Positions 1-64,000 of a DNA stretch of 64,000 nt are shown piece after piece (position 1 is the stretch's first letter; every line of letters starts with the position of its first letter). The stretch spans positions 454,001 through 518,000 of the forward strand of contig JACTAT010000215.1 of the NCBI GenBank assembly GCA_014526335.1, written 5' to 3'. Below the pieces are notes generated by a model. It was not told where the DNA came from. It saw only the letters and a program-made list of their open reading frames with translations, and ran no database searches. Source of the stretch: Chrysaora quinquecirrha (taxonomy: Eukaryota; Cnidaria; Scyphozoa; Semaeostomeae; Pelagiidae). The position numbers and the translations under genes were made by a program.

Positions 1-350
1 AGCCTTGTTTGCTCATCAGTCTTTTAACAACTTTCAGCCGTGTTTGACGCACAGAATCGTGAGAATAAGTTAAGTCACATCTTAGCACTAGACCTTTCCA
101 GAATATGGTTGATATTATCAAATTTCATTCACTAATTTGGGCTTTGGAACTTTGAAGTCAAATCCTCAAAATAAGAATTAATACATGTCAACTAAACTTT
201 AAAATAAAATGAAATAAACATTTATTTAACTTCAAAATGATTTCCTAATTTGATTCTGTTGTATAAGTAGTATTGCATCTTAAAATGGTGGCTAGTGAGC
301 AAGCAGAAAATCTTTATTTGTAAACACAGGTCAGTGCTGCCAGCTCTACC

Positions 351-483
351 CCGTTTGCAGAGTATGGCTTTTCCAACGAGATCTCGAGTGTGCAAGAACC
401 CCTTTCTATTGTTCTCTCCTTTTGTTTAGCCTATTGTTCTATTCAAAAAATCGAGTGTGCAAGTGCCCAACTCTGCAATCTGG
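351..483. mobile_element. Small MITE with verified empty site
   Basis: A 133-bp insertion flanked by a 9-bp direct repeat AGCTCTACC (342-350 and 484-492). Its ends are imperfect inverted repeats sharing TTGCAGAGT. The duplicate block has a single AGCTCTACC at 16380-16388 and no insertion, so the insertion post-dates the duplication or was absent from its sister. Target length and end structure suggest a hAT-type non-autonomous element; the superfamily is an inference. Confidence 0.8.
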
Positions 484-1349
484 AGCTCTACCATATTTCC
501 TTGATAGATTAAGCACCTGGATGCTTATTTAAAAATCTACCCCAAAGAGAGGTGAAATTACTTGAAAATTTATGAATAAACTAACATTTTGAAGAAAACT
601 AAATTTTGCAGCAATTGGCAAAAGTCTGCGGAGTGTGGCATGGGCACCAATGAGACAGGCAATAGAACAAAAGAAAAGAACAATGGAAATGTGCTTCTGC
701 ATGCATGAGATCTTGTCAAGAACTGCCATACTTCATAGACTGGGCAAAAGGTGTCTCTAAGTTCCGCCCATCGATACCTATGCATGCACTATCAAACATG
801 TGTCTCGGCACCAACCTGACAGGCAACTATGTAAATTTAAAGGGGGCACTTAGTCGAGACTCGAGGGAGGGTGCTTACTTAAGGAAATAGGGCATGGCTG
901 ATGTTGCCCTGCAGCTAATAAGAAATTGAAACGAAATAAGCAATATTGCAGGCAATTGACACAAAATCCATTTCAAACAATTGATACAAAATCCAAATTT
1001 TTTTTATCATCCGGATGAAATTGCCCCTCGATTCTACAACGATTTCTGCATGTAAACTTTTGCAACTCTTTTTTACATGTTTCCTCCATTATTCAGCAAG
1101 GCCTTACGAGTTAAACAGGCAAAATGATAGAGTAAAGGGAGGGAAGGTGGTGCAAATATGGCCTAACAATCTAAATGGCCTAAATAGAATAGAACTTCGA
1201 TTCCTCTAGGAGTGGTTTACAAATCAGTAAAGCGGATGAAAAACGACAATATCTTACAATTTAAAAACAAGAATTTTCTAATCTATCATCATAATAGCAA
1301 ATCGTTTCTGAATATTAATAAAATAATAATAAAAATCTTTGCAACTAAC

Positions 1350-1560
1350 CTCCGATTGCAGTTTTACTCTGGGAACTTCGAAAGCGAAAGCCAAAAGGAA
1401 GGGCATGGCGAACAAGGAAGTCAGATTCGTCACATGTTAACTAAGTGACCAATCAAAATGCTGTATGTGTAATTTGCATAATCACGTGATTTTCAAGGAA
1501 TTTTCAAGAGGTTCATCGAAATCCGAAAATTGATTTGCTGTTTTGAGACAATGACGTCAC
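1350..1560 (-). promoter_or_regulatory. NLR leader exon and promoter, copy 1
   Basis: A minus-strand splice donor (GAG|GTTAGT, exon end at 1350) is preceded by a short leader that is also found at 18171 and 34664. Upstream on the minus strand are an inverted CCAAT box (1450-1454), a CACGTG core near 1485 and a perfect CRE, TGACGTCA, at 1552-1559. In the other two copies the next downstream acceptor belongs to an NLR N-terminal exon. This copy therefore probably drives a gene lying left of the window. A short frame beginning with Met is open here but not in copy 2, so I treat the exon as untranslated. Confidence 0.55.
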
Positions 1561-1837
1561 AGCTTCATAAAAACTGCACCCAAAAGGGACCAAAAAAACA
1601 AATAAAAAAAAGCAAAAAACTTTCCATTTTCTTGCTGAGAATATCTCTCATGTTTCATCTCTCGATATCCAAATCTTGCCAAAACTTGTTTCTCAAATAT
1701 TTGAAATTTCTTTATCAAGTAAAATGTTTTGCCCTTCCGCAACGTTGCAAAAGATTACTCGTCAAATATTATGGGAATGTGGGAAGCAAGAAATATATTG
1801 GAAATGTTTCATAGATATTGCTAAGCAACTCCTGATT

Positions 1838-3440
1838 ATCCAACAATGTTTTGTGACGTGGCAAAACAGTCAACAATGCTTTTTAGGTCTATCAAACATT
1901 GTTGGCTAAACATTTGGGACTTGCTTCAAAAAAGCAATAAACTAACCAAACACTGCACAACAATACATCTCATCTATGCTTATCAAACGATGTTTTGCTT
2001 GACAAGACCTTTAATTGATTTGAAAGTTTTGTTGACAAGAAAATTTGTACAGTGGCAAGAAATGGTCAACAATGCTTGTTAGGTCAACCAAACATTGTTA
2101 GTCAAACATTTGAGATTTGTTTCCTAAAAACAATAAGCTAGCCAAACACTGCATAACAATAAACCTCATCTACGCTTGTCAAAAAATGTTTTGCTTGACA
2201 AGAAAACTTTTGTGCAGTGGCTAACAAACGGTCAACAACGCTTGTTAGGTCAATCAAACATTGTTAGTCAAACATTTGAGATTTGCTTCACACAAGGAAC
2301 CAGCTAGCCAAACACTGCACAACAATACACCTCATCTACGCTTGTCAAAAAATGTTTTGCTTGACAAGAAAACTTTTGTGCAGTGGCTAACAAACGGTCA
2401 ACAACGCTTGTTAGGTCAATCGAACATTGTTAGTCAAACATTTGAGATTTGTTTCGTAAAAACAATAAGCTAGCCAAACACTGCATAACAATAAACCTCA
2501 TCTACGCTTGTCAAAAAATGTTTTGCTTGACAAGAAAACTTTTTTGAGTGGCCAACAACGGTCAACAATGCTTGTTAGGTCAATCAAAGATTGTTTGTCA
2601 AACATTTGAGATTTGCCTCAGACAAGCAATAAGCAAGCCAAACACTGCACAAGAAATATAACTCATCCATGCTTAGCAAACAAGGTTTTGCTTGACAAAC
2701 GACGTTTTTTTGAATGTTTTGTTTGACAAGAGAAAAAACGTTTGTGCAGTGGCCAACAAACGGTTAACAATGCTTTTTAGGTCGATCAAACGTTGTTTAT
2801 CAAACATTTGAGATTTGCTTCACACAAACAATAAGCTAGCCAAACACTGCACAACAATACACCTCATCTACGCTTGTCAAAAAATGTTTTGCTTGACAAG
2901 AAAACTTTTGTGCAGTTGCTAACAAACGGTCAACAATTCTTGTTAGGTCAATCAAACATTGTTTATCAAACATTTGAGATTTGCTTCACACAAACAATAA
3001 GCTAGCCAAACACTGCACAACAATGCACCTCATCTACGCTTGTCAAAAAATGTTTTGCTTGACAAGAAAACTTTTGTGCAGTGGCTAACAAACGGTCAAC
3101 AATGCTTGTTAGGTCAATCAATAATTGTTAGTCAAACATTCGAGATTTGCTTCACACAAACAATAAGCAAGCCAAACACTGCACAAGAAATATAACTCAT
3201 CCATGCTTTGCAAACAAGGTTTTGCTTGACAAAAGACGTTTGTTTGAATGTTTTGTTCGACAAGAAAACTTTTGTGCAGTGGCCAACAAACAGTCACAAT
3301 GCTTGTTAGGTCAATCAAACATTGTTTGTCAAACATTTGAAATTTTCTTTCCTGAGACACAATGCTGACAGTATTGATCTGTCGCAGACATTGCTTGTCA
3401 AATATTGCTTGTCAAACATTTTCTGGGTTTGACAATGATG
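1838..3440. repeat. Satellite A, first array (about 166-bp unit)
   Basis: About nine head-to-tail units of roughly 166 bp, marked by the recurring core TCAAACATTTGAGATTTG and by a second conserved stretch containing GCTTGTCAAAAAATG. The paralogous array at 18650-19570 has only about five units. ORFs read through it are repeat translations, not genes. Confidence 0.88.
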
Positions 3441-3560
3441 ATGTTTTTTGAAATTGCTATGTAAATTCTGATTGACGAACGAACAATATTTTGTGAAGTT
3501 GCCAAATAGTCATTCAAACATTGCTTGTAAAGCAAATCTCAAATGTTTGACCAGCCATGT

Positions 3561-4530
3561 TTTATAGTTGAGTCAAGGCCCTACACTTTTGTCAGACAAT
3601 AAAAAATTAATGATGAAACATTTGCGAATAGAATATCGAAAAAGAACAAACACACATGTGATCGATTCGAGGTTAACAGACAAAATTAAGTACTGGAATA
3701 AAATAAAAACAAGATTAAAAAAAGCCCTCGCTGTGCAGTAAATACAGTTAAGTGCTGATTGAAATCTTAGGTGGGGTAAAAAAAACGCTCAAAAAGACTG
3801 GGGATACATTGCTGGCCTGCTTTATTGAAAATAGGATCAAGTACGAAAAATTATACAAAACGTTTTGTATTGTTAATAGTGCATTAATATACCAATTATA
3901 TACATAAAATATTTAATCATATAAAATTTCAAAATCGAATAAAAAAGTACAAAATAAAATTACCGGTATTAAAATAAGATGTAGTTACACTTTGTTTTGG
4001 CCAAATGCTTAAAATTCGTTTATAAAATATTGTTTGGAGAACATTTTAAATTAATTCATTAGGCAAAATGTTTTGCTGTTTGGGCATGTCGCAAAACATT
4101 AGCTCTTTAAACATTTTAAAAGTGTGACAAGAATAAAATGTTTTTGAAAGTTTTCAAAAATATTGGTAAGCGATTTTCGAACAACGCTTCGCACAGTGGC
4201 ACAAACGTCAAAAAACAAACCATTTCTCGTCAAACATCGCTCATTTAAAAAACATTGCTCATTTCAAAAACATTGCTCATTTCAAAAACATTGCTCATTT
4301 CAAAAACATTGAAGGTCAACGGTTTGGAGTGTGAAAAGCATAAATGGTTTTTGAAAATTTTTTCAACTAAAACAATGCTAAGCGAACTCTGATTTTTGAG
4401 CAATATTTCGCCACATGACAAAAAGTCCCAGAATTCAGTAGTCTTTAGACATTGCGGTGTGAAAACTATTGTACGTTAATTTAAAAAGTAAGTTAAACCA
4501 GTTTTAAACCATTGTAATTTGATAACTATT
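3561..4530. other. AT-rich intergenic stretch with a short tandem repeat
   Basis: No gene is seen. The 3' part (about 4236-4310) carries four copies of an 18-bp unit containing CATTGCTCATTTC. Much of the stretch is shared with 19700-20370 in the duplicate block. Confidence 0.6.
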
Positions 4531-4544
4531 TGTCATGAATAGCA

Positions 4545-4775
4545 AACACTACGATATAGATTTTTCAACAAGTGGCATAACCCATGACAATGAATAGAAA
4601 GCGAACCTGGACTGTATGATCAGAGAGCTTACGACGGTCCCACTAAGCTATAGAGGTCAACGAAATCGCCGAGTAACTCTCAAAGTCATACAGCCAAGGG
4701 CTCTCCTCCCGTTTGACTTCTTTTGTTTTGGCTATGTCCAGCCTCCATCATCACCATACATATTTATATATATAC
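4545..4775 (-). mobile_element. tRNA-derived SINE-like element (minus copy)
   Basis: Read on the minus strand, this matches the element at 55235-55480. It has a diverged A box (TAGCTTAGTGG, 4640-4650), a B-box start GGTTCGC (4602-4609) and the same upstream head. It ends in an AT-rich (TA)n stretch. The B box is degraded, so this copy is probably inactive. Confidence 0.65.
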
Positions 4776-4859
4776 ATATATACATATATTATATATATTT
4801 GTCATGAATGGCGTTTAATTGTCCTTGCGTCTTGATTGGTTAATCGCTCTTATCAAACT

Positions 4860-6880
4860 GATGAATTGATGAAGATTGATTAATAAAAATAAACTTGTTT
4901 CAAAAGTGTTATGGTGTGAAAACAGTGAATATGTAAAGTAATCTAAGACGGGATATGTGCACACCTATATAAGACTTTTAAAACAATTTTTCATCAATTG
5001 TATATCTTATTTAATATTGTCATCCAAAGTAATCGAATTGATCTGGGTCAACCTGGTATAAATAAACTTGGTTCAAAAGTGTTTTGGTTTGAAAACAGTG
5101 AATATGTAAATTAATCTAAGACGGGATATGTGCAAACCTATATAAGACTTTTAAAACAATTTTTCATCGATTGCATATCTTATTTAAGATTGTCATCCAA
5201 AGTAATCGAATCAATCTGGGTCAACCTGGTATAAATAAACTTGGTTCAAAAGCGTTATGGTGTGAAAACAGTGAATATGTAAAGTTATCGAAGACGGGTT
5301 ATGTGCACACCTATATAAAACTTTTAAAATAATTTTTCATCGATTGCATATCTTATTTAAGATTGTCATCCAAAGTAATCAAATTAATCTGGGTCAACCT
5401 GGTATAAAAAAACTTGGTTCAAAAGTGTTATAGTGTGAAAACAGTGAATATATAAAGTAATCTAAGACGGGTTATGTGCACACCTATGTAAGACTTTGAA
5501 AACAATTTTTCATCGATTGCATATCTTATGTAAGATTGTCATCCAAAGTAATCTAATCAATCTGGGTCAATCTGGTATAAGAAACTTGGTTTTAAAGTCT
5601 TGTGGCGTGAAAACAGTGAATATGTAAAGTAATCTAAGACGGGTTATGTGCACACTTATATAGATTTTAAAACAATTTTTCATCGATTGCATATCTTATT
5701 TCAGATTGTCATCCAAAGTAATCGAATTAATCTGGGTCAACCTGTTATAAATAAACTTGGTTCAAAGTGTTATGGTGTGAAAACAGTGAACATGTAAAGT
5801 AATCTAAGACGGGTTATGTGCACACCCATATAAGACTTTTAAAACAATTTTTCATCGATTGTATATCTTATTTAAGATTGTCATCCAAAGTAATCGAATT
5901 AATCTGGGTCAATCTGGTATAAAAAAATTTGGTTTAAAAGTCTTGTGGCGTGAAAACAGTGAATATGTAAAGTAATTTAAGACGGGTTATGTGCACACCT
6001 GTGTGAGGCTTGTAAAACATTTTGGCATCGATTGCATATCTTATTTAAGATTGTCCTCCAAAGTAATCGAATTGATCTGGGTCAACCTGGTATAAATAAA
6101 CTTGGTTCAAAAGTGTTATAGTGTGAAAACAGTGAATATGTAAAGTAATCTAAGACGGATTATGTGCACACCTACATAAGTATTTTAAAACAATTTTTCA
6201 TCGATTGCATCTCTTATTTAAGATTGTCATCCAAAGTAATCGAATTGATCTGGGTCAACCTGGCATAAATAAACTTGGTTCAAAAGTGTTATAGTGTGAA
6301 AACAGTGAATATGTAAAGTAATCTAAGACGGGTTATGCGCACACCTATACAAGACTTTTAAAACAATTTTTCATCGATTGCATATCTTATTTAAGATTGT
6401 CATCCAAAGTAATCGAATTGATCTGGGTCAACCTGGTATAAATAAACTTGGTTCAAAAGTGTTATAGTGTGAAAACAGTGAATATGTAAAGTAATCTAAG
6501 ACGGATTATGTGCACACCCATATAAGACTTTTAAAACAATTTTTCATCGATTGTATATCTTATTTAAGATTGTCCTCCAAAGTAATCGAATTGATCTGGG
6601 TCAACCTGGTATAAATAAACTTGGTTCAAAAGTGTTATAGTGTGAAAACAGTGAATATGTAAAGTTATCGAAGATGGGTTATGTGCACACCTATATAAGA
6701 CTTTTAAAACAATTTTTCATCGATTGTATATCTTATTTAAGATTGTCATCCAAAGTAATCGAATTGATCTGGGTCAACCTGGTATAAATAAACTTGGTTC
6801 AAAGTGTTATAGTGTGAAAACAGTGAATATGTAAAGTTATCGAAGATGGGTTATGTGCACACCTACATAAGGCTTTTAAA
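4860..6880. repeat. Satellite B, first array (about 172-bp unit)
   Basis: About twelve head-to-tail units of 172 bp, each with GTGAAAACAGTGAATATG and the phrase ATCTGGGTCAACCTGG. Units differ by scattered substitutions. The matching array at 20370-21560 has about seven units. No coding potential is seen. Confidence 0.92.
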
Positions 6881-6952
6881 ACAATTAAAACAATTTATCA
6901 TTGATGATTTATCATAATATATATAAGAAATGCCCATATTGCGAGTAACAAT

Positions 6953-7328
6953 CATTTTTATAAGAAACTTTCTTCCACAAATCATAGTAGGAGTTTTTTG
7001 GCTTAGGCACTCAAATCATGGTAAACATTTCTTGAAGAGGTTCTGAAATTTCTAAGCAGACTTTTCTAAATTATACTGAAACGATTCAAGTATAGCCTAA
7101 GGTACTAGTTTTGAGCAAGAAGATTTGAGATAATAAAGGATATAGTAACAAGAAGTGTCAATAGATGTTTGAAACCCCGATGAAAAGGGATTTTAATTGT
7201 GAAGTTGCAAAACGAATAAAATTTCTTAGGTTCTGGCTGCCATTATTCTTATCCATTCAAAAACGATTTCTTGATCTCCACGAAAACGGCTTGAGAAGGT
7301 TCTTATAAGAGGTTTCTTATGAAAAATG
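6953..7328. mobile_element. MITE-like element, TTTTTATAAGAAAC termini (copy 1)
   Basis: A stretch of about 376 bp whose ends are near-inverted versions of CATTTTTATAAGAAAC. It lies just 3' of the NACHT stop codon and is duplicated at 21625-21994. The ends resemble those of elements at 11236, 24395, 48066, 52708, 55878 and 62726, suggesting one broad MITE clan. Confidence 0.5.
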
Positions 7329-7470
7329 AGTGCATGGACAAATACTATCTAGTCAAACGAATTGTACAAATTCAAATATAAATTAGTAGTATTAAAATTA
7401 GATGTAGTAAATCATATAAAACAATGCAAATAAAAGGTGATAAAAAGTAAATATGTTGACGAAGTACGAA

Positions 7471-9515
7471 TCAGTCAAAAGTTTTGATTGAATTCAGTTC
7501 ATCCACTCGATATTCCAACGAGATATCAAAGCTTGGACCGACTATTGACAACCATTTGAATCGAAAATTCTTTTGATGCCTGCATCTGTTGATTTCTTCA
7601 ATAAGATACTCTTTTTGTTCACAATTTAACTGACGGAATATACAGTTTTTAATGTATGGGGCACAACCAATCACAGCATCGAATGTTTCCTTGTCAGTAT
7701 CTTCAGATTTATTCCAATATGAAAAAATCTCCAATTTCGATTCCTCTTTCATAATTCCATTCTTAAGAGATTCTATATGATCAATGGTAATTTCCTCTAT
7801 GAAAGTCAGGTTAACCTGACCAAATAAATGCAACCAAGATAGCAGATCAAGTGTTTGCTTAGATCGGGAAAAAGTCGATCCAGGTAAAGAAATTCTCATA
7901 TCAGCAAGCAAATCGCTCAAATTACAATGTTGCACCAAGTGGATAAAATGTAACAGGTGAAAAATATTTAGCTGTGTTAACAGTTCGATTATGAAGAATT
8001 CGTAGTATTTACAAACAAATTTTTCACCAAATTTCTTGCCAATTCGCTCATCCACTTCAAATGCTTCGTGAATAAGCTGTAACTGATAAATAAGATCTGT
8101 CCCTCGTCGAGTATTGTCCCGAAATTCTAAAATAAGAGATCTCTTGTCCGGTGTATTTTCAACTTTGACACATGACGAAAGAAACAAACTAACGATATCA
8201 AAATTCTGATTTCGTTGTGCAGCAGAGGAAAATCCAACCACAAATAAAAAAACCTGATTCCATCTTTTCTGGATTATCTTTTTCATACTGACATTAGTAT
8301 GAAAGCAGTGAATTGCAGCAAAAAACTCATGAAGTGTAAGATGTTTAAATTCATAGTGGTACCCATATTCCGTTTCTTTTTTGTTTATGAAAATTTCAAG
8401 TACTTCCTTTTCATCCGAGTTCCTGTTAAATTTTTCATCGATTTCACTGAATTGGTCTTTATCATAGACAATTTTATTTTCTAGAAGTAAATTGTAGGCC
8501 ACTTCTGCGATCAGTTTGATACATGTTGACAACCTTTCATCATTCAAAATTTCGTATGCTCTTTTTTCTGCATAATTTTGGAAATGCTGTCTTAGAAAAG
8601 AAATGAAAACCCATACGTAGAGATGGGTCACCCTGGTTATCTCTACGCCTCTTCCTTCAACTGCTAATACACAGCAAATGCTGTGTAGGTACTGTGGAAT
8701 GGTGCTTAAACCGTCCAGACTTGGGTTGTTTTCAAGAGCATCCAAAATTTCTCTCTTAACGTCTTCGTCTCCACTTGTAAAATTTCCAGCAAACTTTTTA
8801 ATTTCGCTTTCAGAGAAGCCAACAATGGACAATGTCCATAGTTTTCCTGTTATACTTTGATTTTTCATTAGTTCTTCCTCTTTGTGTGGCCTCCCAGTTA
8901 TGATTGTCGAATGACCAAGAAGGGGGTCAAAATCTTTATCAAGCAGATTTCTTAATATGGTTAAATCATTTAACTGCTTTCCTAAGTCATCTATTTCGTC
9001 AATACCATCGACAATTATAAGGATTTTGTTGCCTTGACCACGCAAGTCCTCAATCTTTAAGCCAAAATTATCATGCCAAAATTCATTGATTGTCTTTCCT
9101 TTGTATAAACGCAAGTCCCTACATCTTACCAGAAACACAAAGTGAAATATATCACTGTACAGATTATTATTAGCCCATGCAAAGTTGATCCATTCAGCAA
9201 GCGTGGTCTTTCCTATCCCAGCAACACCACGAATAAAATACCTTTGACCATTATCACACATCAAATCCTTTAGTTCGATTCTATTCCCTGCTGCTAAGCC
9301 AACCAACTTCCTATAGTTAAACAGCTCATTTGCCATACTTTGCTCTTCATACATAGAATTTACAACAACAAGCTCCACATTGTATTCTTTGCGATTTCGT
9401 AGCTCATAATCAAAAGATCTTACAATTTTACCCGATTCCATCTTTGATTTAAGAACGGGAACATGCCATTGCTGTAATTTTTTAATACACCTTGTCTTGT
9501 AATCCTGTACCACGT
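7471..9515 (-). CDS. Gene 1, 3' exon: NACHT NTPase of a HEPN-NACHT NLR
   Basis: This exon encodes about 681 residues ending at a TGA (7473-7471) and supplies the nucleotide-driven oligomerisation switch of an NLR-type immune sensor, expected in the cytosol. Numbering from the first full codon, there is a Walker A motif GVAGIGKTT (about 96-104), Walker B ILIIVDGIDE (164-173), sensor TGRP (206-209), the NACHT-typical TIPQYLHSIC (271-280) and winged-helix signature FKHLTLHEFFAA (389-400). The last 280 residues show no clear LRR motif. The exon opens after a pyrimidine-rich acceptor with a codon split after its first base, in phase with the linker exon at 10710-10772. A near-identical partner is the exon at 22141-24182. 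The NACHT identity is firm; ligand and signalling output are unknown. Confidence 0.93.
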
Positions 9516-10709
9516 CTAAAAAAAATTCAGCTTTACGTAACCAAGGTGAAGCAAAAGGATCGGGGGGAGGGGTCTCTGCCCTATGGGTGGCCGGTGATGT
9601 GCTGCCGAGATTTTACAGACCCACCTACTTACTGTATAATGTAGACACAGACCCTAAGCGGAAAATGAGAGTAAAAAGACTTGATTGGCCTTAAAATTGT
9701 ATGACTTGAAATTATGACATTATGACATGAAATTGTATGATGTTTTAGGTAAAAATCATACCCATCTTTCGAGAATCTCAAGCAATCGTGGTTCAGCTAC
9801 CTAAGTGCTTGTACTACTGATTTTATGAGCGTTCAAAGTTTACCATTTTATAAGGGCTTTGACAAGTTGAGGTGAAAAGTTTCACCCCGAGTCATTTTTC
9901 GCGGTCGAAGCCCTTATAGAATCCGGGACTTTGAAGCATCATAAAATCAATAGCACAATCGCCAGGACAGTGAAACTTCGCACCTATACTAAGCTTTAGA
10001 TGCTTTATAAGATTTTGTCATCGAAAACTTGTAATCTTGACGTTTTGACAAATGTTAATGTTGGCGGCCTTTCGTCGAAAAAGTCTATAGCCAATAGAAT
10101 AATCAGTACTAGGAGTAGGTGATCAGATGCATTTACCAAATTTTTGATCAGAAATATTTAAACTAAAACGACACGGTTGACTGAGCCTTCATCACATAAT
10201 ATGCGGTTATTGAACGATTGCGAGGTCAATGCTGGAAAATATTCGGACCGAAGCATAACGTACCGACCTCACTACGTTCGGTCCGTACAAGAAGCTGAGG
10301 TCCGAATATTTTCCTGCATTGACCTCGCAATCGTTCAATAAGGCTTTATTATATGGTGTTGAAAACTTTATACAATATTTTCGAACTTTTTTGGAGAATG
10401 TTTACTCAAAAAACATATTTTGTCAGTATTTAATTTTCCTATCTCAATCTCTCTCACTTCATCAATGAGAAATTACGTGGCTATATCACGTGATTATATC
10501 AACACCGGTCAATGCAGCTTATACGGACCCGTGAAGAATCAATCAGATTGCGCCGTTGCCGGTCCAAACAGCCGTATTTTCGAACACCATATAATAATGA
10601 CCGTGTATGTCACACGAAGAAGTGTCCGGTATGCAATAGAATTGGCTTGAAAGGTATGTGCTTCAATATAGTTGCATTCAATACGCAAACATGATTGGTT
10701 CAAACATAC
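9516..10709. other. Gene 1 intron with two repeat elements
   Basis: No exon is seen. At about 9820-10020 there is a dispersed repeat with inverted ends (TGATTTTATGAGCGTTCAA and its near-complement) that recurs at about 56765-56935. At about 10205-10350 there is a hairpin whose arms contain AACGATTGCGAGGTCAATG, followed by partly palindromic sequence to about 10600. Confidence 0.65.
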
Positions 10710-10772
10710 CTTCCATGATTTCATTTTTGTTTTTCTGTTTTTGTTGAAGACCTTGCACTGTTGTGCTGACCT
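10710..10772 (-). CDS. Gene 1 linker exon 3
   Basis: A 63-nt phase 1-1 exon with good splice sites (TTTTCAG acceptor, G|GTATGT donor). It encodes a polar, glutamine- and lysine-rich helix beginning EVSTTVQGLQQ. It joins in frame to both neighbours and probably forms a coiled-coil spacer between HEPN and NACHT. Confidence 0.75.
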
Positions 10773-11235
10773 CTGAAAAGATAAGAAAACAACCGGAATA
10801 TGAAAAACAAATTAAGAATTATCAATTGCAAAGTACTTTACGAAGGGTTGTGTATGATATGAAAATGGACCTAGCCAAGGACTAAGCTCACATTGAATTC
10901 AATTTTTTTAAAGGGGTTTAGCCGTGTTTATGTTTAAACAAAACAAAATCACAACGAAAACGGAGGGAATTGATTTCTAGATGCAATACCTTACAAGAAA
11001 TGATTAATTGTGACCGTTTCTACAACAATTTCGATAAAAGAAAAATTACCCTGAACTGTGGTCTTGATCCTTTTTACGTCATTTCTTGTTTCTTAAACAT
11101 GAAAAGTATCAAATTTACGAAATTTATAAAAGCTAAACACATCTTATCAGGAATCAAACATGTTGACAGGTTTTAAAAATGCTTTCAGGAATATGCACTT
11201 CATACCAGTTTACAAATCAGGGTTCCCTTGAATAC

Positions 11236-11610
11236 ACGTTTTATTTTTATAAGCAACACCTTTACAAGGAACTCGAGGCTGAAAATTCCCAAAAAAATAA
11301 GGAACTTTAAGGAACTATCGAGGCTCAGTTGAAAAACTGAGAACCACGTTTTTCAGAAACAAGACGATTTGTACAAATAAATAGCAGAATATCAATATAG
11401 TTCCCATAGTTCTTCCCCGAAAGACTCCATTTATATCTAAAGTTAGAAAGCTTATATGAATTTTCTGTTAGTATTCAAACATATTCAAACATTAGTATTC
11501 AAACATATCATGACGAGGAACAGTTTAAAAAATTTTCAGCATCATTCTGTTGAAAAATTAAGGAACTCCAGCCTCAACTCAGACCAAAGGCTTCTTATAA
11601 AAACACTATC
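11236..11610. mobile_element. Dispersed MITE-like repeat (partner at 48066-48425)
   Basis: About 375 bp recurring in the opposite orientation at 48066-48425. Shared phrases include AAGGAACTCGAGGCTGA and GTATTCAAACATATC. The ends are AT-rich, with TATAAG-type inverted repeats. It lies inside a gene 1 intron and has no coding potential. Confidence 0.7.
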
Positions 11611-12022
11611 TGGGGAGTCTATTGTGCAGGCTTCTAGAATTGATGAAGCTATGCTATTTGGTACAAGATGGATTTCTATAAGGAGAGAGAAACTGGTGGC
11701 TGGCTGTTTTCATTGTTTCGTTCAGCTGTGTTTAGGAAGTTTATAAATGACGATTATATCAACCAGTGAGTTGCCAAATTCAATAAAGTTCATGTTTCAA
11801 AAACATTTGCATGGTAGAAATAACAACATCGTATCCACAAATAAAACAAGCAATGTGTTCTGTTCTTAAAAAAGAAACGAGAAGCAGCTTGTTACAGGAC
11901 AGCTGGGTACTTGTTGCATTGTGTATTTTATCTGTTGCCACATTATTAGTAAAATTTACGTACACTAGTTTTAATTAATTTTGCCAGTTCATTATATTTT
12001 CATTACAAAGCTGCAGACTGAC

Positions 12023-12106
12023 CTTCAAAATTTTCACCAGTCCTTTTCTGTCTTTTATTGATGCTTTCTAAAGTTCTCGTGACACTTTCAACTTCCTTTC
12101 TTGTAT
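12023..12106 (-). CDS. Gene 1 linker exon 2
   Basis: An 84-nt phase 1-1 exon between a TTTTAG acceptor and a G|GTCAGT donor. It encodes a charged helical segment starting DTRKEVESVTRTLESINKRQ, which reads as a coiled coil. The phase is compatible with both neighbouring exons. Confidence 0.78.
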
Positions 12107-13303
12107 CTAAAAGATGAAAAATTAAACAAAAGAATGCAAATTCAGACTGATGAAGTTCAAAGAGGTGGATTCGATTGAAAAACTAAGTAAACGACAAAAT
12201 TTTCCAATTTTGGTGTTGGTTTAATAGAAAACTTAGTTGCTTAGGCCGTTCAAGATATATTTGTTAGCACTTAAAGCAATTCAATTTGATCATTTCTTTC
12301 TAGCGATTGTGTCCACTAATTCGTTATTTTCATCCAGAGAAATGTATCATTTCAATCTATGTTAGTTAGCATTGTACGTTGTAGGGTATCCTATATATTC
12401 TAAATGCTGTTCTTATGCAGTATAAATTACATTTACAGTATTTAGCTGTTTACACTTTGTCGTTTTCAGATTAAGCCGGTTAGCGTATCGTATCATTTCG
12501 TACCTTATTCATATCAAAACTGTGCTGGCATAGTGTAGACGCAAGGCCAAAATGGTATAGTTTCGTATCGTATTCGTCTCATACCAGCGTAGTGTAAACA
12601 GGGTCTTAAGCACATGGGATATTTATAAGATTTCCAACCTTTTGAAGAGGAGGCATGTATTCAATTGAATTAAAGGGGGGTTGCTCGCAGAGAGTTGCAT
12701 TTATTTTCATATTAACTCTATTGCATCAATACCAGTCATTAAAGGTCCTACATTTGAATTTGATGATGTTTCGTGTGGAAAACAAACAAGTTTCACGAGA
12801 AAGAAAGTTTCTTTTTAGAAATTCTTCGATAAAAATCCTCATTTTCAACTTAAAACAAACCCCTCATTTAAGAGCGATGTTTTAGGCATCATATAAAACA
12901 GTGGCCCTACATAATTTAAGTTCTTTAGGCCAGCTTAATAAACTTTTGTCCACAGACTGTATCTCCATTTTTAACACACATGTAGCCCTAATGGACAGAA
13001 ATTATTGGGCAATGCACAAATCAAGGAGACTAGGGCTTTTGAATAAGTAATATGGTAGAGCTTAGTTAATTCTGAAGTCTAAAACTAAGCATCACTTTTC
13101 CACATAGACTAGATTGAATGCAGAGGCCTGCATCACATCCAAAAGGATATTAATTTCTTGAATGTAAAATAGAATAGACTAAAATGTTTAATATAAGATG
13201 TAAGATGGCAAACATTAACCCACAAAATAAAATAGTGGCCAGAAAGTAAAACAAGAAATCAAGAACGCTAAAAATTTGAAGTAGTATAGATGCAGCTAAA
13301 TAC

Positions 13304-13345
13304 CTTGTACTGTTTCTTTGATGTCTGTAACATCTTCTTTTATTT
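13304..13345 (-). CDS. Gene 1 linker exon 1
   Basis: A 42-nt phase 1-1 exon encoding EIKEDVTDIKETVQ, with a TTTGTAG acceptor and a G|GTATTT donor. It follows the HEPN exon in frame and begins the coiled-coil spacer. Confidence 0.75.
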
Positions 13346-13726
13346 CTACAAATCAAAACATGCAATAAACAAAAAGACACAAATTCTGCTCAAGTAACCA
13401 AATGGTTCCTGTTTAATGACTTGACAAATTCTTCTATAAGAGTATCTATAAGAAACCCAGAGTCTCAAATGGCCAAACCAAAAACTCCAGCACTGGAAAA
13501 TCTTATCAAACAAGCTTCTCACTTGGTACGTGAAATATTCTATTTTGATATTTTCTTTTTGTGTTTTGTGTGTGTACTTTTGTGACAACCAGACAAATTG
13601 AAAATCTATTCAGATCACAACATCATTCAGAAAAAACTTACATTGTCATGAATAGGGACATTTATTCAAGAAACTCATAAACTTTCAGTACTTGAAATCT
13701 TACAATTTTAAGAAACTTCCAGAACT

Positions 13727-14023
13727 GAGGCCCCCCAAGCGGTTCTGCGTGCTGCGTCGGACCATTTTTATGCGTGATTTTGTGAAACAAGAAATTTTTG
13801 CGGGTGAATCCAAACTCCTGTGTGTCGCGTGAAATGCTATCAATCAGCGCGTGCAATAATTTACAAATACAAAGTTAAGCAGTCTGAATACAGATGCTGC
13901 TCAAAATTTTAGGGAGCAACGAAGATGTATGCACGTGAAAATGAAGTTTTATCCTGCGTGATTGTGTGAATCGTCGAAAAATTGCACATGATTGCATAAT
14001 TTTGTTCCCCCGTTGAGGGGCCT
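13727..14023. mobile_element. hAT-like MITE with 8-bp target duplication
   Basis: A 297-bp element with ends GAGGCCCC and GGGGCCT, flanked by CCAGAACT (13719-13726 and 14024-14031). It sits in the intron between the HEPN exon and the first linker and lacks coding potential. Assignment to hAT rests on the 8-bp target site and the termini. Confidence 0.8.
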
Positions 14024-14153
14024 CCAGAACTGGGCCAATTTTTTAGTTTATTTTAAAAAAGTATGTGAACACTTTTTAAAGAAATTTGCTGCAACTACTA
14101 TGGGACGACTATACCTGATCTTTCACAGGAAAACATAAATGTGAAGCACAAAC

Positions 14154-14757
14154 CTCGAAACTGAAGAAGCCATATGTTGAATTCATCATTAAATCTTTTC
14201 TGAGTTTCTAGAACATCTTTCAGGTGCTCACTCAATTCATTCTGCACGGTTGATTGTTCAATTCTTTCAACTTCTTGTGTGTAGTTTGACCCAAACAAGG
14301 TACAAACATTCTTCAGTTTTGCAATAACTGTCTGGAAGTCCACAGATGAAACTGATGCACTCTTAGGATGTGCAAAGAATTCATTTCGAATCTCCCTCAG
14401 GTGGTCAACATACTCACTGTCCAACAAAGGGGAAATTCTTTTTGCCTTAACACGACAAGGTGTAATAAGCTGTAAATCAGAAAACAATAGAACAAAGAAC
14501 AGAGTTGTTGGATCCCAGTCACTTGCGTCTCCATTTCCTAGGTTGATCAAGTATTGCCTATTGCGTGGATTATTCTGGACCTTTGATGGAATTTGACTCA
14601 AAAGAAACTGGCCACTTTGACATGTGCCATCCCATTTATTTTGTGGATACTTTGCATTCCATTTCTTCTCAAAATACTGCCTCAAGTATGCAGACACAAC
14701 ATCTAGGATTAGTCTACAAAGTTTTACAAAGTTTTCTTGTTCTTTACTGAGACTCAT
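14154..14757 (-). CDS. Gene 1, 5' coding exon: DZIP3-like HEPN domain
   Basis: 201 full codons from the ATG at 14757 to a phase-1 donor (CGAG|GTTTGT). The all-helical domain carries the HEPN signature R-x5-H as RNEFFAH (residues 124-130), preceded by WDPTTLFFVLLFSDLQ (81-96) as in animal DZIP3-type HEPN domains. Some HEPN proteins are ribonucleases; in NLR-type proteins the domain is usually an effector or interaction module, so activity here is open. I chose Met 14757 because a pyrimidine-rich acceptor (CTTCTCCAG) lies at about 14773 and the frame continues from this Met. A six-codon upstream ORF, starting two bases after that acceptor, ends with a TGA overlapping this ATG. Confidence 0.85.
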
Positions 14758-14849
14758 TTCAATCTTTCCATCTCTGGAGAAGCAAAACAAAAGTATTATG
14801 CTAGTTAAAACTGTTCAATCATCAAGATTGTGAACATTAGGCTTCCACA

Positions 14850-16037
14850 AAATCAATAAAATTTAAAGCAAGGATGTATGAGATTCTTAATGCAGTGAAT
14901 TGCAAACTGCTATCTTCCCTGTTTTACAGACCAGTCCTACTACAAGTTGTTATCAAAGATCTTTTACCTTTCATACTTATTCAAAAAACTGACAAGTCTG
15001 GATAATAATAATAATTATAACGATGATAATAATAATAATAATGACTCTATTAAAGTGTCAAGATATTTTGCATTTCTACTTAAACTTGGGACACTGTCAG
15101 TTATCACCCCAGAAATCTGGGTACTCATTTACCAACCTCGGAAGGATGGACAGCTGAGTTGACTGTAGGCTTGTGGAAAGTGGTTCTGACGAGATTCTTC
15201 AAACCCACAACCTTAGAATAGTAAGACAAGCGTCTAGACCACTCGGCCACACCACCACCGATTCCAATAAAGCCCTAGGTTAGGTATTACATACCACACT
15301 TATAAAGTAGACACAGACACTATATTATGAGTATTAATAAAAGGAATATGAAAGTAATAGACTTTCTAGACCTTGTTATTACTTGAAATTATACCACAAG
15401 AATATTTACCCTAATTTTAGTTCTGTCTCATATAAAGGGAGCTCTTTGATTTTCTTCAATTTCCTCTCTTACTGTATATAGGGTATTGTTAACAATTATA
15501 CCCACGTTAAAAGAATTTCACGGCTAAAGGCCCCCATATGGGCAGCATACCCAGATTATAAAAAGTACCCCCCCCCCCAGAATGGAATACATAAAACGTT
15601 AAAGAAGGGATGGTGATCCAATAGGATTTAAAAAGAAATTGGTCGATATGAAGGACTGTAAATCAGTATATAACTGGTGCCCCAGACTCAATAAGCTTTG
15701 CTTCTTCTGGGGTGCATGTTAATGCATGTACGAGAGTAGCTCACAAGGTAATATGTTGTCATGAATCAGAACTATTATATATACATCCCAGCTCAAAAAC
15801 TGTAACAGCTTAAATTTAAACTTCAAAGGCCTTCAGAAGGAATCTCAGATTGGGGGGGGGGGGGCTGAACAATTGAAAAGCATTTGATGATGTAATGATT
15901 TTATGGCATATCCATCATACTTTCGCTTTCAAGATTATTGGGAAGCCCCCATCCCCCACCTTTTGACATGAACTTGAATGTATTGAATCATGAGACAATT
16001 CGTTCAACAAAATGTAAACAAGACTTACCAACTAACT
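14850..16037. other. Intron 1 of gene 1, unique part
   Basis: No gene is seen. It contains an (ATA/ATG)-rich microsatellite near 15002-15045, poly-C near 15552 and poly-G near 15851. The duplicated block begins at about 16038. Confidence 0.6.
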
Positions 16038-16429
16038 AGCCCGGTTTGCTCATCAGTCTTTTAACAACTTTCAGCCGTGTTTGATGCACAGAATCGTGAG
16101 AATAAGTTAAGTCACATCTTAGCACTAGACCTTTCCAGAATATGGTTGATATTTATCAAATTTCATTCACTAATTTGGGCTTTGGAACTTTGAAGTCAAA
16201 TCCTCAAAATAAGAATTAATACATGTCAACTAAACTTTAAAATAAAATGAAATAAACATTTATTTAACTTCAAAATGATTTCCCAATTTGATTCTGTTGT
16301 ATAAGTAGTATTGCATCATAAAATGGTGGCTAGCAAGCAAGCAGAAAATCTTCATTTGTAAACACAGGTCAGTGCTGCCAGCTCTACCATATTTCCTAGA
16401 TAGATTAAGCACCTGGATGCTTATTTAAA

Positions 16430-17346
16430 CATAGGGGCCCTATGGGCATGTTCGAAGAACCACTCTGGTTGAATATAGCTATTTTGGTCAAATGATGAAC
16501 GATATTTATCAGTATGCACAACGATGACGATAATGATTATTATGATAATGGTGGTGGTTATGATGATGATGTTGATGACCACAATGACCATGATGCTGTT
16601 GGTAGGGGGTGATTGTGGTGGTAGGGTGGGTGTGGTGGTGGTGGTGGTAGAGGTGGTTGTGGTGCTGAAGGTAGGGGTGGTTGTGGTGGTTGTGATAGGA
16701 GTGATTGTGGTGATGGTTGTAGGGGTTGTTGTGGTGGTGGTGATGGGGGGGGCGGTTGTGGTGATAAGGGTGGTCATGGTGATGGTTGTAGGGGTGGTTG
16801 TGGTGGTGGTGATAGGGGTGGTCGTGGTGATGGTTGTAGGGGTGTTTGTGGTGGTGGTGCCGTTCCTAATAGATCTTGCCACAGCCACATTGTCAAAGAT
16901 GGTAATCATGATAATGATGATTATGATTATGATGATGATGTTGGTGATGAGAATGAGAATGATGACGATTTGCTTTGAAAACTGTTTTGAAATTGCCGCT
17001 CTTGCCCAGACTCTATGATCGATGTTGAGAATGTTTGAAATGTCATCAACTAAAACCAATGTGGCAATTTGCCATCGTTTATAAAGTAAACAACAAAGAC
17101 TCATAGTGAACTATTACGAATCAGTAGAACAATGGTCACATAACCTAAGATTGACAAAGCCGTTTTCAGGCCACCGTTGAGAAAAGTCAACCGCTAATTG
17201 GGCATCAATGGCCAAGACAATGGCTCTAAGAGCATTCTTGAGATGCTTATACTATTGTTACACGTTTTCCATTGTTCAAGCGTTGGTTAGTTAGTTAGTT
17301 AGTTAGTTAGTGACACGCCACCCACACCAATATGTTCGAATTTTCG
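16430..17346. mobile_element. Extra 0.9-kb segment in copy 2, with GGT-rich minisatellite and terminal hairpin
   Basis: Absent from copy 1, where the flanks join at about 530. The interior is a (GGTGGT)-type minisatellite (16550-16860) and a (TTAG)n run (17284-17310). The right end is a palindrome, ATGTTCGAATTTTCGAACAT, directly abutting the shared flank; ATGTTCGAA also occurs near the left end. A similar end (palindrome around GAATTC after a microsatellite) is at 59050-59072. Insertion is more likely than deletion in copy 1, but I cannot exclude the latter. The long ORFs here are repeat artefacts. Confidence 0.65.
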
Positions 17347-18170
17347 AACATAAAAATCTACCCCAAAGAGGTGAAATTACTTGAAAATTTATGAATAAAC
17401 TAACGTTTTGATGAAAACTAAATTTTGCAGCAATTGGCAAAAGTCTGTGGAGTGTGGCATGGGCACCAATGAGACAGGCAATAGAACAATAGAAAAGAAC
17501 AATGGAAATGTGCTTCTGCATGCATGAGATCTCGTCAAGAATTGCCATACTTCCCGGCTGGGCAAAAGGTGTCTATAAGTTCTTCCCATTGATTGCTAGC
17601 ACATCCTCTATCAAACATGCGTCTCGGCACCAACCTGACAGACAACTATGTAAATTTAAACGAGGCACTTAGTCGAGACTCGAGGGAGGGTGCTTATTTA
17701 AGGAAATAGGGCATGGCTGATGTTGCCCTGCAGCTAATAAGAAATTGAAACAAAATAAGCAATATTGCAAGCAATGGATATACAAAATCCATTTCAAACA
17801 ATTGATACAAAATCCAAATTTTTTATATCATCCGGATGAAATTGCCCCTCGATTCTACAACGATTTCTGCATGTAAACTTTTGCAACTCTTTTTTACATG
17901 TCTCCTCCATTACTAAGCAAGGCCTTACGAGTTAAACAGGCAAAATGATAGTAAAGGGAGGGAAGGTGGAGCAAATATGGCCTAACAATCTAAATGGCCT
18001 AAATAGAACAGAACTTCAATTCCTCTCTAGGAGTGCTTTACAAATCAGAAAAGCGGATGAAAAACGACGATATCTTAAAATTTAAAAACAAGAACTTTCT
18101 AATCTACAATCATAATAGCAAATTGTTTTTGAATATTGATAAAATAATAATAAAAATCTTTGCAACTAAC

Positions 18171-18372
18171 CTCCGATTGCAATTTTACTCTGGGAAATTC
18201 GAAAGCGAAAGCCAAAAGGAAGGGTCTTAAAGTCAGATTCGTCACATGTCAACTAAGCGACCAATCACAAATGCTTTATGTGTAATTTGCATAATCACGT
18301 GATTTTCAAGAAATTTTCAAGAAGTTCATTGAAATCCGAAAATTGATTTGCTGTTTTGAGACAATGACGTCA
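18171..18372 (-). promoter_or_regulatory. NLR leader exon and promoter, copy 2 (gene 1)
   Basis: The donor GAG|GTTAGT ends the leader at 18171. The inverted CCAAT (about 18252), CACGTG (about 18297) and a perfect CRE TGACGTCA (18365-18372) match copy 1 in order and spacing. On the minus strand the next good acceptor is that of the HEPN exon at about 14773, so this is the likely promoter of gene 1. The leader carries an in-frame stop in copy 2 and is probably non-coding. Confidence 0.55.
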
Positions 18373-18649
18373 CAGCTTCATAAAAACTGCACCCAAAAGG
18401 GACCAAAAAAACAAATATAAAAAAAGCAAAAAACTTTCCATTTTCTTGCTGAGAATATCTCTCATGTTTCATCTCTCGATATCCAAATCTTTCCAAAACT
18501 TGTTTCTCAAATATTTGAAATTTCTTTATCAAGCAAAATGTTTCGCCCTTTGGCAAAGTTGCAAAAGATTACTCGTCAAATATTTTGGGAATGTGGGAAG
18601 CAAGAAATATTTTGGAAATGTTTAATAAATATTGCTAAGCAACTCCTGA

Positions 18650-19570
18650 TTATCCAGCAATGTTTTGTGACGTGGCAAAACGGTCAACAAAGCATTTTAG
18701 GTCTATCAAACATTCTTTGTCAAACATTTGAGATTTGCTTCAAAAAAGCAATAAACTAACCGAACACTGCACAACAATACATCTCATCTATGCAAATCAA
18801 ACGATGTTTTGCTTGACAAGACCTTTAATTGATTTGAAAGTTTTGTTGACAAGAAAATTTGTACAGTGGCAAGAAATGGTCAACAATGCTTGTTAGGTCA
18901 ACCAAACATTGTTAGTCAAACATTTGAGATTTGTTTCCTAAAAACAATAAGCTAGCCAAACACTGCATAACAATAAACCTCATCTACGCTTGTCAAAAAA
19001 TGTTTTGCTTGACAAGAAAACTTTTGTGCAGTGGCTAACAAACGGTCAACAACGCTTGTTAGGTCAATCAAAGATTGTTTGTCAAACATTTGAGATTTGC
19101 CTCAGACAAGCAATAAGCAAGCCAAACACTGCACAAGAAATATAACTCATCCATGCTTAGCAAACAAGGTTTTGCTTGACAAACGACGTTTTTTTGAATG
19201 TTTTGTTTGACAAGAAAACTTTTGTGCATTAGCCAACAAAACGTCACAATGCTTCTTAGGTCAATCGAACATTTTTGGTGAAACATTTGAGATTTGCTAG
19301 CTAGCCAAACACTGCACAACAATACACCTCATCTATGCTTGTCAAACAATGTTCTGCTTGACAAAAGACGTTTGTTTGAATGTTTTGTTCGACAAGAAAA
19401 CTTTTGTGCAGTGGCCAACAAACAGTCACAATGCTTGTTAGGTCAATCAAACATTGTTTGTCAAACATTTGAAATTTTCTTTCCTGAGACACAATGCTGA
19501 CAGTATTGATCTGTCGCAGACATTGCTTGTCAAATATTGCTTGTCAAACATTTTCTGGGTTTGACAATGA
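18650..19570. repeat. Satellite A, second array (about 5 units)
   Basis: Same unit and flanks as 1838-3440, but about five copies instead of nine, with units missing from the middle. Confidence 0.87.
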
Positions 19571-20369
19571 TGATGTTTTTTGAAATTGCTATGTAAATTC
19601 TGATTGACGAACGAACAATATTTTGTGAAGTTGCCAAATAGTCATTCAAACATTGCTTGTAAAGCAAATCTCAAATGTTTGACCAACAATGTTTAATAGC
19701 TGAGTCAGGGCCTTACGCTTCTTGTCAGACGATAAAACATTAATGATGAAACATTTTCTAATAGAATATCGAAAAAGAACAAACACACATGTAATCAATT
19801 CGAGGCTAACAGACAAAATTAAGTACTGGAGAATACTATAAAATCAAAACAAGATTTAAAAAAGCCCTCGCTGTGCAGTAAATACACTTAAATGCTTATT
19901 GAAATCTTAGGTGGGGTAAAAAAACGCGCAAAAAGACTTAGCAAACATTGCTGGCCTGCTTTATTGAAAATAGGATCAAGTACGAAAAATTATACAAAAC
20001 GCTTGTATTGTTAATAGTGCATTAATATACCAATTATATACATAAAATATTTACTCATATAAAATTTCAAAATCGAATAAAAAAGTACAAAATAAAATTA
20101 CCGGTATTAAAATAAGATGTAGTTACTCTTGGTTTTGGCCAAATGCTTAAATTTCGTTTATAAAATATTGTTTGCAGAACATTTTAAATTAATTCATTAG
20201 GCAAAATGTTTTGCTGTTTTGGCATGGCGCAAAACATTAGCTATTTTCACTGGAGCGTGACAAGTTTGAAATGTTTTTGAAAGTTTTCAAAAATATTGTT
20301 AAGTGAACTCTGATTTTCAAACAATGTTTCGTGTCGTAGCAAAAACATCAAAAACAAAACATTGCTCAT

Positions 20370-21560
20370 TTAAGATTGTCATCCAAAGTAATCGAATTAA
20401 TCTGGGTCAACCTGGTATAAATAAACTTGGTTCAAAAGTGTTGTGGTGTGAAAACAGTGAATATGTAAAGTAATCTAAGACGAGATATGTGCACACCTAT
20501 ATAAGACTTTCAAAACAATTTTTCATCGATTCATCTCTTATTTAAGATTTTCAACCAACTAATCGAATCAATCTGGGTCAATCTGGTATAAATAAACTTG
20601 GTTCAAAAGTGTTATGGTGTGAAAACATTGAATATGTAAAGTTATCGAAGACGGGTTATGTGCACATCTATATCAGACTTTTAAAACAATTTTTTATCGA
20701 TTGCATATCTTATTTAAGATTGTCCTCCAAAGTAATCGAATTGATCTGAGTCAACCTGGTATAAATAAACTTGGTTTAAAAGTCTTGTGGCGTGAAAACA
20801 GTGAATATGTAAAGTAATCTAAGACGGGTTATGTGCACATCTATATCAGACTTTTAAAACAATTTTTCATCGATTGTATATCTTATTTAAGATTGTCCTC
20901 CAAAGTAATCGAATTGATCTGAGTCAACCTGGTATAAATAAACTTGGTTTAAAAGTCTTGTGGCGTGAAAACAGGGAATATGTAAAGTAATCTAAGACGG
21001 GTTATGTGCACACCTATATAAGACTTTTAAAACAATTTTTCATCGAGTGTATATTTTATTTAAGATTGTCATCCAAAGTAATCGAATTGATCTGAGTCAA
21101 CCTGGTATAAATAAACTTGGTTTAAAAGTCTTGTGGCGTGAAAACAGTGAATATGTAAAGTAATCTAAGACGGGTTATGTGCACACCTATATAAGACTTT
21201 TAAAACAATTTTTCATCGAGTGTATATCTTATTTAAGATTGTCATCCAAAGTAATCGAATCAATCTGGGTCAATCTGGTATAAAAGAACTTGGTTTAAAA
21301 GTCTTGTGGCGTGAAAACAGTGAATATGTAAAGTAATCTAAGACGGGTTATGTCCACACCTATATAAGACTTTTAAAACAATTTTTCATCGATTGTATAT
21401 CTTATTTAAAATTGTCATCCAAAGTAATCGAATTGATCTGGGTCAACCTGGTATAAAAAAACTTGGTTCAAAAGTGTTATAGTGTGAAAACAGTGAATAT
21501 GTAAAGTTATCGAAGACGGGTTATGTGCACACCTATATAAGGCTTCTAAAACAATTAAAA
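20370..21560. repeat. Satellite B, second array (about 7 units)
   Basis: The same 172-bp unit as 4860-6880 in about seven copies. The left edge enters directly at the phrase ATTTAAGATTGTCATCC. The SINE and part of the intergenic sequence present between satellites A and B in copy 1 are missing here. Confidence 0.9.
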
Positions 21561-21624
21561 CAATTTATCATTGATGATTTATCCTAATATATATAAGAAA
21601 TGCACATATTGCGAGTAACAATCA

Positions 21625-21994
21625 TTTTTTATAAGAAACTTTCTTCCACAAATCATAGTAGGATTTCTTAGGCTTAGGCACTCAAATCATGGTAAACATT
21701 TCTTGAATAGGTTTTGAAATTTCTAAGCAGACTTTTCTAAATTATACTGAAACGATTCAAGCATAGCCTAAGGTACTAGCTTTTAGTAACAAGATTTGAG
21801 AAAATAAGGGATACAGTAACAAGAAGTGTCAATAGATGTTTGAAACCCCGATGAAAAGGGATTTTAATTGTGAAGTTGCAAACCGAATAAAATTTCTTAG
21901 GTTTTTGTTGCCATTATTCTAATCCATTCAAAAACAGTTTCTTGATTTCCACGAAAACGGCTTATGCAGGTTTTTATAAGAGGTTTCTTATGAA
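21625..21994. mobile_element. MITE-like element, TTTTTATAAGAAAC termini (copy 2)
   Basis: Paralogue of 6953-7328, in the same position just 3' of the NACHT stop codon. Confidence 0.5.
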
Positions 21995-22140
21995 AAATGA
22001 GTGCATAGGCAAATACTATCTAGTCAAAAGAATTGTACAAATTCAAATATAAATTAGTAGTATTAAAATTAGATGTAGTAAATCATATAAAAAATGCAAA
22101 TAAAAGGTGATAAAAAGTAAATATGTTGACGAAGTACGAA

Positions 22141-24182
22141 TCAGTCAGAAGTTTCGATTGAATTCACTTCATCCACTCCATATTTCAAGATTTCATCAAA
22201 CTCTACATCAAGTATTGTCAACATTTCGAATCGGAAATTCTTTTGATTCCTGCATCTGTTGATTTCTTCAATAAGATGCTTTTTTTGTTCACGGTTTAAC
22301 TGATAGAATTGACAACATTTAATGTATGGGACACAATCAATCACAGCACCGAATGTTTCCTTGTCAGTAACTTCAGGTATATCCGCAAATGCTAAATCTT
22401 GCAATTTTGATTCTTCTTTCATAATTCCATTCTTTAGACATTCTATATGATCAGTTGTAATTCCTTCTATGAAACACAGTTCAACCTCTCCAAATAAATG
22501 CAAACAAGATAACAGATCAAATGTTTGCTTTGAACTAGAAAAAGTCGATCTATCTATAGAAATTATAATATCAGCAAGCAAATCGCCCAAATTACAAATT
22601 TGCACCAAGTGGATAAAATGTAACAGGTGAAAAATATTTAGCTTTGTTAACGAATAGAGTATGAAGTGTTTACCAACAAATTTTTTACCAAATTTCTTGC
22701 CAATTCGCTCATCCACTTCAAATGCTTCGTGAATAAGCTGTAACTCATAATAATGATCTGTCCCTGGTCGAGTAAAGTCCCGAAATTCTAAAATAAGAGA
22801 TCTCTTGTCCGCTGTATTTTCAATTTTGACACATGACGAAAGAAACAAATTAACGATATCAAAATTCTGATTTCGTTGTGCAGCAGAGGAAAATCCAACC
22901 ACAAATAAAAAAACCTGATTCCATCTTTTCTTAATTATCGTGTTTATAGCGACATTAGTATCAACACAGTAAATTCCAGCAAAAAACTCATGAAGTGTAA
23001 GATGTTTGAATTCATAGTGGTACCCATATTCCGTTTCTTTTTTGTTTATGAAAATTTCAAGTACTTCCTTCTCTCTTGAGTTACTATTGAATTTATAATC
23101 GATTTCACTGAATTGGTCTTTATCAAAGACAATTTTATTTTCTAGAAGGAGATTGTACGCCACTTCTGCGATCAGCTTGATACATGTTGACAACCTTTCA
23201 TCTTTCAAAATTTCGTATGCTCTTTTTTCTGCATAATTTTGGAAATGCTGTCTTAGAAAAGAAATGAAAACCCATACGTAGAGATGGGTCACCCTGGTTA
23301 TCTCTACGCCGCTTCCTTCAACTGCTAGTACACAGCAAATGCTGTGTAGGTACTGTGGAATGGTGCTTAAACCGTCCAGACTTGGGTTGTTTTCAAGAGC
23401 ATCCAAAATTTCTCTCTTAACGTCTTCGTTTCCACTTGTAAAATTCCCAACAAACTTTTCAATTTCGCTTTCAGAGAAGCCAACAATGGACAATGTCCGT
23501 AGTGTTCCTGTTATACTTTGATTATTCATCAGCTCTTCCTGTTTGTGTGGCATCCCAGTTATGATTGTCGAATGACCAAGAAGGGAGTCAAAATCTTTAT
23601 CAAGCAAACTTCTTAATATGGTAAAATCATTTAACTGCTTTCCTAAGTCATCTATTTCGTCAATACCATCGACAACTATAAGGATTTTGTTGCCTTTACC
23701 GCGCAAGTCCTCAATCTTTACGCCAAAATTATCATGCCAAAATTCATCGATTGTCTTTCCCTTGTATAAACGCAAGTCCCTACATCTTACCAGAAACACA
23801 AAGTGAAATATATCACTGTACAGATTATTATTAGCCCATGCAAAGTTGATCCATTCAGCAAGCGTGGTCTTTCCTATCCCAGCAACACCACGAATAAAAT
23901 ATCTTTGATCATCCCCACGCATCAAATCCTTTAGTTCGATTCTACTCCCTGCTGCTAAGCCAACCAAATTCCTATAGTTAAACAGCTCATTTGCCATACT
24001 TTGCTCTTCATACTCAGAATCTACAACAACAAGCTCCACGTTGTATTCCTTGCGATTTCGTAGCTCATAATCAAAAGATCTGATAATTTTACCCGATTCC
24101 ATTTTTGATTTCGATTTAAGAACGGGAACATGCCATTGCTGTAATTTTTTAATACATCTTGTCTTGTAATCTTTAATTGGAT
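22141..24182 (-). CDS. Gene 2, 3' exon: NACHT NTPase of a membrane-anchored NLR
   Basis: About 680 residues, stop TGA at 22143-22141. It is highly similar to the gene 1 NACHT exon throughout, with the same Walker A GVAGIGKTT, Walker B ILIVVDGIDE, TIPQYLHSIC and FKHLTLHEFFAG. One odd change is that the sensor arginine is replaced: TGMP instead of TGRP, a single AGG to ATG change (near 23552). The exon begins at a TTTTTTCTAG acceptor with two bases of a split codon. Joined to the G left by the exon at 25530-25592, this gives Asp and continues PIKDYKTRCIKK in frame. No LRR is evident. It is expected to act as the oligomerising ATPase attached to the N-terminal membrane domain. Confidence 0.93.
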
Positions 24183-24394
24183 CTAGAAAAAAGTGATTGA
24201 GTACAAAACACGTGATTGAGTACAAAAAAGTCAGCATACCCCCGTTACAGAGTTAACGAGATCTCATGATAAACGAAACGAAAACCGAAGAATTTATCAA
24301 CCGGAGAAAATGAGATGATAGCTGGAAAAGCTGTCGTTTACTTGATTCTTTGCCAGACACAGTAAGCGATAAAAAATGCAGAAAAGGACTATAG

Positions 24395-24770
24395 CACTAC
24401 ACGTTTTTTTTTTAATAAGAAAGCGGTTTATAAGAAAGTAGTGCTCAACATCTTAAAAACTTAATACTGGATTCTTGAAACTTAAGAAAGTTCTGTTTTA
24501 TACTTTCACTCCTAATGTTCTGTGTGTTATTTTTGCTCTTCAGTGGCTCATCTTGCTATTAAAAGAGTCTAATGATAATATTCTTTGAAAAACGTGGTAT
24601 TTATGCAATGTACACAGTACCTTTACACTGTGAATTGTTTGAAATACTGTATTTCAAAATTTGTGCTAAGAAAGTCACAAGAAAGTTTTGGTACTGACAA
24701 CATGAAATATCTAAGAAAGTTTCAATACTGGCCCAAAAAAAACTTTCTTATAAAAATGATGAATAGCTGT
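24395..24770. mobile_element. MITE-like element, TATAAGAAAG family
   Basis: Ends read CTACACGTTTTTTTTTAAT and, inverted, AACTTTCTTATAAAAAT. It is related by its termini to the other TATAAG-type elements here and lies in a gene 2 intron. Confidence 0.5.
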
Positions 24771-25059
24771 TTTAAAGAACATGGAACGAGTTGGGAACAA
24801 GCTTCAATTCTTGCACAAGATAGAAGTGGGTGGAACCATTTCATGAGATCGCGCGAACTGTGAAATTTCCATCTACTTTGTACCACGTTTATCGAATTTC
24901 TATTGTGTTACATTATGTATATAGTATACGGAAGATGTTTATGATGATGACGATGAGAAAAATGTCCAGCCTTTTGTCAACCAAGATATTCCAAGGATAA
25001 AATCCAATTTACAGTGAGTACTGAGAGTCTAATTGAATCTCACCTAGCCTGACCTGACC

Positions 25060-25476
25060 TGATACCAAGATAAAATAAGGGAACTAAGATAGCCTAACTT
25101 GTGCTTAGATCATTCCTAGGCAAAGTGACGTTATTAAACACGAAATTGCAATTTTCGTAACAAGACGCCTATAGGTTTATGTTGCGGTTTTGTCCCGGAA
25201 TAGAAACTGAAGCACTTTATTTCCTCACTTTGCTTAGGATAAACCTGTGCAAGATATCAAAATACCCGATATTAAAAAGCAATAATTTAAGTTTCTTTTG
25301 AACCCACCAGTGAAATATGTGCATCAAAAGAATCATCAATGTCTGGACGACGAAATTATACCGTTGTTTTGTTACAATATGCCCGCAAAACCCTCAAGAA
25401 GCATGAATCAAAATGGGCAAAAATGACAAGATTTAGTTAGACTATCTTGGTTCTCTTATTTTATCTTGTGATACTG
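25060..25476. mobile_element. MITE with ~35-bp inverted repeats (AAGATAAAATAAG)
   Basis: Both ends carry AAGATAAAATAAG followed by GAACYAAGATAG and CTAAC, in inverted orientation. A solitary similar end lies at about 46275-46310. It lies in the gene 2 intron, with no coding potential. Confidence 0.75.
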
Positions 25477-25529
25477 ACCTAAGAAAGTCTAAAAAATTTG
25501 AAATAAAAAATGGATACTGTTCTTTATAC

Positions 25530-25592
25530 CATGTTCACTGTTTAAATCGTCTAATCTTTGCTCTTGATTACTATTTTGATTTTGGGAATCAC
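25530..25592 (-). CDS. Gene 2 linker exon
   Basis: A 63-nt phase 1-1 exon after a pyrimidine-rich TTCCAAG acceptor, ending at G|GTATAA. It encodes DSQNQNSNQEQRLDDLNSEH, a polar spacer. The single T left by the membrane exon plus GT here makes Cys, and the last G plus AT of the NACHT exon makes Asp, so all three exons join in one frame. Confidence 0.75.
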
Positions 25593-26769
25593 CTTGGAAG
25601 ACAAAAAATGAAAAAGAAGTCAGAATGATAGAACGAACAACAAAGTTAAGACAAAGGGATTTTGTAGACTACTGGTGCTGAAAAATAACAGTAATAAAAA
25701 ATGGGACAGTCAGTCAGCTAGCCAACATATACCTAGGGCCCATGTACACGAGCACTTAAACATTCTTAAAACAGCAGGCAACATTCCTCAAAATTCTAAA
25801 TTCATCATTTTCCATCTCAATTTCATGATGGATATCTAATAGCAGAAACCAATTACAATGAATTCTCTTGACAGCAGGGTTAATTATTCTGGAACCAAAA
25901 CAGTTCAAGGGGAGAATCATATTTTGAAAAGCTATAGAAATAGACATCCAAACAAAGTGATAGTTTCAAAAATAGGTTTCCAAAGACCTTGGAAATCCTT
26001 GATTGATGCATTTTCAGATATTATAAGCGATATACATCCATGCTCTGTTTCTGTTTTGCAATAAAAAGGGGCCATAACATGATAAGTGCATTATTTGTCA
26101 CAGTTTCCCATGCTCTTAATGAATGTTTTATCTTATGAAGTTCATAAAAAAATCCATGTCTTGAAGAGTCAGATAAATTCTATCATATTGAAAACTTTCA
26201 ATTTCCTGACTTAAATCAAGTCCCTGCAAAGACAAGAGGTAAGGGACATTTTAATCCCTGACGACAAAAAACAAGAAGACAACAGACTTGTGAAAATTAA
26301 AGACCTTCAAGAGGTCTTCGGTTTTATTAGTTGGTCCTTTCTTCATCCGTTCATGATAGTGTTCTTGAGGAAATCAACTGTAATTGACTGTACATGGCGC
26401 ATAGAGGTGTTAACTCTGTTATTCACCAGAAGAATATGAGAACATTGACAGTGTACATGGACTCTTCATCAACTACTTTATTTTTATTATTTAAAGTTCA
26501 TAAAAAATTGGACATTTGAGGAAACAATGCCTGGAAAACATGGTGGCATGCTTCACAAGCAGACTGCCAACTGCTGGTGTGCATGCAGGTCGCAGCACCA
26601 AAGACAGGAAAATGTGGAGGAGTATGATGAAAAAGTCTGCTAAGCTCCCCAGCAACCAACATGATGGCTTGACCCCGAGATGAGTTAGTGAAGGATTGAA
26701 TTAAAAATAAACTTTAGACGTAGTTACTGACCATTTCAATGAAAGTATTAACAAACATAGAGTACTTAC

Positions 26770-27586
26770 ATATGAACAAACAAAATTTTGAGATCCAACT
26801 CAATTTTCTTCTTAAAATGTCACAGAAACATTTGTCTCTTCGTGGTCTCGGATAAATGAACCACAACTCTAACATATTTAGCAACAGGTAAAAAATTGTA
26901 AATCCAAAATGGGCAAAGTTCAATCTTGTAGCTTTGCTGTGATCAAGATATGTACAATAACTGATAGTATTTCTTTTTCCTCCACTCACATATCCTGGAC
27001 ATATGAATTTAGCATCGGTGCTCATATGAGGCCAACGGATAGCAAAATATAATAATACAAATAAGAAAAATGCCAAGCGTACAATAATCTGTGTTGGATA
27101 AACTTTGCACAGATGCTTGTAAAATGGTGTCCCGTTCTCACAGTTCCGGTTGGATGGTTCTGTTTCCGTCAAGAGTGTAAAACCAGTTTCATCAGATGAT
27201 TGATGTCCTTCATTTTGTTCATATTTTTTATGCCTTTTGCCTCTTGGTTGAGATTCTTTATTTTTGTCATCCAGTTGAGAATAAAATGAATATGCAATTA
27301 AGAACATTGAAGTGAAATGAATTGCAAATAGTACCCAATAAAAGGGTTTGGGAATAAAACCATCAGAATGCAGAAGATTCCTTTCTGTATTAAACTCATT
27401 TAAACAGGCCAGTTTTGTCCCAGGAACATTACATTCAAATCTAAGATGTGTAGCCTTTTCAATATCAGAATATAGATCAAGCACGTAAGAGTTTATTGAA
27501 AGAAAAAACAGGATCTCAATTACACCAAACACCGTTCGGTTTTTCACAAACAATTTCAGTATCCATTCAACCAATAATTCAAACAT
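26770..27586 (-). CDS. Gene 2, 5' coding exon: connexin-like four-helix membrane domain
   Basis: 272 codons from the Met at 27586 to a strong phase-1 donor (T|GTAAGT). Four hydrophobic segments are visible at about 19-38, 82-104, 165-184 and 225-245, with a charged intracellular loop (105-160). The first extracellular loop has RFECN and two cysteines (C52, C61); the second has C196 and C211. TM4 reads YLLLNMLELWF. A short N-terminal helix with Trp8, the FxCN loop start, and the LLLN-x-LEL pattern in TM4 all recall connexins, but connexins carry three cysteines per loop and this has two. I chose Met 27586 because an acceptor (TTTCTTTCAG) lies just upstream. Likely a plasma-membrane channel or sensor domain; homology is inferred by eye. 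Confidence 0.72.
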
Positions 27587-27829
27587 TTTTGCCGCTGAAA
27601 GAAAAATCAAATAAGTTTTATTATAATGTGTTATGTTATTGTGATTTCATTTTGATGAAAGCACTTATCTATCCTGGGATCTGGGAGCATGCATTGTAAC
27701 GGGACCTACTTTTAGGTTCAGAACAAACAGTGGGGGACTCATTAAGAAAGTTGACTGACCATTACAGTAGCGGACCCAAAGGCTTCTCTTTCATTTGCTG
27801 CCATACAAGTTAGGGGTGTGCTACTTTAG

Positions 27830-28105
27830 TTTGGTCACCCCATGACCCTTCAGTCCTTCAGGCATAATTTGTACATTGTTCTTCAGGTATCATCGTGTGA
27901 GCCTGACAGCCATGTTTGGTAATTTGGTCACCGCGTGAACGTTCAGTGCTTTGGGGCATAATTGGTACATCGTTCTTCAGGTATCACCACGTGAGCCTTA
28001 CAGTCCTGCTTCGTAATTTGGTCACCACGTGAACATTCCTTGCCTTTGGGCATAATTGTTACAGTATTCTCCAGGTATCACCGCGTGAACCTGGTAGTTC
28101 TTCTT
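27830..28105. repeat. Short tandem repeat, ~91 bp x 3
   Basis: Three units, each with TTTGGTCACC, a CGTGARC motif, GGCATAATT and TTCAGGTATCA. Non-coding, in intron 1 of gene 2. Confidence 0.75.
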
Positions 28106-28508
28106 ATATTCTTTCTTTACCATCCCTACTCTTCTGGTCCACCCTTTCCTCCTTCCTTCCTTCTCCTCCTTCCTTTCCCTGGGGTATGGGTTTCCTCTTT
28201 AGGGCCTAGTTCTAGAAAGACTCTAAAAGAGATGTGATTGGCAGGAACACTATGTGTTCTGTGGCCAGAAACTGCGTTTTCCATAGCCAATCACCTGACC
28301 GTAAGGGGTCTATTGTGCAGGCAAACAGGGCAGTGCACAAAATGCCCAATTTTCTTGCTTTCCCCAGGGTTATAGGAATTAAATGGGGTTAGACTTGTTT
28401 AACCCTAGTAAGTGACTATAACAAGACGGGTTGTCTCGCTTTTTCTGCAGTAACTCAAGGTCAGGGAGATTACTTAATCTCCCTGCTCAAGGTTACAAGT
28501 CTTCCGCC

Positions 28509-30556
28509 CAGTACCGTCAAGAGGGGGGGTAGGGGGGTAAAAGGTCCGGGGCCCGTAAAAATTATGGACCATAACATTTTGTTATTGCCCTAAAACTTTA
28601 TTTAAGCAAATTTTTATGATCTTCTAAATGAAGGAACATGGAAAACATGGATCATTTCCGGGATTTCAGCATTGAGAGCGAAATTGCAAGAACTATTGAC
28701 TTTAATGACATTATTAACGATTTTGCAAACATGAAAGCGCCAAAAGTGTTATTTTTAGAGTTTGAAACTTTGTTCCTAATATATTATTTTTATTTTACTA
28801 ACACAAAACGATGCTAATTACTCACCAATACTGTCTTTTCAATAATCTTGCGTGAAATACTCAAATTATTTTTCATGATACATAATTTAAAAGGGCGTTT
28901 CCCTCATTTTCCGAGAGTTTAGAGGGCGTGGTCACAAAAAAATTTCTCGCCGGCTTCGCCCCCAAACCCCCTTTAGGGTAATTCCATATGAAATCATCCA
29001 GAGGCTGACACCACTATATCTCAGATATTTGCTATTTTCTCAAAATATGACCACTATGATAAGAAATAAAAAGCCCCAAAATTTCAGCTTCACATCTCTT
29101 ACGGTTTTCTCTTAATCACACTTTCAAATTTTGCTGACGTCAGCAATTTTCACAATAAACGCCTCTTAGTTTTTCGCATTGCGCCTCGATAAAATTCTGG
29201 ATATCTTGGTAACCATTTCACATATATTAATGAAATTAGGTGACAACCCATTTCTGTGCCTGCTGATTCCAAATTTGGTATCAGATCACTGATCACATGA
29301 TGGGAAAATATCATTTTGGGCATATGAAAACAATTTTGACATCCTCAAAGAACTTGTCTCCACTATCATTCCAATCCACCAAAACTGCTTGTATTTACAC
29401 GCACCATACTGCATTAACTCAAATGATTAATTGGTCTCGGGTCCTGTATTCTGGAAATAGAATCACTTTAAATCATCACTGGTTTTATTTTATATCATAA
29501 AGCAAGAGTAGCTGGGATTGGCTCAAAATAATGATATGATCTTGTGTCAGGGACCGTTCTTCCAATTTGAAACCACCCACTCCATCACATTGTGACTTTC
29601 CGTGACTTGTACACATTCGAAAAAGAGAGACATCTTGGGTGCCTTTCAATGACATAATATGTAGCATTGACACTCTAGCTACTGTTAATGGAAGAATATA
29701 GACCATAACAGATGCTGATTTTTGTAAAAATTGCCAGTTGCATATAAACTAAAGATTTTCTCATTCTGAGATTTAAAGCCTTCACCAAAAAATCATATTG
29801 CACATAGATTTAAAGAAAGCTAAGTTTATTATTTTATATATTTATCAGTTAATACACTTAAGATTACAAATATAGTTCAAATTAAATCATATATAAACGT
29901 TATTAGCATTTATCACTTGCAGCACTTTAGTTTTATTGCTTATAAAAGTTCGCTAAAAAGCAAAAGTTTCATGCTCCATAAATTTCTTGCCTTTCATATA
30001 CCAAAATTAAAACTCTGCTCCAAAGTAACTTTAAGCTATACTCTTTAAGATGGAACATTGACATTTTATGTCACAAGTGGTCAACAACCCTGATTTTATG
30101 GTTGAAAAGGGTACTTCCGAAATGAAAATTTTCAATTTCATAAGCCCAAAATGATATTTTCCCGTCATGTGATCAGTGATCTGATACCAAATTTGGAATC
30201 AGCAGGCACAAAAATGGGTTGTCACCTAATTTCATTAACATATGTGAAACGGTTACCAAGATATCCAGAATTTTATCGAGGCGCAATGCGAAAAACTAAG
30301 AGGCATTTAATGTGAAAATTGCTGATGTCAGCAAAATTTGAAAGTGTGATTAAGAGAAAACCGTAAGAGATATGAAGCTGAAATTTTGGTGCTTTTTATT
30401 TCTTATAATGATGGTCATATTTTTTGAAAATAGTTAAAATCTGAGGTATAGTGGTGTCAAATTTGAAATTTGCTGGATGATTTCATATGGAATGACCCTT
30501 TAGGGCCCCCCCCCTCCGGATAACTCCAGGGCCCGAGCTGGCTCTCGACGGCCCTG
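28509..30556. mobile_element. hAT-like element with perfect 8-bp target duplication (outer, nested host)
   Basis: Flanked by CTTCCGCC at 28501-28508 and 30557-30564. Termini are CAGTACCGTCAAGAG on the left and the complement of CAGGGCCGTCGAGAG on the right. No transposase ORF is visible. It is split by the inner element at 28976-30498. Confidence 0.85.
28976..30498. mobile_element. Inner element with ~350-bp inverted repeats and TTTA target site
   Basis: Both ends begin GGGTMATTCCATATGAAATC, and the arms stay complementary for about 350 bp (28976-29330 and about 30130-30498). TTTA lies on both sides (28972-28975, 30499-30502). The 0.8-kb interior has no clear ORF. It is a non-autonomous, foldback-like DNA transposon. 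Confidence 0.85.
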
Positions 30557-31034
30557 CTTCCGCCTCGTTGTCCTTACAAGTTAGATTAGCTAAGGTTGAG
30601 AAGTTCGAATTCAAGAAGCAAAATTTATATCCAAATGTGAATCAAAGCCCTGATGATACAAACAAAGACCACTTGCATTGCCCCCACTCTTACCCCTTAT
30701 TGCCGAGTGCAAAGCAGAGAAGAAATGACCCTCATTGGTTCAACTGCACTTTAGGGGTTCCTAGTTACCAGCATTGTTAAGCATATGTGTCCTATTGAAA
30801 TATTGGGGGCTGCTACCCCCAAACCCTTGCTTTAACAGTGTGCATGTTGCAAATTTATCACAAATCGTACCTGCACTAAGGAAAACTGTTCATGAAAAAG
30901 TTTTATTTGAGTTCAAAACAGTATAATTTTTCACCAGTCACCATTTTTATTTTTGTTCTTTCTCCTCGCGCTATTTGAACGTTATCAAAATACAGTTTGA
31001 TTACAATAATATGGGTAACTAGGGACCCCTAAAC

Positions 31035-32348
31035 CAGAGGCGGATCCAGTAGAAAATCTGACTGTAGCAGAAAATTGGGGGTCTGGGGCGAAGCCCCAGA
31101 AAATTTTTATTGACCACGCCCTTCAGTCTCTCGGAGAATGAAGGCCACGCCCTATTTTCTGATTTCTTAATTACCATTGATATCTTAACAATATAGGTAT
31201 TTTACTACACTTTTAGAAAAATCCAGCTCAGAATGCACACTTACTATAAATAAGTTGGATGTTTAGAGTAGATATAATATTTCTAGCACCTACAAATCCA
31301 AATTGTCTATTATATTAACTTAGGGTGGGGTGGGAGTTGGCCTAGTCTATCCAGTAAGCATAAGAGGCCCTAGATATATCTATAGATAGAGGTATCCCTG
31401 CCTGTTTAAACCTGCTAACATTAGAAATAGTTTGATATAGTTATAAGCAAGTGAAATATGAAAAGATTGTTATGCTTACTGGATAGGTTCCTAGTTTGGG
31501 CATCTTGGCTTCAAGTGTTTGGGGAGCAAAGATGAAAATTTGCATAAGTGAACATTTTGGTTGATTCCTTTACTTGTAACCATTTTTTGAATTCTTATTA
31601 CACATCTTTGTTTTATTTCTTCAACCTGAAGATATTTGGAATCATCGTTTTCACAGAATAACCGGAGAAGTTGGTTCAACCATACGTTCTCTGACTCAAG
31701 TTCGGTACTGGCATCCGCCATGTTGGTTATTGCGAAATTCTTAGAAATTCTTTGCCTTGTACCCTTGCGTGAAATGATTGACAGCACGGAGTTGACAGAT
31801 CGAGATTTCGACTTTCCTGATTGGCTTGCTACAGTCAAGCTCTTTCGTGATTGGTTTGCTACACTCGCATCAAAATTTTCGCACTATGTGAGCAGTGATA
31901 ACAACAGCGCGATTGTTCTAATGCGAAATTCTAATTGGCTTGCTACGGTTGAAGCATTTATTTCATTGGTTTGCTACGGTCTAATTTAAATTCACTATCA
32001 TTCCCGCGACTTTTGGTACACAAGCCGCAAAGTTATATTGGACGGTTATCGGCTTGCGTTTGGAGGCTAGAGAAGGACGAGCTGTTTGTCACGAGCCCAG
32101 CAGTTTAGCCTTGTACCCTCATTCCGCTTGGTTTGAAAAAGTTGCTTGTCGATCGACGGAATGACGAGAAGAGAAAATGGGACATTTTATGGCTTCAGAA
32201 TTTAAGTAAAGGCTTCCAAAAAAAAGTAGATATATTTTACTTATTACAGACTTCTAACAACAACTTATCCAAAGCAGTATGAAAATTTTACTCTTGAAAA
32301 TCTGACTGTAGCATCTGCTACGGTTGCTACTATCTGGATCCGCCTCTG
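31035..32348. mobile_element. hAT-like element carrying a candidate exon
   Basis: Termini CAGAGGCGGATCCAG and its complement, with a 7-bp direct repeat CCTAAAC on each side (31028-31034, 32349-32355). An inverted, uninterrupted version of the flank lies near 30745-30768. The interior holds the short ORF at 31626-31721 and repeated GATTGGYTTGCTAC phrases (about 31818-31975). Confidence 0.75.
31626..31721 (-). CDS. Candidate 5' exon inside the hAT-like element
   Basis: ATG in the context ACATGGCGG, then 32 codons beginning MADASTELESENVWLNQL and a possible donor CAG|GTTGAA. The frame also stays open to 31491, giving up to 77 residues if unspliced. I recognise no domain. It may be a transposase-related first exon or a captured host gene fragment. 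Confidence 0.3.
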
Positions 32349-32729
32349 CCTAAACTGCATTCTTACCTAAAAAAATAAAAATTTCTAAATTTCTGTAAAA
32401 ATTCATTGGTTATTTACAACCATTTTTTAGAGCTTCTTTAACAATTTTTTGATATCTGATTAAATTATTTTATAATCTTTAAATATTATGGACATCCTGT
32501 TGGCAAAACGTGCAACATCTCTATGGCAATAAAACAGGAATCTTACTGCGCAAGTTCATATGCTACTCATATATAAACCAATCAAATTGCAGAACATGCT
32601 TGTGCCCTTTTTCCTTATAACATATAAACATTTTCGAGGCCCTTTTATCCCAGAATTCCACCGAACATACTCCAAAGGTCAGATGTCAGATTAAATTTTG
32701 AAGGTAGGGTTATCGACAGGATTAAATTC

Positions 32730-33345
32730 ACCCCCTACAATGTGTGTCCAGTACCGTGGGGATGTTCAGTACTGTGGCGGATATTCAGTACTATGGGGGC
32801 ATACCATGAGTCGTGTGGGGAGGCATCTCTGAGTACCGTGGGGGATATTCAGTACCGTGGGGGCATACCATGGCAGATATTCACTACCCTGGGGGCATAC
32901 CATGATTTGTGTGGGGGCATACCATGAGTCATGTGGGGAGGCATCATGAGTTGTGTGGGGGATATTCAGTACCGTGGGGGCATACCATGATTTGTGTGGG
33001 GGCATACCATGATTCGTGTGGGGAGGTATCTCTGAGCACTGTGGGGGATATTCAGTACCATGGGGGAACATCATGAGTCGTGTGCGGAGTGGGGGATATT
33101 CAGTACCGTGGGGGCATACCATGATCATGTGTGGGCATATCATGAGTCGTGTGGGGAGGCATCATAAGTCATGTGGGGGATATTCAGTACCATGGGGGCA
33201 TACCATGAGTCATGTGGGGAGGCATCTCCGAGTACCTTGGGGGATGTTCAGTACCGTTGGGGCATATCATGAGTACGGTGGGGCATATTCAGTACCGTGG
33301 GGGGACGTACCTTGGAGTACCGTGGGGGATGTTTGGTACCGTGGG
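32730..33345. repeat. Tandem array of GTACCGTGGGGG units
   Basis: Irregular units built from AGTACCGTGGGGG, GATATTCAGTACC, GGGCATACCATGAG and CGTGTGGGGAGG. The unit is homologous to that of the 39.2-42.8 kb foldback arms (AGTACAGTGGTGG plus GATGTTCAGTAC plus GATACCATGAG). No inverted partner is adjacent. Confidence 0.88.
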
Positions 33346-34600
33346 GTACATATATATTCTGGGCGACCTCGTATAGATCCTTTTGGATTTTGTCTTTGCT
33401 TGATTGAAGGTCGATCTTGAGGTCGATGGGTTCTTTGCAAAATGCTTTGGCAACTTGGATACCGTGCTAAGGGTTTGATGGGGGGTTAGTGCTGTAAAGG
33501 CAATAATTGGTGCAAGAATTTTTGGTACAGACATTATATTCTTGCTTACAGTAACAGGCAGTGCTTACTGTTTATAAATACGGAATGAACGTTTTGGATT
33601 TTGCTTCCAATAAACACGCTTTGATTTCCTTTCGTTCAATCAGAAAATGTTTGAAAAAAGAGCGAACATGTAGCAAAACATAGATAAACATTTAAAAGGC
33701 ATACCTTTTTAGTTAACAACAAGCGAATTCTCTACTTCTAGATATTCAGACCAACTTTACATCAGGCTTTCCACTTCGTCTGCAACCAGTACAGTAAGAC
33801 ATTCAAAAGTGAAACGGGAAGTACTTTCAGACAGTCTGTTGGCAAAACAAGAGTGACAAAGGTCATGCGTCACTTGACCAATCAAATTGCAAGCAAAACA
33901 ATTCATGTTCAGTTCGTCTCATTTCAATATGAAAGAGATTGCATTCCAGACAGCTGAGGTGATCTCAATTGTAGGTTGAATTTACTGAAGATTAAAAAAA
34001 CCCTTCTGCACTTCGTTCAGCTAAATTCTTGGCGAATAATTAATTGTGACACAACCGTATCTCTGCATGAAGGGATGCATATGGTTTTTAAAACTTTCCT
34101 TGAAACTGCCCAACTAGAAAAATTTTTGAAATGGTATGGTACGGGAAACAAAAAAAAATTGCCTAACAGGGGTTGTTCAAGGGGGTCGCACTCCTTATCA
34201 ACCCGCTTGACTGATATTGGCTTATACAACAAGCGAATTAAAGAATACAGAAGCGACTACTGGAAGTCATGTGAGGAGTTTATGTTAAACATAGCAATCG
34301 GTACAGTACATTGTAAATATGGTTCGAAAGGGATTTCACTATGTAATACTACGTTATATTTTACCAAGGTTTTACCTGTGGAAGTTAACAAACTCTCCCC
34401 TCTGTAAGAAATTCTGACTATACTAATTATGCTTAAAGTGACGAATACCTACTTGGTATGTTTCGAAACGAAATTTCCGTTTCTGGGAAGACATTGCATT
34501 AAAAAACTCTGAAGTCCCAGTTGGCCTAAAGAAGGGTTGTTTCAACAGTTAGGCGAAACACGGAAAAAGAGATAGCTTTAAAGTTCTTTTCAACAGCTTT
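33346..34600. other. No supported gene
   Basis: Contains a 143-codon open frame on the plus strand (33976-34407) with no recognisable domain, and a short minus-strand helical stretch at 33365-33465. Neither has enough support to call. Confidence 0.5.
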
Positions 34601-34663
34601 GATAATAATAGAAAATTGTTTCTGAATATTGGGAAAGAAATAATATAGATTTTTACGACTAAC

Positions 34664-34870
34664 CTCAATTTGTTTGCTTTCAACAACCTTCACGTTGGAA
34701 ATCGAAAGAGGAAGAGAAACAGAAGAGCGAAGCGAGGGAGGGTCAAATCAAAGGGTAAGGATTAAAGTGACAAAAGGTCACATGATAGAGTGACCAATCA
34801 GAATGCTATCTACCTGCCTTATTTGGATGCTCAAATTTTCTAAGGAATTTTCAAAGAAACTTCAGTACTG
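34664..34870 (-). promoter_or_regulatory. NLR leader exon and promoter, copy 3 (gene 2)
   Basis: A diverged third copy of the leader: donor GAG|GTTAGT ends at 34664, and the inverted CCAAT lies in GACCAATCAGAATGCT (about 34791-34806). The CRE seen in copies 1 and 2 is not present. On the minus strand the next good acceptor precedes the connexin-like exon at about 27598, so this is the likely gene 2 promoter. Confidence 0.5.
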
Positions 34871-35159
34871 TATCTGCAATACACGCCCAGGGGGTCTACA
34901 GTATGAAATTTCTTGGATTGAAAGGGCATTTTTTGGAGATATTGGAGAGGAGCATTTGACAGAGAGAAAGGGGGCCTTACTGTATTCGAGATATGAACTT
35001 AATCAAGGGAGGGGATTTGCAGTGTTCAAGCTTGAAGATCATAGAAATTCATAAGGCCTTCAAATGTTCCACAAGGGGACTTATTCAAGGGGGGGAGACT
35101 TATTTGCGAAAACGAATTCTTAGGTGGGGGCTTATTAGAGGGGGGCACTTATGTATATA

Positions 35160-36310
35160 GGTGGGAGGTATTGGTAGAAAGGGTAGGGTTATCGATAGGA
35201 TTGAATTTTATGGGTAAGGTTATCGACAGGATTAAATTTTGAAGAGTAGGGTTATCTCTAGGATTAAATTTTAAGGTTAGGGTTATCGATAGAATTGAAT
35301 TTTAAGGGTAGGGTTATCTCTAGGATTAAATATTAAGGTTAGGGTTATCGATAGAATTGAATTTTAAGGGTAGGGTTATCTCTAGGATTGAATTTTAAGG
35401 GTAGGGTTATCTCTGGGATTAAATTTTAAGGATAGGGTTATCGACAGGATTAAATTCTTAGGGTAGGGTTATCGATAAGATTGAATTTTATAGGGTAGGG
35501 TTATACATAGGATTAAATTTAAAGGGTAGGCTTATCGATAGGATTGAATTTTAAGGGTAGGGTTATCAATAGAATTTGATTGGTAGGGTTATCGACAGGA
35601 TTAAATTCTTAGGGTAGGGTTATCGATAAGATTGAATTTTATAGGGTAGGGTTATACATAGGATTAAATTTAAAGGGTAGGCTTATCGATAGGATTGAAT
35701 TTTAAGGGTAGGGTTATCCATAGAATTTGATTTTAAGGGTAGGGTTATCGACAGGATTAAATTCTTAGGGTAGGGTTATCGATAAGATTGAATTTTATAG
35801 GGTAGGGTTATACATAGGATTAAATTTAAAAGGGTAGGCTTATCGATAGGATTGAATTTTAAGGGTAGGGTTATCCATAGAGTTTGATTTTAAGGGTAGG
35901 GTTATCGATGGGATTGAATTTAAAGGGTAGGGTTATTGACAGGATTAAAATTCAAGGGTAGGGTTATCTTTAGGATTGAATGATAAGGGTAGGGCTGTCG
36001 ACAGGAATAAATCTCTAGGATTGAATTTTAAAGGTAGGGCTAAAATTCTTGCCCTGCGAGGTGTGGTGTGGTTAACTCTATGGTTGAATTTTATGGGTAG
36101 GGTCTATAGGATTAAATTTGAAGGGTAGGGTTATCTCTAGGATTAAATTTGAAGGGTAGGGTTATCGATAGGATTGAATGTTAAGAGCAGAGTTATCGAC
36201 AGGGTTGAATTTTATAGTCATATCCTAGAAATAACCTTACCCTTCAAAATTGAATCCTATAGATAACCCTACCCATAAAATTCAACAATAGAGATAACCA
36301 CACCACACCT
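35160..36310. repeat. Telomere-like minisatellite (~33-36-bp unit)
   Basis: About 30 units of the form GGGTAGGGTTATCGAYAGGATT followed in turn by AAATTYTWA; several carry exact TTAGGG. A higher-order ~180-bp unit recurs from about 35460 to 35880. The right end (36215-36310) is the inverted complement of part of the array. A lone unit sits at 32690-32735. Confidence 0.85.
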
Positions 36311-36769
36311 CACAGGGCAAGAGTTTTAGAACAAAGTTTTCGCTGAAAAAATAAAAACTTTATTGCTGTTTGCTTTCTTTTCATTTCTTTTTTCCTTCAA
36401 TTTTCAATCTTATTTTTTTTATTTCATTTTTTTCTTTTTTATTTACGTTTCAATTTCTTCTTCCTCTTTTACTTCCGCTTTTCTTTCTTTGAAACCACGT
36501 GACCCATCGGGACCACAGGGTGGCCGGGTGATGTAGAAATTTCTGAGGGAAAAATAAAGAATTTTCAACCCTATGCCCATGCAATTTTTCTGCCTGGCAG
36601 TTGAGGCCTGGTCAAACTGGTCAAAGTTGTTGGCAAATTTTATCAAAATTAGACGTTAACGCAGGAGTGAGCGTTTTGGTTCCCCTGTTTGGGCTATCCT
36701 CTGCCAGGGTCTCTGATCCAGTTCGAGGCTGTCGAGCAACTTTACTGTACACCACTGGCCAAAATTCCC

Positions 36770-37161
36770 GCTAGCGAATCTATAATCACTAATGTGGTGG
36801 ATAATCACTACTGTGGTGGTACTTTTTGCGTACTGTGGTGGTAGTTTCTGCGTAATGTGGCGGATAATCATTACTGTGGTGGTGAATACGAAATCATAGC
36901 AAAACCCTATAGATCAAGCAAGAAAAAACCACAACATCCACCACAGCGCGCAAAAATACCACTACATCAAGCATAATAACCCACCACAGTAGTGATTATC
37001 CACCACAGTACGCCAAAACTACCACCACATCAAGCAAAGTACCCCACCAAATCAAGCATAATAACCCACAACAGTAATGATTATCCACCACAGTACGCAG
37101 AAAGTACCACCACAGTAGTGATTATCCACCATGGTAGTGATTATAGATTCGCTAGCGTGAA
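36770..37161. mobile_element. Foldback element FB1
   Basis: Termini GCTAGCGAATCTATAATCAC and its exact inverted complement at 37141-37160. The arms are tandem CACTACTGTGGTGG and TGCGTACTGTGGTGG units and are mirror-related around a spacer at about 36883-36925 containing ATCAAGCAAGAAAAAAC. Confidence 0.85.
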
Positions 37162-37423
37162 ATCGTAAAAAAAAAACAAACAAATGAAAGAACCTTACGT
37201 TGGAGCGGGAGGCAGGGAGACTCTCTTCCTCAAGACCGGTCTCTTGTCGCTTTCTCTGTGAAAATATGAAAATTCTGTTGTGAAAATCCAAATTGAACAG
37301 CTTAATAATATACGGTTAGTAACTGGCCTTACGACTGACACTCTTGCAGTAAAGCTTGTTCGAATGACCTCAACTTTTCGCTTGACAACCCTCAACTTTT
37401 TGTCGAGATAATAGTCGTTTTCA

Positions 37424-38898
37424 TGCTAGCGAATCTATGCGCACTTCTGTGATGGATACGTACTACTGTGGTGTTACATTTTGCGTACTGTGGTGGTGTT
37501 TTTTGTGTATACTGTGGTGGATATACACTACTTTGGTGGGTTATTATGCTTGATGTAGTGGGTTATTATGCTTGATGTGGTGGGTTATTATGCTTGATGT
37601 GGTTGGTTATTATGCTTGATGTGGTGGGTTATTATGCTTGATGTGGTTGTATTTTTGCGTACTGTGATGGATACGCACTACTGTGGTGGTATATTTTGCG
37701 TACTGTGGTGGTGTTTTTGCGTACTGTGGTGGATATACACTACTTTGGTGGGTTATTATGCTTGATGTAGTGGGTTATTATGCTTGATGTGGTGGGTTAT
37801 TATGCTTGATGTGGTTGGTTATTATGCTTGATGTGGTGGGTTATTATGCTTGATGTGGTTGTATTTTTGCGTACTGTGATGGATACGCACTACTGTGGTG
37901 GTATATTTTGCGTACTGTGGTGGTGTTTTTGCGTACTGTGGTGGATATACACTACTTTGGTGGGTTATTATGCTTTATGTGGTGGGTTATTATGCTTGAT
38001 GTGGTATTTTTGCGTACTGTGATATGGATACGCACTACTGTGGTGGTATATTTTGCGTACTGTGGTGGTGTTTTTTGTGTACTGTGGTGGTTACGTACTT
38101 CTGTGGTGGGTTATTATGCTTGATGTGGTGGATTAAAATGCTTTATGAAGTGGGTTATTCTGCTTGATGTGGTGATGTTTTTGCCTACCGTGGTGGATAA
38201 GCACTACTGTGGTTGGTTATTGTATTATGCTTGATGTGGTGAGTTATTATGCTTGGTGTGGTGGATTTTGTTGTTTTTTCTTGCTTGATCAATAGATTTT
38301 AGCTATGATTTAATACCAATCACAGTACGCAAAAAATACCACCACACCAAGCATAATGACCCACCACAGTAGTACGTTTCCACCATTGTACACAAAAAAC
38401 ACCCCCACAACAACATATTAACCAACCACAGAAAGCATTATAACCCACCACAGTAGTGCTTATCCACCACAGTACGCAAGAAACAACACCACACCAAGCA
38501 TAATAACCCACCACAACAAGCATTATAACCCACTACAGCAGTGCTTATCCACCACAGTACGCAATAAACAGCACCACACCAAGCATAATAACCCACCACA
38601 ACAAGCATAATAACCCATCACAGTAGTGCTTATCCACCACAGTACGCAAGAAACAACACCACACCAAGCACAATAACCCACCACAACAAGCATAATAACC
38701 CATCACAGTAGTGCTTATCCACCACAGTACGCAAGAAACAACACCACACCAAGCACAATAACCCACCACAACAAGCATTATAACCCACCACAGAAGTGCT
38801 TATCCACCACAGTACACAAAAAACACCACCACAGTATGCAAAATATACCACCACAGTAATGCGTAGACACCACAGTAGTCCTATAGATTCACTAGCGT
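37424..38898. mobile_element. Foldback element FB2 (same family as FB1)
   Basis: Ends GCTAGCGAATCTAT (37425) and inverted GCTAGTGAATCTAT (to about 38897). The left arm (to about 38265) and right arm (from about 38320) are inverted arrays of TGCGTACTGTGGTGG and GGTTATTATGCTTGATGTGG units. The spacer is the inverted relative of the FB1 spacer. The arms are much longer than in FB1. All ORFs here are repeat translations. Confidence 0.88.
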
Positions 38899-38939
38899 TG
38901 TTCTTATACTGGGCGATGTCATGTCATTGTCGAGGAAAG

Positions 38940-39093
38940 CGAGGGGCAAATCACTTTCCTTAGAAGTGGACGAGATTTTTGGGATTTTCACAAAAGAACA
39001 ATAGAATTTCCTGAAAATTATTAAAGGATTTTCGAAAAAACAATAGGATTTTTCAAAAAGTGGACGAGATTTTTTGGAGTGATTTGCCCCTCG
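38940..39093. mobile_element. 154-bp MITE with 8-bp target duplication
   Basis: Termini CGAGGGGCAAATCACT and its complement, flanked by GAGGAAAG (38932-38939, 39094-39101). A diverged relative with CCGAGGGGC ends lies at about 43246-43372. Confidence 0.8.
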
Positions 39094-39176
39094 GAGGAAA
39101 GTTTTGACAACTTCAAATTCATTGCTTGACTTCCCCTGACATAACTATTGTCCGAAGTGTAGGGATTTTTGGAGGT

Positions 39177-42100
39177 TCACCCCGCATAACGTATGTGCAG
39201 TACAGTGGTGGGTGTGCAGTACAGTGGTGGATGTTCAGTACAGTGGAGGGATACCATGAGTACAGTGGAGGGATGCCATGAGTACAGTGGTGGATGTTCA
39301 GTACAGTGGAGGGATACCTGGAGTACAGTGGAGGGATACCATGAGTACAGTGGTGGATGTTCAGTACAGTGGAGGGATACCATGAGTACAGTGGAGGGAT
39401 ACCATGAGTACAGTGGTGGATGTTCAGTACAGTGGAGGGATACCATGAGTACAGTGGAGGGATACCATGAGTACGGTGGTGGATGTTCAGTACAGTGGAG
39501 GGATACCATGAGTTGCGTGGAGGGATACCATGAGTACAGTGGAGGGATACCATGAGTACGGTGGTGGATGTTCAGTACAGTGGAGGGATACCATGAGTTG
39601 CGTGGAGGGATACCATGAGTACAGTGGAGGGATGCCATGAGTACAGTGGTGGATGTTCAGTACAGTGGAGGGATACCTGGAGTACAGTGGTGGATGTTCA
39701 GTACAGTGGAGGGATACCATGAGTTGGGTGGAGGGATACCATCAGTACAGTGGAGGGATACCATGAGTACGGTGGTGGATGTTCAGTACAGTGGAGGGAT
39801 ACCATCAGTACAGTGGAGGGATACCATCAGTACAGGGGTGGATGTTCAGTACAGTGGAGGATACCATCAGTACAGGGGTGGATGTTCAGTACAGTGGAGG
39901 ATACCATCAGTACAGTGGTGGGCGTGCAACTCATTAGAGAAATTGCAACGGTGTTGTATGAAAGGAAGTATCTCTAAGCAGACAGTGATGCGTTTTGTGG
40001 GATACATACGCATACATCTGTAAAAAACAGCTCTAAACATACGCTTTTTTAATAGAAGAGTGTTCTGGGCTTCCATTTTTTGAAAAGTCGCGCTAATTAA
40101 TACAACTAGTTATTGATACCTGACTCCCGACGCTCGCTGCTTTCTTATAGAGAGTCAGTTGCGCGAAATGCCAACTCTAGACAACCATGAAATATTGAAC
40201 CATTCAAAAACTTTCAATGAATCAAAGTCGAATTATATTTCCTTACACAACACGATAAATACATAAATACCGTAAGAATACTACGAAACTCACCTATAGA
40301 CCCAGGAATGGGTTATAGAAACTAAACAAAATCTAGAAATAGTAGCTATTCAAAAAGCAAAATACTCGTATACTAACAAAAGTTGAGTTTACCAACAAAA
40401 CGAAAATCGTATTATGATAAAAAGTATTAACCACAAATTATTGTTGTCAAATCAATAACTAGTTGTATTAATGAGCGCGACTTTTCAAAAAATGGAAGCC
40501 CAGAACACTCTTCTATTAAAAAAGCGTATGTTTAGAGCTGTTTTTTACAGATGTATGCGTATGTATCCCACAAAACGCATCACTGTCTGCTTAGAGATAC
40601 TTCCCGTTCATACAACACCGTTGCAATTTCTCTAATGAGTTGCACGCCCACCACTGTACTGATGGTATCCCTCCACTGTACTGAACATCCACCCCTGTAC
40701 TGATGGTATCCCTCCACTGTACTGAGCATCCACCCCTGTACTGATGGTATCCCTCCACTGTACTGATGGTATCCCTCCACTGTACTGAACATCCACCACC
40801 GTACTCATGGTATCCCTCCACTGTACTGATGGTATCCCTCCACCCAACTCATGGTATCCCTCCACTGTACTGAACATCCACCACTGTACTCATGGCATCC
40901 CTCCACTGTACTCATGGTATCCCTCCACGCAACTCATGGTATCCCTCCACTGTACTGAACATCCACCACTGTACTCATGGCATCCCTCCACTGTACTCAT
41001 GGTATCCCTCCACGCAACTCATGGTATCCATCCACTGTACTGAACATCCACCACCGTACTCATGGTATCCCTCCACTGTACTCATGGTATCCCTCCACTG
41101 TACTGAACATCCACCACTGTACTCATGGTATCCCTCCACTGTACTCATGGTATCCCTCCACTGTACTGAACATCCACCACTGTACTCATGGTATCCCTCC
41201 ACTGTACTCATGGTATCCCTCCACTGTACTGAACATCCACCACTGTACTCATGGCATCCCTCCACTGTACTCATGGTATCCCTCCACGCAACTCATGGTA
41301 TCCCTCCACTGTACTGAACATCCACCACTGTACTCATGGTATCCCTCCACTGTACTCATGGTATCCCTCCACTGTACTGAACATCCACCACTGTACTCAT
41401 GGTATCCCTCCACTGTACTCATGGTATCCCTCCACTGTACTGAACATCCACCACTGTACTCATGGTATCCCTCCACTGTACTCATGGTATCCCTCCACTG
41501 TACTGAACATCCACCACCGTACTCATGGTATCCCTCCACTGTACTCATGGTATCCCTCCACTGTACTCATGGTATCCCTCCACTGTACTGAACATCCACC
41601 ACTGTACTCATGGTATCCCTCCACTGTACTCATGGTATCCCTCCACTGTACTGAACATCCACCACTGTACTCATGGTATCCCTCCACTGTACTCATGGTA
41701 TCCCTCCACTGTACTGAACATCCACCACTGTACTCATGGTATCCCTCCACGCAACTCATGGTATCCCTCCACTGTACTGAACATCCACCACCGTACTCAT
41801 GGTATCCCTCCACTGTACTCATGGTATCCCTCCACTGTACTGAACATCCACCACTGTACTCATGGTATCCCTCCACTGTACTCATGGTATCCCTCCACTG
41901 TACTGAACATCCACCACTGTACTCATGGTATCCCTCCACTGTACTCCAGGTATCCCTCCACTGTACTGAACATCCACCACTGTACTCATGGCATCCCTCC
42001 ACTGTACTCATGGTATCCCTCCAAGCAACTCATGGTATCCCTCCACTGTACTGAACATCCACCACCGTACTCATGGTATCCCTCCACTGTACTCATGGTA

Positions 42101-42767
42101 TCCCTCCACGCAACTCATGGTATCCCTCCACTGTACTGAACATCCACCACCGTACTCATGGTATCCCTCCACTGTACTCATGGTATCCCTCCACTGTACT
42201 CATGGTATCCCTCCACTGTACTGAACATCCACCACTGTACTCATGGTATCCCTCCACTGTACTCATGGTATCCCTCCACTGTACTGAACATCCACCACTG
42301 TACTCATGGTATCCCTCCACGCAACTCATGGTATCCCTCCACTGTACTGAACATCCACCACCGTACTCATGGTATCCCTCCACTGTACTCATGGTATCCC
42401 TCCACTGTACTGAACATCCACCACTGTACTCATGGTATCCCTCCACTGTACTCATGGTATCCCTCCACTGTACTGAACATCCACCACTGTACTCATGGTA
42501 TCCCTCCACTGTACTCCAGGTATCCCTCCACTGTACTGAACATCCACCACTGTACTCATGGCATCCCTCCACTGTACTCATGGTATCCCTCCACGCAACT
42601 CATGGTATCCCTCCACTGTACTGAACATCCACCACCGTACTCATGGTATCCCTCCACTGTACTCATGGTATCCCTCCACGCAACTCATGGTATCCCTCCA
42701 CTGTACTGAACATCCACCACTGTACTGCACACCCACCACTGTACTGCACATACGTTATGCGGGGTGA
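39177..42767. mobile_element. Giant foldback element FB3 with satellite arms
   Basis: Outer ends TCACCCCGCATAACGTATG and its exact inverted complement. The left arm is about 0.94 kb (to about 40118) and the right arm about 2.3 kb (from about 40453). Both are arrays of AGTACAGTGGTGG, GATGTTCAGTAC and AGGGATACCATGAG units in opposite orientation. A unique 0.33-kb spacer separates them. The inner ends are single-copy and complementary, containing ACAACTAGTTATTGAT. The many overlapping ORFs are artefacts of the repeat lacking stops. Confidence 0.9.
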
Positions 42768-43466
42768 GGTTTGTAGACTGGGTTGTAGGGAAAACCTACA
42801 GTAGAAATCATGAAAACTAGGTAGATTTTTCAAAAATTTAGGTATTTTTCAGAAAATATGAAATTCTGGGAATTTTCTCAACAAAATTGCAAAATTCTGA
42901 TGTTTTTGCTTTGTTGAAGCTTCAAAAAGACTTTAAAAACCATAGTTTATCAATCATTGAGACCTCTGTTTCGAACAACTGCGACGTTGCCTCCTGGGAA
43001 TCGCACCCTATTGTGGATCTGTGATGAGTCTAATGACGCGAAATTTTTGTCATTTTTTAGGTCACATGATACCCACGTGGTAGAAAATAGGTGGAACATG
43101 GGTAGATTTATCAAAATGTAGGGATTTTTAGGTAGAATTTGGGGGGAAATACGTAGGTGGACCGTAGGTAGAAAACGCATGCGTGGTAGGGAAAAACTGA
43201 ATGTCAAGAGTCGAGCATTTTCGAGTGAAATGTTGAGAGCGTGTGAACCGAGGGGCGATTCACTCCTTCGAAATCTCGCACATCCTGGCTTTAAACGCAT
43301 TGTTTTGAAAATCTTTCTGTTTTAGTTAGAAACTCGCATAACTCTTTGAAGAGTGAAGAGCCCCTCGGTTTGAAAAAATTTCTTAGAACATTACTACAAC
43401 TCATAGATTGACCTAAATGTAAACTAGTCAGCGAAACTAACGCACGGTAGAATTTGTATAACATAC

Positions 43467-43549
43467 GTTGAAATACGTCGAATTTGAATGGCGCTATTCT
43501 TTGCATTCTTGTGACATTTTACCACAACGAATTCAACGATGTCACCGGC
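43467..43549 (-). CDS. CSDE1: CSDE1-like gene, exon 13 (cold-shock domain C-terminal half)
   Basis: An 83-nt exon after a TTTCCTTAG acceptor, starting AGDIVEFVVVKCHKNAKNSA, the (A)GDxVEF strand of a cold-shock domain. A strong GTATGT donor follows. It matches the position after the last FFH motif in CSDE1. The C-terminal exon(s) expected further downstream were not identified. Confidence 0.8.
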
Positions 43550-43569
43550 CTAAGGAAATAAAAAGAGAA

Positions 43570-45790
43570 AAAACGTTTAATCATGGGGATAGATAAGAAA
43601 TAGAGAAATAGCAATTACTAAGACGGAAATAAAAAAGAACAACAGTAACACTGAATAGAGTAAGACAAACAAGAAAAACGCAAAAAATGATAAAAAGAAA
43701 GAGAAAAACAGAAGACAAAAAGGAAAAGAAAACAGAAGACAAAATTAAAAAATTAGAAGAACAATGACTATCAAGATTGTGGATAAAACCATTAAGAAGA
43801 GCAGAAAGGGGTAGGAAGATTTTGACGATGTGATAAGGAGAAAAAGAAGAAGAAGAGTAATAATGAGAAAACCAGGAAATGAAGTAGTGGAAGAAGAAGA
43901 AGAAAAAGGGAATGACAAGGAAGACATTGAGGAGGAAGAAGGGGAAAGGCAAAGAAAAACACACAAAACCAAGAAGATAAGAAAGTTAAAGAAAACAGTA
44001 GAAAACATATTGAAAGAGGAATGCCTATCAAGATTGTGGATAAAACCATTAAGAAGAGCAGAAATGGGTAGGAAGATTTTGACAATGGGATAAGTAGAAA
44101 GGGAAGAAGAAGACTAATGAGAAAACCAGGAAATGAAGTAGTGGAAGAAGAAGAGGAAGACAAAGAAAAAAGTAAAAAACGAGGAAGTCAAAGGCAAACA
44201 ACAAAGTAAAATACTGAAGAGCAAAAATTGGAAGAAGAATGCCTATCAAGATTGTGGATAAAACCATTAAGAAGAGCAGAAACGGGTAGGAAGATTTTGA
44301 CGATGTGGTAAGGAGAAAAAGAAGAAGAGTAATAATGAGAAAACATGGAAATGAAGTAGTGGAAGAAGAAGAGGAAGAAAAGGGGAATGACGAGGAAGAC
44401 ATGGAGGAAGAAGAAGGGGAAAGGCAAAAAAACAAAAAAAACCAAGAAGATAAGAAAGTAAAAGAAAACAGTAGAAAACATATTGGAAGAGCAATGCCTA
44501 TCAAGATTGTGGATAAAACCATTAAGAAGAGCAGAAACGGGCAGGAAGATTTTGACGATGGGATAAGGAGAAAAAAAAGAAGAAGAGTAATAATGAGAAA
44601 ACAAGTACGAAGAAGATGAAGTAGAGAAAGACAAAGGGAATGATAATGAAGAAATGGAAGAAGAAGAAGAGGAAGACAAAGAAAAAAGTAAAATATGAGG
44701 AGGTCAGAGGCGAATAAAAGTTCAAAAGAGAAGACGACTAATAGTCAGAAGAAAGTGAAGAAGAAGTGGGCGAAAAACGAGAACGACAAAGAAGAAGTCA
44801 AGGAGAACAAAGGAGGATGAGAAAGTGGGAAGAAGAAGTAGAAGAAGTAGATAGATGAAGAGAAAAAGAAGAAGGAAAAAGAAGAAAAAAGCAATGAAAA
44901 TAAAGGATAAAAAGAAAAGAAAATATAAACATAAAGGAGGATGAAATGGGATGAAGACAAGAAGATGAAGTGGGAAGAGAAGAAGGAGTAGAAATATTAA
45001 GGAAATAAAAACAAATAACAACAGGAAGAAGAAAAAGTAAACAACAACAAAGCAACAAAGACAGAGAAAAAGAAACAGCAGCAGAAGAAGTCTAGAGGAA
45101 AATATTCAAATCTGTTGCTGTTGAGGGATCCGATAGACAAAATCTGCAAAATGGAGAGTGACAAAAGAAAGTCAGTTTTGTGTAAAAGGAGATAACACAA
45201 AAAATTGAACCTGTAGATCTCAATTATAATGACGAAGGAGAAGAAGCAAGAGAAGACGGAGGAGGATAAAAGTGAGCATAAAAAGAATGTTATTCGACAT
45301 AAAAGCAACAAAATGGAACTTCAACTTTTGAGAAAAGAAGAAAAAAGAAAACGGGGAGAACGAGAAAGAGAAGAAGGGGGAGAGAGGGCAAGTAGAAAAA
45401 GACAAAGAAGAAGACGGAGGAGGTGGGGATGGAGAGGAAAAGGCAGAGAGGGGGAAGACGAAGAAGAAAAAGAAGGAGGAGGAGGAGGAGAAGAAGAGGC
45501 TCAGGGAGAGAAGAAGAAAAGACATATGAAGGGAAAGGAGAAGGACCACGAGGAGAAGAAAGAACGGGAGACGAAGACAAGAAAAGAGCAGAAGAAAGAG
45601 AAGAAGAAGAAGAAGAAGAAGAAGAAGAAGAAGAAGAAAAGGGAGAAGAGTAAGAGGAGAAGAAAGAGAATGAGAAGAGTGGGTAGAGAGAGGGGAAAGA
45701 AGAAAGAAAAGAAGAAAAATGAGAACAAGCAGGAAGAAACAATAGGAGAAAAAGGAGGAAGACCAAAACATAAAACATCGAATTGAAAGG
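43570..45790. repeat. 2.2-kb polypurine tract with ~220-255-bp repeats
   Basis: The plus strand is almost entirely A and G, dominated by GAAGAAGAAG. The phrase GATTGTGGATAAAACCATTA recurs near 43776, 44031, 44250 and 44504. It lies in the CSDE1-like intron between exons 12 and 13. The long Ser/Phe/Leu or Lys/Glu ORFs are composition artefacts. Confidence 0.9.
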
Positions 45791-45966
45791 GTAAAACCAA
45801 AAAGGCTCTGGCAGATCTAAAGACAAAAAACAAAGTTAAATAAACACTCAATAACATACCTAAGCCCAGCAGTATATGACATATATAATATGAAAAAAAT
45901 ATGATACGGAATATATAATATGAAATAAAATAGAAATAGCTTGAAAGGAATTGACTTCAACAAGAC

Positions 45967-46053
45967 CTGTAGATTTTTACAATCATCAGAAACTTCGCTC
46001 ATGTGGAAGAAGAGGTTCTTGCAGTCTTCCATTTCAAATGTGATGAATCCATA
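45967..46053 (-). CDS. CSDE1: CSDE1-like gene, exon 12 (cold-shock domain core)
   Basis: 29 codons, phase 0-0, encoding YGFITFEMEDCKNLFFHMSE and a short tail. The YGFI (RNP1-like) and FFH (RNP2-like) motifs are the RNA-contacting strands of a cold-shock domain. Splice sites are TTCCTAG and CAG|GTCTTG. Confidence 0.9.
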
Positions 46054-46309
46054 CTAGGAATATATGAAATGATAATAAAGATATCTGCCTAAAATGATTT
46101 AAAATAACAGGAAAATTACTGATAATGGACAAAAGGTTTGACTAATATGCAACACGATGATAAGCCAAGTAAGACAGGTCCCAAACACTAAACATCTGGT
46201 ATTTTCAGGGCAAACTTTAAATTCGGAATTTGAAATTTTGAAATTTGGAATTTGAATGAAAATTTATTATTTATCATGACCAAGATAAAATAAGAGAACC
46301 AAGATTAGT

Positions 46310-46850
46310 CTACTGTGGTGGATAATCACTACTGTGGTGGATATTATGCTTGCGCTGGTAGCAGTTTTGGTGTACTGTGCTGGATAATCACTACTGTGGT
46401 GGTTATTATGCTTGATGTGGTGGCAGTTATGGCGTACTGTGGTGGATAATCACTACTTGTGGTGGGTAACTATGCTTGCGGTGGTGGCAGTTTTGGCGTA
46501 CTGTGGCGGATAATCACTACTGTGGTGGATATTATGCTTGCGCTGGTGGCAGTTTTGGAGTACTGTGCTGGATAATCACTACTGTGGTGGTTATTATGCT
46601 TGCGCTGGTGGCAGTTTTGGTGTACTGTGCTGGATAATCACTACTGTGGTGGTTATTATGCTTGATGTGGTGGCAGTTTTGGCGTACTGTGCTGGATAAT
46701 CACTACTGTGGTGGTTATTATGCTTGCGCTGGTGGCAGTTTTGGTGTACTGTGCTGGATAATCACTACTGTGGTGGTTATTATGCTTGCGCTGGTGGCAG
46801 TTTTGGTGTACTGTGGTGGATAGTAACTACTGTGGTGGTACTATTTCAGA
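46310..46850. repeat. Tandem array, 62-bp unit x 9
   Basis: Strict 62-bp period marked by GGATAATCACTACTGTGGTG at about 46320, then every 62 bases to 46819. The unit shares GTACTGTG and CACTACTGTGGTGG with the FB1/FB2 arms, but there is no inverted partner. It lies in a CSDE1-like intron. Confidence 0.9.
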
Positions 46851-47230
46851 TTTTATTCATTGTTCATTATTCAGCAAAGTACTAACTATGCTGTACTGCT
46901 TTTTTTGTCAATTCATCAAATGGATTTTTTCGTAAGACAAATAATTCTTTCCTTCAAGCTTGATGGAGGTACGAGATTTTTTAGGTGCGGAACCTAAAAA
47001 TCAATATGACATTCGATGTCAATGTTTTTTGACCAAGAGAACAATAGAAATCAATAGTTTGCGCCATAAACTCGATTCCATGCTGACGGAAAGCCTTCGG
47101 CAGCGACTTAACATAGTTTGTATGCGAGATACCGGAAATCGCTTGAGAGAGCCTTTTGGTTGGCTCTCTATTCTGTGGTACGGCTCATCAGAGGCAATAC
47201 GGAAACTAATGAAACAAGAAGAGTACGAAC

Positions 47231-47338
47231 CTGTCCCTTAACTGATTCAATTGTACCTTTGTGGATGTTTCGGACGGAAGTGACGTTCATTGCACGTTGC
47301 TTCACGCCACTGTGGTCAATGGCGATTTGAAAAGTTGT
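47231..47338 (-). CDS. CSDE1: CSDE1-like gene, exon 11
   Basis: 36 codons, phase 0-0, starting TTFQIAIDHSGVKQRAMNV and ending GTIESVKGQ. This aligns with the last strand of a non-canonical CSD and the first strand of the next one in CSDE1. Splice sites are ATTTCAG and CAG|GTTCGT. Confidence 0.85.
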
Positions 47339-47459
47339 CTGAAATGAAATAAAAAGTGCTAAACTAATGAACCGAGTTATACAAATTTTGTTAGGAAATA
47401 TGAGTACTGAATACGGCTATTAGTTAAATTGAAAGTTAGGCCTAACAAACAAAGTCACG

Positions 47460-47775
47460 GCAGAGTGCCAAGCCAAGCCAAGCCAAGCCAAGCAACACAA
47501 CGTCAAGCAAAGCCAAGCCAAGCAAAGTCAAGCGAAGCCAAGCCGAGCTAAGCCAGTGCAAGCCAAACCATGCCAAGCCAAGCCAAGCCAAGCCATGTCA
47601 AGCGAAGCGAAGCCGAGTCAAGCCAAGTCAAGCCTAGCCAAGTTGAGCCAAACCAAACAAAGTTAAGCAAAGTCTAAAAACTCTGAGCAAGGAAATGTAA
47701 CGCCATACTAAGGCTACTTCAAGGCTACGTCAGGCCAAGTCAAGCCAAACAAAGTTAAGCAAAGATAAATAGACT
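47460..47775. repeat. (AAGCC)n-type simple repeat
   Basis: Degenerate pentanucleotide and decanucleotide repeats of AAGCC, AAGTC and AAGCA. Non-coding, between exons 10 and 11. Confidence 0.85.
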
Positions 47776-47789
47776 TAAAAGTGACATAC

Positions 47790-47936
47790 CTTATCTCCAA
47801 TATGCAACGGTTCTTTCTTGTTCACAAGACTTGTTATTGCAAATTTGAATAAGAGGGTTGTTTGATCATCATCGGGGGCACACCCTTTGACCTTCTGGGG
47901 TTCAGACACCTCAATCAGTCCTTCATATTCATCTTG
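47790..47936 (-). CDS. CSDE1: CSDE1-like gene, exon 10 (non-canonical CSD)
   Basis: 49 codons, phase 0-0, starting QDEYEGLIEVSEPQKVKG and ending PLHIGDK. The EYEGLIE strand and GDK match the non-canonical CSD that follows the penultimate region of CSDE1. Splice sites are TTGTTTAG and AAG|GTATGT. Confidence 0.88.
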
Positions 47937-48065
47937 CTAAACAAAAAAAGTAAACAAATGAAATAAAAAATATAACACACATTTTTGTGTTCACTCTCAG
48001 CTAATCAAAGAGAAATTAAGGATTCAATTTTTACACACTCCGCTCCGGATGTTATTGACATTCAC

Positions 48066-48425
48066 GTTTTTTTTTATAAGGAACCCTTGGTCTGAGTTGA
48101 GGCTTGAGCTCCTTAATTTTTCGACAAAATGAGACTGAAGTTCCTTATATTGTTCCTTGTCATGACATATGTTTGAATACTAATTTTTACAGGAAATTGA
48201 TATTAATTTGCTTAATTTTCTAACTTTAAATATAAATTGAGTCTTTTTTGGCAGAACGATGGGAAATATATTGTTATTCAGTTTCGTATTCGTACAAACC
48301 GTCTTGTTCTTGAAAAAATTCATTCCTAGTTTTTCATCCGAGCCTCGACAGTTCCTTAAAGTTCCTTAATTTTTTGGAAATTGTCAGCCTCGAGTTCCTT
48401 ATAAAGGTGTTCCTTATAAAAAAAA
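48066..48425. mobile_element. Dispersed MITE-like repeat (partner at 11236-11610)
   Basis: Inverted copy of the element in gene 1's intron, with TTTTTATAAGGAACC at both ends in inverted orientation. Confidence 0.72.
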
Positions 48426-48589
48426 CCTGTAGTGAAATTTGCTATTGTCTTGGCTATCTGGTATAGTGTAAATGGGTCTATCCGATATGAAAATCAAGGC
48501 ACAACGATAGCTATCAGGTATAATGTAAACACATGCCCTATCCGATGTGGGTTAATGCAAGGCACGACGCTCCGATAGCTATCCGGTAT

Positions 48590-50210
48590 AGTGTAAACCT
48601 GTAGACAATTGTTTGCGGTATAAACCGATAAACATTGTATAAACCACAACTCTCAAATGTTTGACAATGTTTCATCATTCAAAACAATGTCACAGTAGTT
48701 CTACCTGTAGACAATTGTTTGCGGTATAAACCGATAAACATTGTTTAAACCACAAATCTCAAATGTTTGACAATGTTTCATCCTTCGAAACAATGCCACA
48801 GTAGTTCTACCTGTAGACAATTGTTTGCGGTATAAACCGATAAACATTGTTTAAACCACAAATCTCAAATGTTTGACAATGTTTCATCATTCAAAACAAT
48901 GTCACAGTAGTTCTACCTGTAGACAATTGTTTGCGGAATAAACCGATAAACATTGTATAAACCACAAATCTCAAATGTTTGACAATGTTTCATCATTCAA
49001 AACAATGTCACAGTAGTTCTACCTGTAGACAATTGTTTGCGGTATAAACCGATAAACATTGTTTAAACCACAAATCTCAAATGTTTGACAATGTTTCATC
49101 CTTCGAAACAATGCCACAGTAGTTCTACCTGTAGACAATTGTTTGTGGTATAAACCGATAAACATTGTATAAACCACAAATCTCAAATGTTTGACAATGT
49201 TTCATCATTCAAAACAATGCCACAGTAGTTCTACCTGTAGACAATTGTTTGTGGTATAAACCGATAAACATTGTATAAACCACAAATCTCAAATGTTTGA
49301 CAATGTTTCATCATTCAAAACAATGCCACAGTAGTTCTACCTGTAGACAATTGTTTGCGGTATAAACCGATAAACATTGTATAAACCACAAATCTCAAAT
49401 GTTTGACAATGTTTCATCATTCAAAACAATGCCACAGTAGTTCTACCTGTAGACTATTTTTTACGGTATAAACCGATAAACATTGTATAAACCACAAATC
49501 TCAAATGTTTGACAATTTTTCATCATTCAAAACAATGCCACAGTAGTTCTACCTGTATACAATTGTTTGCGGTATAAACCGGTAAACATTGTTTAAACCA
49601 CAAATCTCAAATGTTTGACAATGTTTTATCCTTCGAAACAATGCCACAGTAGTTCTACCTGTAGACAATTGTTTGCGGTATAAACCGATAAACATTGTTT
49701 AAACCACAAATCTCAAATGTTTGACAATGTTTCATCATTCAAAACAATGCCACAGTAGTTCTACCTGTAGACAATTGTTTGCGGTATAAACCGGTAAACA
49801 TTGTTTAAACCACAAATCTCAAATGTTTGACAATATTTGATCATTCAAAACAATGCCACAGTAGGTCTGCTTGTAGACAATTGTTTGCAGTTTATCGAAA
49901 CCGCTAAATAATGTTTAAATGAAAAATCTCAAATGTTTGACAATGTTTTATCATTCAAAACAATGCCACAGTAGTTCTACCTGTAGACAATTGTTTGCGG
50001 TTAGACCGCTAAACATTGTTTAAACCACAAATCTCAAATTTTTGGCAACGTTTAAATGTTCAAAACAATGCCACAGAGATTTTGCTTGTAAAACAGAGTT
50101 TTGCGATGTTGTAAAAGGGCCAAAATTCCTTGAAAGCGAACTTCAAATGTTTGACATTGTTTGATCATTCAAAACAATGCCACAGAGGTTCTACTTGTCG
50201 ACAATAGACA
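48590..50210. repeat. Satellite, ~106-bp unit x ~15
   Basis: Head-to-tail units with CTGTAGACAATTGTTTGCGG, ACCGATAAACATTGT and CTCAAATGTTTGACAATG. Units at the right end are more diverged. The core CAAATCTCAAATGTTTGAC is the complement of the core of satellite A at 1.8-3.4 kb. It lies in the CSDE1-like intron between exons 9 and 10. Confidence 0.92.
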
Positions 50211-50675
50211 CTTTTCAAAGAGATCTGGGTTGGGCGCGACATTTTTCTGGAAAATGGTAGGCATATCGAGTAAGGGAAACCTCTCCACGGACAAGACCGG
50301 AATTGCCGTGGCTTCAGAGGAAGTAGTGCAGCAGATTTCACTCCAAATTCACGAGTAATTGAAAAAAAGACAGAAAAGGGAACACTATCTGCAGCAATGT
50401 TTAAAATATCTGCAGAAACTCTGGAAACAAGATGCAATGAACTATCAAAGCGGAAAATACTTAATTAAATTGAACCTAGACCAGATAAACTGGGACTTGA
50501 ATCCTTTCTTTCACTTCAACTCGCATTAAATTTGAATTTCAAACAAAATTTGCTGCAATATCTCTCCTGGAATGACCGCAATTCCGGTCTTTCTCGGTGG
50601 AGAGGATTCCCTTAATCGATACAGCTACCATTTTCCAGAAAATGTCCCACCTGACCCAGATCTCTTTGAAAAGTA
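50211..50675. repeat. Inverted repeat pair in intron
   Basis: Arms at about 50205-50300 and 50573-50675 are imperfect complements (both contain AGATCTGGGT or its complement, and CCATTTTCCAGAAAA). The right arm is interrupted at its outer end by the MITE at 50676. It is probably a degraded foldback or MITE. Confidence 0.75.
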
Positions 50676-50977
50676 CTCTAAGGTGCCAAATAAACGGAGA
50701 GGTCCAAATAAAGGGGGGTGGGAAATTTTTCGAAAATTTAATAAACGGGGGGTCCTATTAAGGTCCAGGAGGTGGGGAAAATTTAATAAACGTAGTTTAA
50801 TCCTTTCACAAGTAAAAATTTTTCTTCCAAAATTAATAAACAGGGGGTCCTAATAACGTCCGGGGGTGTGGGGAAAACACTCAAAATTAATAAACGGGGG
50901 GTCCAAATAAGGTCCGGGGGTGTGGGGAAAACACTCAAAATTAATAAACGGGGGGACGTTTATTTGGCACCTTAGAG
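50676..50977. mobile_element. 302-bp MITE, CTCTAAGGTGCC ends, TA target
   Basis: Ends CTCTAAGGTGCCAAATAAAC and its exact complement, flanked by TA. The interior is a short tandem repeat of AATTAATAAACGGGGGGTCC-type units. Termini and TA target suggest a Tc1/mariner-type non-autonomous element. Confidence 0.85.
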
Positions 50978-51383
50978 TATATTGTTTGCGACATATTGCT
51001 AAGGTAATTCGACTAACGTAATGTTTTGTGAACAATTTTATAAGAACACGAGCCTGGCTATTGCCCAGATTTTAAGAATAAATTAAGAAAAAGCTGAGGC
51101 TGGCCTTTTAAAAAGCGCTAAGAATATCAGCTAAATATGTAAGCCAGACAGTCAAACTGAACGTAAAAAGCAAGCAAACAAAGAAATAGACAAGATTGCT
51201 GCATTTTCACACAAACCTAGTACCACCCTAGACTTCCATTAAAAAATATAGATATCTAAGTAACCAAGGAATTAAGAACAGATTAAGAACATTTCAGGCT
51301 CAAAAACGGCAAAATCTTAAGAACAGCCAGCCTCGATCAAAATTTCCTGGTTCTTGTAAAAGAAAAAGAGTGTAAGACATTAC

Positions 51384-51556
51384 CTATAGTGAAAGAAAAC
51401 TTCTTTTTCGTGATTAGCGAATTCAATGAAACCATAACTTTCTTTGACTGCACAGATGAAACCAGGCTGACGTGTTGGTAAGCTCTTTTGCATGACGCAT
51501 ACGTCACGTGCTGCAAATTGCCCAGTCCTCTTATAGTTTACCAAATCAAATTTCAC
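51384..51556 (-). CDS. CSDE1: CSDE1-like gene, exon 9
   Basis: 173 nt, phase 0-2. It starts VKFDLVNYKRTGQFAARDV and runs through ICAVKESYGFIEFANHEKEV to FFHY. It joins the end of a non-canonical CSD to the core of the next canonical CSD. The acceptor is TCTTTTAG|GTG, the donor TATAG|GTAATG. Family alignment predicts the second half of this CSD next, and I did not find it before exon 10. Confidence 0.9.
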
Positions 51557-52220
51557 CTAAAAGACAATCGGAAAATCTATGTTTTACCCCCGCGCAAGGT
51601 CTGTTGTTGCCGTGCAAATCAATATCAAAAAACTAAATTCCAGGAGGTCTGCTCATTCCCAGAAATTTCGGACGATAAAATGTTAGGACAAAATTAGGGT
51701 CCAAGAATTTGTAGTTTATCAAATCAAATTTCATCTAAAAAAGAATCGGAAAATCTATGTTTTACCCCCGTGCAAGGTCTGTCGACGCTGTCTTAATCAA
51801 TAGAAACTAACAAATTTCCAGGAGGTCTGCTTATTCCCATAAATTTCGAACGATAAATATTAGGACAAAATTAGGGTCCAAGAATTTGTATTTTATTAAA
51901 TCAAATTTCATCTAAAAAAGAATCGGAAAATCTATGTTTTACCCCCGTGCAAGTTCTGTTGACGCTGTCTTAATCAATATAAACTAACAAACTTCCAGGA
52001 GGTCTACTTATTCCCACAAATTTCGAACGGTAAATATTAGGACAAAACTTGAGTCCAAGAATTTGTAGTTAATCAAATCAAAATTCACCTTAAAGACAAT
52101 CAGAAAATCTACGTTTTCCCCCGTGGAAGGCCTGCTGAGGGCGTTTTAATCAATATAAACTGAAAGATTTCCAGGAGGTACAATAATTTCCATAAATTTC
52201 AAATAACCTAAAATGTTCGA
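51531..52220. repeat. Tandem duplications of an exon/intron boundary (~177 bp x ~4)
   Basis: The 5' end of exon 9 and the intron upstream of it are repeated about four times with a ~177-bp period (starts near 51539, 51717, 51894 and 52069). Each copy retains an acceptor-like TTTTTTAG or CTTTAAG followed by GAAATTTGATTTG-like sequence. Only the copy at 51556 continues into the full exon. Confidence 0.82.
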
Positions 52221-52299
52221 CTTTTCGCTACGAAATAAAGCCAATTTCTTACTAATTAAATAATGATTAATTTGTATGGGGGATTCAATGATTACTTAC

Positions 52300-52408
52300 T
52301 ATGTCACCATACTGCGGGTTCTCCCGCGGTCTGCAGTCTTTGCTTTTGAATAGCACGGGAATGACCTCGGTTTCTCCAGTGTAGAGAATTATTCCGGCGT
52401 CACCCTCC
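52300..52408 (-). CDS. CSDE1: CSDE1-like gene, exon 8
   Basis: 109 nt, phase 2-0. It encodes EGDAGIILYTGETEVIPVLF and continues to YGDI, matching the non-canonical CSD of CSDE1. The first base completes the Arg codon begun in exon 7. Splice sites are CCGTTTCAG and ATA|GTAAGT. Confidence 0.88.
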
Positions 52409-52707
52409 CTGAAACGGAAGAAAATTATGATAGTCTTAGGGACATCCCGTTCACTAAACAGGGGGGCTGCGTCAGAAACAGAGACACGACACCAAAAATG
52501 CTGACATGTACAGAGGTGTACAGAGGAGGAATTGGATTGATAATTTCTTTGAATTATTTCTTTGCTCCAATAGGTAAAAAACAAGTTTCCTTGACAAAAC
52601 AACTTCTTTGAGGCCTATTTCCACTTTGTTCGCATTCGCTGTTCGCTACAAATTTGCTGTTCGCCGTTCGCTAGCGAACAGAAAATGGCCTTCGCTGAGC
52701 GAATTTG

Positions 52708-53036
52708 AACCTTTTTAAGGCAATTGTAGTTCAAAAAGTTCCATAATTTTAACTGCACATTCAGTGTCATAACAATAATAGAGAGACGCTTGCATGTAAG
52801 TAAAGCTCAGGACTACTCAAGGAAACATTTGATACATGCTTAACGTACAATTTATGTGATTTTCGACTGCAAATGAATGTTACCAGTTTTCTAATTCTTG
52901 ATTATTTGAAGTGATAAAAACATTCAGCATTGAAACGTTCCTTAAAGATTTTCTCTGTAGTAGTATAAATTATTTGAATTTTCGGGCCTTCTACATATAG
53001 GTTCCTTATAAAGTAGTTCTTTATAAAAAGAAGCGT
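52708..53036. mobile_element. 5'-truncated MITE of the TACACGC/TATAAGGAACC family
   Basis: About 330 bp matching 55878-56278 in the same orientation. The left end is missing; the right end is intact (AAGCGTGTA). Confidence 0.78.
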
Positions 53037-53349
53037 GTAATCAAGGAGCATGTTGTGTTTTCCCCATATTCTTTTCTATATAGCTACTTCGAAACCTCGA
53101 AAATGGCACAAATATCATATAAGTGCAGGAAATATCGAAAACTTCAGTCAGAAAGGATCTTATTGAGTATCGCTGAAATCAGGCGGAATAGCTAGACATT
53201 TTCAATGAGAAATTTCAAAAGCGCTTTTTTGCTTATCGCATGCATTAGAGCCAAACGGTACTACCTAGTGTTCAACAGTCAAATTTCAAATGTTTGACAA
53301 TGTTGGGCCTAAGTACACATATAACAAGCGAAAGTCATACAAGGAAATA

Positions 53350-53605
53350 AGGGCCACGAGGCCACAAGGCTTCTCAGTCAGTTATCATTAGACAGCTGAA
53401 GTTAAGCTTGGTCGTGTGAGGTCAGCATCTGGATGGGTGACTTTCCAGATGGAACTAAATAACTCACTCTGCCGTCCTTGGGAAGAGACAATAAACTAGG
53501 GGTCCCATGTCTGGATGCGACATGCATAGTAGGCCTAAATTAGCTGAAAAGGCTAGAATTAACAGCCTACTCAAAATAAAGTAACAACAACAACAACAAC
53601 CACAA
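53350..53605 (+). mobile_element. 5S-rRNA-derived SINE-like element
   Basis: The head (about 53353-53450) carries the 5S internal promoter elements: GAAGTTAAGC (A box region) and CTGGATGGGTGAC (C box) at near-correct spacing. An unrelated body follows, with a 3' (CAA)n tail (53581-53600). This is the arrangement of 5S-derived SINEs (SINE3 type). It is not an intact 5S gene, because the 3' stem region is replaced. It lies in a CSDE1-like intron on the opposite strand. Confidence 0.72.
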
Positions 53606-53704
53606 CGACAACTCCGGTGCAGCACTACAAATTTTAATGAGTTTCACTTACAAAAATTAATATTAACGGGGGTTATGCATTACCGCAACAGAATAATTAT
53701 ATAC

Positions 53705-53787
53705 CTTGGTGATTTTCCGAAATTCTTGTTAGTTCTTGGTTGAGGTTCTTTATCAACGACCCCCTGGCAATTCTCCTTCGTAACAAC
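53705..53787 (-). CDS. CSDE1: CSDE1-like gene, exon 7
   Basis: 83 nt, phase 0-2, encoding VVTKENCQGVVDKEPQPRTN and a basic linker. It matches the linker plus first strand of the next non-canonical CSD. Splice sites are TTTCTTAG and AAG|GTATAT. Confidence 0.82.
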
Positions 53788-53970
53788 CTAAGAAACAGAG
53801 AACTATTGTTATATCGTGAATAATCAGGGGGTAGGTTTATGCGGTTTCCTCTCCAACAAGCCTCAGTCCATCTCGCATTTCAATCCCTTTTTATAAAGCT
53901 TTCTATAAATTTTTACATTTATGTCTAGTTGTTGCCTTCTAGGAGCAATCAATCATGAAAATGTCCCTAC

Positions 53971-54039
53971 CTCGTAGTTCAAAGTTCCTTTTTCTAGGAC
54001 TCGTATCCGTGTTGCATGAAATTTATTAGAATGATGGTC
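53971..54039 (-). CDS. CSDE1: CSDE1-like gene, exon 6
   Basis: 23 codons, phase 0-0: DHHSNKFHATRIRVLEKGTL and NYE. The HATRIRxLxKGT stretch is the last CSD strand. Splice sites are TTCTCACAG and GAG|GTAGGG. Confidence 0.87.
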
Positions 54040-54180
54040 CTGTGAGAACAAAAAAATTCAGCAATTAAACGGACTCGAATACCGTAACTCTTCCATTAAG
54101 CGCCCATCCGCCTCAAAGAGGAGCAAGTTCTTTCAGAAACTGGCAAAAAGTATCTCGTGATTTCTCCAACCAGGAGCTTG

Positions 54181-54595
54181 CCAACCTCGTCCCTAGGCCC
54201 CAAATCGAGTTTCCTCGAATCTCAACCGTCAAATCGATTTGGGCCCTGGTACCGGCCACAAAATCTACCAAAATACTGGCAAGTTTGGCCTAGGCATAAA
54301 ACAAGATGTAGATTCCGAAAGCAGATGTTCTTAGAAAGGAAATGCAAAGAACTTCATGGATCAATGTTAGGCAAGATACAATATCTCATGTAGCATCATT
54401 TTTTGGTTTTTTCACATGTTTTTCACATAGTTTTCGGCCTATTTTGGTGTGAAATTTTGAAGAAACTGTGACGTCACTCAAAATTTCTATTGTTCGAACA
54501 GCCAATCAAATTGCGAATAGACAAGGCCGATACCAGGGTCGAATATGGACAGCGGAGTTTCACGTAGAGGCCTATTCACCCTGGGGACGAGGTTG
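54181..54595. mobile_element. hAT-like MITE, CCAACCTCGTCCC ends, 8-bp target duplication
   Basis: A 415-bp element with ends CCAACCTCGTCCC and inverted CAACCTCGTCCCC, flanked by GGAGCTTG (54173-54180, 54596-54603). A partial copy (left ~275 bp) is at 62380-62655 in the same orientation. Confidence 0.85.
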
Positions 54596-55234
54596 GGAGC
54601 TTGCATTTACATTATCTGGGACCAAAGGTCTAGAAAATTGTAGTTAGAGACTCTTTTTGCGTCGTAATAACATTGCTTCGTAAGTGATTTATTTGTTGAT
54701 TTGGTAAAAAAATATATAAAAAAAATAAAAATAAAAAAAAATAAAAAAAAAAATAGAAAAAAATTTTTTTGATATTATGTTGAGTAGATTTAAATTTTAC
54801 TGCACTCTTGCTATTATGCCTTTCTTTATTGTTATCTTAGTAGTCATTGTTACTTACGTATTTTCAATGATTTTTTTGCATTTTTAAACTTTAATTTAGC
54901 GGCCCAAGCAAGTGATTCTGCTTGTCTTGGGTCGCGTAGAATACAAGTATTGTACAAGTTTTGAATATATGTATAAGTATATGTATAAGTTTAGAATATA
55001 TGTACAAGTTTTCTTTTGTAAACTTGTATTTTACGAAAAAATTTGAATTGAATTGAATTGAATTAAAAGGAGCTCTTATTCGAGATAGGGTGCTATTCGA
55101 GGAAATACGGTAGTCATTTCATTTTCATTTTCATTATACAGACGTACTTCTTTCAAAGATATCCGTCTGCCTTAAAAACATAAACATGTGAGTAAATAAG
55201 TAAATAATTATGATCTCCATTTTTGACAAATATA

Positions 55235-55480
55235 TACAAATATGTATGGTGCTGAAGAAGGTTCAACATAGCCGAAACACAAAAGTCATCAAGGGAAGAT
55301 AGCCTTGGGCTGTATGACTTGGAGAGTTACTCGGCGATTTCATTGAGCTCTATAGCTCAGTGGAAACATCGTTGGCTCCCTGGTCATGCAGCCCAGGTTC
55401 GAATCCCATCTATTGTAGTATGCCACTTGTTGAAAAATCTATCCTTGTGTTCGCCATTAATGAAAAATATGTACAAATAT
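55235..55480 (+). mobile_element. tRNA-derived SINE-like element (plus copy)
   Basis: Perfect polymerase III boxes: A box TAGCTCAGTGG (55353-55363) and B box GGTTCGAATCC (55397-55407). They sit inside a longer repeat also found at 4545-4775. The tRNA-like part cannot fold as a full tRNA. A (TTTA)n run (55510-55690) follows. Confidence 0.72.
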
Positions 55481-55509
55481 GTATGGTGCCATGCCAAAGA
55501 AGAATCAAC

Positions 55510-55692
55510 ATAGCCGAAATACACAAAGTCAATTATTTATTTATTTATTTATCTATTTATTTATTGTTTATTTATTTATTTATTGTTTATTTATTTATTT
55601 ATTGTTTATTTATTTATTTATTGTTTATTTATTTATTCATTTATTATTTATTTATTCATTTATTATTTATTTATTTATCTATTTATTATTGA
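55510..55692. repeat. (TTTA)n microsatellite
   Basis: TTTATTTATTTA-type repeats with TTG and TTC interruptions. The Tyr/Leu/Phe-rich ORFs over it are artefacts. Confidence 0.95.
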
Positions 55693-55707
55693 TTACTTAT
55701 TACTCAC

Positions 55708-55755
55708 TTGTTCCAAAGCAAACTCCACTTCGTCGCCGTTGTTTATCATTTTAGT
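55708..55755 (-). CDS. CSDE1: CSDE1-like gene, exon 5
   Basis: 16 codons, phase 0-0: TKMINNGDEVEFALEQ, the GDEVEF strand of a canonical cold-shock domain. Splice sites are TTTGCAG and CAA|GTGAGT. Confidence 0.88.
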
Positions 55756-55877
55756 CTGCAAATAAACAAAAACACGTAAACAAATGATTTTCAGATATTG
55801 CTTGCAAAGTTTGAATGAATACAAAACAAACAACATAGGAAATTCAGCATATGCTCCATAATTTTTTTCGACTGCTA

Positions 55878-56278
55878 CACGCTTTTTTTATAAGGAACCT
55901 ACCTAAAGGCCTAGTTCTTAAAGTTCCTTATTTTGGACCTCTTTTTGAGGCAATTGTAGTTCAAAAAGTTCCTTAATATTTCTTTAATTTTAACTGCACA
56001 TACAGTGGTCTTAACAATAAAAGAGAGACACTTGCATGTGAGCAAAGCTCGAGACTACTCAAAGAAACATTGGATACATGCTTAACGTACAATTTATGTG
56101 ATTTTCGACTGCAAATGAATGGAACCGGCTTTCTAATTCTTGATTATTTGCAGTGATAAAACTATTCAACAATAAAAAGTTCTCTAGTTATTTTCTCTTT
56201 AGTAGTATAAGTTCTTTAAATTTTCGGGCCTTCTACATGTAGATTCCTTATAAAGTGGTTCCTTATAAAAAAAGCGTG
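55878..56278. mobile_element. Full-length MITE, CACGCTTTTTTTATAAGG ends, TA target
   Basis: 401 bp, bounded by TA. Left end CACGCTTTTTTTATAAGGAA; right end its complement. An inverted full copy is at 62726-63124 and a truncated copy at 52708-53036. Probably a Tc1/mariner-like non-autonomous family. Confidence 0.87.
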
Positions 56279-56484
56279 TACTACGAATGAATCGACCTGT
56301 TCGAAAAAAAGGCCGGCATGATTTAAATGTTTCAAAATCAAGAAATCTAGTTGACAGTTAGTTGACGTAGGTACAAAGATTATTGTCGCTGATACAGCAA
56401 TGGGGGTTGACCGAATGAGTATCAGCAAAATTAGTAAGCAAAACAGCTTAAAGCTATGGTAAACAAAATTGCAGTTGACCTAAC

Positions 56485-56580
56485 CTGTTCAAGAAGTTGG
56501 CTGAAATGGAAGAACAGACTAAGATCTCTATCGCAGCATTTGATGAATCCAAAACCGTCTTTCAGACTGGAAATTATTCC
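56485..56580 (-). CDS. CSDE1: CSDE1-like gene, exon 4 (cold-shock domain core)
   Basis: 32 codons, phase 0-0, encoding GIISSLKDGFGFIKCCDRDL and then SLFFHFSQLLEQ. The GFGFIKC and FFHFS motifs are the RNP1- and RNP2-like strands. This matches the CSD of CSDE1 that reads DGFGFIKC. Splice sites are TTTTGCAG and CAG|GTTAGG. Confidence 0.93.
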
Positions 56581-56764
56581 CTGCAAAAGAGAAATGCACA
56601 TTTTCAACAATGGGATTCGGAAGCAGATTCATTTCAATAGATCATCTCGGCAGACAGCAGATAGCATTGAATTTTTTCGAAATCAAAACATATGGATTTT
56701 TCGATGTGATAATTGTAGCTATCAAGCACCCAAAATTTAGTCTAGGTGCAAAATTTTACCGTCT

Positions 56765-56935
56765 CAGCGCGTGTATAATCAATTTTACGAGCGTTCACAG
56801 TTCACGATTTTACAAGGGCTTAGACCGAGTGGTGTAAAAAGTTTCAACAACTTCATTTTTTGCAGTCAAAAGCCTTTATGAAATCGGAAACTTTGAATGC
56901 TAATAAAATCAATAATACATATGCTACGACAGTGA
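56765..56935. mobile_element. Dispersed repeat, partner of 9820-10020
   Basis: Ends with ATCAATTTTACGAGCGTTCA and, inverted, an imperfect match. The interior phrase ACAAGGGCTTAGAC matches the partner. Non-coding. Confidence 0.65.
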
Positions 56936-56979
56936 AATTTTGCAACAAAACTATGTTTTAGATGCTTTGTACGATTTAA

Positions 56980-57518
56980 CCCTAATCCTACCAGGCTTTT
57001 TTTATCTCAAATAGCCAGGGGGTGCTTTCACCCCCAAATTGCTTTCCTGTAGAGCTAGAGCAAAGAAACTTGGCACAAGCATGAACCAATGTATTAGTAG
57101 TAATGTTGATAAATTGGGCGCTTTCCACTTCTATTATGACGTCATTATGACATCATAATCAAAACATGCTATCCACATTGGTCAAAAACGACCTTCCTAA
57201 ATATCAATAAAAATCCAGACATTTCTTTACATTATGTTGCTTGTAAATATTTTCTATTACCTTGCAAAGAATCAGTCAATTTTGATAAGATTTACTGGAA
57301 AAATTTGGTATTTATATGTGGTTTGGCATGACTGCCTTCCATATAAGCAATGTCACGTGACCCAAATTTATTATTTTGGGGATTTTTTGTATCACATTGT
57401 AGCTTATACATATAGGCTTAAAGTCAGCCTGGTTTGAAAGCTACCATCATCACATTACAGAACAGTTACAAAATAAAGGTTAAGGGAGGTGGATTCCACT
57501 CCCCCTGTAGGATTAGGG
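56980..57518. mobile_element. MITE with TTAA target and CCCTAATCCTAC ends
   Basis: A 539-bp element flanked by TTAA (56976-56979, 57519-57522). Both ends read CCCTAATCCTAC. TTAA plus CCCT termini is typical of piggyBac-type (or Kolobok) elements. No transposase is visible. Confidence 0.82.
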
Positions 57519-57634
57519 TTAAGCATCAATAACTTGAAGTTTTGAAAAAAAAACAATAATGGTCCACGTTTGCCGAAAGGGTGGATAACATTATAGCATA
57601 ACAAACCGTAATATGAAAGATTTTCCACTCCTAC

Positions 57635-57714
57635 CGTTTCACGAATTTGTCCATTTTTGACAGAAACCTGCATTAGTTTGATGTTCACTGCCCATTGAAG
57701 ACCATCACGACGAT
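57635..57714 (-). CDS. CSDE1: CSDE1-like gene, exon 3
   Basis: 80 nt, phase 1-0: (D)RRDGLQWAVNIKLMQVSVK and NGQIRET. It matches the DRRD...A.NI strand just before the DGFGFIKC cold-shock domain. It needs one base from the previous exon, but exon 2 leaves two. At least one exon is therefore missing between them. Confidence 0.82.
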
Positions 57715-57719
57715 CTAGA

Positions 57720-58170
57720 AGAAATAATGACAGAGACCTTCAGGTGACTTGCCGGTAGAAGATCCCCCCAGCAAACAAGTCATTTCATAATAATAATATT
57801 GGGCTGCATCAAAGCTCCAGGGGGTAAATACGTAAAATCTCACCTCAGTTACAAACATGTTGTAGTAGGATTCACCCCCTGTGTATAAGTCACTTTTAAA
57901 AGATTATCAATAGGCTAAATCGATAATCAGGGGGTACATACAGTATATGTCATATCATTTATAAACCTGTGGTAAAAGATCCCCCCTAAGAATTAGTCAC
58001 TTCATAAAGATAATCAATAGAGTCCATCGAAAATAAGGGGGCAAATACAACAAACCTAATCTCAGTGACATACCTGTGGTAAAAGGTTTTGCCCCCTGTG
58101 AATGACTCACTTCATGATAATATTATATATAGGTTACATCGAAGTTTTAGGGGGTAAATACAGTACATGT
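57720..58170. repeat. Tandem repeat, ~110 bp x 4
   Basis: Units contain GTGGTAAAAG, a CCCCCT run, AGTCACTTCAT, a CATCGA element and AGGGGGTAAATAC. They are moderately diverged. Non-coding. Confidence 0.78.
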
Positions 58171-58174
58171 AATG

Positions 58175-59300
58175 ATACCAGATTAAAGGTACCCATTAGC
58201 CATGTTTGAAGAATGAGATCACGCCTAGGAGATTGCAATGAACAGAATAGAGTTGCAACAAATTTCGGCCCTGTTCTCGCATTTTTAACCTGATTCTAAC
58301 TGAATCCAAATCCAGCTGTACCCCATCGGCACACAAATCTGATTTCTATCAGATCCGACTTTGTTCCCTAGCCGCCTAACCGTCCTTGTTTTCTCCTGTT
58401 AGCAATAATTGCCACTGATTCTCGCTTTATCTACATGTTTCCTTGTGCGTGTTCGCACTTATTCCCCTCCGTTCCCGCACGTTCCGCCGAAAACCACTGT
58501 TTCCCGCTCATTCCAGATCGTTCCTGACTTCATTCTTTGTTCCAGCTTTTAGAGATACATAGACAAATTGCTTTTACGCAAGTGGCTTGTAATTGAGTGG
58601 TAAACAACTTTGGTAGAACAAAGGAACACAATTGGTTGAGTTCAACTAACAATATATGTCCGCAATGAAACCAAACACTTCAAAATCAAGAGCAAATCAA
58701 AATTTTGACCACATTGCAGGACCAAAAACATTTAGAATAATACGGCTTGCACTTTTTGGGCAGAAAAGGCTTCGTTCAAAAAAAGAAACGCGTTTCTAGG
58801 TACAGCAGGGCGGGAGTCATTCATTAAATTCGTTTATGAGGCTGAGTACAGAGGCAGAACAATAGGGAACTCAGTGGTTCAATGAAACGATTGTTTTCAT
58901 TGTGCACATAGAGAATAGAAATTCCTACATAGAGAATAGAAATTCCGATCTTATTGTTACAACATTCCTGATTCCTAGGTATCTAGGTATCTATCTATCT
59001 ATCTATCTATCTAGGTCTATTTCTTCCGGTTTGCCGAAAACCCCTGCATAATGTTTGAATTCTTCAAACATAAAAAACAACAATCACACAATAAAAAATG
59101 CAAACTTTTTCACCAATATGATATTATTAGTTTTCATGTTTATTCGATTAACAATCATATTTAAATACGTTGATTTTCTAGTTTGATATGCGAAATCCGT
59201 TTTGTTTTTTTTGTGTAAACATTATTTCTCATTAGAATCTTTTCACAAATCATTCTTTGGAGATCTTAGGACAAAAAAGCCGAGTTGTTCACATCCAGGT
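58175..59300. other. Intron sequence, no supported gene
   Basis: No CSD exon is found, although family alignment predicts one or more between 57714 and 62112. It contains a (CTAT)n microsatellite at 58985-59012, followed by a palindrome near 59050-59072. Confidence 0.6.
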
Positions 59301-59303
59301 TTG

Positions 59304-59864
59304 TTACTGCGTCAAAAAGACATCATCATCATCGTCATCTGTTGCATTTTCATCATCTGCATCCATTGCTGTCTGGCGCATGATTAAGAACTTTCTTTTA
59401 TCAATAGCATAGTGAAAGGCTTCTTCAAAACTCATACCATCTTCTTCCTTTGCTTTTCTCATGGTTTCAATGACTGCTTTGACAACTTCATCACGTTCGA
59501 AACTTTTGCAGTATATAAAATTCCTCTTGAAAACTTGTATAATATCTTCATCATCATCAACTTCAGCAAGCATAACAGGCCAGACATTTTGTAGTGGGAT
59601 TTCATCATCCTCCTCCTCGTCATCATCATCATTATAATCATCATCATCATCATCATCATCATTATCATCATCATCATCAACATGATAGTCGTCATCATTA
59701 TCATAATCATCATCATTTTCGCTGACTATTTCACTGTCCAGATCTAATTCATCTTTTACAGATTTCAAGTCTTTGTAACAACTTTTGTGTTTGTTCTTCA
59801 AATGCCGATTTAGATTACTCTTGTTATTGAAATGGCTATCACAAAATCCACATTCAAAAGCCAT
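59304..59864 (-). CDS. Small C2H2 zinc-finger/acidic ORF nested in an intron
   Basis: 186 codons without introns. One zinc finger C-x2-C-x12-H-x4-H lies near the N-terminus (CGFCDSHFNNKSNLNRHLKN then KH). An Asp-rich tract (about 50-88) encoded by a (CAT)n microsatellite follows. The C-terminal half is mixed-charge and helical, ending VFLTQ. I recognise no full-length family. It is on the same strand as the CSDE1-like gene and inside its intron. It could be a small real gene or a domesticated transposon ORF. Confidence 0.5.
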   Translation of the reverse strand: MAFECGFCDSHFNNKSNLNRHLKNKHKSCYKDLKSVKDELDLDSEIVSENDDDYDNDDDYHVDDDDDNDDDDDDDDYNDDDDEEEDDEIPLQNVWPVMLAEVDDDEDIIQVFKRNFIYCKSFERDEVVKAVIETMRKAKEEDGMSFEEAFHYAIDKRKFLIMRQTAMDADDENATDDDDDDVFLTQ

Positions 59865-59969
59865 CTCTCAAAGAACGTTTCTTAACAGCTTGCCTTCTCT
59901 CTTGAAAAATGTGATGAGCAACTAATCAAAATTTGAAAACATGCTGCTATTTGAACCTTTTTTCGCACA

Positions 59970-60490
59970 AGTCGATAAATGACTATAGTCTTTAGTTATT
60001 CAAGACTATAGTCCGGACTATAGTCCTCACTTAGTCCCTGCCTAGTCCTCACTTGGTATTTAACTTTTCACACGCAATTTGTTGAATAGTCCTTGCTGCT
60101 TAGTCCGGACTATAGTCCTCACTTAATCTCTACCTAGTTTCTACCTATTCTCACTTAGTTTTGTCTTTTCACACGCAATTCGACGACTGACTATAGTCTT
60201 TAGTCATTCAAGACTATAGTCCGGACTATAGTCCTCGCTTAATTTCTACCTAATATCTACCTTGTCCTCACTTAGTCTACCTTTTTGCACACAATTCGGT
60301 GAATGACTACAGTCTTTGCTTAGTCTAGACTACAGTCCTTGCTAAGTCCAAAGCTATTCTCTACCTAATCAACGCTTAAAGTCTTTACCTTTTTGCACGC
60401 AATTCGATGAATGACTAAAGTCCTTGCTTATTTCGGACTATAGTCCTCGTTGCTTAATCACAACCTAATCCCTACTCACTTTATGCTCAC
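59970..60490. repeat. Degenerate tandem repeat rich in GACTATAGTC
   Basis: About four units of roughly 115-130 bp with AGTCCGGACTATAGTCCTCA, CACGCAATTCG and CTACCTA phrases. The unit contains strong local palindromes. Confidence 0.78.
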
Positions 60491-61590
60491 TTTAGTGATA
60501 CTTTGTCACAGCTTCTTGGCGCAGATTTAAATAAAACAGCTTTTTCTTAAAAAGCATGTTTTTGGGACCATTAAATTGCGGGACAGGTCAAATTGACAGG
60601 TCACGTGATTTGACCATTAAATCTGTAAAAGCCAAAATAAGAGGTTTTAGGGGGTACCAGTCATTCTGTGACGGCTGAAATCCTAGATATGTTAAGCAAC
60701 TCTTTGAGGGCTGGACCAAAATCAAGTTGCTTATTGAAGAAAAAAGTGTACTGATCTCAGATTTCATCAAACAAGTCTGGTATTTTTTTACTTAGGAGTC
60801 AAAGCTCATCTGCTTTCATCGAGGTCGCTGAAACTGGGATTCATAATATTACGGCATTTTTTCTGGACTGGCCCGCGCAGAAAAGTTGGCGCGCATTGAA
60901 ATGAGGCTGGTTGATTGCATCCTGACAGCAAAACAGCAAAACATATGAGCCTTTTTCGGCAGCCGTTTTAGTACTTTATCACGCAAAAAGTTTTGAACGA
61001 ATATAAAAAAAACCTTGGTTGGTAAGAGCTTTCTTCAAAACAAGTAAAGTCTTAAAACATAGAAAAATTGTTTTTCACGGCGTTTTAGACCCAATAGATT
61101 AAGGCAATTACAACCATTTACTGTAGACATCACTGTAACCATGGTAATACGAGAACGAGGCAGAAAACGTAAGTCCAGCAAGATAACCGTTCGATTATCA
61201 GTCGTAATTTGAGCGTCCTAGCATTCATTTCAATCGCGACAATCAGTGAACGTTGTAAGGGTATGAGTCTCAGTGTAGCGAATTGCTGTGGTCGCTGGTC
61301 TGGATTTTATGACCGGAACATGAGACTGGTGTAATAAGTCTAGGATTTTATATTACTAAATAATAGATAAAATGTTAGTCATTGGCCCCCGAAAAACGCC
61401 CTCCCTAACTACATATGATTAAAAAAGCCCAGTTTTTGTAGGGTTAAGCGCCCAGGGCGCTTGTTGGAAAATAATTTAAAAATCTTAGGCCAGAATCGAA
61501 ATTCGCGACTTTGGATATAAAATACGTAAATACTACAATTTCTTCTCGGGGAAATTCATTTCCTTAAAGTAAATATACCTCGGGGGGGGG
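60491..61590. other. Intron sequence, no supported feature
   Basis: No exon, RNA gene or clear repeat is seen. Confidence 0.5.
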
Positions 61591-62045
61591 GGGGGTATCT
61601 AAGCCTAGTTTTGGACGGTGACGTGCCATTTCAGTCCAAAATTTGGACCCAAAATTCCACCCACGTCCGAAAAATTGTTACCCATAATTCCACAAACCTG
61701 ATAAAAATTGTAACCCATAATTCCGCAAACCTGATAAAAATTGTAACCCATAATTCCAGAAACGTTATGAATGTTATGCCCAATATTCCGCAAGGCAAAG
61801 AACATTTTCAGATAACAAAATCATCTGATGAAAAGCAAGTAATGTTTAAAGGGCAACCTTGCTGATAGTCCAAAGAGTTATCAGTTCGGACTGCACATTT
61901 TGTAAATGCTAAGCTTAACTCTTAAAAAAATATTCAGATTAGTACCCATAATTCTGCATGATTCCTCAAATGGTACCCATAATTCCGCACATACTTGTAA
62001 AAACGATATCGATAATTCCGCACTTTTCAGAAAAAAGGTACCGTA
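61591..62045. repeat. Poly-G run and CCATAATTCCGCA tandem repeat
   Basis: A run of 14 G (61579-61592) is followed by about seven degenerate units of ACCCATAATTCCGCAAACCT spaced 25-35 bp apart. Confidence 0.75.
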
Positions 62046-62111
62046 AGTAATGTCACGTCCCCGTACCCCCAAAACTATTAAGTTACCCCACCACCCGAGA
62101 AATATACGTAC

Positions 62112-62209
62112 CTTTTATCTGTGGCAACAATGAAAGTAACAGTATCGCCTTTCTTCAGTGTCCCCCCGGTTTCAACATCACGTTGAGAAAATGGTAGAAA
62201 GAAGAATTC
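62112..62209 (-). CDS. CSDE1: CSDE1-like gene, exon 2
   Basis: 98 nt, phase 0-2: EFFFLPFSQRDVETGGTLKK then GDTVTFIVATDK. With exon 1 it rebuilds the non-canonical CSD (YDRNG-E...DVE...GD). Splice sites are TTTGTCTAG and AAAAG|GTACGT. Confidence 0.88.
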
Positions 62210-62379
62210 CTAGACAAAAAATGAATTTTCAGGTAACGTAGAGTAGCATTAACAAGCAATACCCTGATTAGCAATACACTTTTTTAAGAAGAAATGAAAA
62301 AACTGCTCGATAGATCTTTTTAAAGAGGCCTATTGCTCACAGTAATTCAATTGAGACCTAAATTTGATTGATGATATCA

Positions 62380-62655
62380 AACCTCGTCCCCAGACCCGAA
62401 ATCGAATTTCCTCGAATCTCAACCGTCAAATCGATTTTGACCCTGGTACCGGCCACAAAATCTGCCAAAACACTGGCAATTTTGGCTTAGGCGTAAAAAC
62501 AAGATGCAGATTCCGAAAGCAGATGTTCTTAGAAAGGAAATGCAAGGATTTCATTGATAACTGCAAGGCAAGATAAAATATCTCATGTAGCATCATTTTT
62601 TGGTTTTTATAGATGTTTTTTACATACTTTTCGGCCTATTTTGGTGTGACACATG
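62380..62655. mobile_element. Partial copy of the CCAACCTCGTCCC MITE
   Basis: Closely matches the left two-thirds of 54181-54595, in the same orientation. The right end is missing. Confidence 0.82.
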
Positions 62656-62725
62656 CAACAGCATGCAACATGCAACAGCTGGCTTATTGAAAGTGCTTAA
62701 TGCCTAATGCTTATTGAAAAAAGTA

Positions 62726-63124
62726 CACGCTTTTTTTAAAAAGAACCACTTTATAAGGAACCTACATGAAGAAGGCCCAAAAATTAAAGAACTTATACTA
62801 CTAAACAGAACATCGTTAAGGGACTTTTCAATGTCGAATGCTTTTATCACTGCAAATAACCAAGAATTAGAAAGCCGGTTCCATTCATTTGCAGTCGAAA
62901 ATCACATAAATTGTACGTTACACATGTATCAAATGTTTCCTTGAGTAGTCTCGAGCTTTGCTCACATGCAAGTGTCTCTCTTTTATTGTTAAGACCACTG
63001 TATGTGCAGTTAAAATTAAGGAACAATTAAGGAACTTTTTGAACTACAATTGCCTCAAAAGAGGTCCAAAAATAAGGAACTTTAAGAACTAGGCCTTGAG
63101 GTAGGTTCATTATAAAAAAGCGCG
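62726..63124. mobile_element. Inverted full copy of the CACGCTTTTTTTATAAGG MITE
   Basis: 399 bp, bounded by TA, in the opposite orientation to 55878-56278. The right end is slightly changed (GCGCG). Confidence 0.85.
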
Positions 63125-63155
63125 TATTACCAGTAAAAAACCTCAAAATTCATAC

Positions 63156-63361
63156 CCCATTTCTGTCATAGCTGACTCTTCCCAAAGCCTCCTCTCCGAA
63201 ACTTCCAGGAGAGCTGGGACGAGCCTCGCATTCAATTGTACCAGTAACAGGCTGCTCGTTGAATCCTTCCGGTGTAACAGAAGACGGGGGGGCGCGTCTT
63301 ACGTTCACTGCCACTGGTTTGTTGTTTCTGTGGTCGGATGATGCAGTGAACTCAACCGAAT
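63156..63361 (-). CDS. CSDE1: CSDE1-like gene, exon 1 of those visible
   Basis: 206 nt, phase 1-0. It reads (D)SVEFTASSDHRNNKPVAVN, then a linker, then EEALGRVSYDRNG. The GDxVEF...SSDxR...KPxAVxV strand and the YxRNG strand match the second half of one CSD and the start of the next in vertebrate CSDE1. CSDE1 is a cytoplasmic RNA-binding regulator of translation and mRNA stability. Upstream exons with the start codon lie beyond the window or were not found. Confidence 0.92.
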
Positions 63362-63379
63362 CTAAAATATGAAATCACA

Positions 63380-64000
63380 GAAGACAATGCTTAAGTGAAT
63401 ACATAAATCAAATTCTTCAACAGCCTTAACCCAATCTCACATGGAGGTTTCAGAACACTCTTAACCTAGGAGGGCCACATTAGACTTATTAATTTCCTCC
63501 CACTCTTTTGTAAACAGCTTCTAACAACTACAACAACATACAGCTGTTTCCTCAGAGTGGGACTCATAATCTTTTAGTCAAAAAGTCGTGCTGATATGCC
63601 AACATTTTGGCATATCCAATCAGAATGCAGAATGGCCCAACACAAAAGCTGTGATTGGCTGATCTATTACTCCCATCTTTTCTGTCTCAAGTTCACTAAT
63701 GGCCGCCGAGCTTTGAGCAGCTTCGCAACAACTTTTTCGGGTCAAATAAGACAACCTGACACCTATATATACATTAACCCCACATTTAAGGTTAATAAAA
63801 ACATCCTTTTTAGTACTAGTAATTTCCTGTTTAATGTTCGAGAAGAAAAAGTACAAATTTAGAGCGGTTTTAGGGTCGGCAGTCAAATCAAATTTTAGGC
63901 CGCTCAGATGCCATGGCTTTCTCGCGTGCGGAAGGAGAAATGAATGAATTTGGATGCATTTGTAACCCGGAAAAAGTTAGGAAAAGCATATTTCTTTGTA
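63380..64000. other. No supported feature
   Basis: Two overlapping open frames of 88 codons occur on opposite strands (63596-63886), without recognisable domains or splice context. Confidence 0.5.

Follow-up and report, generated by a model that had tools for sequence, protein, structure and literature searches.

A connexin-related four-helix domain ahead of NACHT exons in Chrysaora quinquecirrha: a candidate membrane-bound NLR

A three-exon candidate gene

The window, the whole stretch of 64,000 nucleotides analysed from contig JACTAT010000215.1 of Chrysaora quinquecirrha, carries on its minus strand a candidate gene of three exons that, judged from its open reading frames, starts with an ATG at 27586. 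The gene's parts and neighbours are:

26770..27586, minus: exon 1, 817 nt long (272 codons and one further base), encoding the connexin-like four-helix domain
residues 2-15 of exon 1, minus: N-terminal helix (AlphaFold2 model)
27452..27532, minus: core of TM1, residues 19-45, our cut of the modelled helix 19-49 (AlphaFold2)
27404..27433, minus: first extracellular loop cysteines, C52 (27433-27431, within RFECN) and C61 (27406-27404)
26954..27001, minus: second extracellular loop cysteines, C196 (27001-26999) and C211 (26956-26954)
26855..26941, minus: TM4, residues 216-244, containing LNMLEL
26769-26764, minus: phase-1 donor GTAAGT that ends exon 1
25530..25592, minus: putative linker exon, 63 nt, phase 1-1, 21 residues, open and AG/GT bounded; unproven
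22141..24182, minus: exon 3, NACHT ATPase, NLR body and C-terminal LRR-like repeats, with a phase-1 acceptor and a stop codon at 22143-22141
23440..23901, minus: NACHT domain proper (Pfam PF05729, residues 94-247 of window:22141-24180)
22210..22668, minus: C-terminal units of alternating strand and helix, each about 28 residues long, LRR-like in the model only
14098..14814, minus: HEPN_DZIP3-like exon (Pfam E=3.1e-5, 24.2 bits against a cut-off of 27)
7471..9612, minus: paralogous NACHT exon (84% identical protein), a tandem duplication outside this gene

Joined, exon 1, the linker and exon 3 make a single open frame whose split codons resolve to Cys and Asp. An earlier note on this DNA had proposed this chain of exons; the open frame and both split codons stand, whereas the linker exon is unconfirmed. 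Its second donor, GTATAA, looks weak by eye, and the linker is not needed for the frame, since exon 1 joins exon 3 in frame without it. The note's description of a 272-codon exon with four helices, loop cysteines C52/C61 and C196/C211, RFECN at the first loop (residues 49-53) and YLLLNMLELWF in the fourth helix was reproduced in the translation and the four-helix model.

The full NACHT exon that the note had placed downstream is matched by PF05729 at E=1.6e-18, with 67.5 bits against a cut-off of 26.7. Exon 3 carries GVAGIGKTTL and ILIVVDGIDEID, which we take to be the Walker A and Walker B motifs, and its fold matches include NLRP and NLRC structures. No Pfam LRR was found in exon 3 at E<=0.01; a relative on C290 has LRR_1 and LRR_4 matches, both below cut-off. 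The HEPN_DZIP3-like exon lies upstream of the paralogous NACHT, placing a different N-terminal domain ahead of a NACHT of the same kind. L062, upstream of another NACHT copy, contains frames that we read as reverse-transcriptase-like.

Relation of the four-helix domain to connexins

Exon 1 belongs to a family of 15 exons in the genome. Not counted among them are C395:2609741 (E=0.67; its 71-aa frame contains 3 stops), a frame of 49 aa at C324:5378174 and two stop-containing C215 fragments. In the Pfam comparison that the note had suggested, Connexin (PF00029) was the leading family for exon 1 alone, at E=2.7e-4 to 2.8e-4; its 21.2 bits are the best score among the 15 members, none of which reaches the curated cut-off of 31.3. 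Searched alone against PDB sequences, exon 1 gave no match at E<=10. A profile of all 15 members matched connexins at E=2.5e-13, with profile positions 18-213 aligned to Cx32 18-224, and all 34 of its matches below E=0.01 were connexins. A leave-out profile of the 13 other members, excluding the window exon and its 62% paralog, found the window exon at E=6.8e-19 and did not list the reversed exon; with the connexin matches, this rules out a chance four-helix resemblance. The suggested structure prediction likewise gave a connexin-type fold (AlphaFold2, structural comparison): the 50 rows shown of the structural search are connexins at 13-18% identity, and other families may lie beyond these rows. 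The family is related to connexins in both sequence and fold.

A domain of LRRC8 or pannexin type, outside the connexin relationship, is nonetheless a reading that some searches favour. With a 6-member profile (A2), the top match was LRRC8A at E=0.012, ahead of connexins at 0.077; Foldseek also listed LRRC8 8b41_E at 6e-4 and Panx1 at 9.7e-4, and LRRC8 has a cytosolic LRR part. The 15-member profile pointed the opposite way, with LRRC8 not listed at E<=10, and the Pfam ranking and the 50 structural rows shown both favour connexins, making this reading very unlikely. Innexin, LRRC8 and CALHM were rejected as the nearest sequence family because Connexin leads in Pfam; CALHM and Innexin are absent from the Pfam list for the 15 members, a result still compatible with a distant tie. 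Scanned alone, L002 and L007 gave no Pfam match or just one weak, unrelated match; for L003 the scan gave a weak match to TssN.

Connexin loops carry three cysteines each, usually as C-x6-C-x3-C and C-x4-C-x5-C, according to passages of PMC11117596, whereas all 15 members have exactly two per loop. In the 15-member profile these align with the first and third of the connexin triplet, and the C52 and C61 columns match Cx32 C53 and C64, as counted on the printed alignment. E240 in TM4 is invariant (15/15), and 13 of the 15 members carry loop sequons; the window member has none. Homology to connexins and this sequon-free window member would suit a gap-junction NLR, in which hemichannels dock between cells and the NACHT controls coupling. 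We regard this as highly improbable, since docking is disfavoured by the absence of a third cysteine pair and by loop sequons in most relatives.

Low identity to channels in the structural rows shown could instead fit a poreless membrane anchor or scaffold that just tethers the NLR. This too is improbable, as the domain retains the connexin layout, with a helix at the N-terminus, strands in the second loop and four cysteines in the loops. Charge counts in the window member (8 K/R against 2 D/E after TM4, 4 against 2 in the second loop) weakly favour cytosolic ends. Compared with its 62% paralog, the window exon has a dN/dS of 0.266/0.748 over 263 codons; for recent paralog pairs the ratio lies between about 0.3 and values above 1, with few changes to count.

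Recurrent pairing with NACHT exons

Ten of the 15 domain exons are followed within 25 kb by a NACHT match. Strand and order are constant in all ten pairs, which have gaps of 2 to 22 kb and lie on seven contigs, so that the domain recurs ahead of NACHT exons on the same strand. The binomial value of 3e-26 ignores clustering and duplicates and is a guide only; several loci are near-duplicates, and pairing occurs in 6 of 9 distinct sequence groups by our grouping. Some pairs are damaged: C324:5377609 has 3 stops in the domain exon and 14 in its NACHT, and stops likewise interrupt the NACHTs at C324:5340126 and C146:4966788.

This arrangement could also reflect two adjacent, separately transcribed genes, a stand-alone connexin-like gene beside an NLR gene, that were duplicated together. 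The other five domain exons are not followed by a NACHT match within 25 kb: at C156 a same-strand NACHT precedes the domain exon by about 5 kb and Death-domain ORFs lie downstream, at C146:6730706 a NACHT lies upstream and the downstream stretch was covered in part, and C146:5124915, C313 and C170 have no NACHT near. An in-frame stop lies 18 codons beyond the exon 1 donor, and therefore exon 1 could end there; moreover, an in-frame ATG precedes the acceptor in the window NACHT frame and in one of the five further paired frames checked. However, the other four of these six frames have none, the ten pairs keep strand and order, the domain exons' donors (scored with approximate weights) and the NACHT exons' acceptors are phase-1 and compatible, and the 62% paralog has the same donor as the window exon while the residues beyond it differ by eye. 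We consider two genes rather unlikely, and infer from sequence that exon 1 and the NACHT exon probably share one mRNA. In genome sequence, the putative effector domain and the NACHT are in frame, phase-matched and recurrently paired; together with domain homology and fold, this pairing supports the note's suggestion of an NLR with a channel-type module as effector.

Run against the whole genome, the Pfam profiles for Connexin and Innexin had no match at E<=0.001, missing even the window exon, and none in 14 control genomes; having missed the window exon itself, they are uninformative on absence. Among 5.8 billion protein sequences, only P0001 (99%, 290 aa, unspliced) was found, and the A3 profile added P0003, which resembles the C290 copies by eye. 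No connexin-NACHT protein was found in titles and abstract starts of open-access PMC literature, among the matches listed.

A candidate channel-type NLR and its known relatives

Our main reading, which we hold at roughly 60%, is that the gene encodes a membrane-bound NLR whose connexin-homologous four-pass pore-type domain is followed by a NACHT ATPase in the cytosol and, at the end, a short LRR-like stretch. Both termini would be cytosolic, about six subunits would form a non-junctional hemichannel, and two disulfides, predicted from the pairing in connexins as C52-C211 and C61-C196, would hold the extracellular loops together. LRR domains hang beneath the LRRC8 channel, a model for the placement of a cytosolic NACHT ring that may hold the hemichannel shut. 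Ligand sensing and nucleotide exchange might then rearrange this ring and open the pore, ion flux or ATP release serving as an alarm or death signal. If expressed, the fusion would be an animal NLR with its own channel-type domain, with the route between sensing and ion flux reduced to a single protein, and would allow NACHT gating of a large pore to be measured directly.

Passages of PMC8769644 and PMC6391747 describe connexins as confined to vertebrates and tunicates, with a de novo origin in chordates; in the latter, which searched with PF00029, Hydra is scored without connexins by our reading of its table. A statistically clear connexin-homologous family in a medusozoan genome makes that origin testable. 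We suggest tentatively, as a possibility we do not favour, that the fold predates the cnidarian-bilaterian split as a pore module of innate-immune NLRs, perhaps also of Death-domain proteins, and that in this form it had two disulfides in its loops and did not dock. The gap-junction connexins of chordates would then be derived from it, having shed the NACHT body and acquired the third disulfide.

Compared with connexins (PF00029; Cx32, Cx26, Cx46), the window family has two rather than three cysteines per loop, falls below the Pfam cut-off, bears loop sequons in most relatives and is found outside chordates, here ahead of an NLR body. LRRC8 has a large-pore domain of four passes and LRRs in the cytosol, an arrangement that the candidate gene may share, and matches the family in Foldseek and the 6-member profile; the domain of exon 1 is nevertheless closer to connexins and would be joined to a NACHT ATPase, which LRRC8 is not known to have. 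The candidate resembles NACHT-LRR NLRs (NLRP3, NLRC4, NOD2) and cnidarian NLR-like genes (HEPN_DZIP3, Death, TIR) in its NACHT and repeat-like C-terminus. Passages of a 2021 cnidarian NLR survey (PMC8260672) give HEPN, TIR and Death as the commonest partners in single species, and the word 'connexin' is absent from its main text as far as available. The different N-terminal exon ahead of the tandem NACHT copy is like such cnidarian genes; unlike them and NACHT-LRR NLRs, the candidate gene would have an integral membrane channel-type domain as its N-terminal module. Plant CC-NLRs (resistosomes) and fungal HeLo-type NLRs are thought to act on membranes through their N-terminus, a soluble helix bundle that inserts upon activation. 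The candidate would share with them an NLR's own membrane-acting N-terminus, but its domain differs from theirs in fold and crosses the membrane four times.

Gene model in the window

The earlier note had proposed that a connexin-like exon is joined in frame, through a 63-nt linker, to a NACHT exon, and the three segments do join into one uninterrupted reading frame that extends to the gene's end.

Features in the window
27586, minus: start ATG, opening the 272-codon frame of exon 1
26769, minus: exon 1 donor GTAAGT, closing that frame
25592-25530, minus: putative 63-nt linker segment, flanked by AG/GT
24182-22141, minus: last exon (NACHT), 2,042 nt, running to the end of the gene
14098-14814, minus: HEPN_DZIP3-like exon preceding the tandem NACHT copy (Pfam E=3.1e-5, under cut-off)
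7471-9612, minus: tandem NACHT copy, with a different N-terminal domain (HEPN_DZIP3-like) and a NACHT of the same kind

Pfam bears out the NACHT identity of the last exon (E=1.6e-18), and its predicted structure (pLDDT 71.6, pTM 0.67) matches structures of NLRP3, NLRP9, NLRC4 and NOD2 (best E=3.8e-17). The C-terminal end of this model consists of strand/helix units of ~28 residues each that appear LRR-like; no Pfam LRR was found in the exon at E<=0.01. Exon 1 matched Pfam Connexin (E=2.8e-4) with 21.2 bits, under the cut-off of 31.3. An acceptor-like tttctttcag lies 8 bases upstream of the ATG (27587-27605, minus), possibly a leader intron or trans-splice site.

The window also holds a tandem duplication that includes the NACHT (1-9504 against 16038-24171). 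The match stops at 24171, 11 bases within the NACHT exon and beside its acceptor at 24182; the differing N-terminal exons before the duplicated NACHT are exon swapping, as expected of an NLR family. Arrays of a ~173-bp repeat, about 91-93% alike, follow both NACHT copies (4884-6886 and 20365-21556). Elsewhere, 32766-47000 is occupied by long arrays of minisatellite and low-complexity sequence, along which GC skew changes strongly, and a minus-strand ORF (59304-59867) has acidic runs and one C2H2 zinc-finger match under cut-off.

The domain-exon family and its pairing with NACHT

Searches of the same genome (328 Mb, 740 contigs) with exon 1 and a distant relative, L005, identified 15 places, each bearing a long open frame like exon 1, one weak row with stops on contig C395 being left out. 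Two additional queries recovered 11 and 12 of these places and otherwise yielded only a 49-aa frame by a decayed copy on C324 and two broken fragments on C215. In an alignment of all 15 members, C52, C61, H158, C196, C211, N223 and E240 (window numbering) are invariant, and each extracellular loop has exactly two cysteines. Against a profile of 13 other members, from which the window exon and its 62% paralog were excluded, the window exon scores E=6.8e-19; reversed sequences were not among the matches listed.

When these exons were compared with 45 NACHT matches in the genome, ten of 15 had a downstream same-strand NACHT within 25 kb (three within 5 kb, six within 10 kb). No exon had an opposite-strand NACHT within 25 kb, and a NACHT lay upstream of one. 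A Pfam NACHT search (41 matches) gave, by position, the same ten pairs and, in addition, a NACHT lying upstream of the domain exon on C156. With near-identical copies grouped by us, the ten paired exons represent six of nine distinct groups. Five of the 15 have no downstream NACHT match and several copies contain stops, which we count against a fusion.

Loci outside the window
C290, 14882695-14883475: domain exon, then NACHT exon from 14885714, joined in frame
C156, 260178-260963, 257607-258350 and 253129-253818, minus: connexin-like exon and Death-domain ORFs
C156, 265682-266170: NACHT preceding the connexin-like exon

At C290, the two exons read in frame across a single 2,238-nt intron, and the NACHT exon matches Pfam NACHT (E=3e-18), with LRR_1 and LRR_4 under their cut-offs. 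A Peptidase_C80 match in its repeats, marginally above cut-off (24.5 vs 23.8 bits), was taken as chance.

Splice phases were also scored. After the domain, 12 members have a donor scoring >3 on our scale, the best one being phase 1 in 11 of them and phase 0 in the twelfth; three of 15 have no donor above that score. Candidate acceptors at the NACHT start were present in 14 of 16 frames (none in the other two), each of the 14 with a phase-1 one, lying further upstream in one frame and accompanied by an extra phase-0 candidate in one. Of the 16 frames, six come from the ten pairs, each with a phase-1 acceptor. An in-frame ATG before the acceptor is absent from four of these six and present in the window frame and one other, so at those two loci the NACHT exon may have its own translation start, separate from the domain exon. 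Overall, the pairing points to a predicted fusion in which domain exon and NACHT exon encode one protein.

Other arrangements were observed. At C156 (L005, L046), the connexin-like exon is followed on the minus strand by two Death-domain ORFs (E=2.2e-5, 2.8e-7), possibly a connexin-like/Death protein. The exon at L048 (C313:3283448) has no NACHT nearby, a repetitive KVKGQ tail and a best donor in phase 0. At L062 (C208:437501-446500), repeated reverse-transcriptase-like frames, in our reading Penelope-like, lie upstream of another NACHT copy.

Mitochondrial insertions and the host

COX1 insertions on three contigs (L040 on C179, L041 on C424, L042 on C192) are nuclear copies of mitochondrial COX1. 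In the longest, TGA occupies ten Trp positions, and AGA occupies nine that are read as Arg. Eight of these nine align with Arg in the top PDB COX1 match (by eye), the conserved GMPRR among them. The usual bilaterian mitochondrial codes are incompatible with this usage and are thus excluded. In our reading, the C179 copy spans COX2, tRNA-Trp, COX1 and 16S-like sequence, with COX2 opposite in direction to COX1, the 16S-like sequence after COX1, and a tRNA with anticodon TCA on the COX2 strand. This arrangement is the ancestral medusozoan order, known, according to an excerpt of PMC3519871, from limnomedusan hydrozoans, staurozoans and discomedusan scyphozoans; in most hydroidolinan hydrozoans trnW sits between cox2 and atp8 (PMC4655093, in excerpt). 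Since C424 carries both a COX1 insertion of the same code and a domain-NACHT pair, contamination is an unlikely source of that pair.

Relation to connexins and proposed working

By itself, exon 1 had zero phmmer matches in PDB at E<=10, and singly 9 of 15 members match Pfam Connexin at E<=1, none reaching cut-off. The single sequence is insufficient; the family suffices. Searched against 177,635 distinct PDB sequences, the 15-member profile gave 35 matches at E<=10, of which 34 are connexins (Cx32 2.5e-13, Cx26 1.4e-12, Cx43 3.1e-6, Cx50 8.2e-5, GJD4 0.0016) and one a ferrireductase (E=5.5). A smaller, 6-member profile ranked LRRC8A (0.012) over connexins (0.077).

The earlier note called connexins classically chordate-specific; excerpts of PMC6391747 and PMC8769644 say that they were not found outside vertebrates and tunicates, bar an unconfirmed sea urchin transcript. 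The excerpted PMC8260672 describes cnidarian NLR-like proteins, and its main text lacks the word 'connexin'. Among the matches listed in literature searches there was no connexin-NACHT protein.

Such a protein would place its NACHT part on the cytosolic side of the membrane, a topology that charge counts weakly back. N-glycosylation sequons occur in the extracellular loops of 13 of 15 members (none in the window member and L052), and in pannexins sugars at such sites hamper docking (PMC8769644, in excerpt). Together with two cysteines per loop, they lead us to expect an undocked hemichannel. A connexin hemichannel has six subunits (same excerpt), and a closed NLRP3 hexamer (8swk) is among the fold matches of the NACHT exon, so the stoichiometries need not conflict. 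Ligand, gating and cargo we infer throughout.

The profile alignment covers Cx32 residues 18-224 and runs without gaps from residue 18 to beyond both first-loop cysteines, which by counting align to Cx32 C53 and C64; those of the second loop align to the first and third connexin cysteines. The missing cysteine is therefore the middle one in each loop. In Cx26 (2ZW3 structure) the two middle cysteines are bonded to each other, so one whole disulfide is absent and two would remain.
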